DNA of 64,000 nucleotides from Metarhizium brunneum (taxonomy: Eukaryota; Ascomycota; Sordariomycetes; Hypocreales; Clavicipitaceae): contig NC_089427.1 in the NCBI RefSeq assembly GCF_013426205.1, positions 310,001 through 374,000 on the forward strand, written 5' to 3'. Below are positions 1 through 64,000 of the stretch, in pieces (position 1 is the first letter of the stretch; each line of letters starts with the position of its first letter). The notes below the pieces were generated by a model. That model ran no database searches and was not told the origin of the DNA. It worked only from the letters and a program-made list of their open reading frames with translations. A program made the position numbers and the translations under genes.

Positions 1-288
1 GCTGAGGATGATTTGCCACGTCGTGCCGGCCTTGGGCTTGTAGACGGAGGTTCGGTTGACTCCAGAGTCGCCGCCCGGTGGTTCCTGGCCATTGTCGTCG
101 TCGTCGCCGCCTTTGCCTCTGGTCAGGCCGACGCCAAGGCCGACTGCCAATCCGATGATGATGAGGGCGGCTGCAATGGCGGCGGCAATGATGAACTTTT
201 TGGACCGCCACCACGGCGCGCGGGCGGGCCGCAGTGGTTTCGAGGTGTCTTGCAGGTCTTGATCCATGGCGGGCTGCTTCCAGTGCAT
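1..288 (-). CDS. ega3: GH114 endo-alpha-1,4-galactosaminidase, 5' part only (Ega3-like)
   Basis: Only the N-terminal about 96 residues lie in the window; the reading frame is still open at base 1. In-frame ATGs are at 288 and 267. The second has the better start context (GCCATGG), so the true start may be 267. The protein begins with a short basic cytoplasmic stretch (WWRSKK), then one membrane anchor rich in Ala/Ile/Gly (about residues 31-56), an acidic linker (GGDDDDNG), and then TTWQIILS, which matches the opening strand of the GH114 TIM barrel. Known family: Ega3 of Aspergillus fumigatus is a membrane-anchored GH114 enzyme that cleaves galactosaminogalactan. The divergent neighbour is agd3, as expected for that locus. 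Most of the catalytic domain is off-window, so the assignment rests on the anchor, the barrel start and the neighbour. Confidence 0.68.
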   Translation of the reverse strand, partial: MHWKQPAMDQDLQDTSKPLRPARAPWWRSKKFIIAAAIAAALIIIGLAVGLGVGLTRGKGGDDDDNGQEPPGGDSGVNRTSVYKPKAGTTWQIILS

Positions 289-1192
289 CTCGCGTTGTTC
301 CAGACGACCAGACTCGACGATTGACTTTGCAAGCCGCGGCGAGGCTATTATGCAGCGCGGCGGTCTGGTCTGGGCTGGCCTCGTCGGACTCGAGCGAGAC
401 TCTGCCATCCGAATGCCCCCAGATCGCCCCACCGTGGCCCACGGCCTCGATCGCCTTGGAGCTGCCAGCACAGCAGGCTGGGGTCAAGGTGCACTGTGTC
501 TGGGACATCTGGAGCGTTTGGGGCTTTGACCATGGTTCACAAGCCCGTCCAGGGGGTTCAGCGCCGGGATGGCCGTGCCATCGTCGTACCAGCCGATCCA
601 GACTCTGGGAAGCGCGGAGGCCAGGACAGGGGTCCATGCCAGACACGTCTCGCCTCTTTATCCCGGTTGACTCGTTCTCGGACGCACCAGTCAGCAGTTT
701 CCGGTGAAGGCTGAAGGGTCTGACGAAACTCCGGATGGACACTTGGATGTGCCACAGCTCGTATTTGCCTCGTCGCATGATTTTGCCAGGCCCTAGCCAA
801 ATCTCCCTGTCCGCCGAGCAAGCTAATTGAGGAAGCGTACATACATGCTTTGTTTTTTTTTCTGGGCATGGGACGCTGGTTGTGTTTATCTTGGTCTGGG
901 CCGGGTTGTCGTAAGAACGAGCGAGTTTTGTTTCGTCATGCCCTTCAGCCGCACGCTTACCATGGCACGCCGTCGCTCATGAGAATTTTTGCAGACGCAT
1001 TTGATTGTTTAAGAACAAAGAGTGTCCGTGACCCGCAAACCTAAAACCACTGCTCTCTTATTGGGACACTCGCCGGTCGTCTGCCTTGGACTAATAATTG
1101 AGCTTGGACACCAGTTTGTAAAGAAACCGGTTTCTCAAGAACAACAAGGACCACCAGACCGTTTGTTTCCCTAGCACAAGACAGCACCAAGC
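289..1192. promoter_or_regulatory. shared intergenic region between ega3 and agd3
   Basis: About 0.9 kb separates the two divergent galactosaminogalactan genes and should hold both promoters. I saw no further credible coding sequence and no defined binding site. The ORFs here overlap one another without any recognisable protein. Confidence 0.5.
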
Positions 1193-3500
1193 ATGCGGTC
1201 CGGTATTGTTGATGCCCTCACCAGGGCCGCTTGTGCCCTCTGCCTGTTGGGCAATATCCTCCCAGCTGCCGCCATCACCGTTGGGAGCACCGTCTTGATC
1301 CTGGCCCGCGATGATGCGGAAGCCAAAGGCGCGGCCATGGGCCTCGACGGCTATGGCATACCCTATCAAAAAGTTATATTTCCCGCCGGGGGAACAAACC
1401 TGCCTGTTCTAAACTCTTCGGCGACGCAGGGCAACTATGGCGGCATCGTCGTCATCTCCAATGTTGCATATGATAATAATGGCACCTTTGCCAGCGCCCT
1501 CACGCCCCAGCAGTGGGCTCAAATAAACAGCTACCAGTCCACCTTCAAGGTGCGCATGGTTCGAATTAATGAGTTTCCTAGCGCAGAATTTGGTGAGTTG
1601 CGCGGGATGCAACGTCCATGTCGTTACTCTGTCCGCTTCGTCCTGACTTTTTCCAAGGTACCATCGTGGCCAATACTGCTGAGCCCGGCTGTTGCGGAAG
1701 CAACACCGAGCAAAAGATCAGTCTCACCGATATTTCCCAGTTTCCCGGGGCAAATCTCAAAGCGTACGTCACATTCATCTGCCGCGATGCAACGCAGCAC
1801 GTTCACGCGCACTGCACCGTGCATGTGCCCACCTGAAACATGACATCTCTCTCTGTCTTGTTGTTCAGAAAAGAGAAATATACCGGCAGCTAACGAGTGC
1901 AAATAGAAATGCCGGCGTGTCTACGCAGGGTCTCTGGCACTACCCGGCCACCATCACAAACACAACCACGACCAAGGAAGTGGCGGGCTTTGAGGCGGCC
2001 GCCGGCTTTGCGTCAAAGACAACCGCTGCCGTGGTGCATTCCGCCAATGGCCGCGAGCAGATGGTATGGTTCATCAGCTGGGATCCTACCTGGTCCCAGA
2101 CCTCGAGCTTCTTGCAGCACGCCTACATTCACTGGATGACACGCAGCTTGTTTGTTGGCAAGCGCCAAAGCTACTTGAGCACCCAGGTTGACGACGTGCT
2201 TCTGGACACGGAGCTTTACTACCCCCCAAACACCACCTTCCGGCTCCGACCCGGAGATCTGGATGCCCATGTCGCTTGGCAAAAGAACCTGGCTACCCGG
2301 CTGCCCGCCGGGTCCAACTTTTGGCTCGAGATGGGCCACAATGGCAACGGCAACATCATCGGCTCCACGGCAACGGCAAGCGGTGAAACGACTTGCAAGC
2401 CAGCCTACGCCGTGGACTACACCTCCCCCCCAGATACACCTCTCGAGTTCATGAAGCCGCCCGGGACCGGCGTGGATCTCTGGCCCGCCGAGTTCGTGAG
2501 CTACACGTGGTCGGCCACCTGCTCCAAGCTCGAGCCGCTCGGCGCCTGGTTCACCAACACCAACAACCTCAACGCCTTTGCGCACGTGTCGCACACGTTT
2601 TCGCACGAGGAGCTCAACAATGCCACGTACCACGACGCCACGCGTGAAATCTTCTTCAACCAGGCCTTCCTCAAGTCCGTGGGCATCGACCGGGCGGCGC
2701 GGTTCTCCCCCAAGGGCATCATCCCGCCCGCCATCACGGGCCTGCACAACGCCGACGCCATCAAGGCGTGGACCGACAACGGCATCATCTACGTGGTCGG
2801 CGACAACACGCGCCCCGTGCTACGCAACCAAAACAGCGTCTACTGGCCGCTGCGCTCGACCGTGCAGACCAACGGCCGCGAGGGCATCACCATTATCCCC
2901 CGCTTCGCCACCACCATCTACTACAACTGCGACCTGCCGGCGTGCACTGTCAAGGAGTGGATCGACACGTCCGGCGGCTCGGGCGACTTCAACAGCCTCC
3001 TCGACAACGCGCGCGCCGTCAACACGCGCAACCTGCTCAGCCTCCAGGCCGACCCGTACATGTTCCACCAGGCCAACATGCGCCAGACCGACGTGGCTCC
3101 TCTGACCATCGGCTCGCAGACGGGCAAGCAGTCCCTGATTATGGCCTGGGTCGAGACCATTGCCCAGGAGATGACGCGCCTGACCAACTGGCCCTTGTTG
3201 TCGCTCAAGCACGACGACCTCGCTACCTACTTCCTCAACCGGATGGCCCTCGATGCGTGTCAGCCAAAGTCGTCGTATACGTACTCTGCTGACGGCAAGA
3301 CCATTACCAAGGTGACGGTGACGGCTAACGGAAACACGTGCAGTGCCCCTGTGCCCGTCACTTTTCCTGGAGGCATCGCCACCACTACGCTCCTTGGGCC
3401 TCTGAAGTCGACCAAGGTCGGTAGTGAGCCGCCGATTCTGTGGGTGACGCTTTCCGGGAGACCTGTAGACATTCTGCTGTGGACCCCGGTCAAGCTGTAG
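1193..3500 (+). CDS. agd3: galactosaminogalactan deacetylase Agd3 (CE18)
   Basis: Secreted enzyme that removes acetyl groups from GalNAc in galactosaminogalactan, giving the cationic adhesive form of the polymer. Exons 1193-1592, 1658-1763 and 1907-3500 give 699 residues. Both introns have consensus donors (gtgagt, gtacgt), and intron 2 has a CTAAC branch point 15 bases before its acceptor. A signal peptide covers about residues 1-27. The N-terminal third is the accessory, carbohydrate-binding-like part. The deacetylase core shows the NodB-like aspartate pair in VDDVLL (D264-D265) and the metal HxxxH in HTFSH (H398, H402), followed by well-conserved Agd3 sequence to the C-terminus. Length is close to the family. 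It is divergent from the ega3-like gene. No other cluster member (uge3, sph3, gtb3) follows on the right, so the rest of the locus would have to lie left of the window. Confidence 0.9.
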
Positions 3501-5141
3501 ATTCGTCTGGTCGATATGTAATATTTGTAAAGATGACGCCTGTGTTGTAAACTCGTCGAGGCTGCGGGAAAACATGGAAGCATTCAATGCAAATCTCGGC
3601 CCCTTGATAGAGGTCGGATTATGACTAGTACACGCTGACGGGCCAGTTTCCCATTCGATTGATGTCTGGTGTTTTTGGTTTTTCATTCCTGCATATACTA
3701 TTTTGTGCTGATGGTGGCACCATTGCATTGCTTGCGGCGTGGGGGGATGCTGGACTTGCATGTGGTCACGGTGCGTGATGGAGTAGGCTGGTATATCGGC
3801 GGGGTTCGAGATGTGTATCAGGAAGCATTGACTGGAGGAAAATAATTAATCTGTCGGTCCTTTGTGTGGTTTTGGTGGGAGAGGATGGTTCGCTGTACTC
3901 TGACTGTTGATCTTGGGTTGAAATTATAGGCTAGTCTCTAAATATAAATGTCTGGTACTCTGAATATTTGAGTTTGCTTAACTTGAGAAAATCTATCTCG
4001 TGTTTTAGTGCTGCCTAGATGCTGTTTATTAAATCTCGGCATTGGTTTTTTGGGTTTTGATGTTATTCAACTTGTTGAAATGAGGGTACCCTAGAGTCAG
4101 AACCTGAATTCGCAATGCTGCCTTTTACGACTCGCGGGAAGAAAAACGTATAAAGTGGTATGTAAGAATAATATTTACTCAAGTTAAGACTGCTTTCATA
4201 TAATGCTTACTTCTAGCGCTTCAATATACAGGCTACAAATTCAATGTTGGCTTACGATTATATGTTACCGACAGCACAGGTACGGTACCAACGAAATTGA
4301 CGTGCCTATAACCGTGCAGAAGCGAATGCAGCTGTTGGTAGAAGAGGGCGCAGAAATAAACGTCCTCGGAACTAGATTATAGAATTTATTAAGCGTTTTA
4401 TGTATGGCGACGATAGAGTTGGTGCTAATAGTATAGTAGTTATTGCAGCTACTTATTGGATTACCCCCGCCGAACCTACTTGTCTGGCGAATTATAAATG
4501 GTCGAGTTATTGAAGCTGTCTAAAGCTGTTGGTTTCTACTCGGAAATACCTCTCTCTAATGCTATAATGAGCGCTTGTGTTGTTCCCGGATATTGTAGGT
4601 GCTCATGATCCAAGGACACTGTTGCATTCGGGACCCTTTACAGTTATAATAGCCGGAGCAAAACATGGATAGATAGATGTCTGGGCGGCTTTGGCTTAGC
4701 CTGTTGCAATACGTAAGATACTCTTGGATGGATATAGCGTGCTTTACTATCACGGTGCCTTAATTCAGCAATAAATACCTCCATGGAGAAAATGAAATCT
4801 TTTAAAGAATTGACGTCAAAAAATCACCTGTGCTTTTATTCATTTCCTAGGCTTGGTGCTATTCTGGCTGGCAAGAGACACCAATACATCTCCCAGATAT
4901 ATATTGTAATTCCGCATTTACTCCCAACTCCTTGCGGGCAGTCGATTCAGAACCAACCAGCACGCTGAAATAAAATGGGTGTTTCCACGGGTCCAGCAAC
5001 GGGCGTATCACAATGTATTCCTCGGGACTTTCCTGTCTTGCAATATAAATGCTAGGCTAGGAATATAGCCAAAAAAAAAAATCTTGATACAAAAAAGGCT
5101 AGCTAAATAAACAGAGAATATGATATCGGGATACCTGCCCT
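3501..5141. other. AT-rich intergenic region
   Basis: Convergent 3' ends of agd3 and the permease gene. From about 3,850 the sequence becomes AT-rich with no recognisable gene. One TTCAATGTT motif is at 4240-4248. The short ORFs near 4562-4968 match nothing I recognise. Confidence 0.5.
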
Positions 5142-6891
5142 CTAACTTTTCTCAAATTCATCCAATTGCGTCTCGATGCCCGAGATGGCATCCGAGTCGA
5201 CCAACGGAACTTGAAATTTGTGCCTGGCACGAAATACATAGTAGACCAGACCAAACACCATCCAACCACCAAACACGACGATGGAGTAGTTCATGTTCTT
5301 TGCCGTAACAGGCATTGTCGTCGGGAACAAGCTAAATATGATGACGGTAACCATCCATATAGCACCCAAAATGTTGAGTGTTATGCCTGGCACAAACCCA
5401 AGACGAAATCTGCCGTACTGGTGCGGCTGCAAGTTCCACCGGCCGTGAAAAAGCATATACAAGACGGGCAATAGATACGACAAGTACAGCCCAATGATTG
5501 CCATGGACAGGATGGCATTGAATGCCGTGTCATTACCCAGGTAGATGAAGCCCAGTGCGAATTGGAGCGCAACCACGGCAAGAACTGCGTTGAGCGGAAT
5601 CTGCAGACGGGGACTGATGTGAGATAGAGCCTCGTGGTAAGGGGTCGCTTGGTCGCGAGCAAAAGCCCAAACGGTTCTCGACGTCGACACGATGCCCGCA
5701 ATGGTGGCCGCGACGGCGATCAATATGACCATGATGGACATGATTGTGGTGCCGACGCGTGAGTTGGTAGCGTCAAGGTAGATCTGCATGAACGGGAAGC
5801 CCAAGGGCGCATTTTCCAGGTCCGTAGATCCAGCCGAGTACAGCAGCACAATGACATAGGCCAGACCCATGACGCCGTTGACAAAGACGCTTCCGATCAT
5901 GGCCAGCGGCACGTTTCGACTCGGCTGAGGCAACTCTTCGGCAAGATGGCACGCCGCATCGTAGCTGCGCAGACAAGCCAGGGTCAGCAAATATTGTCAC
6001 GGACAACGGGGCACAACGTCTTACCCAAGAAATGGATATACAGCGCTGACAAGCCCGACGAGCCAAGAGATGCCGTCGCTGTCCCAGCCGCTGCTGTTGA
6101 CAAAGTCGAGAAACACGACTTGGCTGGTCGTCTTCTTGGCCATTGCCGCCAGCGTAGCAAGTATGCCGACGAATCCCGCAATGTGGATGATGCCTGACGA
6201 GGTTAGAAAACAAGGAGCCGACTTGGACGTCTTTTAGACATGGACACCTACCTGAGAGGATGTTGACATGAGGCATCACCCGCATGCCCCAGATATTCAG
6301 GATGGCGGCATAGGTGAGGACGCCCCAGTACAGGAACATCCCTTGCCATCGCAGCGGGATGTAGCCGTCGTCATTCAGAACAATCAGCGCTTGCGTCTGC
6401 AGGCCCGCAGCAAACGCAGCCGACGACGTCAGGATGATCTGGCCGCCTACCGAGATCCATCCCGTCACATAGGCGGCCGTCATCTTGCTGGGCCCGGGGC
6501 ACAGCGCGGCAACCCAGTGATATTGGCCTGTAGCGAGCAAAAATTGGTAAAATGCCACAAACTATGCTGAAAAGTGCATCACGTACCTCCAGCAGTGGGA
6601 TAGATGGACGCAATCTCGCCAAGCGAGGCGGCCACGCACATGGAAAAGAAAAACGACAAGACGCTACGCTTGGTCAGCCTGTCAATGCTTTTTTTTCTCG
6701 ACTCTATGATCTTACTAGTTGTAGAACAGGCAGGGAGAGCCACCGCTCACCAGCGCGGTCGCAATCACGGTCGAAGTGGCCTCCCACGTCGCCATCAGGC
6801 AGATGCATAGCGAGACCAAGGCCGGCAGGGAGAATCGCCTCTGGAGCTCCTGCTCATGGCCCAGCTGGGCAAGACGCCGTTCCTCATCCAT
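5142..6891 (-). CDS. APC-superfamily amine/choline/GABA-type permease
   Basis: Plasma-membrane importer of the fungal choline/GABA/amino-acid permease family. Exons (minus strand) 6891-6716, 6663-6587, 6527-6252, 6193-6025 and 5964-5142 splice in frame to 506 residues, the usual family length. All four introns are 52-60 bp. Recognisable segments in order are WEATSTVIATALVSGG (helix 1), AASLGEIASIYPTAGGQYHW across the exon 2/3 junction, and YDAACHLAEELPQPSRNVP, the conserved loop of HNM1/UGA4-like transporters. About 12 hydrophobic helices are present. The start at 6891 is the first ATG; the reading frame upstream continues only from a TTG. It is divergent from a copper amine oxidase, which suggests it imports that enzyme's amine substrate. 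The exact substrate cannot be read from sequence. Confidence 0.88.
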
Positions 6892-8185
6892 GGTTTCTGC
6901 GTACAATGCGGTCGAGATGAAAACAAAAAAAGAAAAAAGAAAAAAAAAACTATTCAGACGCTCTAAACAACCGCGCCGTGTAGATTGCGCTGGCTACTTT
7001 TTTAAAGGAAGCGTCGACGGTAGAGGTGCGTTGGTGGCCATCACGATGGACAATTTGTGGTGACGATCAAACTAGCCTCGCGAGGATGCGGCCTAGGCTC
7101 AATCAGGGCATCCGCCTGGCGACCAAATACAACGTCGATATTGCCATTGCGATAAGGGAGCGGTTGCTGTCCGTGTTGTGGCTGGACATGGCTGGCTGGC
7201 GCTCCCCGCCTTTTAGTTTCCGATTCCGACTTCGTAGGAGTCGTCGACCGGTGTCTGAAGGGGACTGTGGCAGACGCCGTTTCACAGGGTTGCCAGACTA
7301 TTGATAATCAAAGACGTGACAAGGCTCGGGGTGAGTGCGAGTTGAGGGGCGGCTTTGACACACGACCGAGTATAGAGACTGAGGGCTGCGGAGTGGCGGG
7401 CCATGCCGGGTAGCCTGCCAATGGGATTCGAATTCCTGTCATTAACATGGAAAACTAATACAGTCATGACGCCCTTGCGACCGTACAAGGCATCAAGTGG
7501 TCAAGTCGATGGTACTTGGGGAGGGAGTTGGGGTAAGTGGTTGTTGAGAGGCTGCGTCCAAAACAGAGTGGCCCAAGGTGTCAACTGGAGCTGGATTCAA
7601 CCAGACCCCCTATCCATGTCCTCTTGTTATTAACTTTGGAATTCAGGCCTCTTCCTCTTTTTCTTATGGCCGTCCGGGCAGGTCTCCAAGTACCGGCCCC
7701 GGAGTCTTGGCAAGCGGGACATGTCAATATCGTGGAGAGGGTATTCAATATATTGACTCGGTCGGCTCTTAATAGGATCTTGCATACATTCCAACTATGA
7801 CAGTCCCCATCTCGACAAGGTACCAAAGCGTCGATATAGAATGGAGTCGTGAAACTCCCCGGCTCCGAGGCTCGGGCACCAGGAGTCGTCTGGAGACGCG
7901 CCCCGTGCCATGTCAACCCCAGAGTCCCAGACTCGGGCAATTGGTCATCAGCATTGAATGCCGATGCTGTGGATACTCAACTGGGGAAAACATCGACACG
8001 ATGATTGATTGATGGCGAATCCACTCGGAAAACAAAGGCCGTGTTCCGAATACCCCAGACGCTCGACTTCCCCTCACCAAACTGACGCAAGTGGCCGCCT
8101 CCGAGCCTCATTTAATCAACGCATTTGTTCTCTCGTCGACCTGCAATCCTCTGCAATAGGCAATTGATCCATTCGAGCACTGACA
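6892..8185. promoter_or_regulatory. divergent promoter region, permease / copper amine oxidase
   Basis: About 1.3 kb between the two start codons with no supported coding sequence. The first 60 bases next to the permease are purine-rich on the plus strand (runs of A at 6928-6949). It is probably a shared control region for uptake and oxidation of an amine; I could not define operators. Confidence 0.45.
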
Positions 8186-10490
8186 ATGTCTGCGGTCCCA
8201 CACCCCCTTTCTGACCTCTCTGCGCAAGAGTCCAACGCCGCCAGAGATGCCGTCCTGAAGCTGCATCCCGGCGCCGTTATTGACTTTCGAGCCATCTATC
8301 TGCTCGAGCCCAACAAGGCCGACGTGCTCAAGTTTCTGGCTCTGGAGCACGCCGCCAAGCTCACGCCCGACAGCCCTCGCCCTGCCCGTCTTGCCCAGGT
8401 CAAGTACGATGTCATTGGGGGCTCAGAACCCACGCAGTACCACGAGTCTGTTATCAATGTCGCAACAGCTCAACGGGTCAAGCACACTGTTGTGGGCCAG
8501 GAACACCATGCCAGTCTGTCCATGTAGGTATTGCACCGCCCCGTTGCCAGCAGACGCACCGGCTCACCCGTCCGTGTAGCTATGAGTTTGAGAGAGTAGT
8601 CGAGGTTGTGAAAAACTCCCAAGTCTTCCAGGAGAAGCTCAAGTCCATCCAGCTGCCCGAGGGATTCGAGCTCGTCGTCGAGCCCTGGCCGTATGGAGGG
8701 CCCGACGAGGCCGACGGCCAGACTCGGCTCTTCCAAGCCCTGTGCTTTGGTCGAGACACGAGGAGCGGGAACCCAGACTCCAACTTTTACGCGTACCCGT
8801 TGCCCTTTATCCCCATTGTAGACGCGAGAAAGAAGGAGGTGATTCGCATCGACCAGCCCGCAACGGGCGGCAAAGGCGACGCCCTGAGCGGTGCCTCGCA
8901 CAAGACGCAGGTCCTGGACCACTGCCGGTCTGCGGAATACGTGCCCGAGCTCATCCCGGGCGGCACGAGAAAGGACGTGAAGCCCCTGACCGTGGTGCAG
9001 CCCGAGGGCGCGAGCTTCACCGTGTCTGATGAGAACCTCATTGAGTGGCAGAAATGGCGCTTCCGCGTCACCTTTAACCCGCGAGAAGGCGCCGTGTTGC
9101 ACGATGTCCGCTACGACGGGCGCGACGTCTTGTACAGATTGAGCATCAGTGACATGGTATAGACGCCTACCCCCTCCTTTCTCATCAAATTCTTCATCCA
9201 AGCTAATCAGTACTGCCTGGCACCACGCAGACGGTGCCGTATGCCGACCCCAGAGCCCCCTTTCACCGCAAGCAAGCATTCGACTTTGGCGACGGTGGAC
9301 TGGGAAACTGCGTCAACAACCTGACACTGGGATGCGACTGTCTTGGAGTCATCAAGGTAAGCCGCCGCGTCTTTGCATCCCGCTCCCACCTCGTCGTCCA
9401 CAGCTGCTGATGCTTCTTCCCGCGCAGTACTTTGACGGGCTTCTCACCAACCCAGACGGCTCGGCCCAAGTGAGCAAGAACGTCATCTGCCTTCACGAGC
9501 AGGACAACGGCATCAACTGGAAGCACACCAACTGGCGCACGGGGCGCGCGGTAGTCACGCGGCGCCGCGAACTGGTGGTGCAGTTCATCATCACGCTCGC
9601 CAACTACGAGTACATCTTTGCCTTCAAGCTCGACCAGGCGGCGGGTATTACTCTAGAAGCGCGGGCCACGGGCATCGTGTCCGTGGTCAACATCGACGAG
9701 GGCAAGACGGCGCCCTGGGGCAACGTGGTCAACCCGGGCACGCTGGCCCAGAACCACCAGCACATCTTCTGCGCGCGCATCGACCCGGCCGTCGACGGGC
9801 ACGGCAACTCGCTCGTGCGGGAGGAGAGCGTCCCCGTGGCCGTGGACCCGGCGACCAACCCCAACGGCAACCTGTATGAGGTGCAGACGACGGTGGTCAA
9901 GACGTCGGCCGGCATGGACCTCGACCCCTTCCGCAACCGCGTCTTCAAGGTGCAGAACCCGTCGAGGCGGAACCCCATCAGCGGCAAGCCCGTCGGGTAC
10001 AAAATCACCACGCCGCCCACGCAGCTGCTGCTCGCGGCGCCCGGCAGCATCCAGTCGAACCGGGCGCTCTTTGCGCGGCACCACCTGTGGGTGACCAAGT
10101 ACAGAGACGACGAGCTGTACGCCGGCGGGCGGTACACGCTGCAGAGCCGGCGCGAGGTCGACGGGCTGGCGGACGCGGCGGCCCGGGGGGACAATGTCGA
10201 GGACGAAGATATCGTCGTGTGGAGCGTCTTTGGGCTGACGCACAATCCAAGGGTCGAGGACTGGCCCGTCATGTAAGAATCCCCCTCTTCCCCTTTACGC
10301 TCACTTCTGTGTGTAGGCGGCTGCTAACTTGACGCGATTCAGGCCCGTGGAGATGCTGCAGGTGCACATTACGCCGTCCGACTTTTTCACGGGCAACCCT
10401 GCCATTGACGTGCCGTCCAGCTTGGACAGCGGGTCGAAGCTGGCCAACGGGGAGTGCTGCAAGCCCGCCGTCAATGGCAACGGCGTGTAG
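8186..10490 (+). CDS. copper amine oxidase (TPQ-dependent)
   Basis: Oxidatively deaminates a primary amine to the aldehyde, ammonia and hydrogen peroxide. Exons 8186-8523, 8580-9156, 9231-9356, 9428-10272 and 10343-10490 give 677 residues, typical of fungal peroxisomal/cytosolic amine oxidases; no signal peptide is visible. The topaquinone site is NYEY with the precursor tyrosine at Y407. Copper ligands are H457 and H459 (NHQHIF) and H619 (GLTHNPR). The catalytic-base region is AFDFGDGGLG, encoded by exon 3. The C-terminus does not end in a clear SKL-type signal (it ends NGNGV). It is divergent from the permease and lies upstream of a Zn2Cys6 regulator and a CYP504, so an aromatic monoamine such as phenylethylamine is a reasonable but unproven substrate. 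Confidence 0.93.
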
Positions 10491-11155
10491 ATGGTGTAGA
10501 TGGTGTGGACGGGGTAGAGTTAGTTGGAGTCAAACGTAGGCTAGTTGTGCGCGCATAGAGTAGTCCAATCTTCAATGTTGCATCGACATGTACAGACCGA
10601 TGAAGCCTGTCACCGCATGGCCAGACGTGCATCGTGCATGTGTATTTCACTCGTGAGCAGTCACAGGGCATCTTTGCGCGAATTTGTTTGCGGGTAGATT
10701 CCTTGGCCCCTGTATATTTTGTTATCTACACATGTAGTCGCTTGCCCTCGGCATCACGTAGTTGTGTCCTATCGCGGGGTCAAGATGACGAGCCGCCCAT
10801 GAGACGATATATCCATCCGGCAACTTGATTCTGGCTAGAATTTGTCAAATTTCCGCCGCTGTTTAGTTTTAGTTTTCTCTTTTTTCTTCTTTTTTTTTCC
10901 GTCTCATTTTCTCCAGTCTCGCGAATCGCCGGATCTACTTCCGACGTGGCGGACATCTCGCCGTGTGGGTTTCCGAATTCCGACTCGCAGCCTCACACTT
11001 GGAACACACGGCAGTCTACCGGAACACATGCGCCCTCCACTACAAAAAAGGTACGTAGCATTTAAGAACATTGAACCCACGTATAACCCAGCTGTCGAGT
11101 GCCAGAACCCCATTTCTACCGCTTTGCTCGCGCACCACCCCCTCGACGCACAACC
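10491..11155. other. intergenic region with pyrimidine tract
   Basis: No gene seen. It holds two copies of the 9-mer TTCAATGTT/AACATTGAA (10571-10579 and 11067-11075) and a pyrimidine-rich tract at about 10,864-10,916, of the kind common in fungal promoters, upstream of the Dabb gene. Confidence 0.5.
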
Positions 11156-11519
11156 ATGGCACCGATTCACCGCGTCACCCTGTTCAAGATTGAAAGCGAA
11201 AATGACCGGCAGCACTTGCTAGAACTGTACCGGCAGATGCCGACCAAGGCAGTCAAGGTACGCCGCCCGCTCCTTTTGCAACATTGGTTTCTCACTCGTC
11301 ACACAGGATGGCAAGCCGTACATTCAGTCGGTGACGGCTGGGCCGACCAAGCCGGACCAGCGGGCGCAGGGGTTCACATTTGCCGCCATTTCCGTCTTTG
11401 CGTCCCTCGAGGACATGGAGTACTACGACAATAGCTGCGCGGCGCATGCAAACCTCAAGGAGTTTGCGAAAAAGGCGCACTCGGGCGCCATGATGGTGTA
11501 TTTGGAGAATGGGCTGTAA
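11156..11519 (+). CDS. stress-responsive A/B barrel (Dabb) domain protein
   Basis: Small cytosolic protein of 104 residues from exons 11156-11257 and 11307-11519 (49 bp intron, gtacgc donor, cacacag acceptor). It shows the Dabb pattern: an N-terminal strand HRVTLFKIES, a helix with LLELYRQMP, a GKPYI..VTAGP turn, and FAAISVFASLEDMEYYDN followed by a final HANLKEFAKK helix. Proteins of this fold are dimeric ferredoxin-like barrels. Some are enzymes in aromatic or polyketide pathways and many are of unknown role. The start at 11156 has an ideal context (ACCATGG). It is tail-to-tail with the Zn2Cys6 gene, 125 bp apart. Its place inside an amine/phenylacetate block suggests an accessory role, which is inference. 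Confidence 0.85.
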
Positions 11520-11644
11520 ATGCATGTATCAAAACCCGGGGGGTAAAATAATGAAATAAAAAAATTAAATAAAAACCATATATATAGTTCCAAAGCGCCA
11601 AGGCAAAAATGCCATATATATACACATAATTGCATCATCAGCCG

Positions 11645-14245
11645 TCACATGAGCCCCTGCAAGAAGCGCCGCGAAATGTCCAGCCCGTCGCCGCCGACGA
11701 GGTCCGCATCCAGCGCATTGTAGAGCCCCGAGTCAAAGTCGTCCGGGAACTGGCTCCCCTGGCCCAGGGTGTCAAATAGATTCAAAATATCGTTATTCAG
11801 CTCCGTCATGTCGGGAATGTCGGCGCCCAGACCGGGATGTGTCAGGGCGCCCGGGCCCGTTTGCCGGCCGTTTGCCGGCCAGACCTGGTCGTCGTCGGCG
11901 CGGCTGACGGACGGCCGGCCGCGCACAATATACGACGACATGGACGAGGCGTCGCTCCCCAGGGTCCCCGCGGCCGAGGGGCTGTGCATGCGGTCGCCGC
12001 CGGCGCCGGCGTCGCAGTCCTGCAGGCCCAGGCTCTTGAGGCGCGGCAGCAGGCCCCGGATGCTCTTCCACAGGCGGCGGCTGGCGATGCTGTGGCGGCT
12101 GAAGCCCCTCACGAGGCCGATGGCGTCGATGAAGCTCTGCGCGCAGCCGGCGGCGAAGACGTTGGGCGCGTGGCAGATGGCCAGGGAGATGACGGCAAAG
12201 GCGCCGAGCAGGAAGTAGTTGAAGGCGTTTTGCTGGCGCGAGTAGATGTCGGACGTGGCGTTGAGGTGCACCAGCACCTGGACCGTGTCCTGGGCCAGGT
12301 CGACGGCCACCTTGGCCCGCGCGAGGTCGGCCTTGATGGTGGCCGCGCTCAGCAGGTGGTGCTGGTAGATGGAGATGCGGGTGAGGTTGCCGCGGAGGTA
12401 GAGGAAGGCGCGCAGCCGGTGCAGCACCCGCGGCTGCGAGCGCGTCGAGTAGAAGGCCCGCGGGTGACGCATCTGGAGATGGGGGGGGATCGACTCGAGC
12501 CACGTCTGCGTGCTGGCGTCGAGCGCGTTGGCCACGTCGGCCGGGATCGACTGGCACGCCGAGCCGAACGGCGGGATCGCGTCCCACAGCTTGGAGCACA
12601 GCCGGGCGTAGCCCACCATGCATTTGAGGTATGACGAGTCGATGTCCTGGAGAGGTGGTCCCGGTTAGTATTCAGGGTTGTGTTAGGGTTAGGGTTACTG
12701 GGTGAGGGGCCGAGATACGGACCGGCTCGAGAAGCGCTGGGTCAATGTCCCTGTCCGTCAGGGAAAACGAGAGGCTCGTGCCGAAACTCCACCGCCGGTC
12801 GAGGACGTAGCAGCACCAAAAGACTCTCAGGGCGGCGTGCCGCGACTGCGGATCGGTAAAGTTGTCGTAGAGACTCCTCCGCCGGTGCAGCCCCATCTCG
12901 AGCGCCTCGCGGGCCGCGATGCCGATTGTCCTCCAGGCCAGCAGCTCGTCGTCGCAGTGGAAGTAGTAAATGCTCTGCGGGCGACGGTCAGTCCAGCTGC
13001 CGCTGCGTCTTGTCAAGTTTAAAAAAAAAGGAAAAAAAAAAAGAGCGCGCGAGCTACGTACCAGCATCATCAAGAGCTGGATGCCCTTGAGCTCCACCTC
13101 GGTCCTGGATATGCGCGCCGTCACGGCCACGACCGACTCGGCAATGGCGGCGCAGAGGTCGTTTTTGCCGTGCGCCTCGATGGCGATGCCCGTGGCCACG
13201 GCGAGCTTGGCCAGCCGCACGTCGGTCCAGGTCAAGGGCGGCTCGTGGACGTCGACCCTGGGCGCCTCGTCCAGCAGCGAGGGGTGGCGGATGACGCGCA
13301 GGATCTGCTCCGAGCGCGCCGCCAGCTCGAGGATGTTGATGAAGGGGTACACGGATTCCACCTCCTCCTCGAAGACGGCCAGCAGCCTCGCCATCTCCTC
13401 GGGGGAGCACTCGGCCCAGAACTCGACGTCGGTGGCCTCGGCCTGCTCGGGCTCGGCCGGGGACGGCGCGCCGCTGGGCGACGGCGACGGCGAGGCCGGT
13501 ATGCCCATGCGCGTGAGCGACCGCTCGGCAATCACCAGGCCGTACGACGGCCGCGTCGGCCCTACGAACTGCGGGTGCTTGGGCACGTTGTCCTTGGACG
13601 TGTTGGACGGGGAGCGCGCCGCCACCACGTCGAAGTGACCGGCCATGGTGGTGCGCGCCCCGGGCGACTGGTGCTTGAGCTCGTCTACGGTCCTGGAGAG
13701 ATCCGTCACCTGTTGCCGCAGCTTGGCCAGCTCATCCCCCAGCGCCTGCATCTGGTGGTTGCTATGTCGCCGGGCGTCGGTCAGCATGCTCAGAGTCCGT
13801 GACGTGACATGATATGGGACGGGGGATCGCGTCCACCCACCTCTCCTCCTTCTTCTTGCTGCTCTGCGGCGTGACGGCGGCAAATACGCAGTGTACGCCG
13901 CCGGCGATGCATCGCTCACAGCTGGAGCCGTTGACGGGGATGCACTTGAGCTTCTTCTTCTTGCACTCGTTGCTTCAAACATGGTCCTCATCATCAGTGT
14001 CAACTGGTCTCTTGCCCGCGAGGGACGGCGGCCGCCCTGGCCAGGGTGTCTGGCAGGCACACCCGTCTACGCAAGAGGTCAAACGGTCAAACGTACCATG
14101 CCACCGACGTGTACTTGCCTCGCTTCGGCTTGGGAGCGGCGTCTGACGACAGACTGGGCGGCACAGGTCGCTTCGGGGGCTCCACGTCGGCCGTCTGGTT
14201 GCTCACGGGCGACGAGTTGTCTTCCATATCGACGGGCGGTGTCAT
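11645..14245 (-). CDS. Zn2Cys6 fungal transcription factor
   Basis: DNA-binding regulator of 744 residues. Minus-strand exons are 14245-14097, 13972-13841, 13761-13062, 12974-12723 and 12646-11645. The binuclear cluster is intact but split by intron 1: C50-x2-C53-x6-C60-x7-C68-x2-C71-x6-C78 (ACNECKKKKLKC ... CERCIAGGVHC). It is followed by a basic SSKKKEER segment and a coiled coil (about residues 96-120) for dimerisation. The middle homology domain (about 210-460) has the usual HRRRSLYD and FWCCYVLDRRWSFGTSLSFSL signature. The start at 14245 was chosen as the first ATG in a fitting context; MED six codons on is an alternative. Intron 3 contains two A-runs, and intron 4 contains about 2.5 TTAGGG units. 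It is divergent from the CYP504 gene, so it is the obvious candidate local regulator. Confidence 0.92.
12683..12697. repeat. interstitial telomere-type repeat (TTAGGG)2.5
   Basis: TTAGGGTTAGGGTTA inside intron 4 (12647-12722) of the Zn2Cys6 gene, directly visible on the plus strand. The splice sites flank it and are unaffected. Confidence 0.9.
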
Positions 14246-14932
14246 TTCCGGAACGCTCTTCGGCTGCGTGGTGGCATTTCCGAGTGGGAAAAAAGCAAAG
14301 ATGACCACGGCTTGCAAACCAATCTTCAGTGAATGGGTGGGACGAGGAAGTTATGCAACGCGTCTCCGCGCCTCGCCGGAACCGGTTCCGGATTTCCGGC
14401 CATGGCGTTTTCGCCGGCCAACGCACCCAACAATCCATCCTCTTGGCCACGGCGGGAGCGGGGCAGGAGGGTCACGTTTGTTTGACTCGCGTTTTGAATC
14501 CTGGAGAAGACGAGCTGAGCGACGCTCTGCAGCGCATTGTTGCTCGTCTAGCGCCCTACGTTCTCGACTTGACTTGCTGGTGCTCCCCGTCGGCGGTCAA
14601 GCGGCACGAGACCAGCCAGGCCGACCCGTATTGTGCGGAATCTACGCCTCCAGATCGTCGTCGACTCGTCGGACAGGCTCCCCGTGTCCCGATGCCCAGG
14701 CGGGCGGCGGCGGTTCTGGAACCGACAGGAACCGCGGCGTCCCCTCGCTGTGCCTCTGCATTATAATAAGTGACACGTCCTGAGTCCTGGCCAGGGCTCC
14801 TCTCACACGGGCCCAGATCGACGTATTGAGTGTAGCAGTCTGCCGTGATCAACCTCGACGCAGCGCAGCCGCCAAGAAGCAACAGCGTCCCCTGCGTCCC
14901 CCATCTGAAACCACCACACACACACAGTCGCG
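14246..14932. promoter_or_regulatory. divergent promoter region, Zn2Cys6 regulator / CYP504
   Basis: About 0.7 kb GC-rich spacer between two divergent start codons. ORFs on both strands here are shadows with no family resemblance. It probably carries both promoters. Confidence 0.4.
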
Positions 14933-15317
14933 ATGCTGTCCGTCGTCGGGCTGCTCTCCTTGATCAGAGAGCAGGAGCGGCGGTTTACCCTAGAGACGCT
15001 CGCCGTCACCTGCATCCTCGCGCCGCTCGTCTACATTCTCGTCAACGAGGTGATTCGCTACCATGCGCGCATAGGAGGCATGAAGGGGCCCAAGGGCCTG
15101 CCCGTGATTGGCAACCTCTGGGACATTCGCGTGAATGCGGCGGAAAAGTACCGCGAATGGGCTCGCAAGTTTGGCGATGTCTACCAGATCCAGCTGGGCA
15201 ACATACCCGTCGTCGTGGTGAACTCGGCGGCGGCGGGGAGGTCTATTTTCGGCCAAAATGCGCAGGCCATGAGCTCGCGGCCTGAATTCTACACGTTTCA
15301 CAAGGTTGGTTCAATGT

Positions 15318-15355
<38 letters not shown>

Positions 15356-16726
15356 TTATTATCATCATTATTACTATTTTTTCCCACAACCCTCCCTCCT
15401 GCCGCTTGCTCACAAACATGACAGGTCCTCTCCGACACGGCGGGCACCACCATCGGCACGTCGCCATACAGCGACTCGTTGAAGCGGCGGCGCAAAGGTG
15501 CCGCGTCGGCGCTCAACAAGCCCTCGATCCAGATGTACATCTCGCACCTGGACATTGAGTCGCGCGACTTTGTCCGCGAGCTGTACGAGTACGGCGAGGC
15601 GGGCAAGACGCCGACGGACCCGATGCCCATGATCCAGCGGCTGTCGCTCTCGCTCGCGCTGACGCTCAACTGGGGCGTGCGGCTCAAGAGCCAAAAGGAC
15701 AACCTGTTTGACGAGATCACGCACGTCGAGGAGGAGATTAGCCGGTTCCGGTCGACGACGGGCAACCTGCAGGACTTCATCCCGCTGCTGCGGCTCAACC
15801 CCATCAACATGCACTCGACCAAGGCCAAGGAGATGCGCAGCCGGCGCGACGTGTACCTGACCAACCTCAACGACGGGCTCGACGAGCGCATCGCCAACGG
15901 CACCTACAAGCCGTGCATCCAGGCCAACGTCATCCTGGACGAGGACGCCAAGCTCAACAAGGAGGAGCTCACGTCCATCAGCCTGACCATGCTGTCGGGC
16001 GGCCTGGACACGGTCACGACCCAGGTGGCCTGGTTCGTGGCCTTTTTGTCGCAGAACCAGGAGATCCAGGACCGGGCCGTGGCCGAGATTCGCAAGTTTT
16101 ACGACGAGCAGACGCCCATGTGCGACGAAAACGACGACCAGCGGTGCGCCTACGTCGTCGCCCTGGTCAAGGAGTCGCTGCGGTACTTTACGGTGCTGCG
16201 CCTGGCGCTGCCGCGCGCGTCGACGAGGGACGTTTTGTACGGAGGATGCACCATCCCCAAGGGGTCGATTGTGTTTCTCAACGCGTGGGCCTGCAACATG
16301 GGTAAGTAGAATTTGATACCAACCTTGAACCTCTCTCTCATCACCAGACTGCCTGCTCACTCCCTCGCCCCCCCTGCAGACAACAAGGTCTGGCACGACC
16401 CCGACGTGTTCCGCCCCGAGCGGTGGTTCGAGCAGCCCGACGCGCCGCTCTTCACGTACGGCGTCGGCTACCGCATGTGCGCCGGGTCCCTGCTGGCCAA
16501 CCGCGAGCTGTACCTCGTCTACATGCGGCTGCTCAACAGCTTCCGCATCGAGAAGCACGACACGGTCGACTGCCACCCCGTCACGGGCAACTCTGACCCG
16601 ACGAGCCTGGTGGCCCTGCCGCACCGCTACCGCGCCCGCTTCGTGCCTCGCCACCCGGCCGCCCTGCGCAAGGCCATGGACGAGACGAGGGCCATGGGCG
16701 GCATGGACGAACTGGTTTCAGCCTGA
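14933..16726 (+). CDS. phacA: cytochrome P450 CYP504, phenylacetate 2-hydroxylase
   Basis: Microsomal monooxygenase expected to convert phenylacetate to 2-hydroxyphenylacetate, the first step towards homogentisate. Exons 14933-15304, 15425-16301 and 16380-16726 give 531 residues. An N-terminal hydrophobic anchor covers about residues 24-38, then GPKGLPVIGNLWDIRVNA, a CYP504 hallmark. The I-helix is SGGLDTVTT (G316-T320), the ExxR helix follows in KESLRYF, and the haem loop FTYGVGYRMCAG has ligand C450. The strong CYP504A-like sequence throughout makes the substrate call better than usual for a P450. Intron 1 contains a T-run of about 33 bases. It is divergent from the Zn2Cys6 gene and followed by an MFS transporter. 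The second enzyme (CYP504B type) and homogentisate dioxygenase are not in the window. Confidence 0.88.
15321..15354. repeat. poly(T) tract in CYP504 intron 1
   Basis: About 33 consecutive T residues between the donor at 15305 and the acceptor at 15424, lengthening an intron that would otherwise be about 85 bp. It is likely to be length-variable. Confidence 0.85.
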
Positions 16727-17572
16727 GGGGGCCAAGTGCCGCGTGAACATTTGAAACTGCCGTCTTTTACGGAACATGGAACCCGCGAACCGTTCCATGC
16801 TAGGTACACTGTATGTAGTCAAGTCTTGTGTGAATAAATAATGCACCGGCGCTTTTGCGACTGTAAAACAAGCTTAATTTGATCGACTGCTCGGCGCATT
16901 ACCTGTGAATCCAGTGCATGATTTCTTTCTAATCCCATGTTTCGGCGTCGTGCGGCGAATCCGGTGCGTTGGTGCCGGCACTTGCGCTGGCCTCAGTCTT
17001 GTCCGCACGGCATCAAACATTGAACCCGCCTCTCTCCACCCCCGACATCGAACCCCAAACTTGGGCCGGTCTCGACAGGACTCGGGTGACAAGGTTTACC
17101 CCAGATGGCCAGGCGCTGCAAAGGCGTAAAGTGCCGTCTGGTCGGAACTGGCTGGCATTACCGTGACTCCAGCGTAAGGTCGGGCACCTCCAATGGCAGT
17201 GTTTTGGTCTCGGTCCAATAATCTCCACGATGAGAAAGGGCGCAATCTCGATTGATACCGTATCCCCAATCTACGGTGGACCCTGCGGCCTGGAGTAATC
17301 CATTGATACCGTAACCCATTCCTATCCTGTAACATTGAACGCAAAGGTCCTGACTCCTCCAGTCTTGTCGGAGCCGATGGTCACTGTGGAGCAGAAGTCG
17401 AGCAACTAGATAACAAACCCTCGTCCGGGCGGAAAACCCAAAAAAACACGTCGTCTTTGAATTTCACATCCCTAGTATGTATACCTGCGACGAAAAGAAA
17501 CATCCGCCCCGGTATTCTGACGCCAACCTCTCTAGATAGCAGCTTGAGGTCTACTGGATAGCCCTCGCAAGC
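16727..17572. other. intergenic region
   Basis: No gene seen between the CYP504 and MFS genes. Two AACATTGAA motifs lie at 17016-17024 and 17331-17339, and direct TGATACCGTA words occur around 17250-17320. Confidence 0.5.
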
Positions 17573-19487
17573 ATGGAGCACCGCACCGACGAAACCGACG
17601 TGCCGGGCACCGTATCTCTGGAAGATTGTAACGGCCCCCCTTCAAGCAAACATCTCGTACCCCCTACACAGACGCAGGCTAACGTGCTTTTCAAAAAAAA
17701 AAGTAAACAATGTCTCGGACAAGGTCGTCCTGCACCCGGTGCCGACGACGGACCCCAACGACCCGCTCAACTGGTCCTCTCTCCGAAAGACGGTCAACTA
17801 CGGGCTGGTCCAGATCTACGTCCTGTTCACCTTTGTCCAGCTCGACATTGGCTTCACCGCGTGGAACCAGTACCAGGAGGAGCTGGGCCTGAGCGTCGGC
17901 ACGCTCAACGGCGCCACGGCCCTCAACTACGCCGGCCTCGCCGTCGGCAGCTTCATCTTTATCCCGCTCATGCATAAGTACGGCCGGCGCCCGCTGTATA
18001 TTGTCAGCACGATGCTGCAGCTCGCGTCGTGCGTGTGGTTTGCCCGCGCAAATACACAGGCGGACATGTGGCTGGCCAACCTGGTCTCGGGACTTGGCGG
18101 CGCCGTCTGCGAGACCGTGGTGCAGGTCACCATCTGCGACATCTTCTTCATCCACCAGCACGCCGTTATGAATGCTGTGTATTTGCTGTTTACCAGCGTG
18201 GGCGCCTTTCTCGGCCCCGTCGCGGCAGGGTACATCGTGGACAGCCAGGGGTGGCGGTGGATGTGGTGGTGGTGCGTCATCTTCTTCGGCGTCAACCTCT
18301 TGCTTGTGGTGTTCTTCTTCGAGGAGTCCAAGTACGTCGGCGCCATTCAGGGGCAGCCCGTGGCGGACACGGCGTCTATACAGGACGCGGTCAAGACGGA
18401 CATGGACAGCCGGCACGTCGAGGAGAAGGCGTACAAGTCTGATTTCCGCATCAGCGAGGACGACGTCCAGCGGACCGAGTCCCGGAGCTACATTGACGGC
18501 GGTATCCCGATGAAGTCGTACCGCGAGCGCATGAGGCTGGTGACGCGCACTGACGAGTCGATCCTCCGGCACATGCACGAGCCGTTTCCTGTCCTGTTTA
18601 CCTTTCCGGCGGTGGCGTTTACGGCCATTACGTACGGCAGCATGCTGGCCGTGTTTGCCATTCTGGTGTCGGTGCAGGCCATCTACCTCTTTAGCCCGCC
18701 GTACAACTTCTCGGCCGCCGGGGTCGGGCTCATGAACATCGCCCCGTTTGTGGGCACGATCCCCGGCGTCTTCATCGGCGGCACCCTCAACGACAAGTCG
18801 ATTCTTTGGCTCTCAAGGAGGAACGGCGGCGTGTACGAGCCGGAGATGAGGCTCTGGCTGGCCCTGCCCTGCGCGATTGCCGGGCCGGCCGGCGTTCTCT
18901 TGCTGGGCGTGGGATTGGCAAATGTAGGCTGAGTGCTCTTTGCTTCGTGGGCATCTTTATTACTACGACTATAACCAGTCCATGCTAATCAACTGCTTCG
19001 CCAGGGCGTCGCGTGGCCGCTGCTCGCGGTTGGGTTTGGTCTTTTTGGCTTCACCCTGACTGTTGCTGGCAGTATTGCCTTGTCCTACGCCATGGACTGC
19101 TATCACGACGTAAGTAACTTGGCATGCCTGCACCCGGGTGATGGGAACCGGGTGTTATTTGTATTTTATTTTATTTTTCCTTTACACTCCCGCCCTGCCG
19201 TCGGATGACTGACTAACTGACTGACTTTTGCCTCGCAGATTGTCGGCAGCTCCATGATAGGCATCATATTCACCCGAAACGTGCTGTCTGTCGTGGTCCT
19301 GTTCGCGCTCACCCCCTGGATTGAAAGCATGGGCCTGCAAAACGTTCACATCTTGGTCGCCGGCATCTTGGGTCTGATTCTCCTTATACCGGTGCTTCTT
19401 CTGAAATGGGGCAAGAAGGCGAGAGCGCGGTCTGCCAAAGCTTATCGAGCCATGGCAGCACGTCAGTCAACGAGCAGGGAGCTGTAA
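17573..19487 (+). CDS. major facilitator superfamily transporter (fungal DHA/HOL1-like)
   Basis: Twelve-helix plasma-membrane transporter of 542 residues from exons 17573-17627, 17704-18923, 19005-19109 and 19239-19487. Exon 1 is only 55 bp; its intron has a GCTAAC branch point and an AAAAG acceptor, and the splice gives VSLEDLNNVSDKVVL, normal for the cytoplasmic N-tail. Then follow DPNDPLNWSSLRK, typical of this fungal MFS group, the loop 2-3 signature LMHKYGRRPLYI, and a central cytoplasmic loop (about residues 225-290). It lies 0.85 kb downstream of CYP504 on the same strand, so it may move a substrate or product of that pathway. The family also includes polyamine, cation and drug carriers, and sequence alone does not decide between them. 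Confidence 0.87.
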
Positions 19488-20219
19488 CCGGTTTCAGCCC
19501 CAGGAATCAATGGATAAATGGCACTCGCCCTAGACGCGCTGGGCGTCGACCTGGGGGGCAGCTTTACTAGACACGAGTCATTGTTCATTTCAATGTTGTG
19601 ACAGAGTACGGCTAGTCGAAATAGAAACGCGCAGAGTGTGGTGTCAATCCGAAAAGCCTGAGCGCCCGACGTGACTATGTTGGTAGACCGGCATGTGTAT
19701 GCATGCGATGTCGTGATGTGGTGTCCTTTGGTCACAGACTCACAACAGACAAGGCACTTGACGACGCATTTCCCGTCTCGATTCGTACACTCGTCTTGAC
19801 CAAACACCGGCCCAATGAAGTCTGCGCATTATCCCCACGTAATCGTTTGCATTGAGCCCGAAAACGGGGGCAGGGTTGCGATAGCGCCCGTCAACGGCCA
19901 AGTCCTTCGGAACCGCCAATTCCGCACATCTTGGCTCTCAATGCCAGCACATGGCATTATTCAGCGGCGGTACACATGTCCCCATTCTGCGTGCGACTCT
20001 CCCCGGTGGCGCAGACGCTTACCCCCTCAATTGCTTATTTGCTCCCGGTCGTTCTTAACGGGGCCCTCCGTCTTCATCTCGCTCTCGGGGCTCAACGTCA
20101 GCGATGCATTAATGTGGCAGAGATAAACCCCAGGCACACCAACATCACCGGCCAATCAATACCCAGCTCATCCTGCTCCGGGCTGATTTTCCAGTGCGGC
20201 GTACGTACTCGACCTCGCC
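19488..20219. other. intergenic region
   Basis: No gene seen. One TTCAATGTT motif (19589-19597) lies in the probable 3' UTR of the transporter gene. Confidence 0.45.
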
Positions 20220-21380
20220 ATGGCTGGCACAGACAAGCGCGGGCGCGACAGGATTCGCAACATCCTCCCAGACATCTACCTGGGACGATGGCCGACCGGA
20301 CGCCTCAACTCCATCACCGACGTCCCCGGCGTCCTGGTGCATACGCAGTCGATTGAGCCGGATGACCATGTTCACACGGGCGTCACCACCATATTGCCGC
20401 GGCCGGACTGGCACGAGTACTCGAGCTTCGCCGGCGTCTTCCGCTTCAACGGCTGCGGCGAGATGACGGGCTCGCACTGGCTCAACGAGACCGGCCTGCT
20501 CTGCTCCCCCATCATCATCACGGCCACGTCCTCTGTCGGCGAGGGCTACCGCGGCGTCACCGAGTATGTCTACCGCCACCACCGCCGAGAGGGCGGCGAG
20601 GTAGACCTCTTTTTGCTGCCCGTAATTGCCGAGACGTACGACGGCTTCCTGAGCGACCCGGCGCGGTTCGCCGTGACGCCCGAGCACGTCATGCAGGGGA
20701 TCCAGAGCGCCACCGCCGACGCCGTGCCCGAGGGCAACACCGGCGGCGGCACGGGCATGATATGCCACCGCTTCAAGGGCGGCACGGGGTCCAGCAGCCG
20801 CGTCGTCAAGGGCTACAGCGCCGACGGCAACGGGGTCGACTACACGGTCGGCGTCCTCGTCCAGGCCAACTACGGCCTCGCCGAGACGCTTTGCATCGGC
20901 GGCGTGCCCGTCGGCCGCATCCTCCAGAGAGAGGGCAAGCTGGCTAAGCCGGCCGACGCGCCGGAGCCACGCAAGGACGGCAGCATCATTATTATCGTGT
21001 CTACGGACGCGCCTCTCATCCCTATCCAGCTGCAGAGGCTTGCTCGACGTGCCACTGTTGGTCTGGGCAAGGTCGGCGGCTATGGAAACAACAATTCGGG
21101 AGACATCTTTCTTGCCTTTTCGACGGCGAACAAGGTCCCCGTTGGCGATGTGTCCATGCAGTCCAAGCCTGGGTTTAACGACTTCACGCCGGCGGAGCGC
21201 GTGGTAAGCATGTCGGATAATGACACCATGAACGGGCTGTTTGAGGCGGCTGCCGATGCGGCCGAGGAGGCTATTTACAATGCCATGTTCATGGCGGAGT
21301 CGATGACGGGGTACAAGGGCAGACATGTACCGGCTTTGGATCTGGGTGATGTAAGGAGAATTGTAGAGAAGAGGCTGTGA
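20220..21380 (+). CDS. S58 family (DmpA/BapA-type) aminopeptidase
   Basis: Single-exon gene for a 386-residue Ntn-like hydrolase of the DmpA family (L-aminopeptidase/D-amidase-esterase or beta-peptidyl aminopeptidase). The autoprocessing site is in KGGTGSSSR: cleavage before S191 would yield an alpha chain of 190 residues and a beta chain of 196 with S191 as N-terminal nucleophile. Other conserved segments are ITDVPGVLVH at the N-terminus, GNTGGGTGM before the site, and the VLVQANYG strand after it. There is no signal peptide, so it is probably cytosolic. It releases N-terminal residues from small peptides, amides or beta-peptides; actual substrates differ widely in the family. It lies beyond the MFS gene on the same strand, and a functional link to the amine block is only positional. 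Confidence 0.9.
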   Translation: MAGTDKRGRDRIRNILPDIYLGRWPTGRLNSITDVPGVLVHTQSIEPDDHVHTGVTTILPRPDWHEYSSFAGVFRFNGCGEMTGSHWLNETGLLCSPIIITATSSVGEGYRGVTEYVYRHHRREGGEVDLFLLPVIAETYDGFLSDPARFAVTPEHVMQGIQSATADAVPEGNTGGGTGMICHRFKGGTGSSSRVVKGYSADGNGVDYTVGVLVQANYGLAETLCIGGVPVGRILQREGKLAKPADAPEPRKDGSIIIIVSTDAPLIPIQLQRLARRATVGLGKVGGYGNNNSGDIFLAFSTANKVPVGDVSMQSKPGFNDFTPAERVVSMSDNDTMNGLFEAAADAAEEAIYNAMFMAESMTGYKGRHVPALDLGDVRRIVEKRL

Positions 21381-22925
21381 GTCATGGAGGGGAAACGGGT
21401 TTTCCCCAGGCTTAAAGGCACTGTTAGAGTGATGGAGAAAAAAAAGTTCCTCGTACCAATTGCGTGAAATGGTTGCAGTTGCACTGTGACAGTGAGGGTA
21501 GATTGAAGCAACTCTTTCTGGTAAAGGAGGTCTAATTACACCAAAAAATACCTTGCGATGGACACTCGACTTTAACAGTACAAGCAGCGGGGGTCATCGT
21601 TGCGATATATGCGGTTCCTTGGTGTACTCGTCTTTATCACAGTGGTAAGCAAGTAGTATTTGATCAGACCAAAGCACTGAGCTATTGCGCACTAGACCAT
21701 GATGAACGACAGTGAATGCGAGTTTTTGGCGGCTCATCGAATGAAATTGAGGTGTAAAAATATGCTATAACATACTATCAGTTTATACTTGCTGATGAGC
21801 AAACACGTTTCGGGATAAGCCTTGGGCTATATTTTGCAGCCTCCCGAAAGCAGGAATACAGATACTACCTGCTCAGTTCATGAGTCATCTGTACTCTCTT
21901 GGAAACTTGCATCTTTCAATGTTACACGGATGTCACGTTGCCATAAGCCACGGGCCGTACCTTGAACATGACGATAGTTACACAAGGGCTTGAGACCTAA
22001 CAGAGGCCTTAGGCATCTAGGACAGCCCTTTGACCGCCTCTTGATATAAATAAGGGTCACCCGCCCCTTGAGGCCTTGAGGAAAACCAAGGACCTTTGAT
22101 ATCAAAGCGAATTATTAGCTGAATATCGAACATTGTTCCAAGCCCTATAAATATAGCCCTTGTCACATTCAACGTCCGTAATCAGGTGGGAATTAACGGT
22201 AGCTTTGAGACTCAAAACTCGGTAGATAGAACTTGATTTTTGTATTTAATCACAACGCTATACAGGAACGCACCCATTTATACGCTCCACCCCTAAATGA
22301 ATAGTTTATCCTTTAGCTAGAGACTAGCCGTGCGTTAAACCACGACGATATGATGGGTCAAGGAGGGCCTGTCGACATGTTGATCGCCATTGATCTCATG
22401 ACACCATGCTAAAGGGCGAGTAAGCTAAGGGAAAGGAGCGCCGAGTACTAGTGGCCGATATGCATGGCTTCGGCGCTGGGCTTGGTATTTCGTAATACAA
22501 GAGGCGACACCGACCATGGAGAGCCCCATCAATGGAGACTACGACATGATACAAAATCGGTTGCTATCTCGTGTGCTAACAAGCTAGGCTATGTGATATC
22601 CTTCCCTTTACTAAACTCGTGCAAATGCGAATACAAGTCACGCCAGCACGGTCTTGGGCTACAACATGAATGTGCTGATAAGTGACATGTCTGGACCAGA
22701 GTGCATGTACATTTGTGCCATGACGCACTACATAGGCAGACCAGCTTGACAGGAAGGATGGTTGTGACTAGAAGATCCCGGCAGACTCTGAATCGCTCCG
22801 CAGCTTCAACGAGCGCAGCAGGCCAACATTGAACGAAAGACGACGGCTTGATCGCAACTTGTTTCCACGCCTAGATTGTGAGCTCGCCCGCAACCCCTTC
22901 ACCACACGGCGCCGTGCACCGTCCA
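21381..22925. other. intergenic region containing repeat copy A
   Basis: Moderately AT-rich, with no gene seen. It contains one dispersed-repeat copy (21978-22167) and TTCAATGTT motifs at 21915-21923 and 22825-22833. Confidence 0.5.
21978..22167 (-). repeat. dispersed MITE-like repeat, copy A
   Basis: About 190 bp. The left end reads TTACACAAGGGCT and the right end AGCCCTTGTCACA. The conserved core at 22071-22107 contains AGGCCTTGAGGAAAACC followed by AAGGACCTTTGATATCAAAG. A TATAAATA-like box and a GGGTCACCC palindrome precede the core. I call the strand minus so that TGTGACAAGGGCT is the 5' end. Confidence 0.75.
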
Positions 22926-23735
22926 TCAATGCGGGCTTATCCTGATATACAAACCCGGAAGCAGCTCTATCCTGCGGTCCGGAGAACCGAGTAAAATGAC
23001 TTCATGAATAGCAAACTCGTTGCCCCCGAGCAAGACGACACTACCACTACCCCGAGAAGTGGACGTTTTGGACGGGACACCAAACCTCCAGAGATTGGTG
23101 GGCACTTTAGGCTCGTGAATCGCGTGGTACACCTGACCGAGAACCTTTTGCTCGCCAGCGGGAACCACGACACGAATCGCCGAGATGCCACGCGCACCAC
23201 ACGGATGCCGAGTCCGCAGCGGATCCTGCTCGTACGGGACGCGAAGATGTCGCGGCGTCCTGTCGAAGCACCAAAAGGGCAGCTTGCCCGGCTGCACGGC
23301 GCCGCCGCCGTCGTGCTGGGCCGTAGCCACCGCCCACTCCAGGACGGTGCCGTCGTCCCTCGTCCGGCCGCCCGGCTCCGGGGCGGTGTAGTGGATGGAG
23401 GCGCCGGCGCGGCGGACGCGCTCTCTCACGGCTTCGAATTGTTCCTCGTGGCCAAGCGTGTAGGCCCAGTCAATGACGGTGTTTTCCTTCTCCCGCCCCC
23501 AGCGGTGCTTCTTTCGGAGCTCGGGATCGAGGCCGTCGACGAATGCGATGAGCTCAATGTAGAAGCCGTCCTCGAACAGAATGAGCTTGTTGGTTGTGGC
23601 TCCGTCGGCGTGCGTTCCGCCGGGGGAAATGGCGAGGACATGCTGGAGTCGGCTTGGTAGTTGTACGAGTGTCGCATGAGACACGAGGACTACCACATGG
23701 TCCAGCAGCGGTCCGGAGACGGTCTCGTTGTCCAT
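22926..23735 (-). CDS. glyoxalase-like domain protein (Glyoxalase_3 type)
   Basis: Single-exon protein of 269 residues. It opens with LLDHVVVLVSH, the first beta-strand of a vicinal-oxygen-chelate fold. Then come NKLILFEDGFYIELIAFVDG (the usual second-strand block carrying the Glu), a central WGREKENTVIDWAYT segment, and a C-terminal second module ending in AIHEVILLGS. This is the common fungal glyoxalase-like family whose substrates are mostly unknown. The start at 23735 was preferred: the same frame extends to an ATG at 23858, but the extra 41 residues do not look like the family. No signal peptide is visible. A four-unit 10 bp tandem repeat lies 105 bp upstream of the chosen start. Confidence 0.8.
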   Translation of the reverse strand: MDNETVSGPLLDHVVVLVSHATLVQLPSRLQHVLAISPGGTHADGATTNKLILFEDGFYIELIAFVDGLDPELRKKHRWGREKENTVIDWAYTLGHEEQFEAVRERVRRAGASIHYTAPEPGGRTRDDGTVLEWAVATAQHDGGGAVQPGKLPFWCFDRTPRHLRVPYEQDPLRTRHPCGARGISAIRVVVPAGEQKVLGQVYHAIHEPKVPTNLWRFGVPSKTSTSRGSGSVVLLGGNEFAIHEVILLGSPDRRIELLPGLYIRISPH

Positions 23736-23840
23736 TTGCGTGGTGGTTGGCAAAGAAGTCTGGTATTGAATGGAAAATGCTAGCTCGCCAAGTCTAGGAC
23801 TCCAGACATTGGCGCTGTGGTCCGGTGCTGTACTCCTAGG

Positions 23841-23880
23841 TGTGGCAAGGTGTGGCAAGGTGTGACAAGGTGTGACAAAG
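23841..23880. repeat. 10 bp tandem repeat, four units
   Basis: Two units of TGTGGCAAGG followed by TGTGACAAGG and TGTGACAAAG, upstream of the glyoxalase-like gene. Confidence 0.9.
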
Positions 23881-24217
23881 GCTCACTCAGGGCTCGTGAA
23901 TAGCTTCAAATTCAGCCAACAATTGCATGCATCTTTCGGTTTTCAAAGTCCGTGGTTTTTTTTGAATCTAGGTCCTGATTTATTACCCTTATATATACAC
24001 CATGTCCTATATGTGCGTAACCTGACCTAGGTGACTGAGGCATTTAAGCCATTGCTGCCTTGGGTATCTACCTCTTATCCCCCAACTCATCTCCCTGACC
24101 AGTCATCACTTCGTGTGTCGTGGCGATGCACTCCTTATGCACCCTTTATTGCGTTGCAGCCGGCGCCGGGTGCTATGGGTAATCCGCCGGATTAGGAAGG
24201 CCTTGGCATTTATCCTA

Positions 24218-24339
24218 TTGACACAAGGGCAGGGTAAATGGGCTGGGAACGTGTGTTCAAATGTCAATTCAATAATCGATTTTGAGGTATCAAACGTCCT
24301 TGGTTTCCAGGAGGCCTTGAGGGACCGGCGGTCTCTATA
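24218..24339 (+). repeat. dispersed MITE-like repeat, copy B (truncated)
   Basis: It begins TTGACACAAGGGC and includes the core in the opposite orientation to copy A (TATCAAACGTCCTTGG then GAGGCCTTGAGGG). It stops at a CTATA word corresponding to the TATA-like box of full copies. The missing end is replaced by telomere-type repeats. Confidence 0.65.
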
Positions 24340-24356
24340 AACCCTAACCCTAACCC
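24340..24356. repeat. interstitial telomere-type repeat (CCCTAA)n
   Basis: AACCCTAACCCTAACCC, nearly three units, directly abutting the broken end of repeat copy B. Confidence 0.9.
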
Positions 24357-25026
24357 GCACGTGAGCCGGGCTCTCGTGATACCTTCCTTTTTTGTTCAAT
24401 GTTGTCTGGTCCTTTGCCGTCTGGTGTGACACGAGGCGGGGTTCGGAGCACGTCATGGATCCGTGTCCTTCCCTGCCGACCTGGACATTTCCCAGAGGAG
24501 TCTTTCGTCGGCATACCTGTCATGCGCGGCAGGACTGGCATCTGGCTGTCGTGGCTGTGGTGAACCGAAAGCTGCCGTTGCGTGGATAGGGCCATGACCG
24601 GGCGAAACACGCCTGGGACCATGGAGAGTTCTTGTGGCTTGCTTTCGCCCGCGGCCTTGCCCAAAACATCATGCAGGATCCATGAACCACAACATGGCCA
24701 CTATTGGTCGTGTATACTTGGGGCCTGATAACGCATGGCCCCTGGCAAGAATGGCAAAAAGACATGACGGCAGCCAAACACCTCCAACACCAACCCGTGT
24801 ACGATGCCACCAAGAGAGAGAGAGAGACGACCTCTGGAGGCAGATTTCCCGCTCGGCCGGCGACATCATTCTTTCCGTGATGGTGCTAGCCAACGCCATT
24901 TGCGCCATTGCCTCGTTGGGGGAAACTTTATCGAAGGAAGACGGGAACTGCTTCTGCAGTGGCCACATACTCCAAGGTTGACTGATTCTTGATTTTTTTT
25001 TTTCAACCAGCAAAACCGGAAGGAAG

Positions 25027-26423
25027 ATGCTACGAATAGTATATCTTGCGGCAGATCTGGCCAGCCGAGTGTCGCGACAGCTCTTGATGCCGCGGGCGGC
25101 CAACGACGACATCCTCCCCCCTCTCAAGTTCAACGACAATGGCACGTTCCAGATGTCCATCTTCTCAGACATGCATTTCGGGCAATGTAAGCGCCGACAG
25201 CAACGGTTCCATGACAGCCGCTTCAATTGTCGCTAACCCGGCCCATCTCGTCACTAGCTGAGTCCAGCACCGGTCCGGCCCAAGACCGCAACACGGTTCG
25301 CGTCATTGGCGATGTTCTCGACTTTGACCCTCCCGACCTCGTCGTTTTGAACGGCGACTTGATCAACGGCGACACCACCCAGAGCCACAACAGCACGCAC
25401 TACATTGACCAGATCGTCGCCCCCATGGTGCGCAGGAACCTCACATGGGCTTCCACCTACGGAAACCACGATCACAGCTACTCCGCGGACAGCGCCGACA
25501 TTCTCAAGCGGGAGCAGATGTGGCCCGGGGCGCGAACGCGCAAAATGGTGACGGCCAAGGACGCAGGAACCACAAACTACCACCTCCCCGTGTACTCGGC
25601 AGCCTGTGCCCGCGACGGCTGCGCCCCCGAGCTCATCCTGTGGTTCTTCGACAGCCGCGGAGGCTACTACTTCCAAGGCGCCGCGCAGGCCAACTGGGTA
25701 CACGCCAGCGTCGTCGCCTGGTTCCGCGAAACCAACGCCCTCTTGACGAAAAAGTACCAAAGGGCCATTCCCTCGCTCGCCTTTGTCCACATCCCCATCC
25801 ACGCGACGTGGGCGATACAAACCCGTGCCAAGCCCAAGCCTGACTACCAGCCCGGCATAAACGACAAGCTGGCCGTCTCGCAGCAGGGCGAGGGCTGGTG
25901 CCGCAACAACAGCCAGCAAGCGACGTGCGACTACGGCGGGCAGGACGAGCCCTTTATGCAGGCTCTGGTCGATGTCCCGGGCCTCATGGGGCTCTTTTAC
26001 GGCCACGACCACGGCAAGACCTGGTGCCACCGGTGGGATTCCCGCCTGCCGGGGATGGATGTCGCCGGCAACGGGCTCAGCCTGTGCTACGGCCAGCACT
26101 CGGGGTACGGGGGGTACGGCGACTGGATCCGCGGCGCGAGGCAGATTGTCGTGAGGCAGGACGAGCTTGCCGACTTGGCTGTCGAGACGTATGTGCGCCT
26201 CGAGTCGGGGGCTGTTGTCGGTGCCGTGACGCTGAACTCGACGTTTAACAGCGACTGCGAGCGTTACCCGCCTACCCCGAATCAATTTACGTACATGGAC
26301 AAGACTGTCAATGGGCGCGTCAAGGTGTTTCGATCGGAATCGACGAGGTTGGGCGGTTGGGATGCGTGGGCGTCTGGTTATTACGGCGTGGCGTGGGTAG
26401 TCATTTGGCGTGTATTCTTTTGA
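25027..26423 (+). CDS. calcineurin-like metallophosphoesterase (Dcr2-like)
   Basis: Exons 25027-25186 and 25258-26423 give 441 residues. All the metal-binding blocks of the family are present in order: FSDMHFG (D-x-H) at the end of exon 1, NGDLING, YGNHDHS, VHIPIHA and YGHDHGK. This is the fungal group related to yeast Dcr2, often secreted or vacuolar; many Asn-x-Thr/Ser sites and paired cysteines (CAPEL, CRNNS, CDYGG) fit a secretory protein. However, the N-terminus from 25027 is only a weak signal sequence, so the true start could lie in an upstream exon. The C-terminus ends with a hydrophobic GVAWVVIWRVFF stretch, which could also hide a further intron. The substrate (phosphoprotein or small phosphoester) is unknown. 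Confidence 0.85.
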
Positions 26424-26681
26424 GCGAGACGAAGTTGGGCAACTTGAGCAAGGAAGCTTTGTGTCTGGGGGCACAAGTGCTATCTGGTAGCCTATACGAG
26501 CATTAATTGTGTTGTATTTGTTATAGTTTTGAGGCAGATGAAGCCATGCCGTTGGTTGTCTGCGCGTGCAAGGTGCATATGCGTCTTGAAGCATCTCGAC
26601 CGCAAAGCAGGCCGGGTCAACACGGGGCTCAGCCGTTGCTCCAACCTCAAGCCAAGATGCATTGTCTTCTCACTCCTTTAG

Positions 26682-27624
26682 CTACGGGCTCTTGGTGCGA
26701 AACGTGTGCCAGATGTAGTGCATATTAAATGCTTGTCTTGGGGTAAATTCCGTCATGCAATCGCTTCCTCACATTAGATGTTCGCTTCGACTACAAGCAA
26801 TGCGGTTGGACTTACTCGTAGGAATACCCCATGTAATTATGGATGGGATCGAGACCTGGTGAGAATGGACAAGTGTCTTGCCACTCGTCACAAGTATAAG
26901 TGGCCTTTGCTTGGGCGGGAGTGTCGAAAATATGGTCGCCCTGCCCATCACAGCCCCCTTCAAATGTGTGCAACAGCCCCAGCCAGTGACCAGCCTCGTG
27001 CACAGCTGTTTTCCCCTGGTTATATCCAGCGGTAGCGGTGCCAGGAAAAGTCGTAGGGCTTACGAAGCAGCCATCGGAAGACAAGGGGACGGTTTGGTCT
27101 ATAAAGAGGTTGTCAAAGGATATGCACGCGCCGATTCCTAGACTTTGGCTGGGGAATTTGGGAACAAATAAATTAAGAGTGTTGGCATCACCCCTGTGGT
27201 ATCTTGCAATCATGGAGGCGAGATCTTGGTGATTTTGTATAGTAGCGTGGAAGGCATCGTTCCAAAACAAAACGTGTCGCATTGTGAATGAAATACCAGA
27301 TGGACGAAAAGCGTTGTTCAACACATAGAGCTGTCTCTTGGCCGCCTTTCTAAGCTGCAATGGGATGAGCATTTCTCCGCAACAGGATAAATCACAACAT
27401 ACGAGCTTTTTGGGAGCACCGTCGTCTGGTGCCACGAAGTGCAAGTACAAGTCAATGCTAATTGGTTGGAGTGCCTGATTTTGCCGCTTCTCCATCAAGG
27501 AACTGCTATTGATGGCAAGAGTCGAAGTTTCTGTACTGCAACGCAAGATTCCATCGTAATCTAGACTGTCTTGAGCTGCTGCCGCAAGAATGAGCGCCAG
27601 GGGTATTGAAATGATGAAGCGCAT
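26682..27624 (-). CDS. secreted metalloprotease, pappalysin-like family M43
   Basis: Extracellular zinc endopeptidase of 296 residues. Minus-strand exons are 27624-26816 and 26763-26682. A signal peptide covers residues 1-18 (MRFIISIPLALILAAAAQ), with a likely propeptide ending near EKR47. The zinc site is HEAGHWLGLLH (H209, E210, H213, H219), and the Met-turn is NYMGYS. Read without splicing the frame stops just after the Met-turn. A consensus donor (GTAAGT) overlaps that stop, and a 52 bp intron restores the family's expected ending YDDCMTEFTPRQ. The start at 27624 was chosen over 27675 because it places the signal peptide at the N-terminus. Such MEP1-type enzymes are secreted by animal-, insect- and plant-associated fungi. 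Confidence 0.92.
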
Positions 27625-29075
27625 ATTTGATAAAGAAATAATTCTTGGATATAGACGGCTGGTTGTGAGAATCAAAGATCAAGGTTAGATGTACGGTGAA
27701 AACAAAGTGTACGGAGTGAATGCAACATCTCGGCTATGAAGCATTCCTTCAACGAACATGGCACAAGTTATTCTTGGAATAGCTTTATGGAGGCTATGCA
27801 GGGGCCCATGCCCTAGGGTTAACACCTCTCCACGTTGTGACCCTCGGCACGGGACATTTTTTGAAATCTCTGACGCGGTGTGAGCCCGCTTGACGTCTTT
27901 TCAGTTCATGTAGCTCCAATTCGTACAAAATAGAAAGCTGGGGTACCTGCAGCCTGACTACGTCTGGTACGTGTGGGCCATGTGAGAATCAGACTGAGCA
28001 AAACACTTGTTTGCAGGAGCTCGGCAAATATGCTCATTATCACATGGAAATGAGCCAATGTCACACGGTTTCACAAGGGCTACGGTCACGGGATTAGGGC
28101 AGAAGGTCCTCACCAACTTCTTGTATTTAAAGACGTCTTTGATCTTTAAGGCCTTAAGGAAAACCAAAAACCTTTGATACCAAAGACTGTTATTAGATGA
28201 ATTGAGTAATTGCTCCAAGCTAGGCCCTTGTCACACTCATCATTTGAAATGTGTCATGGTTTTGAGATGATCGGAAGGCATCTGGAGTTTAACTCATAGA
28301 GCCATTCATCTCGCATCTAGAGGCGGCAAATTCAATGGCAAAGTTCACCTCAAACATCAGCTAGGCCCCTGCTTGATTCAGTGTCTATGAGAATCCAGTA
28401 AGATAGCACTGTTATTTTTACGTAGGAATGTAACGCTTCGCATATTATTTCCACCATCTTTTCAGTTGGATTCATTCAAGCTCACATTCACTGAAAGTAG
28501 TAATAAGATAAGACGGCAAACTGGAACAAGAGGCTAACTGCGGAACTGGTAGGTAGATGGTAGATCGATCGAAAGAGGGGCTTGGTAATGTCAATTAATT
28601 CGCCCTGTGAGCTATAGGATAGACTATAACCAGAAAGCAATAGTATAAAACGGGTAAGAATAATAAGGAGGGGGGTCAAGGAAAGAGCCAAGTTAAGGAC
28701 GAGGAGGAGAGGTAGACGAGGCAAGGGACCAGGGATTTTATAGGTGTAGTTAAAAGAAGACAAGCTAATTATAAATACATACATAGTTTTAGCATACTAA
28801 AATAGTTGAAATTACAAACTAACTACTAGTTAACCCTACAAAGACTTCTATTTATTAAGTTATAGTCCCAATACTTACTCCCCACCCAGACAAGACAAAT
28901 AGACTCCCATTAGGATTATACTTTTTATTCATCCCTAATAGTCAATTATAGGACGCACCATAAAAATCCTCCTGAAAGTATAGAGTAGATGGGTTGCCCT
29001 CGTTCACATATGCGTCTGTGTGGGAGCCCACTCTCTCCTACCTTCTCTGTCGTTTTGTTCCGCCAAGTCGCCATC
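27625..29075. other. AT-rich intergenic region with repeat copy C
   Basis: No gene seen. The AT content and TA dinucleotides rise sharply from about 28,400 to 28,960, consistent with decayed, RIP-like sequence. Repeat copy C lies at 28069-28235. Confidence 0.5.
28069..28235 (-). repeat. dispersed MITE-like repeat, copy C
   Basis: About 167 bp, left end TTCACAAGGGCT and right end GGCCCTTGTCACA. The core at 28148-28188 contains AAGGCCTTAAGGAAAACC and CCTTTGATACCAAAGACTG. It is closely similar to copy D in the opposite orientation. Confidence 0.75.
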
Positions 29076-29965
29076 TTACTTGGCATCTTCTTTGGCGTGA
29101 CCGTCTTGTAAAAGTTGGCACTGTAGCTCATTGCATGGACGCAAGTTGACCGCCGTGCTAGAGCCCTCTGCTATTGAGCCTTTAAAGAAAGCGCGGTGGC
29201 TAAGATATAAAGTCGCCCTAAAGATCACGGCCGAGAGAATATCGGTACTAGATCCGGCCACTGCTTGCATGCGTTGAATAGCTAGCTTAAACAAGATGAT
29301 GGCGGCCGATGGAGTCATATTGAATGCATAAAAACCCTGCGAAACACGCATGCCGAGCTTGGGTTACCCTGTGCTACCATGGAACCAGCTAGACCTGAAT
29401 ACATTAAATCAGGAAGATGCTGTAGCAGAACGGCGAATTCCTTCCAGGTCGCTTAATACGGAGCTGAGGTCAACGGTATTATCGGCTAGCGACAAGCTCA
29501 AGATGGAATTCACGAGTGTCGTTAGAGCAGCATACGTTTTCAAGACGGGCTCGGTGACAATGCTATACTGACCGGCAGCACCGCATCGGATAGCCCACAA
29601 AGGATCTTGGTTTTGAGTTTCGTCAGTGAGAATGTGACCCTTTGTCGTGACAACTGGGGCTTGATAGATGTCGGTGGCGAGGCCATAGGTGCTGGACAAG
29701 GGGCCGTGACCGCCGCCTTGAACATGACCGCCTAGACTAACAGCTGCGTTGTTGCCGCTTACAATTACTCGTCGCCCGTATAGGGCGGCAAGAACAGCTT
29801 CGTCGCAACTCAGACCACTTCCAAGTGCGAGTACGGCACGTATCTTGTTTGCCCCGGGAATACGCCAGTTACTCACGAGTTTGACCTGCTTGAGATGACG
29901 GGCCCAGGCCCAGATGGACAAGGAAGGAGCGCCGCTAGACCTACGTACCAGTGTAAGTGTCCCTT
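29076..29965 (-). pseudogene. berberine-bridge/FAD-linked oxidase pseudogene
   Basis: The ORF at 29921-29409 carries unmistakable BBE-type FAD oxidase sequence: GAPSLSIWA, SGNNAAVSLGGHVQGGG, HGPLSSTYGLATDI and GQYSIVTEPVLKTY. The first FAD-binding half (the His-linked motif) is missing upstream of about 29,960. After 29,409 the frame is broken, and a second ORF (29351-29076, QGFYAFNMTPSAA) looks like the downstream continuation in another frame. There is no proper start, no C-terminal BBE domain, and an AT-rich surround. I read it as a truncated and frameshifted relic. A multi-intron active gene is less likely because both ends of the family are absent. Confidence 0.72.
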
Positions 29966-31029
29966 TATGGTAATAATCGAGTGAGTTACAGCTTACCTTT
30001 TATTGAAATCATGACTAATACTGTAATAATAAGAGCAATATTCCTATAAGATGCCAACTAAGCAGCCGCAGTAGTCTGAATATTATTCGTAGCATTCACT
30101 ATCCGCTACTTAGAGGCCTCTACTCCAAAGACAGCGATAGAAGTTTCGCATGGCGGGTGGATTTGCTCAAATATGGTCTGATTCATGCAAACGTGGCCTT
30201 GGTCGGACCATTAACGTACCGAGGCTACTCGGCAGTCCAGTCACAGACGAGTATCCACGAAGCTGCGTAGCAGTGTTGTAGCAATGGGGACACGAGTTCC
30301 TGCACAAATCATCTCTTTACCACTGATAGGCTCTTCTGACGTTCCCTGACACGTGTTGGCCTCATCCCAGCCGTTTGATCCTTGTCGCTTTAGGAAGAGT
30401 AAAGAAAATTGCTTACTACCTAGTTGTCACAGTGACACCCGTGGGTACAGCATGAAAAGTAATATTACAACTCACTCTCCACTTGGCTTGGCTTGGCTTG
30501 GCTTGGCCTGTCTTAGAAAAACCAAGTATTAATGGGTTACAAGAGATTTGAGAAACTCGTCCAATTCGTCTAGGCAAGCTCCATTTTCCTTTGAAGGAAT
30601 CTGCTCGCCACACTAGGCGGAAATATTCTCACCGCACCTTCCTGTTTTTCCCCCTATATGCTCATTTCTTGCCTTGTTGGAACAGAAGGCGGCCTCGACA
30701 CCCTTTTCCCCGCAATCCGCTTACGCAGCCCATGTGTGGTCTTTGACCAATATTCCTGCATATCCCGGTGCACACGTAATGGATACAACTGTCAGCTGAT
30801 GCCACGCAAGAGCGTCTTCAGTTTATATTATATAATGCGAGCGGGGCGAATGGTAGGCTTCACATCGTAGTTTATAGATTTATCACTAGTGTAGCAAGCT
30901 ACATGACTAGAGCGGACACGAGAAAAGAGAGGTATAAAGCAGCTGGGTACCAGTTAAAGGTGACGACATATTGCTAATATATCCTCCCTTATGTATCTTT
31001 CCAGATTATTTATCTTGACGCCGCATTAA
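29966..31029. other. intergenic region
   Basis: No gene seen. It contains a CTTGG pentanucleotide repeat at 30482-30506. Confidence 0.5.
30482..30506. repeat. (CTTGG)5 microsatellite
   Basis: Five perfect CTTGG units in non-coding sequence. Confidence 0.9.
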
Positions 31030-31364
31030 ATGAGGGGCTCGATAACCCCTTTCAGTGTCCTTGCGGGCCTAGCTGCATCCAGTGCGTGGACATTACCAGA
31101 TATCGCAGGCCTAGAACAGCCCAAAAACCAACTCTGTTTTGGAACTGGATCAGGCATTCAAGGCTGTAACTTTGCAACAGACGACGTACGTGGCCTAGTC
31201 TATGTGCATCGGAAGTCGGATTGTTGGCGTGGTACTAATACAATATGCGACTATAGGGAGACGTGCTTGGGAGTATTTACATCGGGGATATTTGTATTAA
31301 AGGAAAAATCAACCCTGATAGTTGGATAAAGAGAATTCCAAACTGTAATGAACTGGTTGGCTAA
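31030..31364 (+). CDS. small secreted protein, 4 cysteines
   Basis: Exons 31030-31185 and 31257-31364 give 87 residues. The 71 bp intron has a GTACGT donor, a perfect TACTAAT branch point and an ATAG acceptor. Splicing replaces an unlikely tail with DDGDVLGSIYIGDIC and ends at a TAA. An N-terminal signal peptide covers about residues 1-20 (SITPFSVLAGLAASSAW). The mature part has four cysteines (LCFG, GCNF, DICI, NCNEL), enough for two disulfides. I recognise no family. It sits in an AT-rich, repeat-rich stretch beside another small secreted protein gene, which fits an effector-type gene. That role is inference. Confidence 0.6.
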
Positions 31365-31866
31365 AAGCTGTCTTATTGATTTAACAAGTCGTGGTACTAT
31401 AGTTGCTACATTAAAACTAAAATAAAGCGCTAGTAGAGTGTCAATATAATATAGCTGCGAATAATTTTGCATTGACGAATATAGATAATAGATTGCAGTA
31501 TAACTCACATCAAATAATACTACGAGTCCACATGTATTTATGCTTATATATTAGTAGCGCTACTAGGAGTCTTGGATACCTCGAGTCATTTAAATTAATA
31601 TAAATAAAACCTCAAAGTTATGCTATAGGGGGTGGCCCAATTCAAGAGTCATGGCAAACAGGCTCCTTAATATTACATATACATGACTTTATCCTTATAA
31701 ATAGCGAGTTCTGCCCTAGTATTTGATATATAATTTCTAGCAGCAACTCTAGGTAACCCTAATTTGCTATCTACCAACTATTTACAAATTATTCACTTGC
31801 TATCTCTTTATTCTAAACTATCTTGACCTTTTATTTTTCTTCCAGAAAAAAAATCCAGCTATCAAA
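31365..31866. other. AT-rich intergenic region
   Basis: Very AT-rich with frequent TATA/TAAT words and no gene seen; RIP-like. Confidence 0.5.
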
Positions 31867-32304
31867 ATGAAGTACTCTACGACCCTTATTCCTGTCTTTG
31901 CTCTCGCCTCTCTTGCGGCCTCTATTGAGACTCGACAGAGCAAGAAACTACCTTGGAAGAAAGGAGTGAACACTATTGAATGCGGACCCTGGGGGATTGA
32001 CGAATATCTATGCGGTACAGAACTATTCTGCGAGATGATCAATTACCCACGTGTGGAAGCATGCGAAAATCCCCAAGGCTGGAAGACGCCTCAAGAGTGC
32101 TTCGACGCCCATGAAGCGAAGCCTTCCAAGGAGAAGTGCAACAAAATACGCAGGGACGCACTCGATCAATGCAGAGAGAAGTCTAAATTCCAAGAGTGCA
32201 TAACCAAAGGTCAAGATGCATTTAAAGAGTGCCTGGGTTTTCAAAAAATCCAGTCGACAAAGGAGCGAGAAGCAGAATTGCGTGCTAAAGGCTGTGAGGT
32301 ATAG
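31867..32304 (+). CDS. small secreted cysteine-rich protein, 10 cysteines
   Basis: Single-exon ORF of 145 residues. The signal peptide MKYSTTLIPVFALASLAAS is followed by a possible processing site at ETRQSKK. The mature protein has ten cysteines. The second half is highly charged and appears as loosely repeated Cys-containing amphipathic helices (QECFDAHE, EKCNKIRR, DQCREKSK, QECITKGQ, KECLGFQ), so an extended helical, disulfide-stapled fold is plausible. I recognise no family. It has an A-rich leader before the ATG (CAAAATG) and lies about 0.5 kb downstream of another small secreted protein on the same strand. It is a candidate effector by size, signal peptide, cysteine content and AT-rich location only. 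Confidence 0.72.
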   Translation: MKYSTTLIPVFALASLAASIETRQSKKLPWKKGVNTIECGPWGIDEYLCGTELFCEMINYPRVEACENPQGWKTPQECFDAHEAKPSKEKCNKIRRDALDQCREKSKFQECITKGQDAFKECLGFQKIQSTKEREAELRAKGCEV

Positions 32305-32951
32305 AGAATTTCAGATGCATTAAAAGCGGCAGCAAAGAAGGGTTTTTCGTCCAACCAAGTAAGTCATAGGCTTGCTTGGCAAGGTTTTCCCCCTTGTATA
32401 TGCTAGAGATAAGTTGGTAGCTTAAATGTAAATACTACTATTTACAAGATAGTATACTAAGTCTATTCGTGTTAAGTTAAATATAATAATTACAGCTGCT
32501 ACAGTAATAATTCGTAGGCGTCTACAATGTTTTCTCTGGGGCTGAGTTGGATAGCAAACCCGATAATTCGGCGCTGCATTTTAACAGATAATATATAATA
32601 TCGCTACATGTACAAGCATATATATACACTTAACTATAGATATCTTACAAATCTATCCAATCGAACGTTAAGGCTGTGGAAGATTGTCCGGCTACTAGTT
32701 TCTTGCTGCTATTATACTTATTACCTTTTATTGCAGTAAGTGCAGGACTTGATTCGCTATGCGTTCGGCCTTGTTAGTCCTTTTATCCTATCTAATATCA
32801 TGGCAAGGCTTGCTCTTGTAGTTCTTGTATTTAACGTGTTATTTCTAGGAGAAGATATAACCCTGATTTACGTCTTAGCCATGCTATAAACCTGAAAACT
32901 TGTTAATTGTCTAGTTATTTTCGCCGGCCTATACTATTGACATAGTATTAT

Positions 32952-33119
32952 TGTGACAAGGGCTAGAGGCTTAGAGCATTTACTTAATTTATCTAATAAT
33001 AGTTTTGGAATTAAAGGTCCTTAGTTTTCCTTAAGGCCTTAAGGGACTAAAAACATCTATTTATATAATAGTTAGTGAGGACTTTCTGCTCTAATCCCGT
33101 GACCGTAGCCCTTGTGTAA
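32952..33119 (+). repeat. dispersed MITE-like repeat, copy D
   Basis: It begins TGTGACAAGGGCT and ends AGCCCTTGTGTAA. Its reverse complement aligns with copy C over nearly the whole length (GGGCTACGGTCACGGGATTA is shared exactly). The differences are mostly C-to-T/G-to-A, suggesting mutation-biased decay. Confidence 0.75.
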
Positions 33120-34349
33120 ACAGCTATTTCCGTGTAATAATTATCGCCCATGTAGGCGCTCTTGGTTTGACTGGTAGTCGTGCACATCGCCTACATGGCC
33201 GTCTATACTGCTTTTATCCGTAAATATATAGATAGCTTTTATTTTACTATAACTACTGTATTAATATCTCTCTTAGCCTTTTTAGCGCTCTGTTTAACAA
33301 ACAGTTTAGGGTTTATCTACTATAGTAGAATAACATGCCGGGTTATTACTTTTAATTTCTTTAGACCAAACTGTTGTTTATCTTGTATACCATTCTGTAT
33401 TACTTTAAAACAGCTTATTCTCGTTTTCTGTGTCTTTAGGCCGTCTACACTATACTATAGCTAATTATATTTTTCGGCTATAGGATTCTTAGCTGCTATT
33501 CTTGGATATAGAAGAAACGTACAAGACCAAATAATTTAGGTGTAAGACAAAGAGGCGACCAACTTAATATATCAGTAAGGAGGGCAGAAGCTCGGGCATT
33601 TCAATGGATTATTGTTAGTGTCTAGTCCCAGGCACCCACAAAGCGAGTGCATTTGACATCAATGATCGCTCGCATCCTATACCGCGCTACGGAATACCAA
33701 ATTTCGGTGTTATCAAACTCAAATGCTCCAGTCTTGATTGCTTCTTAGCCCGTCGACTTCCCATGTAATACTCGCACAAGGCTGGCAGTCACAGTGCACT
33801 GTCTCCTGATCAGTGAACATGGATGCAGTGTTCATGTGCAAATCAGTGTCATCAAGACAACCGGTCGATTTCTGTGCTTCGACGATTTTATAATCTACCA
33901 GACTTTCATGCTTAAATACGAGTCAGGGAGAGTCCGTAGGAGTCAAATTTACTGGGATTTCCCATGGTAGAATCCCAGGTCTGAAGGCAGCTCTCTTACG
34001 AGCTGCAAATAGCGTGGCACGGGTAGTTGGTTATGATTACGTTATCAATTAAATCAAAGGGGGGGGAAGCAGACAGAGGATGAAAAAGGACAGATAACAA
34101 TAAATATAATGGGATTTTGCCGAGACAGCTATTTAATTTTACACCGACGCCTTTTGTGAACAGCAATAGGTGTTTCAAGTACGCTGGTAGATTAGTCGCA
34201 TGTTTCATGTGCCTTGGTCAAAGATGATGCATTAATATTTGACCCACATGTGCACATGTGCAGTTCCGACGTAGTTGGCCCGGCCCTATTCCACCACTGA
34301 TTAAAAAAATTGACAGTATTTGAGCCAGCAGGGACTACATCACACTGGG

Positions 34350-34526
34350 TTACATGAGGGCTACGATTGCGGGACCTCGGGAAAAAGACGCTCGCCGACT
34401 TCTTATATTTAAAGAACTCTTTAGTTAACTAGGCTTAAAAAAAAACGAAGGACTTTTAATACAGAAGACTGTTGTCAGATGAATCGAGTCATGGTGCTTT
34501 AAAGTTCTGACTCAACCCTTGTCACA
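34350..34526 (-). repeat. dispersed MITE-like repeat, copy E
   Basis: Left end TTACATGAGGGCT, right end AACCCTTGTCACA. The core is diverged (CTTAAAAAAAAACGAAGG then ACTTTTAATACAGAAGACTG) but collinear with copies C and G. Confidence 0.65.
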
Positions 34527-34712
34527 GACTAGGATTATGCACTATAACAAATCACGACGAATTGAGAAACTTGCAAGACGAAAAGGTTTAAATTGTGGGG
34601 TTATGCCAGATTAAAAGCTGGTCAACTGCCTGAATTAATGCGCATTTTTTTTATGGCCGTTGGGGGAGGGTGTGGTTGAAGATAAAAGACCTCAACTCTT
34701 CGAGCATGATAA

Positions 34713-34905
34713 TGTGACAAGGGCTTGTGTTATAGGTCGCTTGGATCGATTTGGTCTTCAGCTAATGATTCGCTTTAATTTTAAAGTTTCTTGGTTTTCT
34801 CAAGACCTCAAAGGGCGGGTGACCCTTATTTGTATCAAGCAGCGGTGAGCAAGCGAGCGTGGAAGCCCAAGGCCTCAAGCAAGCACGTCTCGAGCCCTTG
34901 TGTAC
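34713..34905 (+). repeat. dispersed MITE-like repeat, copy F
   Basis: It begins TGTGACAAGGGCT and ends AGCCCTTGTGTACA. The core is inverted relative to copy E (TTTCTTGGTTTTCTCAAG). It shares the GGGCGGGTGACCCTTATTT block with copy A, so A and F form one subfamily. Confidence 0.7.
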
Positions 34906-36563
34906 ACCCACTGTAACTATCGTCGGGTTCAATGTTCGGCCCACGCCTTTATGAACGTGACTTTCGTGTAACAGATAGAGCTTGTCAAGCCGTTCTTGCT
35001 CTGGTTAATCAGTACGTCTAATCGGAGCTGTATTTCAGCGCGTCCACACGTGATACGGCTGTCTTCTTATCGCCACGCTCACAAGTTGTTCAATCAACGA
35101 ACGTACGCCCGAGCATCGTTTCCACGACTTCGAGATCCAATACACATGCTTCTGTGCGGTGTTGTTCAAGGGGATCTGTCTTGGTCCAGAAAGGGCTGGG
35201 AAATGACTTTGGACATCTCAAAGCGTCGTGTCGTCTTGTTACCTCCACCTTGCAAGGCTAGCTCCAGGCAGCTTTTACTGCATGATGAGCTGAGACAACC
35301 TCGCTGTGATGCATGACTTGGCATAATGCTTGTGTTGTTATTAGCTAATAAAAGATTCTGTAAAATGGGTCAAATGCGGTCTGCTTAGATTCTCAATAGA
35401 CATTTCTGGGGCATAACATGCTGTCAGGAAAGATTATGCCCAGATTATGCTAGCTAGTTCTTGAATCTCGGGACCGGAATACACGAATCACTACAGGTAC
35501 TAACATAGTCTTGAGAGATGCGATATTTTGATACACGCGCTTGATTATCCAGAAGACAAGAAATAATAAGTCATGAATTGTTTAGACGGGTGGTACTGAT
35601 GCCACCGCGGATTACTTGCTGTGAGAAAATGGCTGGGCGCGACTAAGAGGGGAACAATCTTAAACATCCACCCAAGGTCGGCTCACATGACTTTACATTA
35701 CGTAAAGCAAGCAAATGCCAAGTCAAGATGATAAAAATGGCACTGTAAATAGACTAACCAGAGATATGGTACGGCACTTGGCCCGGCTTCTGTGCTGTCC
35801 GCCGCTACTGTCCGGCATCTTGGTAATCCGCGCGCAAGGCGCTTCTTGGCTCTTGGCAACCAGACACCTTGCGCACCATAACACTTGGGAAGTCGCTATG
35901 AACACACGAAGCCGAGTATATGTTCTATTGAATTTCTGGAAATGTAATGGTTCATTATCTACGTGCGAGGGTTTGCTTCCCTTTTGCCGTGCGCTGAAGG
36001 CAATTCGTGTAAACACAGCTATGGGTGGCATCCCGCTGAATGATGAACCTATCAAGACCGCTACATCTCAGCAGCGTCTGGTTAAGCCCTTCATGTCTGG
36101 TGGGGTAGTAATGTCGTCCCGTCCCTAAAAAGTAAGAACTTGTGCAGATATGACAACAGACGTCGGCAGCTTGGCAGATTAATGTGGCGTGCGCGGGTCG
36201 TGAGCCAAGCAAGGCGGCAACCTTGGCGCTGACGAGGCTAAAACATTCCAATTGCTCTATTTGGCTCGGCAGTCATCACAAGTGAACACTGACTCCGGAA
36301 GTGAGTGCATCGTGATTCTAATCTAGACTAAAAAGTAAGGCTGTGTACAGGCTTTCGGGGAATTCTTGCCCTCGTGCGGTGTTGCCTATCTTGGCGACAA
36401 TCAAATTAGCTTGAATTACCTGGTTTCAATCTCGTATTCAAGTAGCTCCAAATTCACCTGGCATTGGAAATTGGAAATATATAATTCGAGCTTCTTCTCG
36501 TCATGATGAAAAGTACTTCATCTCATCTCCCTTGGCCATTTCCCCGTCACTTGACAAACAAAC

Positions 36564-37188
36564 ATGAAGACATCAGTGTTTTTTACAGGCTACATCTCCA
36601 TTGCCGCGGCCAGCCCCCTTTTAAACATCCACATTGGGAAGCATAGGACTTCAGGAGAACTATTCCAATTCACCTCGACCTACAGCGTCAAGGTTGGCCC
36701 AAGGGCTGTTGTCGACGCCGACAACAACCCTACCGGCGGACTAGCCGGTGCATCCGGGCTCTTTCAATACGGCATCGACAGTTATGAAAATATTATCTGC
36801 TACAATCTCACCCTGGATGGATTCCGCGGTGAATATCAGTCGCCTGCTCTGACGGCTACTCACATTCACGAAGCACCAGTAGGAAAGGCTGGGCCGCCAC
36901 GGTAAGACTCCGCTTCACATTACTGTAAGCGAGTTGCTAACAATTGAATGGCCATGTAGTATTGCGTTTCCCAATCCACAAGACTCTCAAGGGGGACGTC
37001 GAACTAGCATTGGCTGCCTAAGAGGACCGTTCCTTACTGGCGTAAAGGTGGACGGCAAGGATACGGGCCAAGGCTTCCATGTTGAGCAGATTGAGAGAAA
37101 CCCGTCTGCATTTTTCACAGACGTTCATTCTAGCTTGGCTGTTCCTGGTGCCGTCAGAGGTCAATTGGAAAGCAGAAACAAGTGCTAA
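36564..37188 (+). CDS. secreted CHRD-domain protein
   Basis: Exons 36564-36901 and 36960-37188 (58 bp intron) give 188 residues. The signal peptide is MKTSVFFTGYISIAAAS. The body fits a single CHRD domain: TSTYSVKVGP near the start, GASGLFQYGIDS, ICYNLTLDGF, the hallmark THIHEAPVGKAGPP, and a C-terminal FHVEQIERNPSAFFTDVHSS (the NPxxFYxxxHT-like strand), ending VRGQLESRNKC. CHRD domains are beta-sandwich units found in chordin and in many microbial secreted proteins. In fungi their function is unknown, although they are often secreted or wall-associated. The next genes are also secreted proteins but on the opposite strand. Confidence 0.87.
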
Positions 37189-37796
37189 GGCTAGCCGGGA
37201 ATGACTGGCAATAAATAGTGTTGAGTACACGAATCAGCGGTTGAATTTTATATTGTCCAAGTCAATGTCATGCTAATTGGTGTATAAGATCTATCAGAAA
37301 TAATGAGCTGTATTTTTATTAAATAATAACTCAATGTGTTGCATATGGTAATCCTTAGTCCAGGTATAAGCATTTCTAAGCTATTGTACAAATTCTAGTG
37401 TTTGTTCTTCAAGCATATTGCACCAAGCTTTCATATGTTAAACATACGTTGCCAGAGTAAGAAAATTGTCGTGTAAGCCTTTTATTTCTCCAACTAGTAG
37501 GTATAAATTGGAATGAGCGTATTGGTTCAAGAATTCAAATGCTACCATGCCATGTTCAATACTGAAATGGATAAATGTCCTGCCTGGTCGCGGCTATTGA
37601 CAACGCAGCAGCGGCCTTGCTACACCAACTCATAATGGGTATTTCTGAAACAGTAGTAAAGTATAATAAGATCAAGATCATCATTTTCCCAACATTTCAT
37701 CAAGACGTGAAGTCAACTTCTTTGCCGCGATTATAGATATTTAGTAACAATACCCGCAAATATCACCATTTTGCCAATGCTTCTTTGGGTCATGGC

Positions 37797-38911
37797 TCAA
37801 ACTTCAGGACGTGTGAACCTCATAAAGAAATCCTGGATAATCGCACTGGCTTGAATATGCGTTGGCTTATCACCAGCCGCTAGTTGCGAAAAGTTTGGCT
37901 CTGTCGATGGCCAGTCGTGCTCTGCCCGCAAAAAGGTTAGCAAGTGTTCCAACATAGCCCCAAGTCTCAAAGAGCAGGATTGGGTTATACTTTGATCATC
38001 GGTCTTGTAGTGCTGCACTACCCCTTCTTGCCCGCCGCATGCCCAGCTAAGATGGTGTACGTCACCGTCAAACAGATCCTCCTGATGATGAGGCGTGTCG
38101 CATTTATTCCGGGCCGCCCACCAGCCGAGCCTTGACATGTTTTACTATTAGCATTCGTTGTTGCCATGAATCTGTCAAGTTGATGCGCGTACCAATTCGG
38201 GATTGCAGGCTCAATACCACCTTCACCCTGACCGCCACCATACTTGACATCCGCGTCAGCTCCTCCATGGAACTCTAAAATGGGCATGGGCACACGTGCA
38301 GGCTCGCATAAATGGTGGTTTGCATCGTTATTAGTATAAAAGGACCCGGAGGCCGGGGCCATGGCAGCAAACTCGCCTCCGACGGTGCTGTTGCAGGCAA
38401 TGGTATCCACGAAGCCGCCACCGCTGGACAAACCTGTTGCATAGATGCGCGAACTGTCGATGCAGAAGTTCTGACGCAAGTCGGCAAGAAGATCCCACAC
38501 AAATTGCAAGTCTTGGTCGACAGTGGCCTGGGAGTAGTTGGCTCCGGCCCAAGCGCCGCCCAGTCCGTTGGGATAAACCATGATCTTGTCGCGGGTAAAT
38601 CGAGCCTCGTCGAGTTTGGTATCGGCCTGAAAGAACAGCCCGATACTACTGGAGCCGTGGAAGCCTAGAATAGTAGGGTATTCATGGTGTTTATCGTATT
38701 GGGAAGGGAGATGCACGCTGTAACTGCGATGCACGCCACTAGACTGTATCCCGCGGTAGATCGGAAGGCCGATGACTTGAGCAGTGTGCATCTTTCCACA
38801 GCCCGATGTGTCGCCTCCCGTGTATGGGTTGGACGCGACCGAAAGGGTCGCGACGGGGTTGATGTTGATGATGAGAAACGCGAGAAACAACATCGTCACT
38901 TTGTTGGCCAT
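37797..38911 (-). CDS. feruloyl esterase / LpqC-type secreted esterase (CE1-like)
   Basis: Secreted serine esterase of 327 residues. Minus-strand exons are 38911-38193, 38130-37991 and 37921-37797. A signal peptide covers about residues 1-22. The nucleophile elbow is GLSSG (G160-S162-G164). The oxyanion strand is ILGFHGS, the likely acid region is HGGADADVKYGGG, and the catalytic His is in KHDWPST. The first splice produces IPNWLGWWAARNKC, matching the conserved WxxWAxRN-C of feruloyl esterases. The second intron (37922-37990) is 69 bp, a multiple of three without a stop, so an unspliced transcript would encode 23 extra residues just before the catalytic His. The GTATAA donor and GCTAAC branch point support removal. 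It likely releases hydroxycinnamate from plant wall polysaccharide, or hydrolyses polyester. Confidence 0.88.
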
Positions 38912-39509
38912 GATGACAATGGGTAATGATGGGATTCCTTTCTTCCAGATAGTACCAGATACAGGGGCATCAGACGTATTGAGTTGTTACACGGTCGACA
39001 TTTGACATGATATTCTCAACCAAAGCAGAAACACGCCCACGCCTGGCAGCCTGGGAGGAGCAGGATGAAGGATCGGCGCCAGATCGATCGACGATGACCT
39101 GCTCTAGGTAGCCACAACGGGTCTAGTGTCTGCATGTGGTCAATCTAAAGCGGCTGGGTCACAAATGAGGAGTCCTCGTGCCCCTGGGCGCTTTCTGTCT
39201 CGATCTCCTGCTGGCGCCACGTGCAGTTGACCATGGGTTTTGCTTCATGATGGATGTTGCCCGTGCTGCAGTGCTCCGGACATGGCAACGTTGCTTGAGT
39301 AGTCACTTACTCCGGGACGTTCAATTGTCAAGTAGCAACATCAATTGGATTTGCAGCAAACACCTGTGACTTGTGAAGTGAAAGTACATACAATCGGACC
39401 CGACCATGCAACGCATAGCCCATAGCAACATCCTCTTCCAAACCGCACACAGTATACTCAAAGACTCGAACATCTATAATCTATTCCGTACCCAAAAATC
39501 ACTCTACGA

Positions 39510-40392
39510 TCAACGGAAGCCTAACATGCGGCCATAAACTGTCCCAGACCCGTAGGGACTGAAAGCATACTGCGTTCCTAGAGGTGAAAGGGCTGGCCCA
39601 CCACTCTGAAGAAGAACCTGAGAGTTCTTCGCAGTGCCAAAGTACGCGTACCGCGCAACACAGGCAGTTTTATCCAAAAACGGCATGGCCTTCCTCAAAA
39701 ATTCGCCCTGCTGAGCGGGAGACCCAAATCCTTGAAACTGCACCTCGCGTCAACATGACCTGTCTGCCGTGCAAATTATGAGTCCGGCGACTTACCTCTG
39801 TGATCCAAATTTGACGACCCCTGCCCAACCAGCAGATCTTCCTAACCCAGTTCTCCAGGTCAAACTCCAAGGTATAATTGTTGTACCAATGGACAGGGAT
39901 GAAGTCAATATGACAGCCTTGGCACTGGTTGAGAAACTCGCTCAGCCAGTCGTAGCCGGCATTTGAGATTACCGGTGCGCCAAGCTTTACTTGACCTGCA
40001 TACGGCTCCATATACGTCTTCCATGCTGTTACTGCCGCTTCGTGGGACATGTTTGCCTGGTCTGGACGGTCGGGCTCGTTGAAACCCAGTAAATGCTGGG
40101 TTCCTCGCTGTATCCAGTAGCGAACGTTGTTATGCCATTGCTGGGTGTGATAGCTCTGGGTGCCCCAGAGCATGGGTACGAATTCGGCAAATGGTTGTTT
40201 TTGGTTTGTCGTGCTATCCCAGTTGTATTGCCAGTTAATCTGGGACTTGTGGTCTTTAAAAGTTCCCCAAAAGTTGTTGATGGGAATGCCGTCATTGGCG
40301 GCGAGGCCGCGTTTCGGCGTTTCGGCGGCGGAGGTTGTCGTCAACAGCAGCGCTGCTGTTATAAAAGAGCTGAAGTGGGGCATTTTGAACAT
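39510..40392 (-). CDS. GH128 endo-beta-1,3-glucanase
   Basis: Secreted glucan hydrolase of 276 residues from minus-strand exons 40392-39796 and 39743-39510 (52 bp intron). The signal peptide ends near SAA (about residue 22). It begins KRGLAAND as GH128/Asl1-like proteins do, then SWx-type NWDS and FVPMLWG. The acid/base candidate E106 is in GFNEPDRPD, with VHWYNN before the nucleophile candidate E199 in IWITE, the last residue of exon 1. The C-terminal exon has the family ending FLDKTACVARYAYFG. The start at 40392 was preferred because an upstream in-frame ATG (40452) would bury the signal peptide. Likely roles are remodelling of the fungus's own wall or attack on other fungi. Confidence 0.92.
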
Positions 40393-42247
40393 TTTGGTAT
40401 GAAGCCAGTTATTCTTTGACAAGTAAAGACAGGAAGAGCAGGCGTTGGGCAAGTCAATTGCTTCAGCAGCTGTCGATTCTACGTAGAACTTGAAATGTGG
40501 CTAGACCCCAGCTCCTACTTATACTCGGATTCGATTGACAATTTCAGTTCTCCCAACTGCTTGCTCCATTGATTTTGTAAAACCGTTTTCCAAAACTCGA
40601 AAACTCGGTAAGAAAAGTCCATGGAGGTCAAAGGTTGGCTACGTTGAGTAGGCGACATGTGTTACCATCCAACACGCCAAGTAGTCGCGGCCAATAATGA
40701 CAAGCTGTACTGCCTTGGCAACCAGGGATAGAAGGTTCCTGAGGGAAGCTTCTTTACAAATCCCAGAGGAATGGGCCGAAAGCCCAGACCGAGGATTTGT
40801 GGCAGGGATTTGATGGAGCCGACTGCTTTGTTCGAGATGCACAACGATGGATCAATCCTCCGCCTACGTGTCGGTGATACCATGCTTTCGATAGTCTTCA
40901 TGCATAACAGCTATTACATGGACGTCATGCCTATTGCGGCACGGACCGGCCCTTGGACCTGACTATAGTTACACAGGGGTTCGAGACTTGGCTGAGCCCC
41001 TGGACTTGCGGGTTCAAATGCTCACCGCTCACTAGATCGTAACAGTGCCGCCGAGTTTTGTGCAGCATGGAGCAAGGCTGTATTTGGTTCTTGGCGCGTC
41101 TCGAATCCTTTTTTTGGTGGTACTGCTGGTAGATGTATTCCTTTTCTTTTGCCAACGTGGTTCGGTATTATTTGCCATCATTACGCATGAAGTACGTATA
41201 GAACCGCTCGAGTATTATTAGCCATATGCATAGACCACGGTTATATTCAAGTATTCAAGCCTTATGTATGGCATAATTATTTCCAACGCTGACTTTCTTA
41301 AACTGACCATGGAAGAAGCTGCATTTGGTGGTTGCTGGAAAGTAGAACTGCGAGTATATATGGGAACAATCGTCCACTACCCGGCATGACCACACACCTA
41401 ATCTGTGTATGCAGATGTAATTTAAATATGCTATCGCTTCTAGCCTATTGGTTCAAAATGCCTACTTGTGAGCCTCTACTAAATCCCTAGCCCGATACCA
41501 CTTCTCTTTCACACCGTCTCGTGATCCCGCATAGAAGTACCATAAGCACAGGGCTGTTATTGTTGGCAAAATCGGCTGCCACGCTGGCACGGGTACAGTG
41601 CAGACCAACACAAAACCAAAGCGTGTGAGCGTGCCGATCGACCAACAATGGCTAGAAGCCACTCTGTGCTTACAGCCCCGGTAATATGACAGTGGTGACA
41701 TGACTTACATTCTACAAGTCAATTTTGTAATGCGCCCAAGGCGCTAACAAATGTCTCCCAACCTGATAAATCAGAAGGCTTCCAGAGAGATAAGGCAAGT
41801 GAATGTCGAAATACATGGTCTCCAAGACGAGCTACATTTATGCGCGCAGTCTATGGACTATGGCGTATCCAACCTAGGGAGTGCATTTCATTGTCGCCAA
41901 AGCACCAATATTGCATCAAGTTATTAATCTATTATGTAAGAATGCCTATGATATGCACATTCTATATGTTCCATTGACCACCATCCTCTTCAGTACCCAA
42001 AAATGACGAAAGAGGGAGACGTCCCATAATGTTGTACGGAGACTAACAGTAGGAGCCAAAGTAACATCCACGTCCCCACGCCGGCTCTCTATAACAACAC
42101 TTTTTATTCCAACACGCAGTAATAGCCTCATCGAGTATCCCTATGCCCGTTGAAGCAAGTGATCCAACAAAATAGACCTTGGCATTGCGCTCAACTGTGA
42201 CAAACTTGGCATAGACACGACAACCTCCTTGAAGTATCCCGCAATCC
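40393..42247. other. intergenic region with a repeat fragment
   Basis: No supported gene. At about 40,970-41,040 a fragment beginning GTTACACAGGGGTTCGAGAC resembles the outer end of the dispersed repeat but lacks its core. A 79-codon ORF (41701-41462, minus) has two hydrophobic stretches and no recognisable family. Confidence 0.4.
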
Positions 42248-44212
42248 TCATGAATTCGAGCCTGTATAGGAGGAAATCCTAGCCTTGGTTCTCTGTTCAG
42301 GGGACGAGCTTGACGGCCCCTTCGACCAATCGCTCCAAGCAACGCGTCCCTGGGCTGACTTGTCCCCGTTCGTGTTCTCTTGGGACCGCTCCAGTCCATC
42401 ATTCTTCTTGCCGGGATGATTAGGCTGAGCCTCCATCTCAAAGTCAGATTGTAATTGTCCGTCAACTGTATTCGTGGACTCCATTCGATCCTCAGAATCG
42501 CGATGTTCTTGCTGTGGCGTCGTGCGCCAGGGGACGGCACTCAATTCGTCCAAACCATGATGCTGTGTGCCAACAGCATCATCACTCATGTTGTTCTCCC
42601 CGGGTGCATCATCAACCACGTCGTCCATGACAGGCAGCAAGTATAGAGCAATCTCTTCCATATGTTGCTTGATATGCTTCCTCATTTCCTCCTGGGCGAA
42701 GGGTATATCCCAGCGAAAGCATTTCCTGAATTTGTCCGGATAGCAGCCGCAAAAATGGCAAGTTGGAAAGCGGAAACCCTCTTTTCTCCGAAAAATTGCT
42801 CTTAACGAGTCGAAACCTGATCTTGGCAAGTGCCATTCCTGTTCAAGAAACTGTTCAAATAGATGTCTGTTTTTGAAGTCTTGGCGGGACCCGTCCGGCA
42901 TCGACATCCAATAAGGTACAGCGACGTGTGAGTCATGCATGTGGGCTAGAACTCCGTCAAAGCTATTGTCTACTTCAAAGGGTTTCGAGCAGTCCTTGAA
43001 AACGCAAAAGTAAGGCTCAAGGTCCCTCATGACATGCTGGCTGTAATCATGTCAGCACTAGTCTCTCAGACATTTGGTGATTTATCCAGGCTGAACGGCG
43101 CTTACCTCCAGGATATTCCTTCGGCTTCTGTGGAGGGAATCACAAGAAAACAATAGGGACACGTAAAGGTGTCTGATTCCTGAAGTTTTGGCCGGTACGG
43201 TAAGTCATGGTGTCCCATGGTGAGTGAAGCAACGCTCTCTGTTGTGCGCGGCGACGAAATCGTATCGAGACGAGTATTCTCAGTTGCTGAGAGTATGACA
43301 CCACGATTCCCGGCGCGGGACGTGGTATTCTGGCTGTCTGGTTTGTTTACCTGGGTATCGCTTTCAGGAAATGTGGTCAAGGTTGTCCCTGCGGCATCAT
43401 TCTGTGGTTGGGGTGGAGATTCATGATGCAAACCACAAGCAAGCTTCTCCTGATGATGCTTCAAATATTCAAAGCGCATTCTTCTCCTAGCGAATGATTC
43501 CGCAATTCTTTCTTGCATCCAGAGAGGCGACCGTGGAAACTGATGCTCGGCTTTTTCCCGGGCCATTGTCTTGAATAACTCGTAGACTTGGTTCTGACCC
43601 GGCTCATTCTTGAACCGTTCAATCCTTGTCTGCATATCATTTTCCCCATCCAATTCATCCAGTCGAGCTTGCATATAGAGCCTGTGAATATTTCTCTCTA
43701 TGCGAGTCCATTTCCTGTTTGGTTGGGGATGTGTGTTGCGATCGTGTGAGACGGGAAGCGAATCTCGAGACCATTCAGAAGTGTCGGAATCTTCATCGCA
43801 TTCCTGTTGGCTTTGCATCTTGCTTGTAGCGTGCTCATCAATACTCTCTGGTTCCCGCAACTCTGGTTCGGCGCATCCTATTAGCTTGACACGCTTTATT
43901 TGAACTTGCTCCTTTGCTTGGGGTCCACTCACTTTGCAAACACAGACTCAACTCCCACAGGAGTTTTGTTATTGTTATTTTAGTCTGGGGGAGGCCCTTA
44001 AGATGATAGTCCAAAGAATGTTGGCCTGATTCATAAATGCCCGTCTTGCCACACCATGAGTTCAATCTGGCGGACTGGGTGGACAGGAAATTAGACTTCT
44101 GATGCCCAACGTCGTTTTGTTCGCAATTCGAGAGAAGGTCTTTCAGTATATTTTGGCACCGTATGGCCTGGACGACGAGTTGACTGGCATGTCCGCTGGT
44201 TGCTTCCTCCAT
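42248..44212 (-). CDS. C2H2-type zinc-finger protein of a large fungal family
   Basis: Exons (minus) 44212-43933, 43862-43106 and 43040-42248 give 609 residues. The N-terminal domain (about 1-95) has the pattern SLDYHLKGLPQTKITITKLL seen in fungal signalling-type proteins often found as stand-alone or NLR-linked modules. A basic, low-complexity middle follows. Then a zinc-binding cluster begins with FTCPYCFLVI and continues across the last splice into QHVMRDLEPYFCVFKDC and HMHDSH, then CHFCGCYPDKF and HIKQHMEEIALYLLP. The C-terminal 110 residues are polar and probably disordered. For intron 1 the chosen acceptor (CCAG at 43863) puts the CTAAT branch point 20 bases upstream. Function is unknown; family members occur in many copies in ascomycete genomes. 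Confidence 0.75.
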
Positions 44213-46845
44213 GATGGAGATGGTGAGCGAGAGGTTGCTTTAATGCTTCGAATGCGCCGCGAGTTGGCAAGCGTTTGCGACTTGGGAGCGACAGTGGGCT
44301 ATATTCTCGAGACGTGAGGATGAGAGAGGTAGGAGTCGATGGATGGTAATCCAACCAGAGAATTTATCTTTGCATGTGCACATGTGCTTATATAATGCCT
44401 TTCAGTCAGTGAAACAATGAACAAAGGGCTGCAAGAGCCAACATGGACATTCACAGCCCTTTGTCCGCAAATCTGACAGGTGAGGGTCCCCAGGCGGTCC
44501 CCATCATGTTCAAATTGAACTCATGCATCTCGTCGCCCAAACCGGGATGCGCGTCCACAGACACCCAACCGTGGCGGTGTTCTATTGGGAGATTCGAGCT
44601 GTTCAGCATTCAAATAGCAGGTTTGTGTTGGATGCAGCTTGCTCAGCTGATCGTACCGCATGCTCCGTTGCAAAGCCCAGCCCTGTTGCGATTAGGAGAG
44701 TCAACTGCGTCCCTCGCGTGTTCAGTCAGTATCTCCTCTTCATTCATGGCATTGTCTCTGTCGCGACTGGCTCGAACAGACCAGGTGATGCCGTGATTCA
44801 CAATTCCATCACATTTCGAATCTTGACAGTTAGCCAACACATTCAGACACGTCGCTGAATGTGGCACCTCGACCTGTGTGGTGCTGTCCTTTTCATATTC
44901 ACGACCTTTGCCGGTCAGAAAGAGAATGAATATGACGAAATACGAAATATAAATTCCGATGCTAGCGAAACGCACTCGCAAGCGGTCGAGCTTCTTGGCG
45001 ACTCGGATGCCATCGATAAAGCGGTGACGAAATCACAGGGAGAATCAACTCTGGGCCACGACGAGTTGTTTTGAACCAGACCATGGACAAATTGTTATTC
45101 ATAGCGAATGAACATGTGGAGGGGCTAGGCCATAGAGGAGATTGTCATTAAATGATGCTCTCTATTGATAATCTTGAAAAATCTCAGTACAAGGCTAGAG
45201 GAAGAATGTGCAGATGGCTTTCATCTGCACGCAAGACTGCTTGCTCGCACGTACAATTTAAGCCCTGAAAGTTTAGCCATGTGTGACATCAGTAGGCGGG
45301 GCCAGCTGGCAGGTTATTTGTTAACAGCTGATAAAGTGGGCCCTTTTTTTTTTCCGCGATAAAAATCTTGGAGCCTGCCCGGACTGATAAGGCGATAAGG
45401 TAAATAAAAAAGACATAAACCCCAATAAAAAGTCAAGTAGCACTTGAGCTGGATCGCCGATACAGCTAGGGGGCCTTGCTCCATTAACCTTGTCATGTCA
45501 CGGGTGGTTAATCATACAGGGGTTGGAGTGTAATTACATCTGGTGGGTCCCTCAACAGAACAGATAGAGGAGCGGCATCAATCTGCATGCATGACAACTG
45601 TCAAGATGAGATATCAAGACAGCCCCAGTTCTGCCAAATCATGCACAAGCCTCGGACCAGATTTGGCTGAGCAAATCTGGTCCGAAGAGGGCCTAACACG
45701 CTATGGCATTCCAACGCCGAAATTACGATATTACTTGATGCGCCCATTAAAGATAGCACGCATCAATTAATCTTCTTTATCAACGTGTGTGACACACCAA
45801 CTAAATCATGCTAGTAATATCAATGGCTGGGCCATGGCCCGTTGCATCAGTATGCATCAAGATCCCAATAGATCTGGTATTGACTCCACTCACGAACCGG
45901 ACTTGGAATGCCTTCAGCCTTTTGTATCAACGACTCTGCCAACTTGGAGGCCTCACACAAGGCAACGAGTAGCACGTCATGTCTGGTGCTCCCAGCCTTC
46001 TATTGCTGCTGCCCTACATATGTATGATTCTCCAGGGGCATGTCTAGATGAGACCCTGTGGAGGCGCAAGCCCAAGATTGACGTGTCCTGCAGCGGACAC
46101 CTTGACGGATTGATGTATTTACAGCTGCAGGATACCACAAAACAAGTTGTCCCAGGGGTAGGCAAAGCGGGCGGGAAGGACATCGGCTGCATGCACGTGT
46201 GGATTGACTAGGTTACATAGCCTACCGGCGCAGCACCGACTTGCCGGGAGCCCTGCGGCCGCACGTGCGGCTTTAACATCAACAACACTACAATTGCGAG
46301 GTTCGCGATGCTAAACACGTAAGTGGAGTAAGACACATTTTTACATTGACCAGTTACCAAAGAGTTTTTTTTTTTTTTAGTAACCAATTAGAGCCCAGGG
46401 GAGGCTCTTAATATGTTATATTATAGATGTAAAGCGGCAAGCTGCATACATCTTGTCTGGTTGCTTGCTATTGTGCCGTATTCACTCTACTCGGGCACCA
46501 ATTTCCATCCCGCTTCCCCTGATAACCAATCGTCGCCGTTAGCGTGTCTCAGGCATACTGTCACAGTAACGATTACGCAAAGGACGGGCTGTAATCACGG
46601 GACCTAGGGCAAAAGGCTCGCACAACTTGTTGTATAAATAGAGCTCTTTAGTCAACTTGGCCTTGAGGAAAACCAAGGACCTCTGATACCAAAGACTGGT
46701 ATTGAATAAATCAAGCTATTGACTCTAAACCCCTATTGCTGAGCCCTTGTCACAGTACTGGACGACTATACTTGCAGAAACTAACTGCCTCCTCCTAACT
46801 TTGGCAAGTCAAGTCGATACAATTGGGAAACTACGGCCAGAAACC
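44213..46845. other. intergenic region with repeat copy G
   Basis: No gene I can support. Several ORFs of 60-140 codons are present, but none shows domain, splice or composition evidence. Repeat copy G (46573-46754) lies at the right end. Confidence 0.4.
46573..46754 (-). repeat. dispersed MITE-like repeat, copy G
   Basis: Right end GAGCCCTTGTCACA; the left end is diverged (TTACGCAAAGGACGGGCT). It has a TATAAATA box at about 46,632 and a well-kept core (GGCCTTGAGGAAAACC, GGACCTCTGATACCAAAG). It ends 91 bp before the start codon of the next gene. Confidence 0.75.
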
Positions 46846-47709
46846 ATGCCTCAATCAGCCCGTCAATATTACTTTCGCGCTCCTGCGTTTGATATCAACC
46901 CACAGAGCCCCACGGCAGCGCGACTGGGCAGCATCTTCGCAAGTCTTGGCGAGCTGACCAACCCGCTTAACCAGCATGATGTCATTGCCATCCCGCAGAG
47001 CTCAATCAATACGAGCTGTGTGCCCAATTTCCAAGAGGTGGTCAAGAAAGGCATTTCTGTCTCAGCAGGAATCGTTGGGACTCTTTCTCTCCCACTCGAA
47101 GTTCTGTATACGTTTGCCAAAGACAAGACCACCACTTATACGTGCGCCGCTATGGAAACATATGAGTTCGAAGCCAGTGAGCAATATGTAACAGATAGCA
47201 TCACCGCCTCGTTACGTGTCCAGGATTTTATTTCCGCCTGTTTCGTCGGGAATAACAAGGTGTATATGATCACTGGGCTCAAGATTGCTGAAGGCTTCAG
47301 CATGTCCACTACCGACGCCGGTTCCCACGGTCCGGCTTGCAAAGTCGGCCTTGATGCGCTGGCGATGGGAGCCCCCAGCTTAATTGGTCCTCGACTGATG
47401 TTGCAACGAAGAGTGGACAGGGACGTTTCCCACGGTCCATCCCCGTCTAAGGTTATTTTTGCGTATCGGGCGATCGAGATTGCGCCAAAGAGAAATGGTA
47501 AATTAAGATATAAGCCTCGTTACGTCCTGCAGTGTGCCAATAGCAAGCATGAGGATGAAGATGAGGATGAAGATGAGGATGAAGATGAGGATGAAGATGA
47601 GGATGAGGATGAAGATGAAGAGGCAGGGTGGGAGCTTGAGCCGGTCCAGGAAAAACAGATGCTAGAAATGTATCCTGGAGCGCTGACTGTGTTGGTGGAT
47701 TTGCAATAG
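46846..47709 (+). CDS. conserved fungal protein of unknown function with acidic tract
   Basis: Single-exon gene, 287 residues from the ATG at 46846 (the frame is open upstream into repeat copy G but without an ATG). The body looks like a widespread unnamed ascomycete family: an N-terminal YYFRAPAFDINPQSPTAARL, a central FAKDKTTTYTCAAMETYEF, the segment KVYMITGLKIAEG, and a hydrophilic C-terminal beta-rich part with VIFAYRAIEI. No signal peptide or membrane helix. Residues about 236-259 are an uninterrupted Glu-Asp run encoded by a GATGAG/GATGAA minisatellite, followed by about 28 residues. The short C-terminal tail after the tract is atypical, so the tract may be a lineage-specific insertion. 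Confidence 0.72.
   Translation: MPQSARQYYFRAPAFDINPQSPTAARLGSIFASLGELTNPLNQHDVIAIPQSSINTSCVPNFQEVVKKGISVSAGIVGTLSLPLEVLYTFAKDKTTTYTCAAMETYEFEASEQYVTDSITASLRVQDFISACFVGNNKVYMITGLKIAEGFSMSTTDAGSHGPACKVGLDALAMGAPSLIGPRLMLQRRVDRDVSHGPSPSKVIFAYRAIEIAPKRNGKLRYKPRYVLQCANSKHEDEDEDEDEDEDEDEDEDEDEDEEAGWELEPVQEKQMLEMYPGALTVLVDLQ
47551..47622. repeat. coding microsatellite (GATGAG/GATGAA), 72 bp
   Basis: Twelve hexanucleotide units made of GAG/GAA and GAT codons encode alternating Glu and Asp within the preceding gene. Confidence 0.9.
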
Positions 47710-48405
47710 GGGCATTGCAGTTTCAGTCTCTTGAGGCAAGGATCGGCACAGACCGAAGAGTACATCCATCATGTTTTTTGTCATTTGATTTTTCTTTATG
47801 TTTGTAGTTTGTTAGAAGTAAGTACTTGTACATTGCAATAACAAACGACTTTATTAGCCTAAGCAGCACATAAACTACACAACGCATTATACACGATTAT
47901 CACAATACCACACTATAACTTCAGATTTTAAATAAGCACGGAAATGATTACTAGAAACTGTTTGGATACTTCTGGCACACATAAAACGGTAATAAAGTAA
48001 ATATTAAAGAAAGGCCCGCTTAATAGCGTTCAAGTAGCTTACGACGTAGATAACTTGTGTTATATAGAATTACATAGCTGTTAAATGGGGGCTATATTCG
48101 TGAGGCCTTAGGGCTCTTGGCTTTACGATTCCTTGTATAAATACAACTCTTCTATATACATCTTTAGTATATCATCAAGACTTGTTGCAGCTCTTATTTA
48201 TACTTTATCACGAGGGTTGAAGAACAGTTGACGAATAATTTTGTAACTCATTTATTGAAATACTGGAAATTTAAAATACCCCCATGAATCCTGCAACTCC
48301 ACAGCCATATTGAGATGAAAAAAAGCCCTTGCGGGAGAAAAAAACCTCTGGCCGTGAGTTGCCTAACAGAACTCGACATTGTACCATGACCCTCCTTCCT
48401 TGGCC
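47710..48405. other. AT-rich intergenic region
   Basis: Strongly AT-rich from about 47,820 to 48,240, with no gene seen. A GTGAGGCCTTAGGGCTC...TTGTATAAATACAACTC stretch near 48,090-48,150 faintly resembles the dispersed repeat, but its ends are not recognisable. Confidence 0.4.
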
Positions 48406-48732
48406 TTATTTCTTCAAATAGTCTTTTGCAAACATGTGCTGTCCCCTCGCCACAATGTTGTAGCCGAAACCGTGTTTCCGCATGAAGTCTGATAGGCTGA
48501 TAGTCCCTTCCACGCCTGTCAACACATCCGCGGGATTTTTCTTGTTGTCGTACGACCACAACGACCAATTGGGTGGGGGTTTGTAGTTAGGTTTAATCTC
48601 GACGTCAAGTTCTATGGACGCCTTTCTAAATTCATCACGGCCCGCCTCCTTTTTCCATTGTTCGATAAGCTTGTCGACGTCGGCGACAGTTTGGCCCTCC
48701 GAAGCTACCACAACGAAACTACCGACGCCCAT
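48406..48732 (-). CDS. hypothetical small protein (possibly last exon)
   Basis: An ORF of 108 residues from ATG 48732, or a final exon starting at 48739-48742 behind a TTTCAACAG acceptor with a GCTAAC branch point 27 bases before it. The sequence is compact and protein-like (GSFVVVASEGQTVADVDKLIEQ, then SLSDFMRKHGFGYNI) but I recognise no family. Upstream a short ATG-initiated hydrophobic stretch (MLWCLAGAAIIVALFL, about 48,859-48,812) could be a signal or anchor in a first exon. I could not find a donor that keeps the frame, so the 5' end is unresolved. Confidence 0.4.
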   Translation of the reverse strand: MGVGSFVVVASEGQTVADVDKLIEQWKKEAGRDEFRKASIELDVEIKPNYKPPPNWSLWSYDNKKNPADVLTGVEGTISLSDFMRKHGFGYNIVARGQHMFAKDYLKK

Positions 48733-48742
48733 AACATATCTG

Positions 48743-50825
48743 TTGAAACGGTGTTGCTTTGCCGAAAATGTTAGCACTGAGATGGAAATTCCTGCCCAGC
48801 GTCAGGAACAATGCTACTATAATAGCTGCACCTGCCAGACACCACAGCATCTCCGCTATAGCGGTGCGAGCCTCCTCGGCTCTAGGAGAAATAGCACCAG
48901 GGGTCTTTGCTTTATATTAAACTTACAAGTGTGTCGAGGTAAAGTACGTACATCTCGCATTGTTTACTAAACGGCATTTCTTCCATGGGCGACATTTCTT
49001 TCTTGGGCGACATTTCTCTCTCGGGCGGCAGCGGGAATAAGTGTTTGATAAAAGTGATGCTTCGAGCCAAATGTGTAAAAGATGGTGATGATGTGCTTCT
49101 CTGATGAGCCACCTGGGGAGGAAAGTCTCGCCGTTTAAATGGTCCAACACGTAGTATTAAATGCATCATGTTGTTGCAATGAAAACTATTGCTAAGCGGC
49201 GGAAATACATGCAACGTGTAAAGACGTGAGCCAAAGCGTCCGTGTTTGAAATTACAAAGCATCATTTCTGGGCATCAGAAAGACTGTCGCAGGGCCAAGA
49301 CGGTGTTTTCTTGGACGCGGTGACATGACAAAGTGAGATTCACAAACAAGGCCTCAAACACCACAGGGCTCCGACAAGGGCCTTGCGTCGTGTTTGGGCC
49401 GCACAAAGCGAGTGCATGAACAAGACATTGAAGCTCGGGGATTTGTATGGGAGGGGTCTGGTCCCTCATGGGACTGCCGTGCTGGCACACGGACACATCA
49501 AGAATGCACCCTGATGAATGATGCGAAACTGACAAAGAACTCAAGACACGTCGTAAATACAGCCTCTCCAATAATGGAATGAAGTGTCGCCAAGGTGAAA
49601 CAGAGGCAAAGAATCCAAAGCATCACATGGCCAGTGAGGAGTCAACGTCGGCTCGGTTGCAAGATTACTTGAGCAGGTGCACGACTAGGCTGCAAGATGC
49701 GGCATGTTCAGAATAAAAACATCAAGGGCCTTCAAAGAAGAATTAGGAGTCGCTTTTTCCTCGGCCTTTCCCATCCCTTGGTCGGCTACGAATCCATAGC
49801 CATCAAGTGTCTGGTCACCCCGGTGGATGTGTTACACGGAAAAGGACCAACAGATCGCGAAGCCCAACAAAAGGGGCCTCACCGATACGGGACTTGTTGG
49901 TTACACAGCTTGAACACGTGCCTGGGCCAGAGCCCTAGGCCCGGGCGTTCCTCTCATGTATATAAGGCGGTCACCTTTCCCTTCCTTCCTCTTAAAAACT
50001 CAAGCCCTTAGAGACCCTTCGAGATTATTATTGAATTCAACCCTTACGTTCCAAACCCTCTAATCAAGCCCTTGTCACAGAATGCAAGACCTGCATCGTG
50101 TGAGGTTGGACTACCGTTTGTCCCACACAGAACCGTCAAGTCGTACGACTGTTCAAAGATGCGGAAGGACAAATGGCAAGCCCGAGGCCTATAGAATGCA
50201 TACAATCCTCGTGGCTTGCTGAGTGGATGTGTAGAGTACAAGGACCCCGTCTGAACGATCAATCTCAGAGAACAGTCAATGTACTTGCAACAAACTTGGC
50301 GGTCATGAAGAGTCACGCGTCTGAATTGTAGCACATCATCATCTTGCTCTAGATAAAGGCGCCACGGCTGCACTGTTTCGCTGGCCCATCTTGTGCCGTC
50401 GAGCGGTGAACGTGACGAGAGATATATTGGCGCCGCCCGGTAACGATGCTGCACGACGTCTGCTTGTGATCCGGCAAGGATGCCTGAACCAGCCGGTCCA
50501 ATCGTGTCGACATTTAAATTAAGAATCGCAGACTAGACCTCTCCTGAATGCGCCACCTCAACACCATGGAACGGCCCGAAGCGACCTCCTGTCGTGCAAC
50601 ACTGGCATGATACTTGGTATCAATAGCTCACCGGTTCCTCTCCTGGTGGCTTGCTTCATGCTGTTGCATGGTTCTCACAGCCGGTGTGGTACACAGAGAC
50701 ATGAATAGATCCTGAGTCTCGTTCGTCCACTCTCCGTCTTAAATGGCTGCATCCGTCTCTCAAATTTCAGCATTCTTCACCTTGCACTTTGCCCTCTGAG
50801 CCACTCCATTTCCGACAGTGACGAC
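48743..50825. other. intergenic region with diverged repeat copy H
   Basis: No gene I can support. A diverged repeat copy lies at 49832-50079. An ORF at 50454-50044 (minus, 136 codons) overlaps it and has no recognisable family. Confidence 0.4.
49832..50079 (-). repeat. dispersed MITE-like repeat, copy H (diverged)
   Basis: The right end AAGCCCTTGTCACA is clear, and the left end is a weaker GTTACACGGAAAAGG. A TATATAAGGCGGTCACC block corresponds to the TATA plus GGTCACCC part of copy A. The AAAACC core is not preserved. Confidence 0.5.
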
Positions 50826-52839
50826 ATGAAATCCACAGGTCAGAATTACGAATTGGTCCTCAGACCTAGCGACTCCGAATATGAGCCTGCAGAAGTTGGC
50901 CATGAAAGCAAAGCGGCAAGCTCGTCTGTACGGCCTGTCCCACGACAATTGAGGCGTGTTGAATTTTTCCCTTTGTCTGCCCAGATAGTCTTGACGATAT
51001 TTGCTGCGCTCTTCATTGGTAACTTTCCCAACCAAAAGCCTTCCAGACGTGAGATGCAACGCTCGCTTGCTAATCGTAGCATTCGCTGCAGCGCTCGCGA
51101 CCATCGCATTATGCTTGGATGGAAAACCAACCTCTCCATTTGGACGAGTTATCCAGCGCACCATATCGGTGTCACCCACCATCTTCCCTATTGTATTCGC
51201 CGGCATCATTGGCAAGTTCTTCAGAGCGGTAGGCTTGTTTGCAGCCGAGTGCGGCGTGAAGCTAGGAGTAAGTTCGAGTCCGACCATGCTCCCACTCCCG
51301 GCATTTGGCTAACATGACTAGATATTGGAACTTCTTATCGGGTCTCAATCGCTCTTCTCTACTTTTGAGCGGCAATTCGCCATACGAGGTCAATATCTTA
51401 TTGGCTTTGCCATGGTGGCACTTTGGGCGCTTTCGCCGCTTGGGGGCCAGTCAGCGCTTCGACTTCTCGATGTTTCCCCGAGGCTGGTTTCGGCCAACTC
51501 TACGGTCCGATACTTGCCTATCAGTGCGTCGTTGATGACGGTGGCGTCAGGCGGAAACGGCGCGTCAAAAGCCTGGACTTCCTATGCCCCGATATACATG
51601 ACCGCCCTTACAACTTCCTTCCAGACGGCGGATTCGACCGAGGATTTATTTGGCAACGTCAAGATACCAAGTATTGATGCAATAACATCGGGTGCCAATA
51701 TTACAAACGGGTCCTGGGTCACAATCGATGACAGCCGCGACATCCCATACTCGTCTTTGCTGGGCATTCCCGTCGTGGGTATCCCAACTGCAGGAAATCT
51801 TTCTTTCAACATTGTCAGCAGATATCTGGCTGTCGACTGCGACTATTCTGCTCAGGTAGATGACTCAGATATGTTGCGGAACTTTTCTGGCGCAGGCGGT
51901 GGCTCGTTGGACTGGGGAAAAGGGACAACCTTTAGGATTGAACCATCGAGCTCTCCTCCAAGTGAATCCGAGGTCAACAACACAACGGCGACGTACACCA
52001 TAGTCTCTATAAACAACTCAAACATTAAAAACGTCAGCGTTGTCAGTTGTGCCATCATGCCTCGAGATGCAGAGTCCTCTGTCTTTTGCGCCGACCAAGA
52101 ATGCTGGGTCACCGCCATGCGAGCGTTGACTGTTGATCTTGACGGGTGGTGGCGAGTATACTATCCAACACTAAGCATAGGTCTTCGGTTCCTCCCATAC
52201 GCATCCTTGGGCGCTATACATCAAGCTACCCGACTGTCCAGCTCACTGACGGAGAGGTGGCTCGCGGACCCGAAATCCAACTTCAATAACGATGCCCCCT
52301 GGGGTAAGCTTGTCTCGCTGGCACAAATTCCGCTTCCGACGCTTAGCAGGAATCTCGAGGTCATGTGTAATACCTACTGGCAGTCTACCTATGGAGCTCG
52401 CTGCTTGTTTGAGAACCTGAGTACGGATATGAGTCTGTACAATAATATCTCGGGAATATTCACCTCTGAAGTAATTGACTTCAACACCAGCCAAGTCATC
52501 GTGAACAGTTTCGACGGCGAGATATACACTTGTAACAAGGCATTTGCCGCCATCTTACTTGCCATATCCTCTATTCTGCTCTTGGCCGGGATGTCAACCA
52601 TTTCCCTCATGAGCATGACGTTGGCGCCCGACATCCTTGGCTACGTGTCTTCGTACACGAGAGATAATCCGTTTGCAGCTGACCATCAGCCATCGCATTT
52701 CGGGGGGCTAGAAAGAGCAAGGGCGATGAGGGACGTGCATGTCATTCTGGGAGATGTGAACGAGGATGGGATAGGGCACGTCGCGTTTGGTACAACTGCC
52801 ACGATGCACCGATTGCAGAAACACAGAGAGTACGACTAA
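50826..52839 (+). CDS. multi-pass membrane protein of unknown function
   Basis: Exons 50826-51018, 51080-51267 and 51322-52839 join in frame to 632 residues; introns are 61 and 54 bp, the first with GCTAAT 15 bases before its CGTAG acceptor. The first splice reconstitutes a continuous helix (AALFIAFAAALATIALCL). Helices are at about 52-78, 98-118, 140-158 and 535-557. Between helices 3 and 4 is a long extracytoplasmic-looking domain with many Asn-x-Ser/Thr sites and paired cysteines. The segment after helix 3 (ALWALSPLGGQSALRLL) is a signature of a common, uncharacterised ascomycete membrane family. The C-terminal 75 residues are cytoplasmic and charged. Function unknown. Confidence 0.82.
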
Positions 52840-53240
52840 GCAATATGAAACGTTGAAGGCAGAATTCAGCCTTCGGCCCTGACAGATGTGGGAAGAAGCT
52901 TGTGTGGTGGAGTTTCGGTCCACACGAAACGGTTGTCCAAGCCATCATGCTTCCGAATCGTCACCGTTCCGACCGGACCATGGTATCATTGGTCACAGGC
53001 AAATAACCTCGGGTGAAGCAGGCGATCCACAGAGCAGCGGAAGCTGGTCCTCGGGATAGCTGTCAAAGTCCAAGGCAACAAATAAAGAACTACTACGATT
53101 TTGGAGGCCAAGGATAAATGTATATCATAATGCAGGTCCTCACTTTGAATAGACAGACCAAGATATTGTCACAACCTCGAATAAATAAAATACATACAGG
53201 CTTATCAACAATCTTCACAGCGTTAGCAAAATCCACCACC
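52840..53240. other. intergenic region
   Basis: About 400 bp between two same-strand genes, with no gene or repeat seen. The ORF starting at 53118 reads into the next gene but has no family support upstream of 53241. Confidence 0.5.
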
Positions 53241-54228
53241 ATGTCATCCTGGAGCCGCCTCATTCGATTCGTGGATGACAATGGCACCGAAACCTTTGGA
53301 GAGCCATGCATAGAAAATGATGAACAACTCACCAATCACCTGGCCAAAAACGACCTCTGGGCAATCGAGCTCAAAGGCTCCTCGCCCGTAGGTCCCTTTA
53401 CACGTGGTGACAAGATCCACGTGCGCGCTTTACGCAACATTCTCAGACCCAGTGACGTTCCTATCGTACGGTGCATTGGCCTCAACTATCTGAAGCACAG
53501 TACGTCAAAATCCCTCTGCCTCCTCAGAGATTGGCATTAATCCGTCCGACGGCTAGTTCAAGAAGGCGGGCGGAAACCTCCCCCCTATCCATCTATTTTC
53601 CTAAAGCCTTCCACCACCGTTGCCGGCTTCAATGAAGATGTTCCGATTCCAACCATTGCGCAGGACGGTACGCTCGACTATGAAGGCGAATTGGTACGTC
53701 GTCCCCATGTCACCCACTTGATGGTATTCTCACTCCCCGCAGGCTATTGTGATCGGCAAAACCGGAAAGAATATTCCTAAAAGCGCGGCGCTAGACTACA
53801 TAGCCGGCTATTGTGTTTCGAATGACGTGTCCGCCCGCGGCTGGCAGCGCGATCCCGCCAAGGCCGGCGTCGTGCCGCAATGGTGCTTCAGCAAAGGATT
53901 TGACAAATTCGCGCCGTTGGGCCCGTTGCTCGTTGCGCCAAGCGTGGTGGGCAACGCGTCGGATCTCCATTTGCGAACCGTCGTCAATGGCGAGGAGCGG
54001 CAGAGCACAAGTACGGGCGACTTGCTGTTTGGCGTGGAGCATCTCGTCAGCTTCTGCAGCCAGGGCACGAGTCTCGAGGCCGGCACTGTGATTCTCACGG
54101 GAACACCGTCTGGCGTGGCCATGGGGATGAAGGAGCCCAGGTACTTGGAGGACGGTGACGTTGTGGAGGTTAGTATAACGGGTTTGGGCAGGGTGAGCAA
54201 CAAGATGGTTTTTGAGAGGGGGAATTGA
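53241..54228 (+). CDS. fumarylacetoacetate hydrolase (FAH) family enzyme
   Basis: Exons 53241-53499, 53557-53693 and 53743-54228 give 293 residues. Family landmarks in order: CIGLNYLKH, PSIFLKPSTTV, the metal-binding DYEGELAIVIGK (joined across intron 2), YCVSNDVSARG, GFDKFAPLGP, and the C-terminal GTVILTGTPSGVAMG. This is the stand-alone FAHD/ureidoglycolate-lyase-like branch rather than classical fumarylacetoacetase, which carries an extra N-terminal domain. It therefore acts as a Mg-dependent hydrolase or decarboxylase on an acylpyruvate-type acid. The start at 53241 (ACCATGTC) matches the family N-terminus SWSRLIRFVDD. It is 35 kb from the phenylacetate hydroxylase, so no operon-like link is implied. 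Confidence 0.9.
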
Positions 54229-54772
54229 AGGAGCTGAAAACTGCCGATCCCATGCTTCTTCATATAAAATAGGCACTAGGTGCTCGCAATAGACTGATCC
54301 CGTTTTCTTGCTTGACTAGAATACAAGCCCAATTCTCTTTGCTGCCGTTGAGTTCCCATCTGCTCTCCGATCGTGTGACTCTGTGGGATTTTATGCTGTA
54401 CTCCTGCTATCTTTATATCCTCACACGACAGTGGCAGCAACGTGACAGTTGTGCCTTGCGGTAGGGCTGACGCCGGCTCGCTGGTAAGAGTTTGTGGGAT
54501 GATGTCACAGCGGCGTCATACGTGCCGTATCATGTTGTGCATTATTTCTAGAGTATTTATTCGCGCTAATGTAAATCATTAAATCTCCGGCAAGGGTCGA
54601 ATAGGGGGCTCGGTCGGATACAAAAAGGAGGCGTGACGAGGGATTCATCATTCACCGATAAATGAAAGGGGCGTTATTTAAAGTTGAGATATATTTAAAA
54701 TTTCCGGTATAGACACCAGTTAAAATCCAGAAATATAGTCTGCAAGACCCATTTCCAATCTGTGCCGACTCT
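54229..54772. other. intergenic region
   Basis: Convergent 3' ends of the FAH and SnoaL-like genes, moderately AT-rich, no gene seen. Confidence 0.45.
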
Positions 54773-55240
54773 TCAAATCGAAAACTCCTCCTTTGTATCC
54801 GGGTTGGCCCGGAATGTCCAAGCACCACCACTCCGAAACGTGGCAGCCGTGTCAAAAGTATCCTCCATAAACTGCATAAAGGTAATCTTGTCATTCTTCA
54901 CAACGCACCAGACAGAAAAGGGAACCGTCTTGGCAATGCCGACGGTTTTGGAGCGCAAAGTCATGCGGCCGAATGCGGCGACATTCTCGCCAGACCCAAA
55001 GATGGCGTCCGTCTTCGACCCCTCGTTGTCCCAGAAGTGCGCGACACCCGTAAAAGTGTTGATGAATGCTGATGGCCCGGCATTCTGCCAAGTTCCGCAC
55101 CAGGGCATGATTTTTTTCAAGTCGGGATTGCTGTGGTTCAGCGACACGTACGTGGCGTCTGGGGCGACGAGCGAGGCCACGACATCGTCGTTGGTCATGT
55201 TGCTCAGCAGCTTTTCCACGATTTGGACCGGAGTAGACAT
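54773..55240 (-). CDS. SnoaL-like / NTF2-fold protein
   Basis: Single-exon gene for 155 residues with the order of an NTF2-like fold: an N-terminal helix (STPVQIVEKLLSNMTNDDVV), the first strand ASLVAPDATYVSLN, a central helix with GPSAFINTFTGVAHFW, and three antiparallel strands (DAIFGSGENVAAFGR, KTVPFSVWCVVKNDKI). It ends with FMEDTFDTAATFRSGG. SnoaL-like proteins include small cyclases, isomerases and proteins without known activity. Nearby enzymes do not point to a pathway, so I give no reaction. Confidence 0.82.
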   Translation of the reverse strand: MSTPVQIVEKLLSNMTNDDVVASLVAPDATYVSLNHSNPDLKKIMPWCGTWQNAGPSAFINTFTGVAHFWDNEGSKTDAIFGSGENVAAFGRMTLRSKTVGIAKTVPFSVWCVVKNDKITFMQFMEDTFDTAATFRSGGAWTFRANPDTKEEFSI

Positions 55241-56182
55241 GGTTGCAGAATCTTCTGTTGGTTTTGTTAGAGAAACGGTCTCACGAAAGATACTCAGTGT
55301 CTTGTCTCACTTGGTGTGTGTATTTATTGCTTGTAGTGCTTTTGTGGAAGAAATGTTGATACTCGACTGCAGCTTTTTGTCCCGAGTTGAGGGAAACAGA
55401 AGACTATTATATAGGCGCCAGCTCATATGCTTGAGAAAAACATGCTCAATTCAATAGGATCGGGTTACCAAGGCGCACAGGTTGAGACGTCGGCAGCCTG
55501 GAGGGAAACATTGACGCGGGGCAAGAAACTTACCATTTTGAGGACTTGAAGTGTAACGCCTTAAACCTTATGATACCCTAGTTATGTTGGCGGATGCTAC
55601 TGGGAGGTTGGCTAATCACGAGGCTTGCCTTTGTCACGAACAAACCTTCTTTCATCGCATGTGGTTATGCGCCCCCCTCTTTCAAAGACCAGTCATCTTC
55701 AGTAAGAACTTACTAATCCAGCGCTCGAGGCAGTTACTGGCCATTGTGCTGCTGAAGAATCTGGAGCCAGGGGGTTTGTGTTGACGATCAATTAGATGCC
55801 GTAGAGCGGCCAAGTGTAGGGATGGTGGGTGCCACGCACCAATGAGGAATGGTTCCGAACCGAGGCCTCAACCCGCAAGTTGGATACCCGTTGGCAACTA
55901 GTGGGGTTTTCCTTCATGTTTCCACTTAAGTGGAAGCCCACTTAGTTGCCAACGGGTCAATACTTAAAAACTTAAAAGCATTACAAATCGCTTCATGGAC
56001 ATTGACGTAAAAGGGTCAATGAGCGCACTACCGAGCTCAATGAAGATCTTGATGTCACATTGCAGATTAGAACACATGAGATGAGTATATAGTTGAGAGG
56101 TGGCAATTATATCATACGTAAGGGCTAGAAAATTATGCATCAACTCATATACACCCCGCACAATATGGCTTGACCACCAACA
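55241..56182. other. intergenic region with hairpin
   Basis: No gene seen. It contains the inverted repeat described separately at 55886-55957. Confidence 0.45.
55886..55957. repeat. inverted repeat with central 16 bp palindrome
   Basis: The left arm ACCCGTTGGCAACTA followed by GTGGG and the right arm CCCACTTAGTTGCCAACGGGT pair over about 25 bases with one or two mismatches. The loop contains a perfect palindrome TTCCACTTAAGTGGAA (55920-55935). Confidence 0.85.
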
Positions 56183-58547
56183 TTACAAACCCCATTCCGT
56201 CTCATTCACAGTCACTTTTGCCGGCTTATACCTCTCCGCACCCCGACCAAGCACGAATGTCAGCTCTGCAGAGTTCAATGTCATATAAACATCGAATGCA
56301 ACATCATAGTATTTTCGTCCGCGAAAAACTCTGCAGTGGAGCGACTCTTCGGGTATCGTGTCTAGGTCCATGCAAACGGTCGCGAGCGGCTTTTCAAGAC
56401 CTTTCAACATTGTCAGCCTTTATTCTCGTCTGTGACTCAAAGTCTCTCTGCGTACCTGGAACTGGGTGTCTACTCGTGTGCGGGCGCGGAGGAGGATTGT
56501 CAGCCTTGGAAGAGTACACGTCGCAAATGATCTTGGGCGGATGCTCTCCTAGAGCAATGTTGGCTTTATACTGGAGCTCAAAGTGTTTCGGCTCGCCGTC
56601 GTAGATCTCGTCACCCTTGGACCTTGTTAGCAACTGTCCTGCCGGCCCTGGAAAACTTTCGCCACGCCGGGCCATGAACGGTTACCTTGTTGACAAACCA
56701 CCTCATGACCTCAACTTCTCGAGGTCGAGAGCGTCCGATACTTCAAGGCTGCGTTAGTTCCAAGTATGTCAGCGATGCAGATTGGGATCATACTTTGGGT
56801 TGATGCCGTTCTGTTGCGCTGAAGCGTTCGACTTTTCTTGCCGGAAGATACGAGTCCCGTAGTGGCAAGGGGCCTCCCTGACCATTACTCGTGGAACGTT
56901 GCGCTCAAAGATCCTTCCTCGTCCCTGTTCGTTCTTTTTGTCGCCGTCTTGCCATGCGGCGTGCCGTTGAGGGTTGTCTATTTTGGCCAACCCGGCCATC
57001 AACGCGCCCCTGACGATGGCTGTGCGGCTGCAAAATGTTAACGCTGCAAATTCATGCCACGAAATGTAGTCTTTACTACCTGTTATCGATTTTCTGAACT
57101 TTGATCGTCTCTCCGACTGTCTTCTCAATTTCCCGCTTCAGGTAGGCGTTTTGCCCGAAGCCCCCGGCAAGAAGAACCTTCTTCACCTTTCTCGTCGGTC
57201 GAATAGTGCTGTCAACTTGATGGCGTACGAGCCTGCAAATCTTGGATACCACCGGGTCGAATACCTGTTTGCGCAGCTCATCCACCGGAATCTCTATCAG
57301 TGTAAACTCGGCACCCCGAGGACCAGCGCTGGGAAACGGTGTGTTGAGGTACAGTGCACCACTGGTGTTCAGCCCCGTGAACTGCGGCTTGATTCCTCGT
57401 TCAAAGTCGCCCACGGCCGACTTTAGAAGCTGCAGGCCGTTCTTGCTGTTCCAGTCTATATGTCGTAGCTGGCTCCTACTCATCAAATAGTCTTCGAAGA
57501 TTCTGTTGATGAAACAACTGCCGCAAAGCTCGCCGGGGGTGCCTGCGACGCGCTTCAGAGCAATGTAGCTGTCCTTTGACAAGATTTCATACGAAGACAA
57601 GTCGACAGTGCTGTCACTATGTTAGAAACCAATCTCCGTGTCTGAACGGCACGTACGTACCCGCCACCGGCATCGCAAATCACAAACGTGTCGCCAGCCT
57701 CGAGACCAATGTCAAACATTTCAGACAGAGCATATATCCCCGCTGCCTCGGGCTCCGCGATCATGGAAAGCTCTTCCTTCTCGCTAGGGTCTCCTAGAAA
57801 TGCCTCTGCTGCGCATTCCCGCATCGCTTCTTGTGCCCCGTGGCTCCACATGGCAGGCACGGTAATGATGTATTCTCGGGGCAGATTGTAGATCTCCCCT
57901 ACTCGCTGTTCAAACAACCGATCAATTGCAGACTTGACTCCCTGAAGATACCTGATGACCAGTTTCTTGCATTGGTCAGGGTCCAGTGGAGGTAGAGCCG
58001 TCTTGCTTGGGTACCTCCTCAAGAGATCGGAACCGAGGGCAAGGGAATGCTCAATTTCTGGACAAAGGCCCAGTTTGAACCATTCGTGTATTTTCTCCCC
58101 GGGTTTTCTTCTTCGGTCAGCTTCGAAACCCCAGGATACAGAGTTGACAGTGGCGCCATGTTCGTATCTGAGGATGCTGCAATGGAATTACTCATGATAT
58201 TCCAAGTCAAGGTCGAGAGGCTGGATAGAGCAACGCACCTTGGGACTTTATCACCAGTAAGCCCCTCTCCCCAGTCCGTGACCAGACTTTCTTTCTGAGG
58301 CTAGTCATCGAGTCAGTGACGTGCATGGACCTTGTTTGCCTCCTTGACCGGGGCCGTACCTCTCCGGCGTTCACGAGTGTATAAGCCACGCCAGAAAAGG
58401 TGGTGCCTGTGGCCTGTCAGCACTCCATTCCTATTGTCACTAAGAGGGGAACGCCATGGAAAGCCTACCAAAATCTACTGCTATCAGAAATTTCATAGGC
58501 TTCTCCTCGGTCTCACTGGCACTGTGAACACCTGGTCTCCTTTCCAT
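56183..58547 (-). CDS. Hsp70-family ATPase-like protein (fungal non-canonical group)
   Basis: Nine minus-strand exons: 58547-58469, 58406-58360, 58300-58239, 58176-57661, 57610-57080, 57027-56794, 56740-56686, 56615-56456 and 56400-56183. They join in frame to 633 residues. The actin-like nucleotide fold is intact: phosphate-1 loop DFGTTFSGVAYT (D25), phosphate-2 ICDAGGGTVDLSSYE (near 231-239, split by an intron) and adenosine motif VLLAGGFGQNAYL (about 380). There is no canonical substrate-binding domain or EEVD tail; the C-terminal 200 residues are a distinct beta-rich part with DEIYDGEPKHFELQY. Such proteins form an expanded, poorly characterised ascomycete family. The start may instead be the Met at 58496. 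It is divergent from a coiled-coil gene. Confidence 0.88.
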
Positions 58548-59136
58548 CGTAGGGAACTCGCGGAGCAATCCAGCATTTAGAAGTGATATACTTACGAATA
58601 GACGTAAAGGTGAGCACGAAAAGAGGAAGATATGTGCTGGGATCCTTCGGCAAGATATGTCAATCAAACGCTCCTCAGAGTGAGGCTCCAGTGATGCTGC
58701 GGCTGAAGGTCTTGTCGAAGCTGACCACCCATCGGTGTTCCCAGGCAGCCATGCCGGATACATATGTAAGCAACAGCCTCAAGCCTGCAAAACCGGTGAG
58801 GGAAGTGGTGTTGGTCAGTCGCCATGAGTCGACTGCACCCTTCTTCTGGACTAGCCCCTAGACATTGCGGCAGGCTGAGTTTGACACATCATCTGCAGCA
58901 AACGTTGACTGTAGTTACACTGCATGTCATTGTCTCACTGGATTCTGGCCATTCGTACCTCTGATCACTCCCGTAGTGTTAGGCCGAAAATCTCTTGGGA
59001 CCTTGGTAAGGTTGTCCACCTGACTTTTGTTCTCTTGTCGACACCCTGTGGTTCTCATGAGAGACAAATCCGCTTCACTACTTTCAAAAGGTTGGTCACG
59101 ACTTTGCACTATCTAGTCGTCCGCTTTTGACCAAGG
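58548..59136. promoter_or_regulatory. divergent promoter region, Hsp70-like / coiled-coil gene
   Basis: About 0.6 kb between two divergent start codons with no supported coding sequence; presumably both promoters. Confidence 0.4.
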
Positions 59137-60846
59137 ATGGAGTCCCGGGAGGAGTGGCCAGCGGAAGCGGTGAGCAAAATGAATCAGCTGGAACGCAAGA
59201 ATCGCGAGCTTTTGGCTCGAGTGATGATGGCCCAAGGCGTATTGGACAGCAACCAAATTACAGACACTGAGATACAATCTGGCTTCTTACAACTTCGAGA
59301 TGCAATCTTCAGCTACATCCAGGCCATCTATCGCCGCCTCAGCGACGAACAGCCAGGGTGGTCTTTCAAGGACGCGCTTCTCGATCGACTCAGTCGCAAC
59401 CCGTCGGCCGGAAAAAGGCATTGGATGAAATGGCTTGCGGAGCACAACAACAACACGTGCATATTGTTTGTTTTATCCAGAGAGATCTGGGACTGCATAA
59501 GTTCCAACATTTTTCGAAGCGATTTCCACGACAACTACCAAATGTGGCTTCCTCTCGGCATGTCCGACTCGACGCACTTGATCTTTGAAGAGATTATGAA
59601 TAGTATAGAAGCCGGCGCTGACAAAGACTGTATGCCTCACTGCCTGATCTGTGCCAAATCCCACCATCTGACCTGATACTTTGACCTCATAGTAGCTAAC
59701 CGCTGGAGATCGACGACGTTGGCCGCACTTGTTGGAACGGATACCGCACAAAGGAGCAGAAGCGAACAGACGGGGAGGGCACTCGGAGAGCTATCCGAAT
59801 CTCTATTGAGATACCTAGGACTCGAGGAAAATCCCAATCTTTTTTCGGGATTTCTTCCGAGCCTTGGAGAGTGTATCGTCAAGTCTGCCGCGGATCTGTA
59901 TCAACGAATGGCCTGTTCTCGCCACCAGTACTCTCTCGAAACTCCAAACATCACATGTGGAAAACCGCTGTATAAAGAAGAACTAGCGCAGTGGGATCTG
60001 AAAAGCGCCACAAATTGGCTTGATATCAACAGCGAAGATGATGCCCAGGGCTTACTTTGCTGTCTTTTCCCCGGTGTCAGGCGACTACAGCCCGGTGAGG
60101 GGGGCGACCTGTCCGTCGTGAAGCCTCTGGTCCTAGTCTACGATACACCCAGTCCAGAAACCGCTTCGTACACCACGGCCGAGTCTGATGACGGCGAATT
60201 AGAACTCTACGACTTGACCTCGGAGACATGCAGCGATTCCCAAGTATGCGAAAGCGAAGGAGAGGCTTCGGACAGCACAACAGAGCCGGGAACAATTAGG
60301 ATCCAGCACAAACTAGACTGTGAAAGAATCGCATCACTGTTTCGTGTAGATGAAGCACCACACGAGCCGTCCTTGCCCGGAGGTGGTGCCGCGCCGCCTG
60401 CACGCCATGCCGCCCCGTCCAAGGGTCAAGGGACGTCGAGGACGAGAAAAACAAAGGCTAGGAAACGGGACGAAGGGGCTCTCTCGCGGTTTGGAGACTA
60501 TCTCTGGAAAAGCGTCAAGAAAGCCCCGTCGTCACCTCCCGCCCAGCGCAGAAACTACACTCAGGGGAATAGTTGTTCTCCTTCTTCGAGTGATGATTCA
60601 TACCACGGACCCTCAAGGGCAGCTCAAAAAAGCCACGGCTCTTCGCGGAAGCAGCATCGGCGAGGCCAAGAGCGAGGTTGCACCTCACCAGTCAATAACC
60701 GGGAGGGAACTGCAAGGGCTCAAGTCGAGCATCGTATTCCGCCGCAGAGAAGGATGTCGGAACCGTGGTCTAGCACAATGGCACCATCGTCATCGACGTC
60801 TAGTTCGGCGTACGGAACAGGAACGGTCGTGTGGTCTCCCCGCTGA
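59137..60846 (+). CDS. hypothetical coiled-coil protein with basic Ser-rich tail
   Basis: Exons 59137-59629 and 59693-60846 give 548 residues. The acceptor region reads ATAGTAG, so splicing three bases later (59696, 547 residues) is equally in frame. The N-terminus is a coiled coil (MNQLERKNRELLARVMMAQG), followed by a helical region with FLQLRDAIFSYIQAIYRRL and an all-alpha part to about residue 300. The acidic stretch (SDDGELELYDLTSE) and the last 200 residues (Ser/Arg/Lys-rich, KTKARKRDEG, SSRKQHRRGQE) look disordered, with nuclear-localisation-like basic clusters. I recognise a general resemblance to uncharacterised ascomycete proteins but no named domain. It is head-to-head with the Hsp70-like gene. 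Confidence 0.7.
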
Positions 60847-61245
60847 TGGGGTGTGGAAAAACGGGGTAAGACTTTTCGAAATGGAGCTTTTTCGATACTT
60901 GTCTACATGCGGTTTGTGGTGTTATTCTACGGGACGAGGCGCGGCAGTTGCAAAGGCGGGATGGCAAGATTGACGGCAAGTATATACATGAGAAGTGATG
61001 GGCCAAAGGATCTCGGCTCGAGACAAAAATACTCCATTGCACCAGTGATTTGAAGGCGATGGATGTCAACAAATGTAGGTAGCACCAAAGTGCTCAGCTA
61101 GAGTACCCTTTTATATTGATAACAGAGCCAAGGCAAGGCAGCAAGGGCCGGGGACTGTTCAAGCGACTGTGAATGCTGTTCCCCCCGCTTAGAGCCCATT
61201 TCCCCACGAAGAAAAGTCTGTCTTGTCTCAAAATCGCAAGAAACA
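60847..61245. other. intergenic region
   Basis: About 400 bp of convergent 3' flanks between the coiled-coil gene and the membrane-protein gene. No gene or repeat seen. Confidence 0.45.
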
Positions 61246-61779
61246 TTAACCGTTCTGGTGTGGATCGTAGATTCTGCCAATCCTGTCAGACCCATCGGGG
61301 ACTATGGATTCCAGAGGCGATACCGGAGGGTTTGGGGGATGCCGAGCATGTGTTGGATATGGTTGACGTGGCGCATACGGTGGATATGGCGGGTAGTCGT
61401 CCTCGATATGTCTCTCAGAATTGCTGCTTGATGTCGAGGTAGTTGTACTCTGGTGCCGTCGGCGCCGGGGCAAGCAGCACCACCATAACAGCGTCAAAAT
61501 CAGGCCAACGGCGAGAAAGACGCCAAAAACAATGAGCGCCGTCACAGCCGTGTTGTCTCCACCGGTAGTAGGCATCGGTACTTGGTTTGTGGCCGTCGTC
61601 TGCTCAAGTGTTGTAGATTCCGAGCCCGAGGGGGTGGTTGTTTGCGGGCCGAGGAAGATGGTGGTGTATCTTGTGCGCCCGTCGCGTGTAACGGTAAGAG
61701 TGACAAGGTACGGCACGGCCTCTCGAGGCTCCTTCGTTGCCATGATAGTCATCGGTCGCGTCTCTGTCGCTGTAGCCAA
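61246..61779 (-). CDS. single-pass membrane protein with Pro-rich cytoplasmic tail
   Basis: Single-exon ORF of 177 residues. An N-terminal 75-residue Thr/Ser-rich, probably O-glycosylated ectodomain (LTVTRDGRTRYTTIFLGP, then TTPSGSESTTLEQTT) leads into one helix (about 79-101, VTALIVFGVFLAVGLILTLLWW). That is followed by CCLPRRRR, a Ser/Thr patch and a Pro/Tyr-rich tail (YPPYPPYAPRQPYP). There is no cleavable signal peptide from this start, so either the helix acts as the anchor or a first exon with a signal peptide is missing. The architecture resembles small fungal wall-stress or mucin-like membrane proteins, but no family is recognised. Confidence 0.6.
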   Translation of the reverse strand: MATATETRPMTIMATKEPREAVPYLVTLTVTRDGRTRYTTIFLGPQTTTPSGSESTTLEQTTATNQVPMPTTGGDNTAVTALIVFGVFLAVGLILTLLWWCCLPRRRRHQSTTTSTSSSNSERHIEDDYPPYPPYAPRQPYPTHARHPPNPPVSPLESIVPDGSDRIGRIYDPHQNG

Positions 61780-64000
61780 CTATGAGCCTTGAGTGGAATG
61801 CTGGTTCAAGGATTGAGGTAAAAATGGCCGCTCGACCAGCTACTACGCGAGCCGCATTAAGCGCGGCATTTATTAGAGGAAAAAAAATCCTTCTTCACAA
61901 ATCTTTGTCCCCATTTCCCATCGTCTGCATGAAGGTGCTGACACAAGGGCAGCTGTTGGCTTGGTCCCAAGATGGGGGCTGTTTGTGTAACCCTACCATC
62001 TGCATGCTGGGCTCGGTGAGATGCAAGTTGTCATTGATCAATTACGTACATAGCCGTAAGCCTTACATTTACATGTCCACTGACACTTCAGCTGGCAATA
62101 TTACGCAACGTGGTGCTCTTCTGGTTGGCCAAAGTATGCACCAGCCAATGTCTTGTATATTTTCACAATGATAGTAGAAAACCCGTCTTGCATATGGCTG
62201 CGGTTTGGACAATTTTGAGGCGGCTGAGTGGGAATCCGAATTGCAACAGGTTTCCTTTTCCCCTTTGGGGTGAGAAATCTTTTCCTGTAGATTGTCTAAC
62301 AGCAGGTAGGGTTGTGTACGGTCCATGTTGATTTATCCGGTTCCAGTTCTGCGACGAAACTAGGTTTGTGAGTGTATCTATTGCGGGTATACTGGTTAGA
62401 TGGTTCAAATATTTCTTACTGTCGGGAAACCACGACAGGACTCGTCGAAGCTATCGATTGAGGCATACGAGTATATCGGTGTCCAAATGGTTAGGACGAA
62501 TGAGTGCAAGTTGCTTGTTTTATTCCTACACGTTTACAACAAACGTGCCACTACTTTACTGAGAGCATCACGCGTCCAAGGGCCACTGTAAGACTCATCA
62601 CACCGTACTGCATGGCTTGTGATGAGCTCTGCCTTTTAATTTTATATTGTATCATTTGTACATACAGCATGGCATATGTCCACGAGGAACTACGAGCCTA
62701 TTGGCGACATGTCAATTAAATTGCTAGTCATACCAGCCAATTTATTTTTGAAATGAATTATACCACAAGCGTCCCACGGTTGGCTCACAACGGTTACACA
62801 ACCACAAGATGAGATGACGATGCCCAAAGTCGGCCTTACGCGAGGGCTGTCTCAGGCACTAGCCTTCACCGACTTGTTGTATTTATAGAGACCTGTTGTC
62901 CTCTAAGGCCTTCTGACAAGCCAAGGGCGTGATAAACCAAGGGCCTTTGATACCGGAAAGTCGATTGTTATAGTTTGAATTAAACATCCATTCGCATGCG
63001 CAGTTACCCGGCCCGTGTCACAACCGGTTTGGATATTATGTAGTCAAATGTGAATTAAGACTCTATATATCGATATCTGAGTCCTGAATTTAAAAAACTA
63101 CGAAAACAAGCAAAACGAAAAAGAAGACATGGCCTATCTCACAAATGGGAATAATTGCACGTGATTATCGCGACTGCCGGTACAGGGTACATAGCACAGA
63201 ATCCTATGAGCATGGGGATAAATGCCTTTAAACAAGGTATTCAAACATTAAGCGCTTATAGAGCCTAAGTTGCATTGTAGTCGGTCAAGGCCGAATGAGT
63301 TGCGAAAAGATCAATGCGACGTGGCCATTGACCCAAACAGGCGTTAATCTCGCGCCATGCTAGAAATGCGATTCCAAATATTGTCCTATAGATGACAGGT
63401 TTCATTATACAGGCACCAGTTTCTGCAGACACCAAACTTTTCTTGCTGTTTTTCGACAGGAGAGCTACTACGTGGCTAAAGCAACTCCAGTAAGCATGAT
63501 CAAAGCTAATAGCATGAGGGCTGCCTCTGTCATTATACCCAATATCCGAGTCTGCTGCTTCTCTTGGTGAGATTCACGAATACGAGGTGGAGTTGCTCCG
63601 CCCCTTTCAAGCGCCAACATGGATGCAAATGCTCTCAATTTTCTCTGAGCGTTCACCTACAGCCTTGCAATTGTGTAAGAGCGTGGCAATCCATGTGGCG
63701 AGGCGAAATTCCGAGTGAAGAAAGCTTGGTGCGCCTCTCGCAGCAACTTTTGTCGCTCTTGACTTTGCAAACGCATGGTTGACAAGGTGGAGATTCGTGT
63801 TTATTGAATTGCCAATGCCAGCGGAGCCATGATGCGATTCGGGCAAAGGCAAATACGAGGCCAAGAAACCATGATGCCCGATTAGGCGACTAGTGCCCGG
63901 TTTCAGCCTTGTGAACCAGCGATTCGATTCCATTTATCATGCTCTTGTCGAATCGCAGGTTAAACAGTTGGTAGATAATCTGGGATCCCCTGTCCACATT
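61780..64000. other. intergenic region with repeat copy I
   Basis: No gene I can support to the window end. Repeat copy I lies at 62794-63022. A TGACACAAGGGC word at about 61,938 may be another repeat end but no body follows. Confidence 0.45.
62794..63022 (-). repeat. dispersed MITE-like repeat, copy I
   Basis: About 229 bp, left end GTTACACAACCACAAGATG and right end GGCCCGTGTCACA. It has a TATTTATAGAG box and a core with a short internal duplication (CAAGCCAAGGGCGTGATAAA then CCAAGGGCCTTTGATACC). Confidence 0.65.

What the first reader, a model, noticed from the sequence alone, without database searches (positions are those of the whole stretch)
5142..19487. Candidate aromatic-amine to phenylacetate catabolic cluster
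A permease of the amine/choline/GABA type, a divergent copper amine oxidase, a Dabb protein, a Zn2Cys6 regulator, a CYP504 phenylacetate 2-hydroxylase and an MFS carrier lie in 14 kb. Known chemistry connects them: amine oxidase turns phenylethylamine into phenylacetaldehyde, oxidation gives phenylacetate, and CYP504 hydroxylates that towards homogentisate. I know of no described fungal cluster with this combination. The aldehyde dehydrogenase and later steps would have to be encoded elsewhere.
Basis: partly seen in the sequence, partly recalled or inferred. Interest (0 to 1): 0.75.

Follow-up and report, generated by a model that had tools for sequence, protein, structure and literature searches.

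The report
Fungal aromatic-amine breakdown gene cluster
A run of intact genes in an insect-associated fungus looks like a small toolkit for taking up aromatic amines such as tyramine or dopamine and starting to break them down, and its two key enzymes sit together in several other fungi, so the pairing is probably not chance.

Summary
In detail: permease, divergently transcribed copper amine oxidase (CAO), Dabb, Zn2Cys6 regulator, CYP504 P450 and MFS carrier are all intact at the stated coordinates. The host is a Metarhizium (P450 99% identical to M. guizhouense). Two corrections. (1) Database names place the P450 with PhacB (3-hydroxyphenylacetate/3,4-dihydroxyphenylacetate 6-hydroxylase), not PhacA (phenylacetate 2-hydroxylase), so tyramine- or dopamine-type amines fit at least as well as phenylethylamine. 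(2) An S58 (DmpA/BapA-type) aminopeptidase follows the MFS gene and shares its contig with cluster genes in three other Clavicipitaceae. CAO and CYP504 share a longest contig, with no sign of distance, in 5 of 22 species named in both hit lists, and Verticillium longisporum has them in one predicted protein. In the other 17 linkage is absent or unproven, so it is patchy. No aldehyde dehydrogenase or ring-cleavage match lay inside the cluster. Best reading: a catabolic cluster for aromatic primary amines; substrate and co-regulation untested. Boldest open reading: salvage of beta-alanyl-dopamine from insect cuticle. Ten searches of one open-access library listed no paper recognisable as describing such a cluster.

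The parts
5142..6891 (-). amino acid/amine permease (APC superfamily, AA_permease_2), 5 exons, 506 aa
   Evidence: model; Pfam 205 bits; no sequence match among solved structures, so substrate unknown
8186..10490 (+). copper amine oxidase, 5 exons, 677 aa; TPQ Tyr407, base Asp323, Cu ligands His457, His459, His619
   Evidence: model; Pfam; best solved relative 3loy 496 bits; residues
11156..11519 (+). Dabb (stress-responsive A/B barrel) protein, 2 exons, 104 aa; role unknown
   Evidence: model; Pfam 50 bits; one of 4 Dabb loci matched in the genome
11645..14245 (-). Zn2Cys6 transcription factor, 5 exons, 744 aa, cysteines 50, 53, 60, 68, 71, 78; divergent from the P450
   Evidence: model; Pfam Zn_clus and Fungal_trans; cysteines
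14933..16726 (+). CYP504 P450, probably PhacB type, 3 exons, 531 aa; E374xxR377, haem Cys450
   Evidence: model; Pfam 224 bits; relatives; residues
17573..19487 (+). MFS carrier, 4 exons, 542 aa
   Evidence: model; Pfam MFS_1 116 bits; only a weak solved relative
20220..21380 (+). S58 (DmpA/BapA-type) aminopeptidase, 1 exon, 386 aa, Gly254-Ser255; neighbour in Clavicipitaceae, not in the wider core
   Evidence: model; Pfam 387 bits; solved relatives; linkage; residues

Best explanation
A catabolic (assimilatory) cluster for aromatic primary amines. Proposed steps: the permease brings in an arylalkylamine (tyramine-, dopamine- or phenylethylamine-like); the CAO deaminates it to the arylacetaldehyde, releasing ammonia and H2O2; an aldehyde dehydrogenase encoded elsewhere makes the (hydroxy)phenylacetate; the PhacB-type CYP504 hydroxylates the ring, giving homogentisate or 2,4,5-trihydroxyphenylacetate; a homogentisate-dioxygenase-type enzyme encoded elsewhere opens the ring. 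The Zn2Cys6 protein would be the local regulator and the MFS carrier would move the acid or amine. Shown here: gene identities, intactness, and recurrent linkage of CAO with CYP504. Inferred: substrate, order of steps, co-regulation, and the roles of permease, Dabb and MFS.
For: Intact genes with conserved catalytic residues: CAO residues in 120 of 120 listed relatives, P450 haem cysteine in 119 of 120 with one gap. Closest solved CAO is 3loy, 496 bits against 362 for the H. polymorpha methylamine/peroxisomal enzyme; I recall 3loy as HPAO-2, which PMC3382800 (passages) says prefers aromatic primary amines. P450 relatives are named 3-hydroxyphenylacetate (6-hydroxylase) in 38 of 120 rows. CAO and CYP504 share the longest contig in O. 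sinensis (47.6 kb), H. minnesotensis, Thozetella, I. robusta and P. plurivora and one predicted protein in V. longisporum. Two divergent promoters, 1.3 kb (permease/CAO) and 0.7 kb (regulator/P450). HgmA-type genes exist elsewhere in the genome.
Against: In 16 of 22 species in both lists the longest contigs differ, and in F. nematophilum the genes are 816 locus tags apart. The shared contigs of I. robusta and P. plurivora are 2.3 Mb, so closeness is not shown there. No aldehyde dehydrogenase, HgmA or FAA hydrolase match lies in the cluster (one search scored 11 of 45 candidates). Promoter motif scan inconclusive. Fungal CAOs can be broad: A. niger amine oxidases were induced by n-butylamine (reference title seen in PMC9547800). 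Linkage of permease, regulator, Dabb and MFS in other fungi was not testable.
Confidence: 0.55

Rival explanations
1. Only the CAO-CYP504 pair is a functional unit; permease, Dabb, regulator, MFS and S58 are ordinary neighbours of a gene-dense region.
For: Linkage in other genera could be tested only for CAO, P450 and S58; S58 is on another contig than the P450 in 11 of 14 shared species and far away in F. nematophilum. Promoter motifs gave no clear shared site.
Against: Regulator, transporters and enzymes fit one pathway, and two pairs share divergent promoters.
Confidence: 0.2
2. Tryptamine/auxin metabolism: the CAO oxidises tryptamine to indole-3-acetaldehyde on the way to indole-3-acetic acid, and the P450 modifies the indole acid.
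For: PMC13208347 (passages) lists the tryptamine route for M. robertsii and names a peroxisomal copper amine oxidase and a 3-hydroxyphenylacetate-6-hydroxylase among fungal IAA-related enzymes whose deletion lowered IAA, citing a reference I did not see.
Against: P450 relatives are named for phenylacetates. PMC7173932 (abstract and passages) attributes tryptamine catabolism in M. robertsii to MAO-B-like genes. A P450 that degraded IAA would work against an auxin-making cluster.
Confidence: 0.1
3. Beta-alanyl-catecholamine salvage: S58 removes beta-alanine from N-beta-alanyldopamine, the CAO converts dopamine to its aldehyde, an aldehyde dehydrogenase gives 3,4-dihydroxyphenylacetate, and the PhacB-type P450 6-hydroxylates it.
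For: S58 is related to DmpA and to beta-peptidyl aminopeptidases with the Gly-Ser cleavage pair kept; it shares contigs with the P450 in Conoideocrella (locus tags 009205 and 009207) and M. rileyi and with the CAO in M. album; PhacB is described as a 3,4-dihydroxyphenylacetate 6-hydroxylase (PMC6723986, passages).
Against: S58 proteins of this kind are common in fungi that do not attack insects, such as Trichoderma and Fusarium, and mostly not linked. No substrate evidence. Its two paralogue loci in this genome lie elsewhere.
Confidence: 0.12

Closest known systems
PhacA/PhacB (CYP504) phenylacetate-homogentisate pathway of A. nidulans and P. chrysogenum
   Same: P450 named as PhacB type by its relatives; product would feed homogentisate-type ring cleavage
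   Different: The passages seen on P. chrysogenum give a cluster of homogentisate dioxygenase, isomerase and fumarylacetoacetase and mention no amine oxidase; here the P450 sits with a CAO and no ring-cleavage gene
HPAO-2, aromatic-preferring CAO of Hansenula polymorpha (3loy; identity recalled)
   Same: Best solved relative over residues 33-655; same catalytic residues
   Different: Yeast enzyme of unknown neighbourhood here; substrate preference of the fungal one untested
Tyrosine degradation and gentisate clusters (Greene et al. 2014, PMC3914699)
   Same: Aromatic catabolic gene clusters with patchy distribution in fungi (abstract)
   Different: Main text has 0 occurrences of amine oxidase, phenylacetate, CYP504, dopamine and tyramine
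MAO-B-like MrMao enzymes of Metarhizium (PMC7173932)
   Same: Monoamine oxidation in the same genus
   Different: Human-MAO-B-like; the main text has 0 occurrences of copper amine oxidase

Membership tests
Copper amine oxidase | Cu_amine_oxid domain with TPQ tyrosine, catalytic Asp and three His ligands | tested here: met
   546 bits; D323, Y407, H457, H459, H619 invariant in 120 of 120 listed relatives; motif assignment recalled and checked by eye on the 3loy alignment
Aromatic-preferring CAO (HPAO-2 type) | Preference for aromatic amines | not testable with these tools
   Only sequence closeness: 496 against 362 bits
CYP504 | P450 fold with ExxR and haem Cys, sequence closest to CYP504 members | tested here: met
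   Pfam 224 bits; E374, R377 in 120 of 120, C450 in 119 of 120 relatives, one gap; phenylacetate-type names
PhacB subfamily | Groups with A. nidulans PhacB rather than PhacA | tested here: inconclusive
   38 of 120 listed names begin '3-hydroxyphenylacetate', 7 are an unspecific phenylacetate name, 0 say phenylacetate 2-hydroxylase; reference sequences were not in hand and no tree was built
S58 peptidase (DmpA/BapA) | S58 domain with self-cleavage Gly-Ser | tested here: met
   387 bits; aligns to 5tzb, 1b65 and 3n2w; Gly254-Ser255 in 120 of 120 listed relatives; role of the Ser recalled
S58 peptidase (DmpA/BapA) | Activity on beta-alanyl substrates | not tested
   Needs enzyme assay
Fungal homogentisate/tyrosine degradation cluster | Homogentisate dioxygenase and fumarylacetoacetase genes in the cluster | tested here: not met
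   HgmA matches lie at C2:3.69 Mb, C3:2.65 Mb, C1:55 kb and C6:253 kb; nearest FAA_hydrolase match is at window 53469-54207, 32 kb right of the S58 gene
Co-regulated gene cluster | Joint expression under the local regulator | not testable with these tools
   No expression data; motif scan inconclusive

The most novel reading that the evidence does not exclude
In Clavicipitaceae the conserved CAO-CYP504 pair has recruited an S58 beta-aminopeptidase, making a pathway that dismantles beta-alanyl-dopamine, an insect cuticle-tanning catecholamine, to beta-alanine, ammonia and 2,4,5-trihydroxyphenylacetate: host catecholamines used as food, or removed as precursors of toxic quinones.
Probability: 0.12. 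Interest if true: 0.75.

Novelty: new variant of a known kind. Interest (0 to 1): 0.42.

Why it matters
If right, it joins two known but separate fungal activities, copper amine oxidase and PhacB-type ring hydroxylation, in one genomic unit that recurs in several Sordariomycete families. It gives a concrete route for nitrogen and carbon from biogenic amines met in insects, plants or soil. It also points to a copper-type way of oxidising monoamines in Metarhizium, a genus in which the tryptamine study seen here considered MAO-B-like enzymes.

Tried and rejected
Promoter motifs: k-mers and CGG triplet pairs in five intergenic stretches gave weak signals, for example CGG-N2-CCG 6 seen against 1.4 expected in four of five stretches, but the background was more AT-rich, so no claim is made. 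Copies of the cluster elsewhere: in the longer stretches held around the three other CYP504 genes, the hmgA gene, an HGD-P450 locus and two CAO genes (C6:536 kb and C1:782 kb), tblastn at 1e-6 found no homologue of the permease, regulator, MFS, Dabb or S58; the neighbourhoods of five further CAO loci were not fetched. Aldehyde dehydrogenase in the cluster: the nearest match is at C6:528 kb, about 200 kb away, but only 11 of 45 candidates were scored. Odd or decayed CAO: rejected, it is intact and ordinary. Solved relatives of the permease (none) and MFS carrier (one weak) did not help with substrate. Structure prediction was not run. Literature: the ten searches were made; I saw listings (titles and abstract starts), and searches listed only part of their matches. 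Papers were seen as passages (PMC3382800, PMC2657799, PMC5816127, PMC5869400, PMC6723986, PMC9547800, PMC4545319, PMC7842363, PMC9505000, PMC8471054, PMC12855686), abstract and passages (PMC7173932), outline, abstract and a term search without hits (PMC3914699), or passages and part of the reference list (PMC13208347). The original PhacB paper is not held.
Full report
What is there. The window is G000:C6:310001-374000 of a 37.77-Mb, 7-contig genome. The best P450 relative is 99% identical to Metarhizium guizhouense and the best CAO relative 99% to M. robertsii, so the host is a Metarhizium of that group; the species is not determined. From left to right: permease (5142-6891, minus), copper amine oxidase (8186-10490, plus), Dabb protein (11156-11519, plus), Zn2Cys6 regulator (11645-14245, minus), CYP504 P450 (14933-16726, plus), MFS carrier (17573-19487, plus) and S58 aminopeptidase (20220-21380, plus). 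The models are open, with GT-AG introns, and the expected Pfam domains pass their cut-offs. The models are mine, built by eye from splice sites; relatives annotated by others agree in length for the P450 (531 aa), CAO (678 aa) and S58 protein (387 aa).

The oxidase. The closest solved structure is 3loy at 496 bits over residues 33-655, against 362 bits for the H. polymorpha methylamine/peroxisomal enzyme. I recall 3loy as HPAO-2. PMC3382800 (passages) says HPAO-2 prefers aromatic and HPAO-1 small aliphatic primary amines. Tyr407, Asp323 and three histidines are invariant in 120 of 120 listed relatives. The genome shows 8 CAO loci; the nearest paralogue, at C1:782 kb, is 56% identical over 537 aligned residues. 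Against a narrow aromatic preference: fungal CAOs can be broad, and the A. niger enzymes were induced by n-butylamine (reference title in PMC9547800).

The P450. The 120 listed relatives (of 804 found) are 66-99% identical and reach from Metarhizium to Aspergillus and Penicillium. By my count 38 of 120 carry a visible name beginning '3-hydroxyphenylacetate', 7 an unspecific phenylacetate name, and none 'phenylacetate 2-hydroxylase'; names are cut short in the listing and many are copied between records. PMC6723986 (passages) says A. nidulans phacA encodes a phenylacetate 2-hydroxylase and phacB a 3-hydroxyphenylacetate/3,4-dihydroxyphenylacetate 6-hydroxylase. PMC2657799 (passages) reports that a P. 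chrysogenum protein 82% identical to PhacB is 42% identical to PahA, and says PhacB can also convert phenylacetate. Three other CYP504-like genes in this genome are 38-48% identical over their best stretch. This is a call from names; no tree with reference sequences was made.

Is the grouping real? Longest-contig lengths and locus tags printed with the protein searches allow a rough linkage test (named rows only). Of 22 species named in both the P450 and the CAO list, 6 have the same longest contig. One, Fusarium nematophilum, has the genes at locus tags 006133 and 006949 and is not clustered. The other five are Hirsutella minnesotensis (507 kb), Ilyonectria robusta (2.3 Mb), Ophiocordyceps sinensis (47.6 kb), Plectosphaerella plurivora (2.3 Mb) and Thozetella (891 kb); on the large contigs closeness is not shown. 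In Verticillium longisporum one predicted protein (P0224, 1044 aa) is this CAO followed by this P450: 67% identical over 665 residues of the CAO, and 71% over 304 and 54% over 84 residues of the P450. In the other 16 species the contigs differ, sometimes perhaps because strains or 90% clusters differ, sometimes with clearly distant locus tags (O. unilateralis, Thyridium, Sporothrix eucalyptigena, Rasamsonia). The pair is recurrent but patchy. Permease, regulator, MFS and Dabb could not be tested this way, the three protein searches being spent.

The seventh gene. The S58 protein matches the D-aminopeptidase 5tzb, the aminopeptidase 1b65 and beta-peptidyl aminopeptidases, and keeps Gly254-Ser255 in 120 of 120 listed relatives. 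It shares a contig with the P450 in Conoideocrella luteorostrata (tags QQS21_009205 and QQS21_009207) and M. rileyi, and with the CAO in M. album. Of 14 species shared with the P450 list 11 have different contigs and F. nematophilum is distant; of 16 shared with the CAO list 14 differ, and in F. nematophilum the two are 89 tags apart. It is a neighbour in Clavicipitaceae, not part of the older core. The genome has S58 matches at two other loci.

How it probably works. Uptake of an arylalkylamine; oxidation by the CAO to aldehyde, ammonia and H2O2; oxidation to the arylacetate by an aldehyde dehydrogenase elsewhere (nearest match about 200 kb away, where 11 of 45 candidates were scored); ring hydroxylation by the P450; ring cleavage elsewhere (HgmA matches at four loci). 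Only gene identity, intactness and linkage are shown. With a PhacB-type P450 the favoured acids are hydroxylated phenylacetates, which arise from tyramine- or dopamine-like amines. That, with an S58 neighbour in an insect pathogen, suggests beta-alanyl-dopamine, but nothing here tests it, and similar S58 proteins are common in Trichoderma and Fusarium. A tryptamine/auxin role is a live rival: PMC13208347 (passages) lists the tryptamine route for M. robertsii and names a copper amine oxidase and a 3-hydroxyphenylacetate-6-hydroxylase among fungal IAA-related enzymes.

Novelty. Each enzyme type is known. Ten searches of one open-access library listed no paper that I could recognise as describing a CAO-CYP504 cluster; most subscription papers are not in it and several listings were partial. 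Greene et al. 2014 on fungal tyrosine-metabolism clusters (abstract; term search) has no occurrence of amine oxidase, phenylacetate or CYP504. I rate it a new variant of a known kind, of moderate interest.

Noticed in passing
window 1175-3500; L028:4918-6480; L029:6259-9999: An Agd3-type deacetylase (all three Agd3 domains on window 1683-3500), an epimerase and a large DUF3492 ORF lie just left of the cluster; by recall this looks like a galactosaminogalactan cluster.
   Followed up: partly
L030 (C6:249001-258500): A homogentisate-dioxygenase-type gene beside an FMO-like gene sits about 60 kb left of the cluster.
   Followed up: partly
C1:52832-56004: HgmA_C and FAA_hydrolase matches lie within about 3 kb of each other near the start of contig C1.
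   Followed up: no
window 53469-54207: FAA_hydrolase match in two stretches, with a stop in one; not examined further.
   Followed up: no
C6:528384-529751 and C6:536284-537531: Another CAO locus has an aldehyde dehydrogenase match about 6.5 kb away.
   Followed up: no
window 28001-38000: GC falls to 0.40-0.46 in this block, from 0.55-0.66 over most of 6-20 kb.
   Followed up: no
window 15322-15354: A run of 33 T lies in the first intron of the P450 gene.
   Followed up: no
P0122 (Metarhizium album): M. album, which PMC7173932 says lacks Mao genes (passage), has a CAO 88% identical to this one.
   Followed up: no
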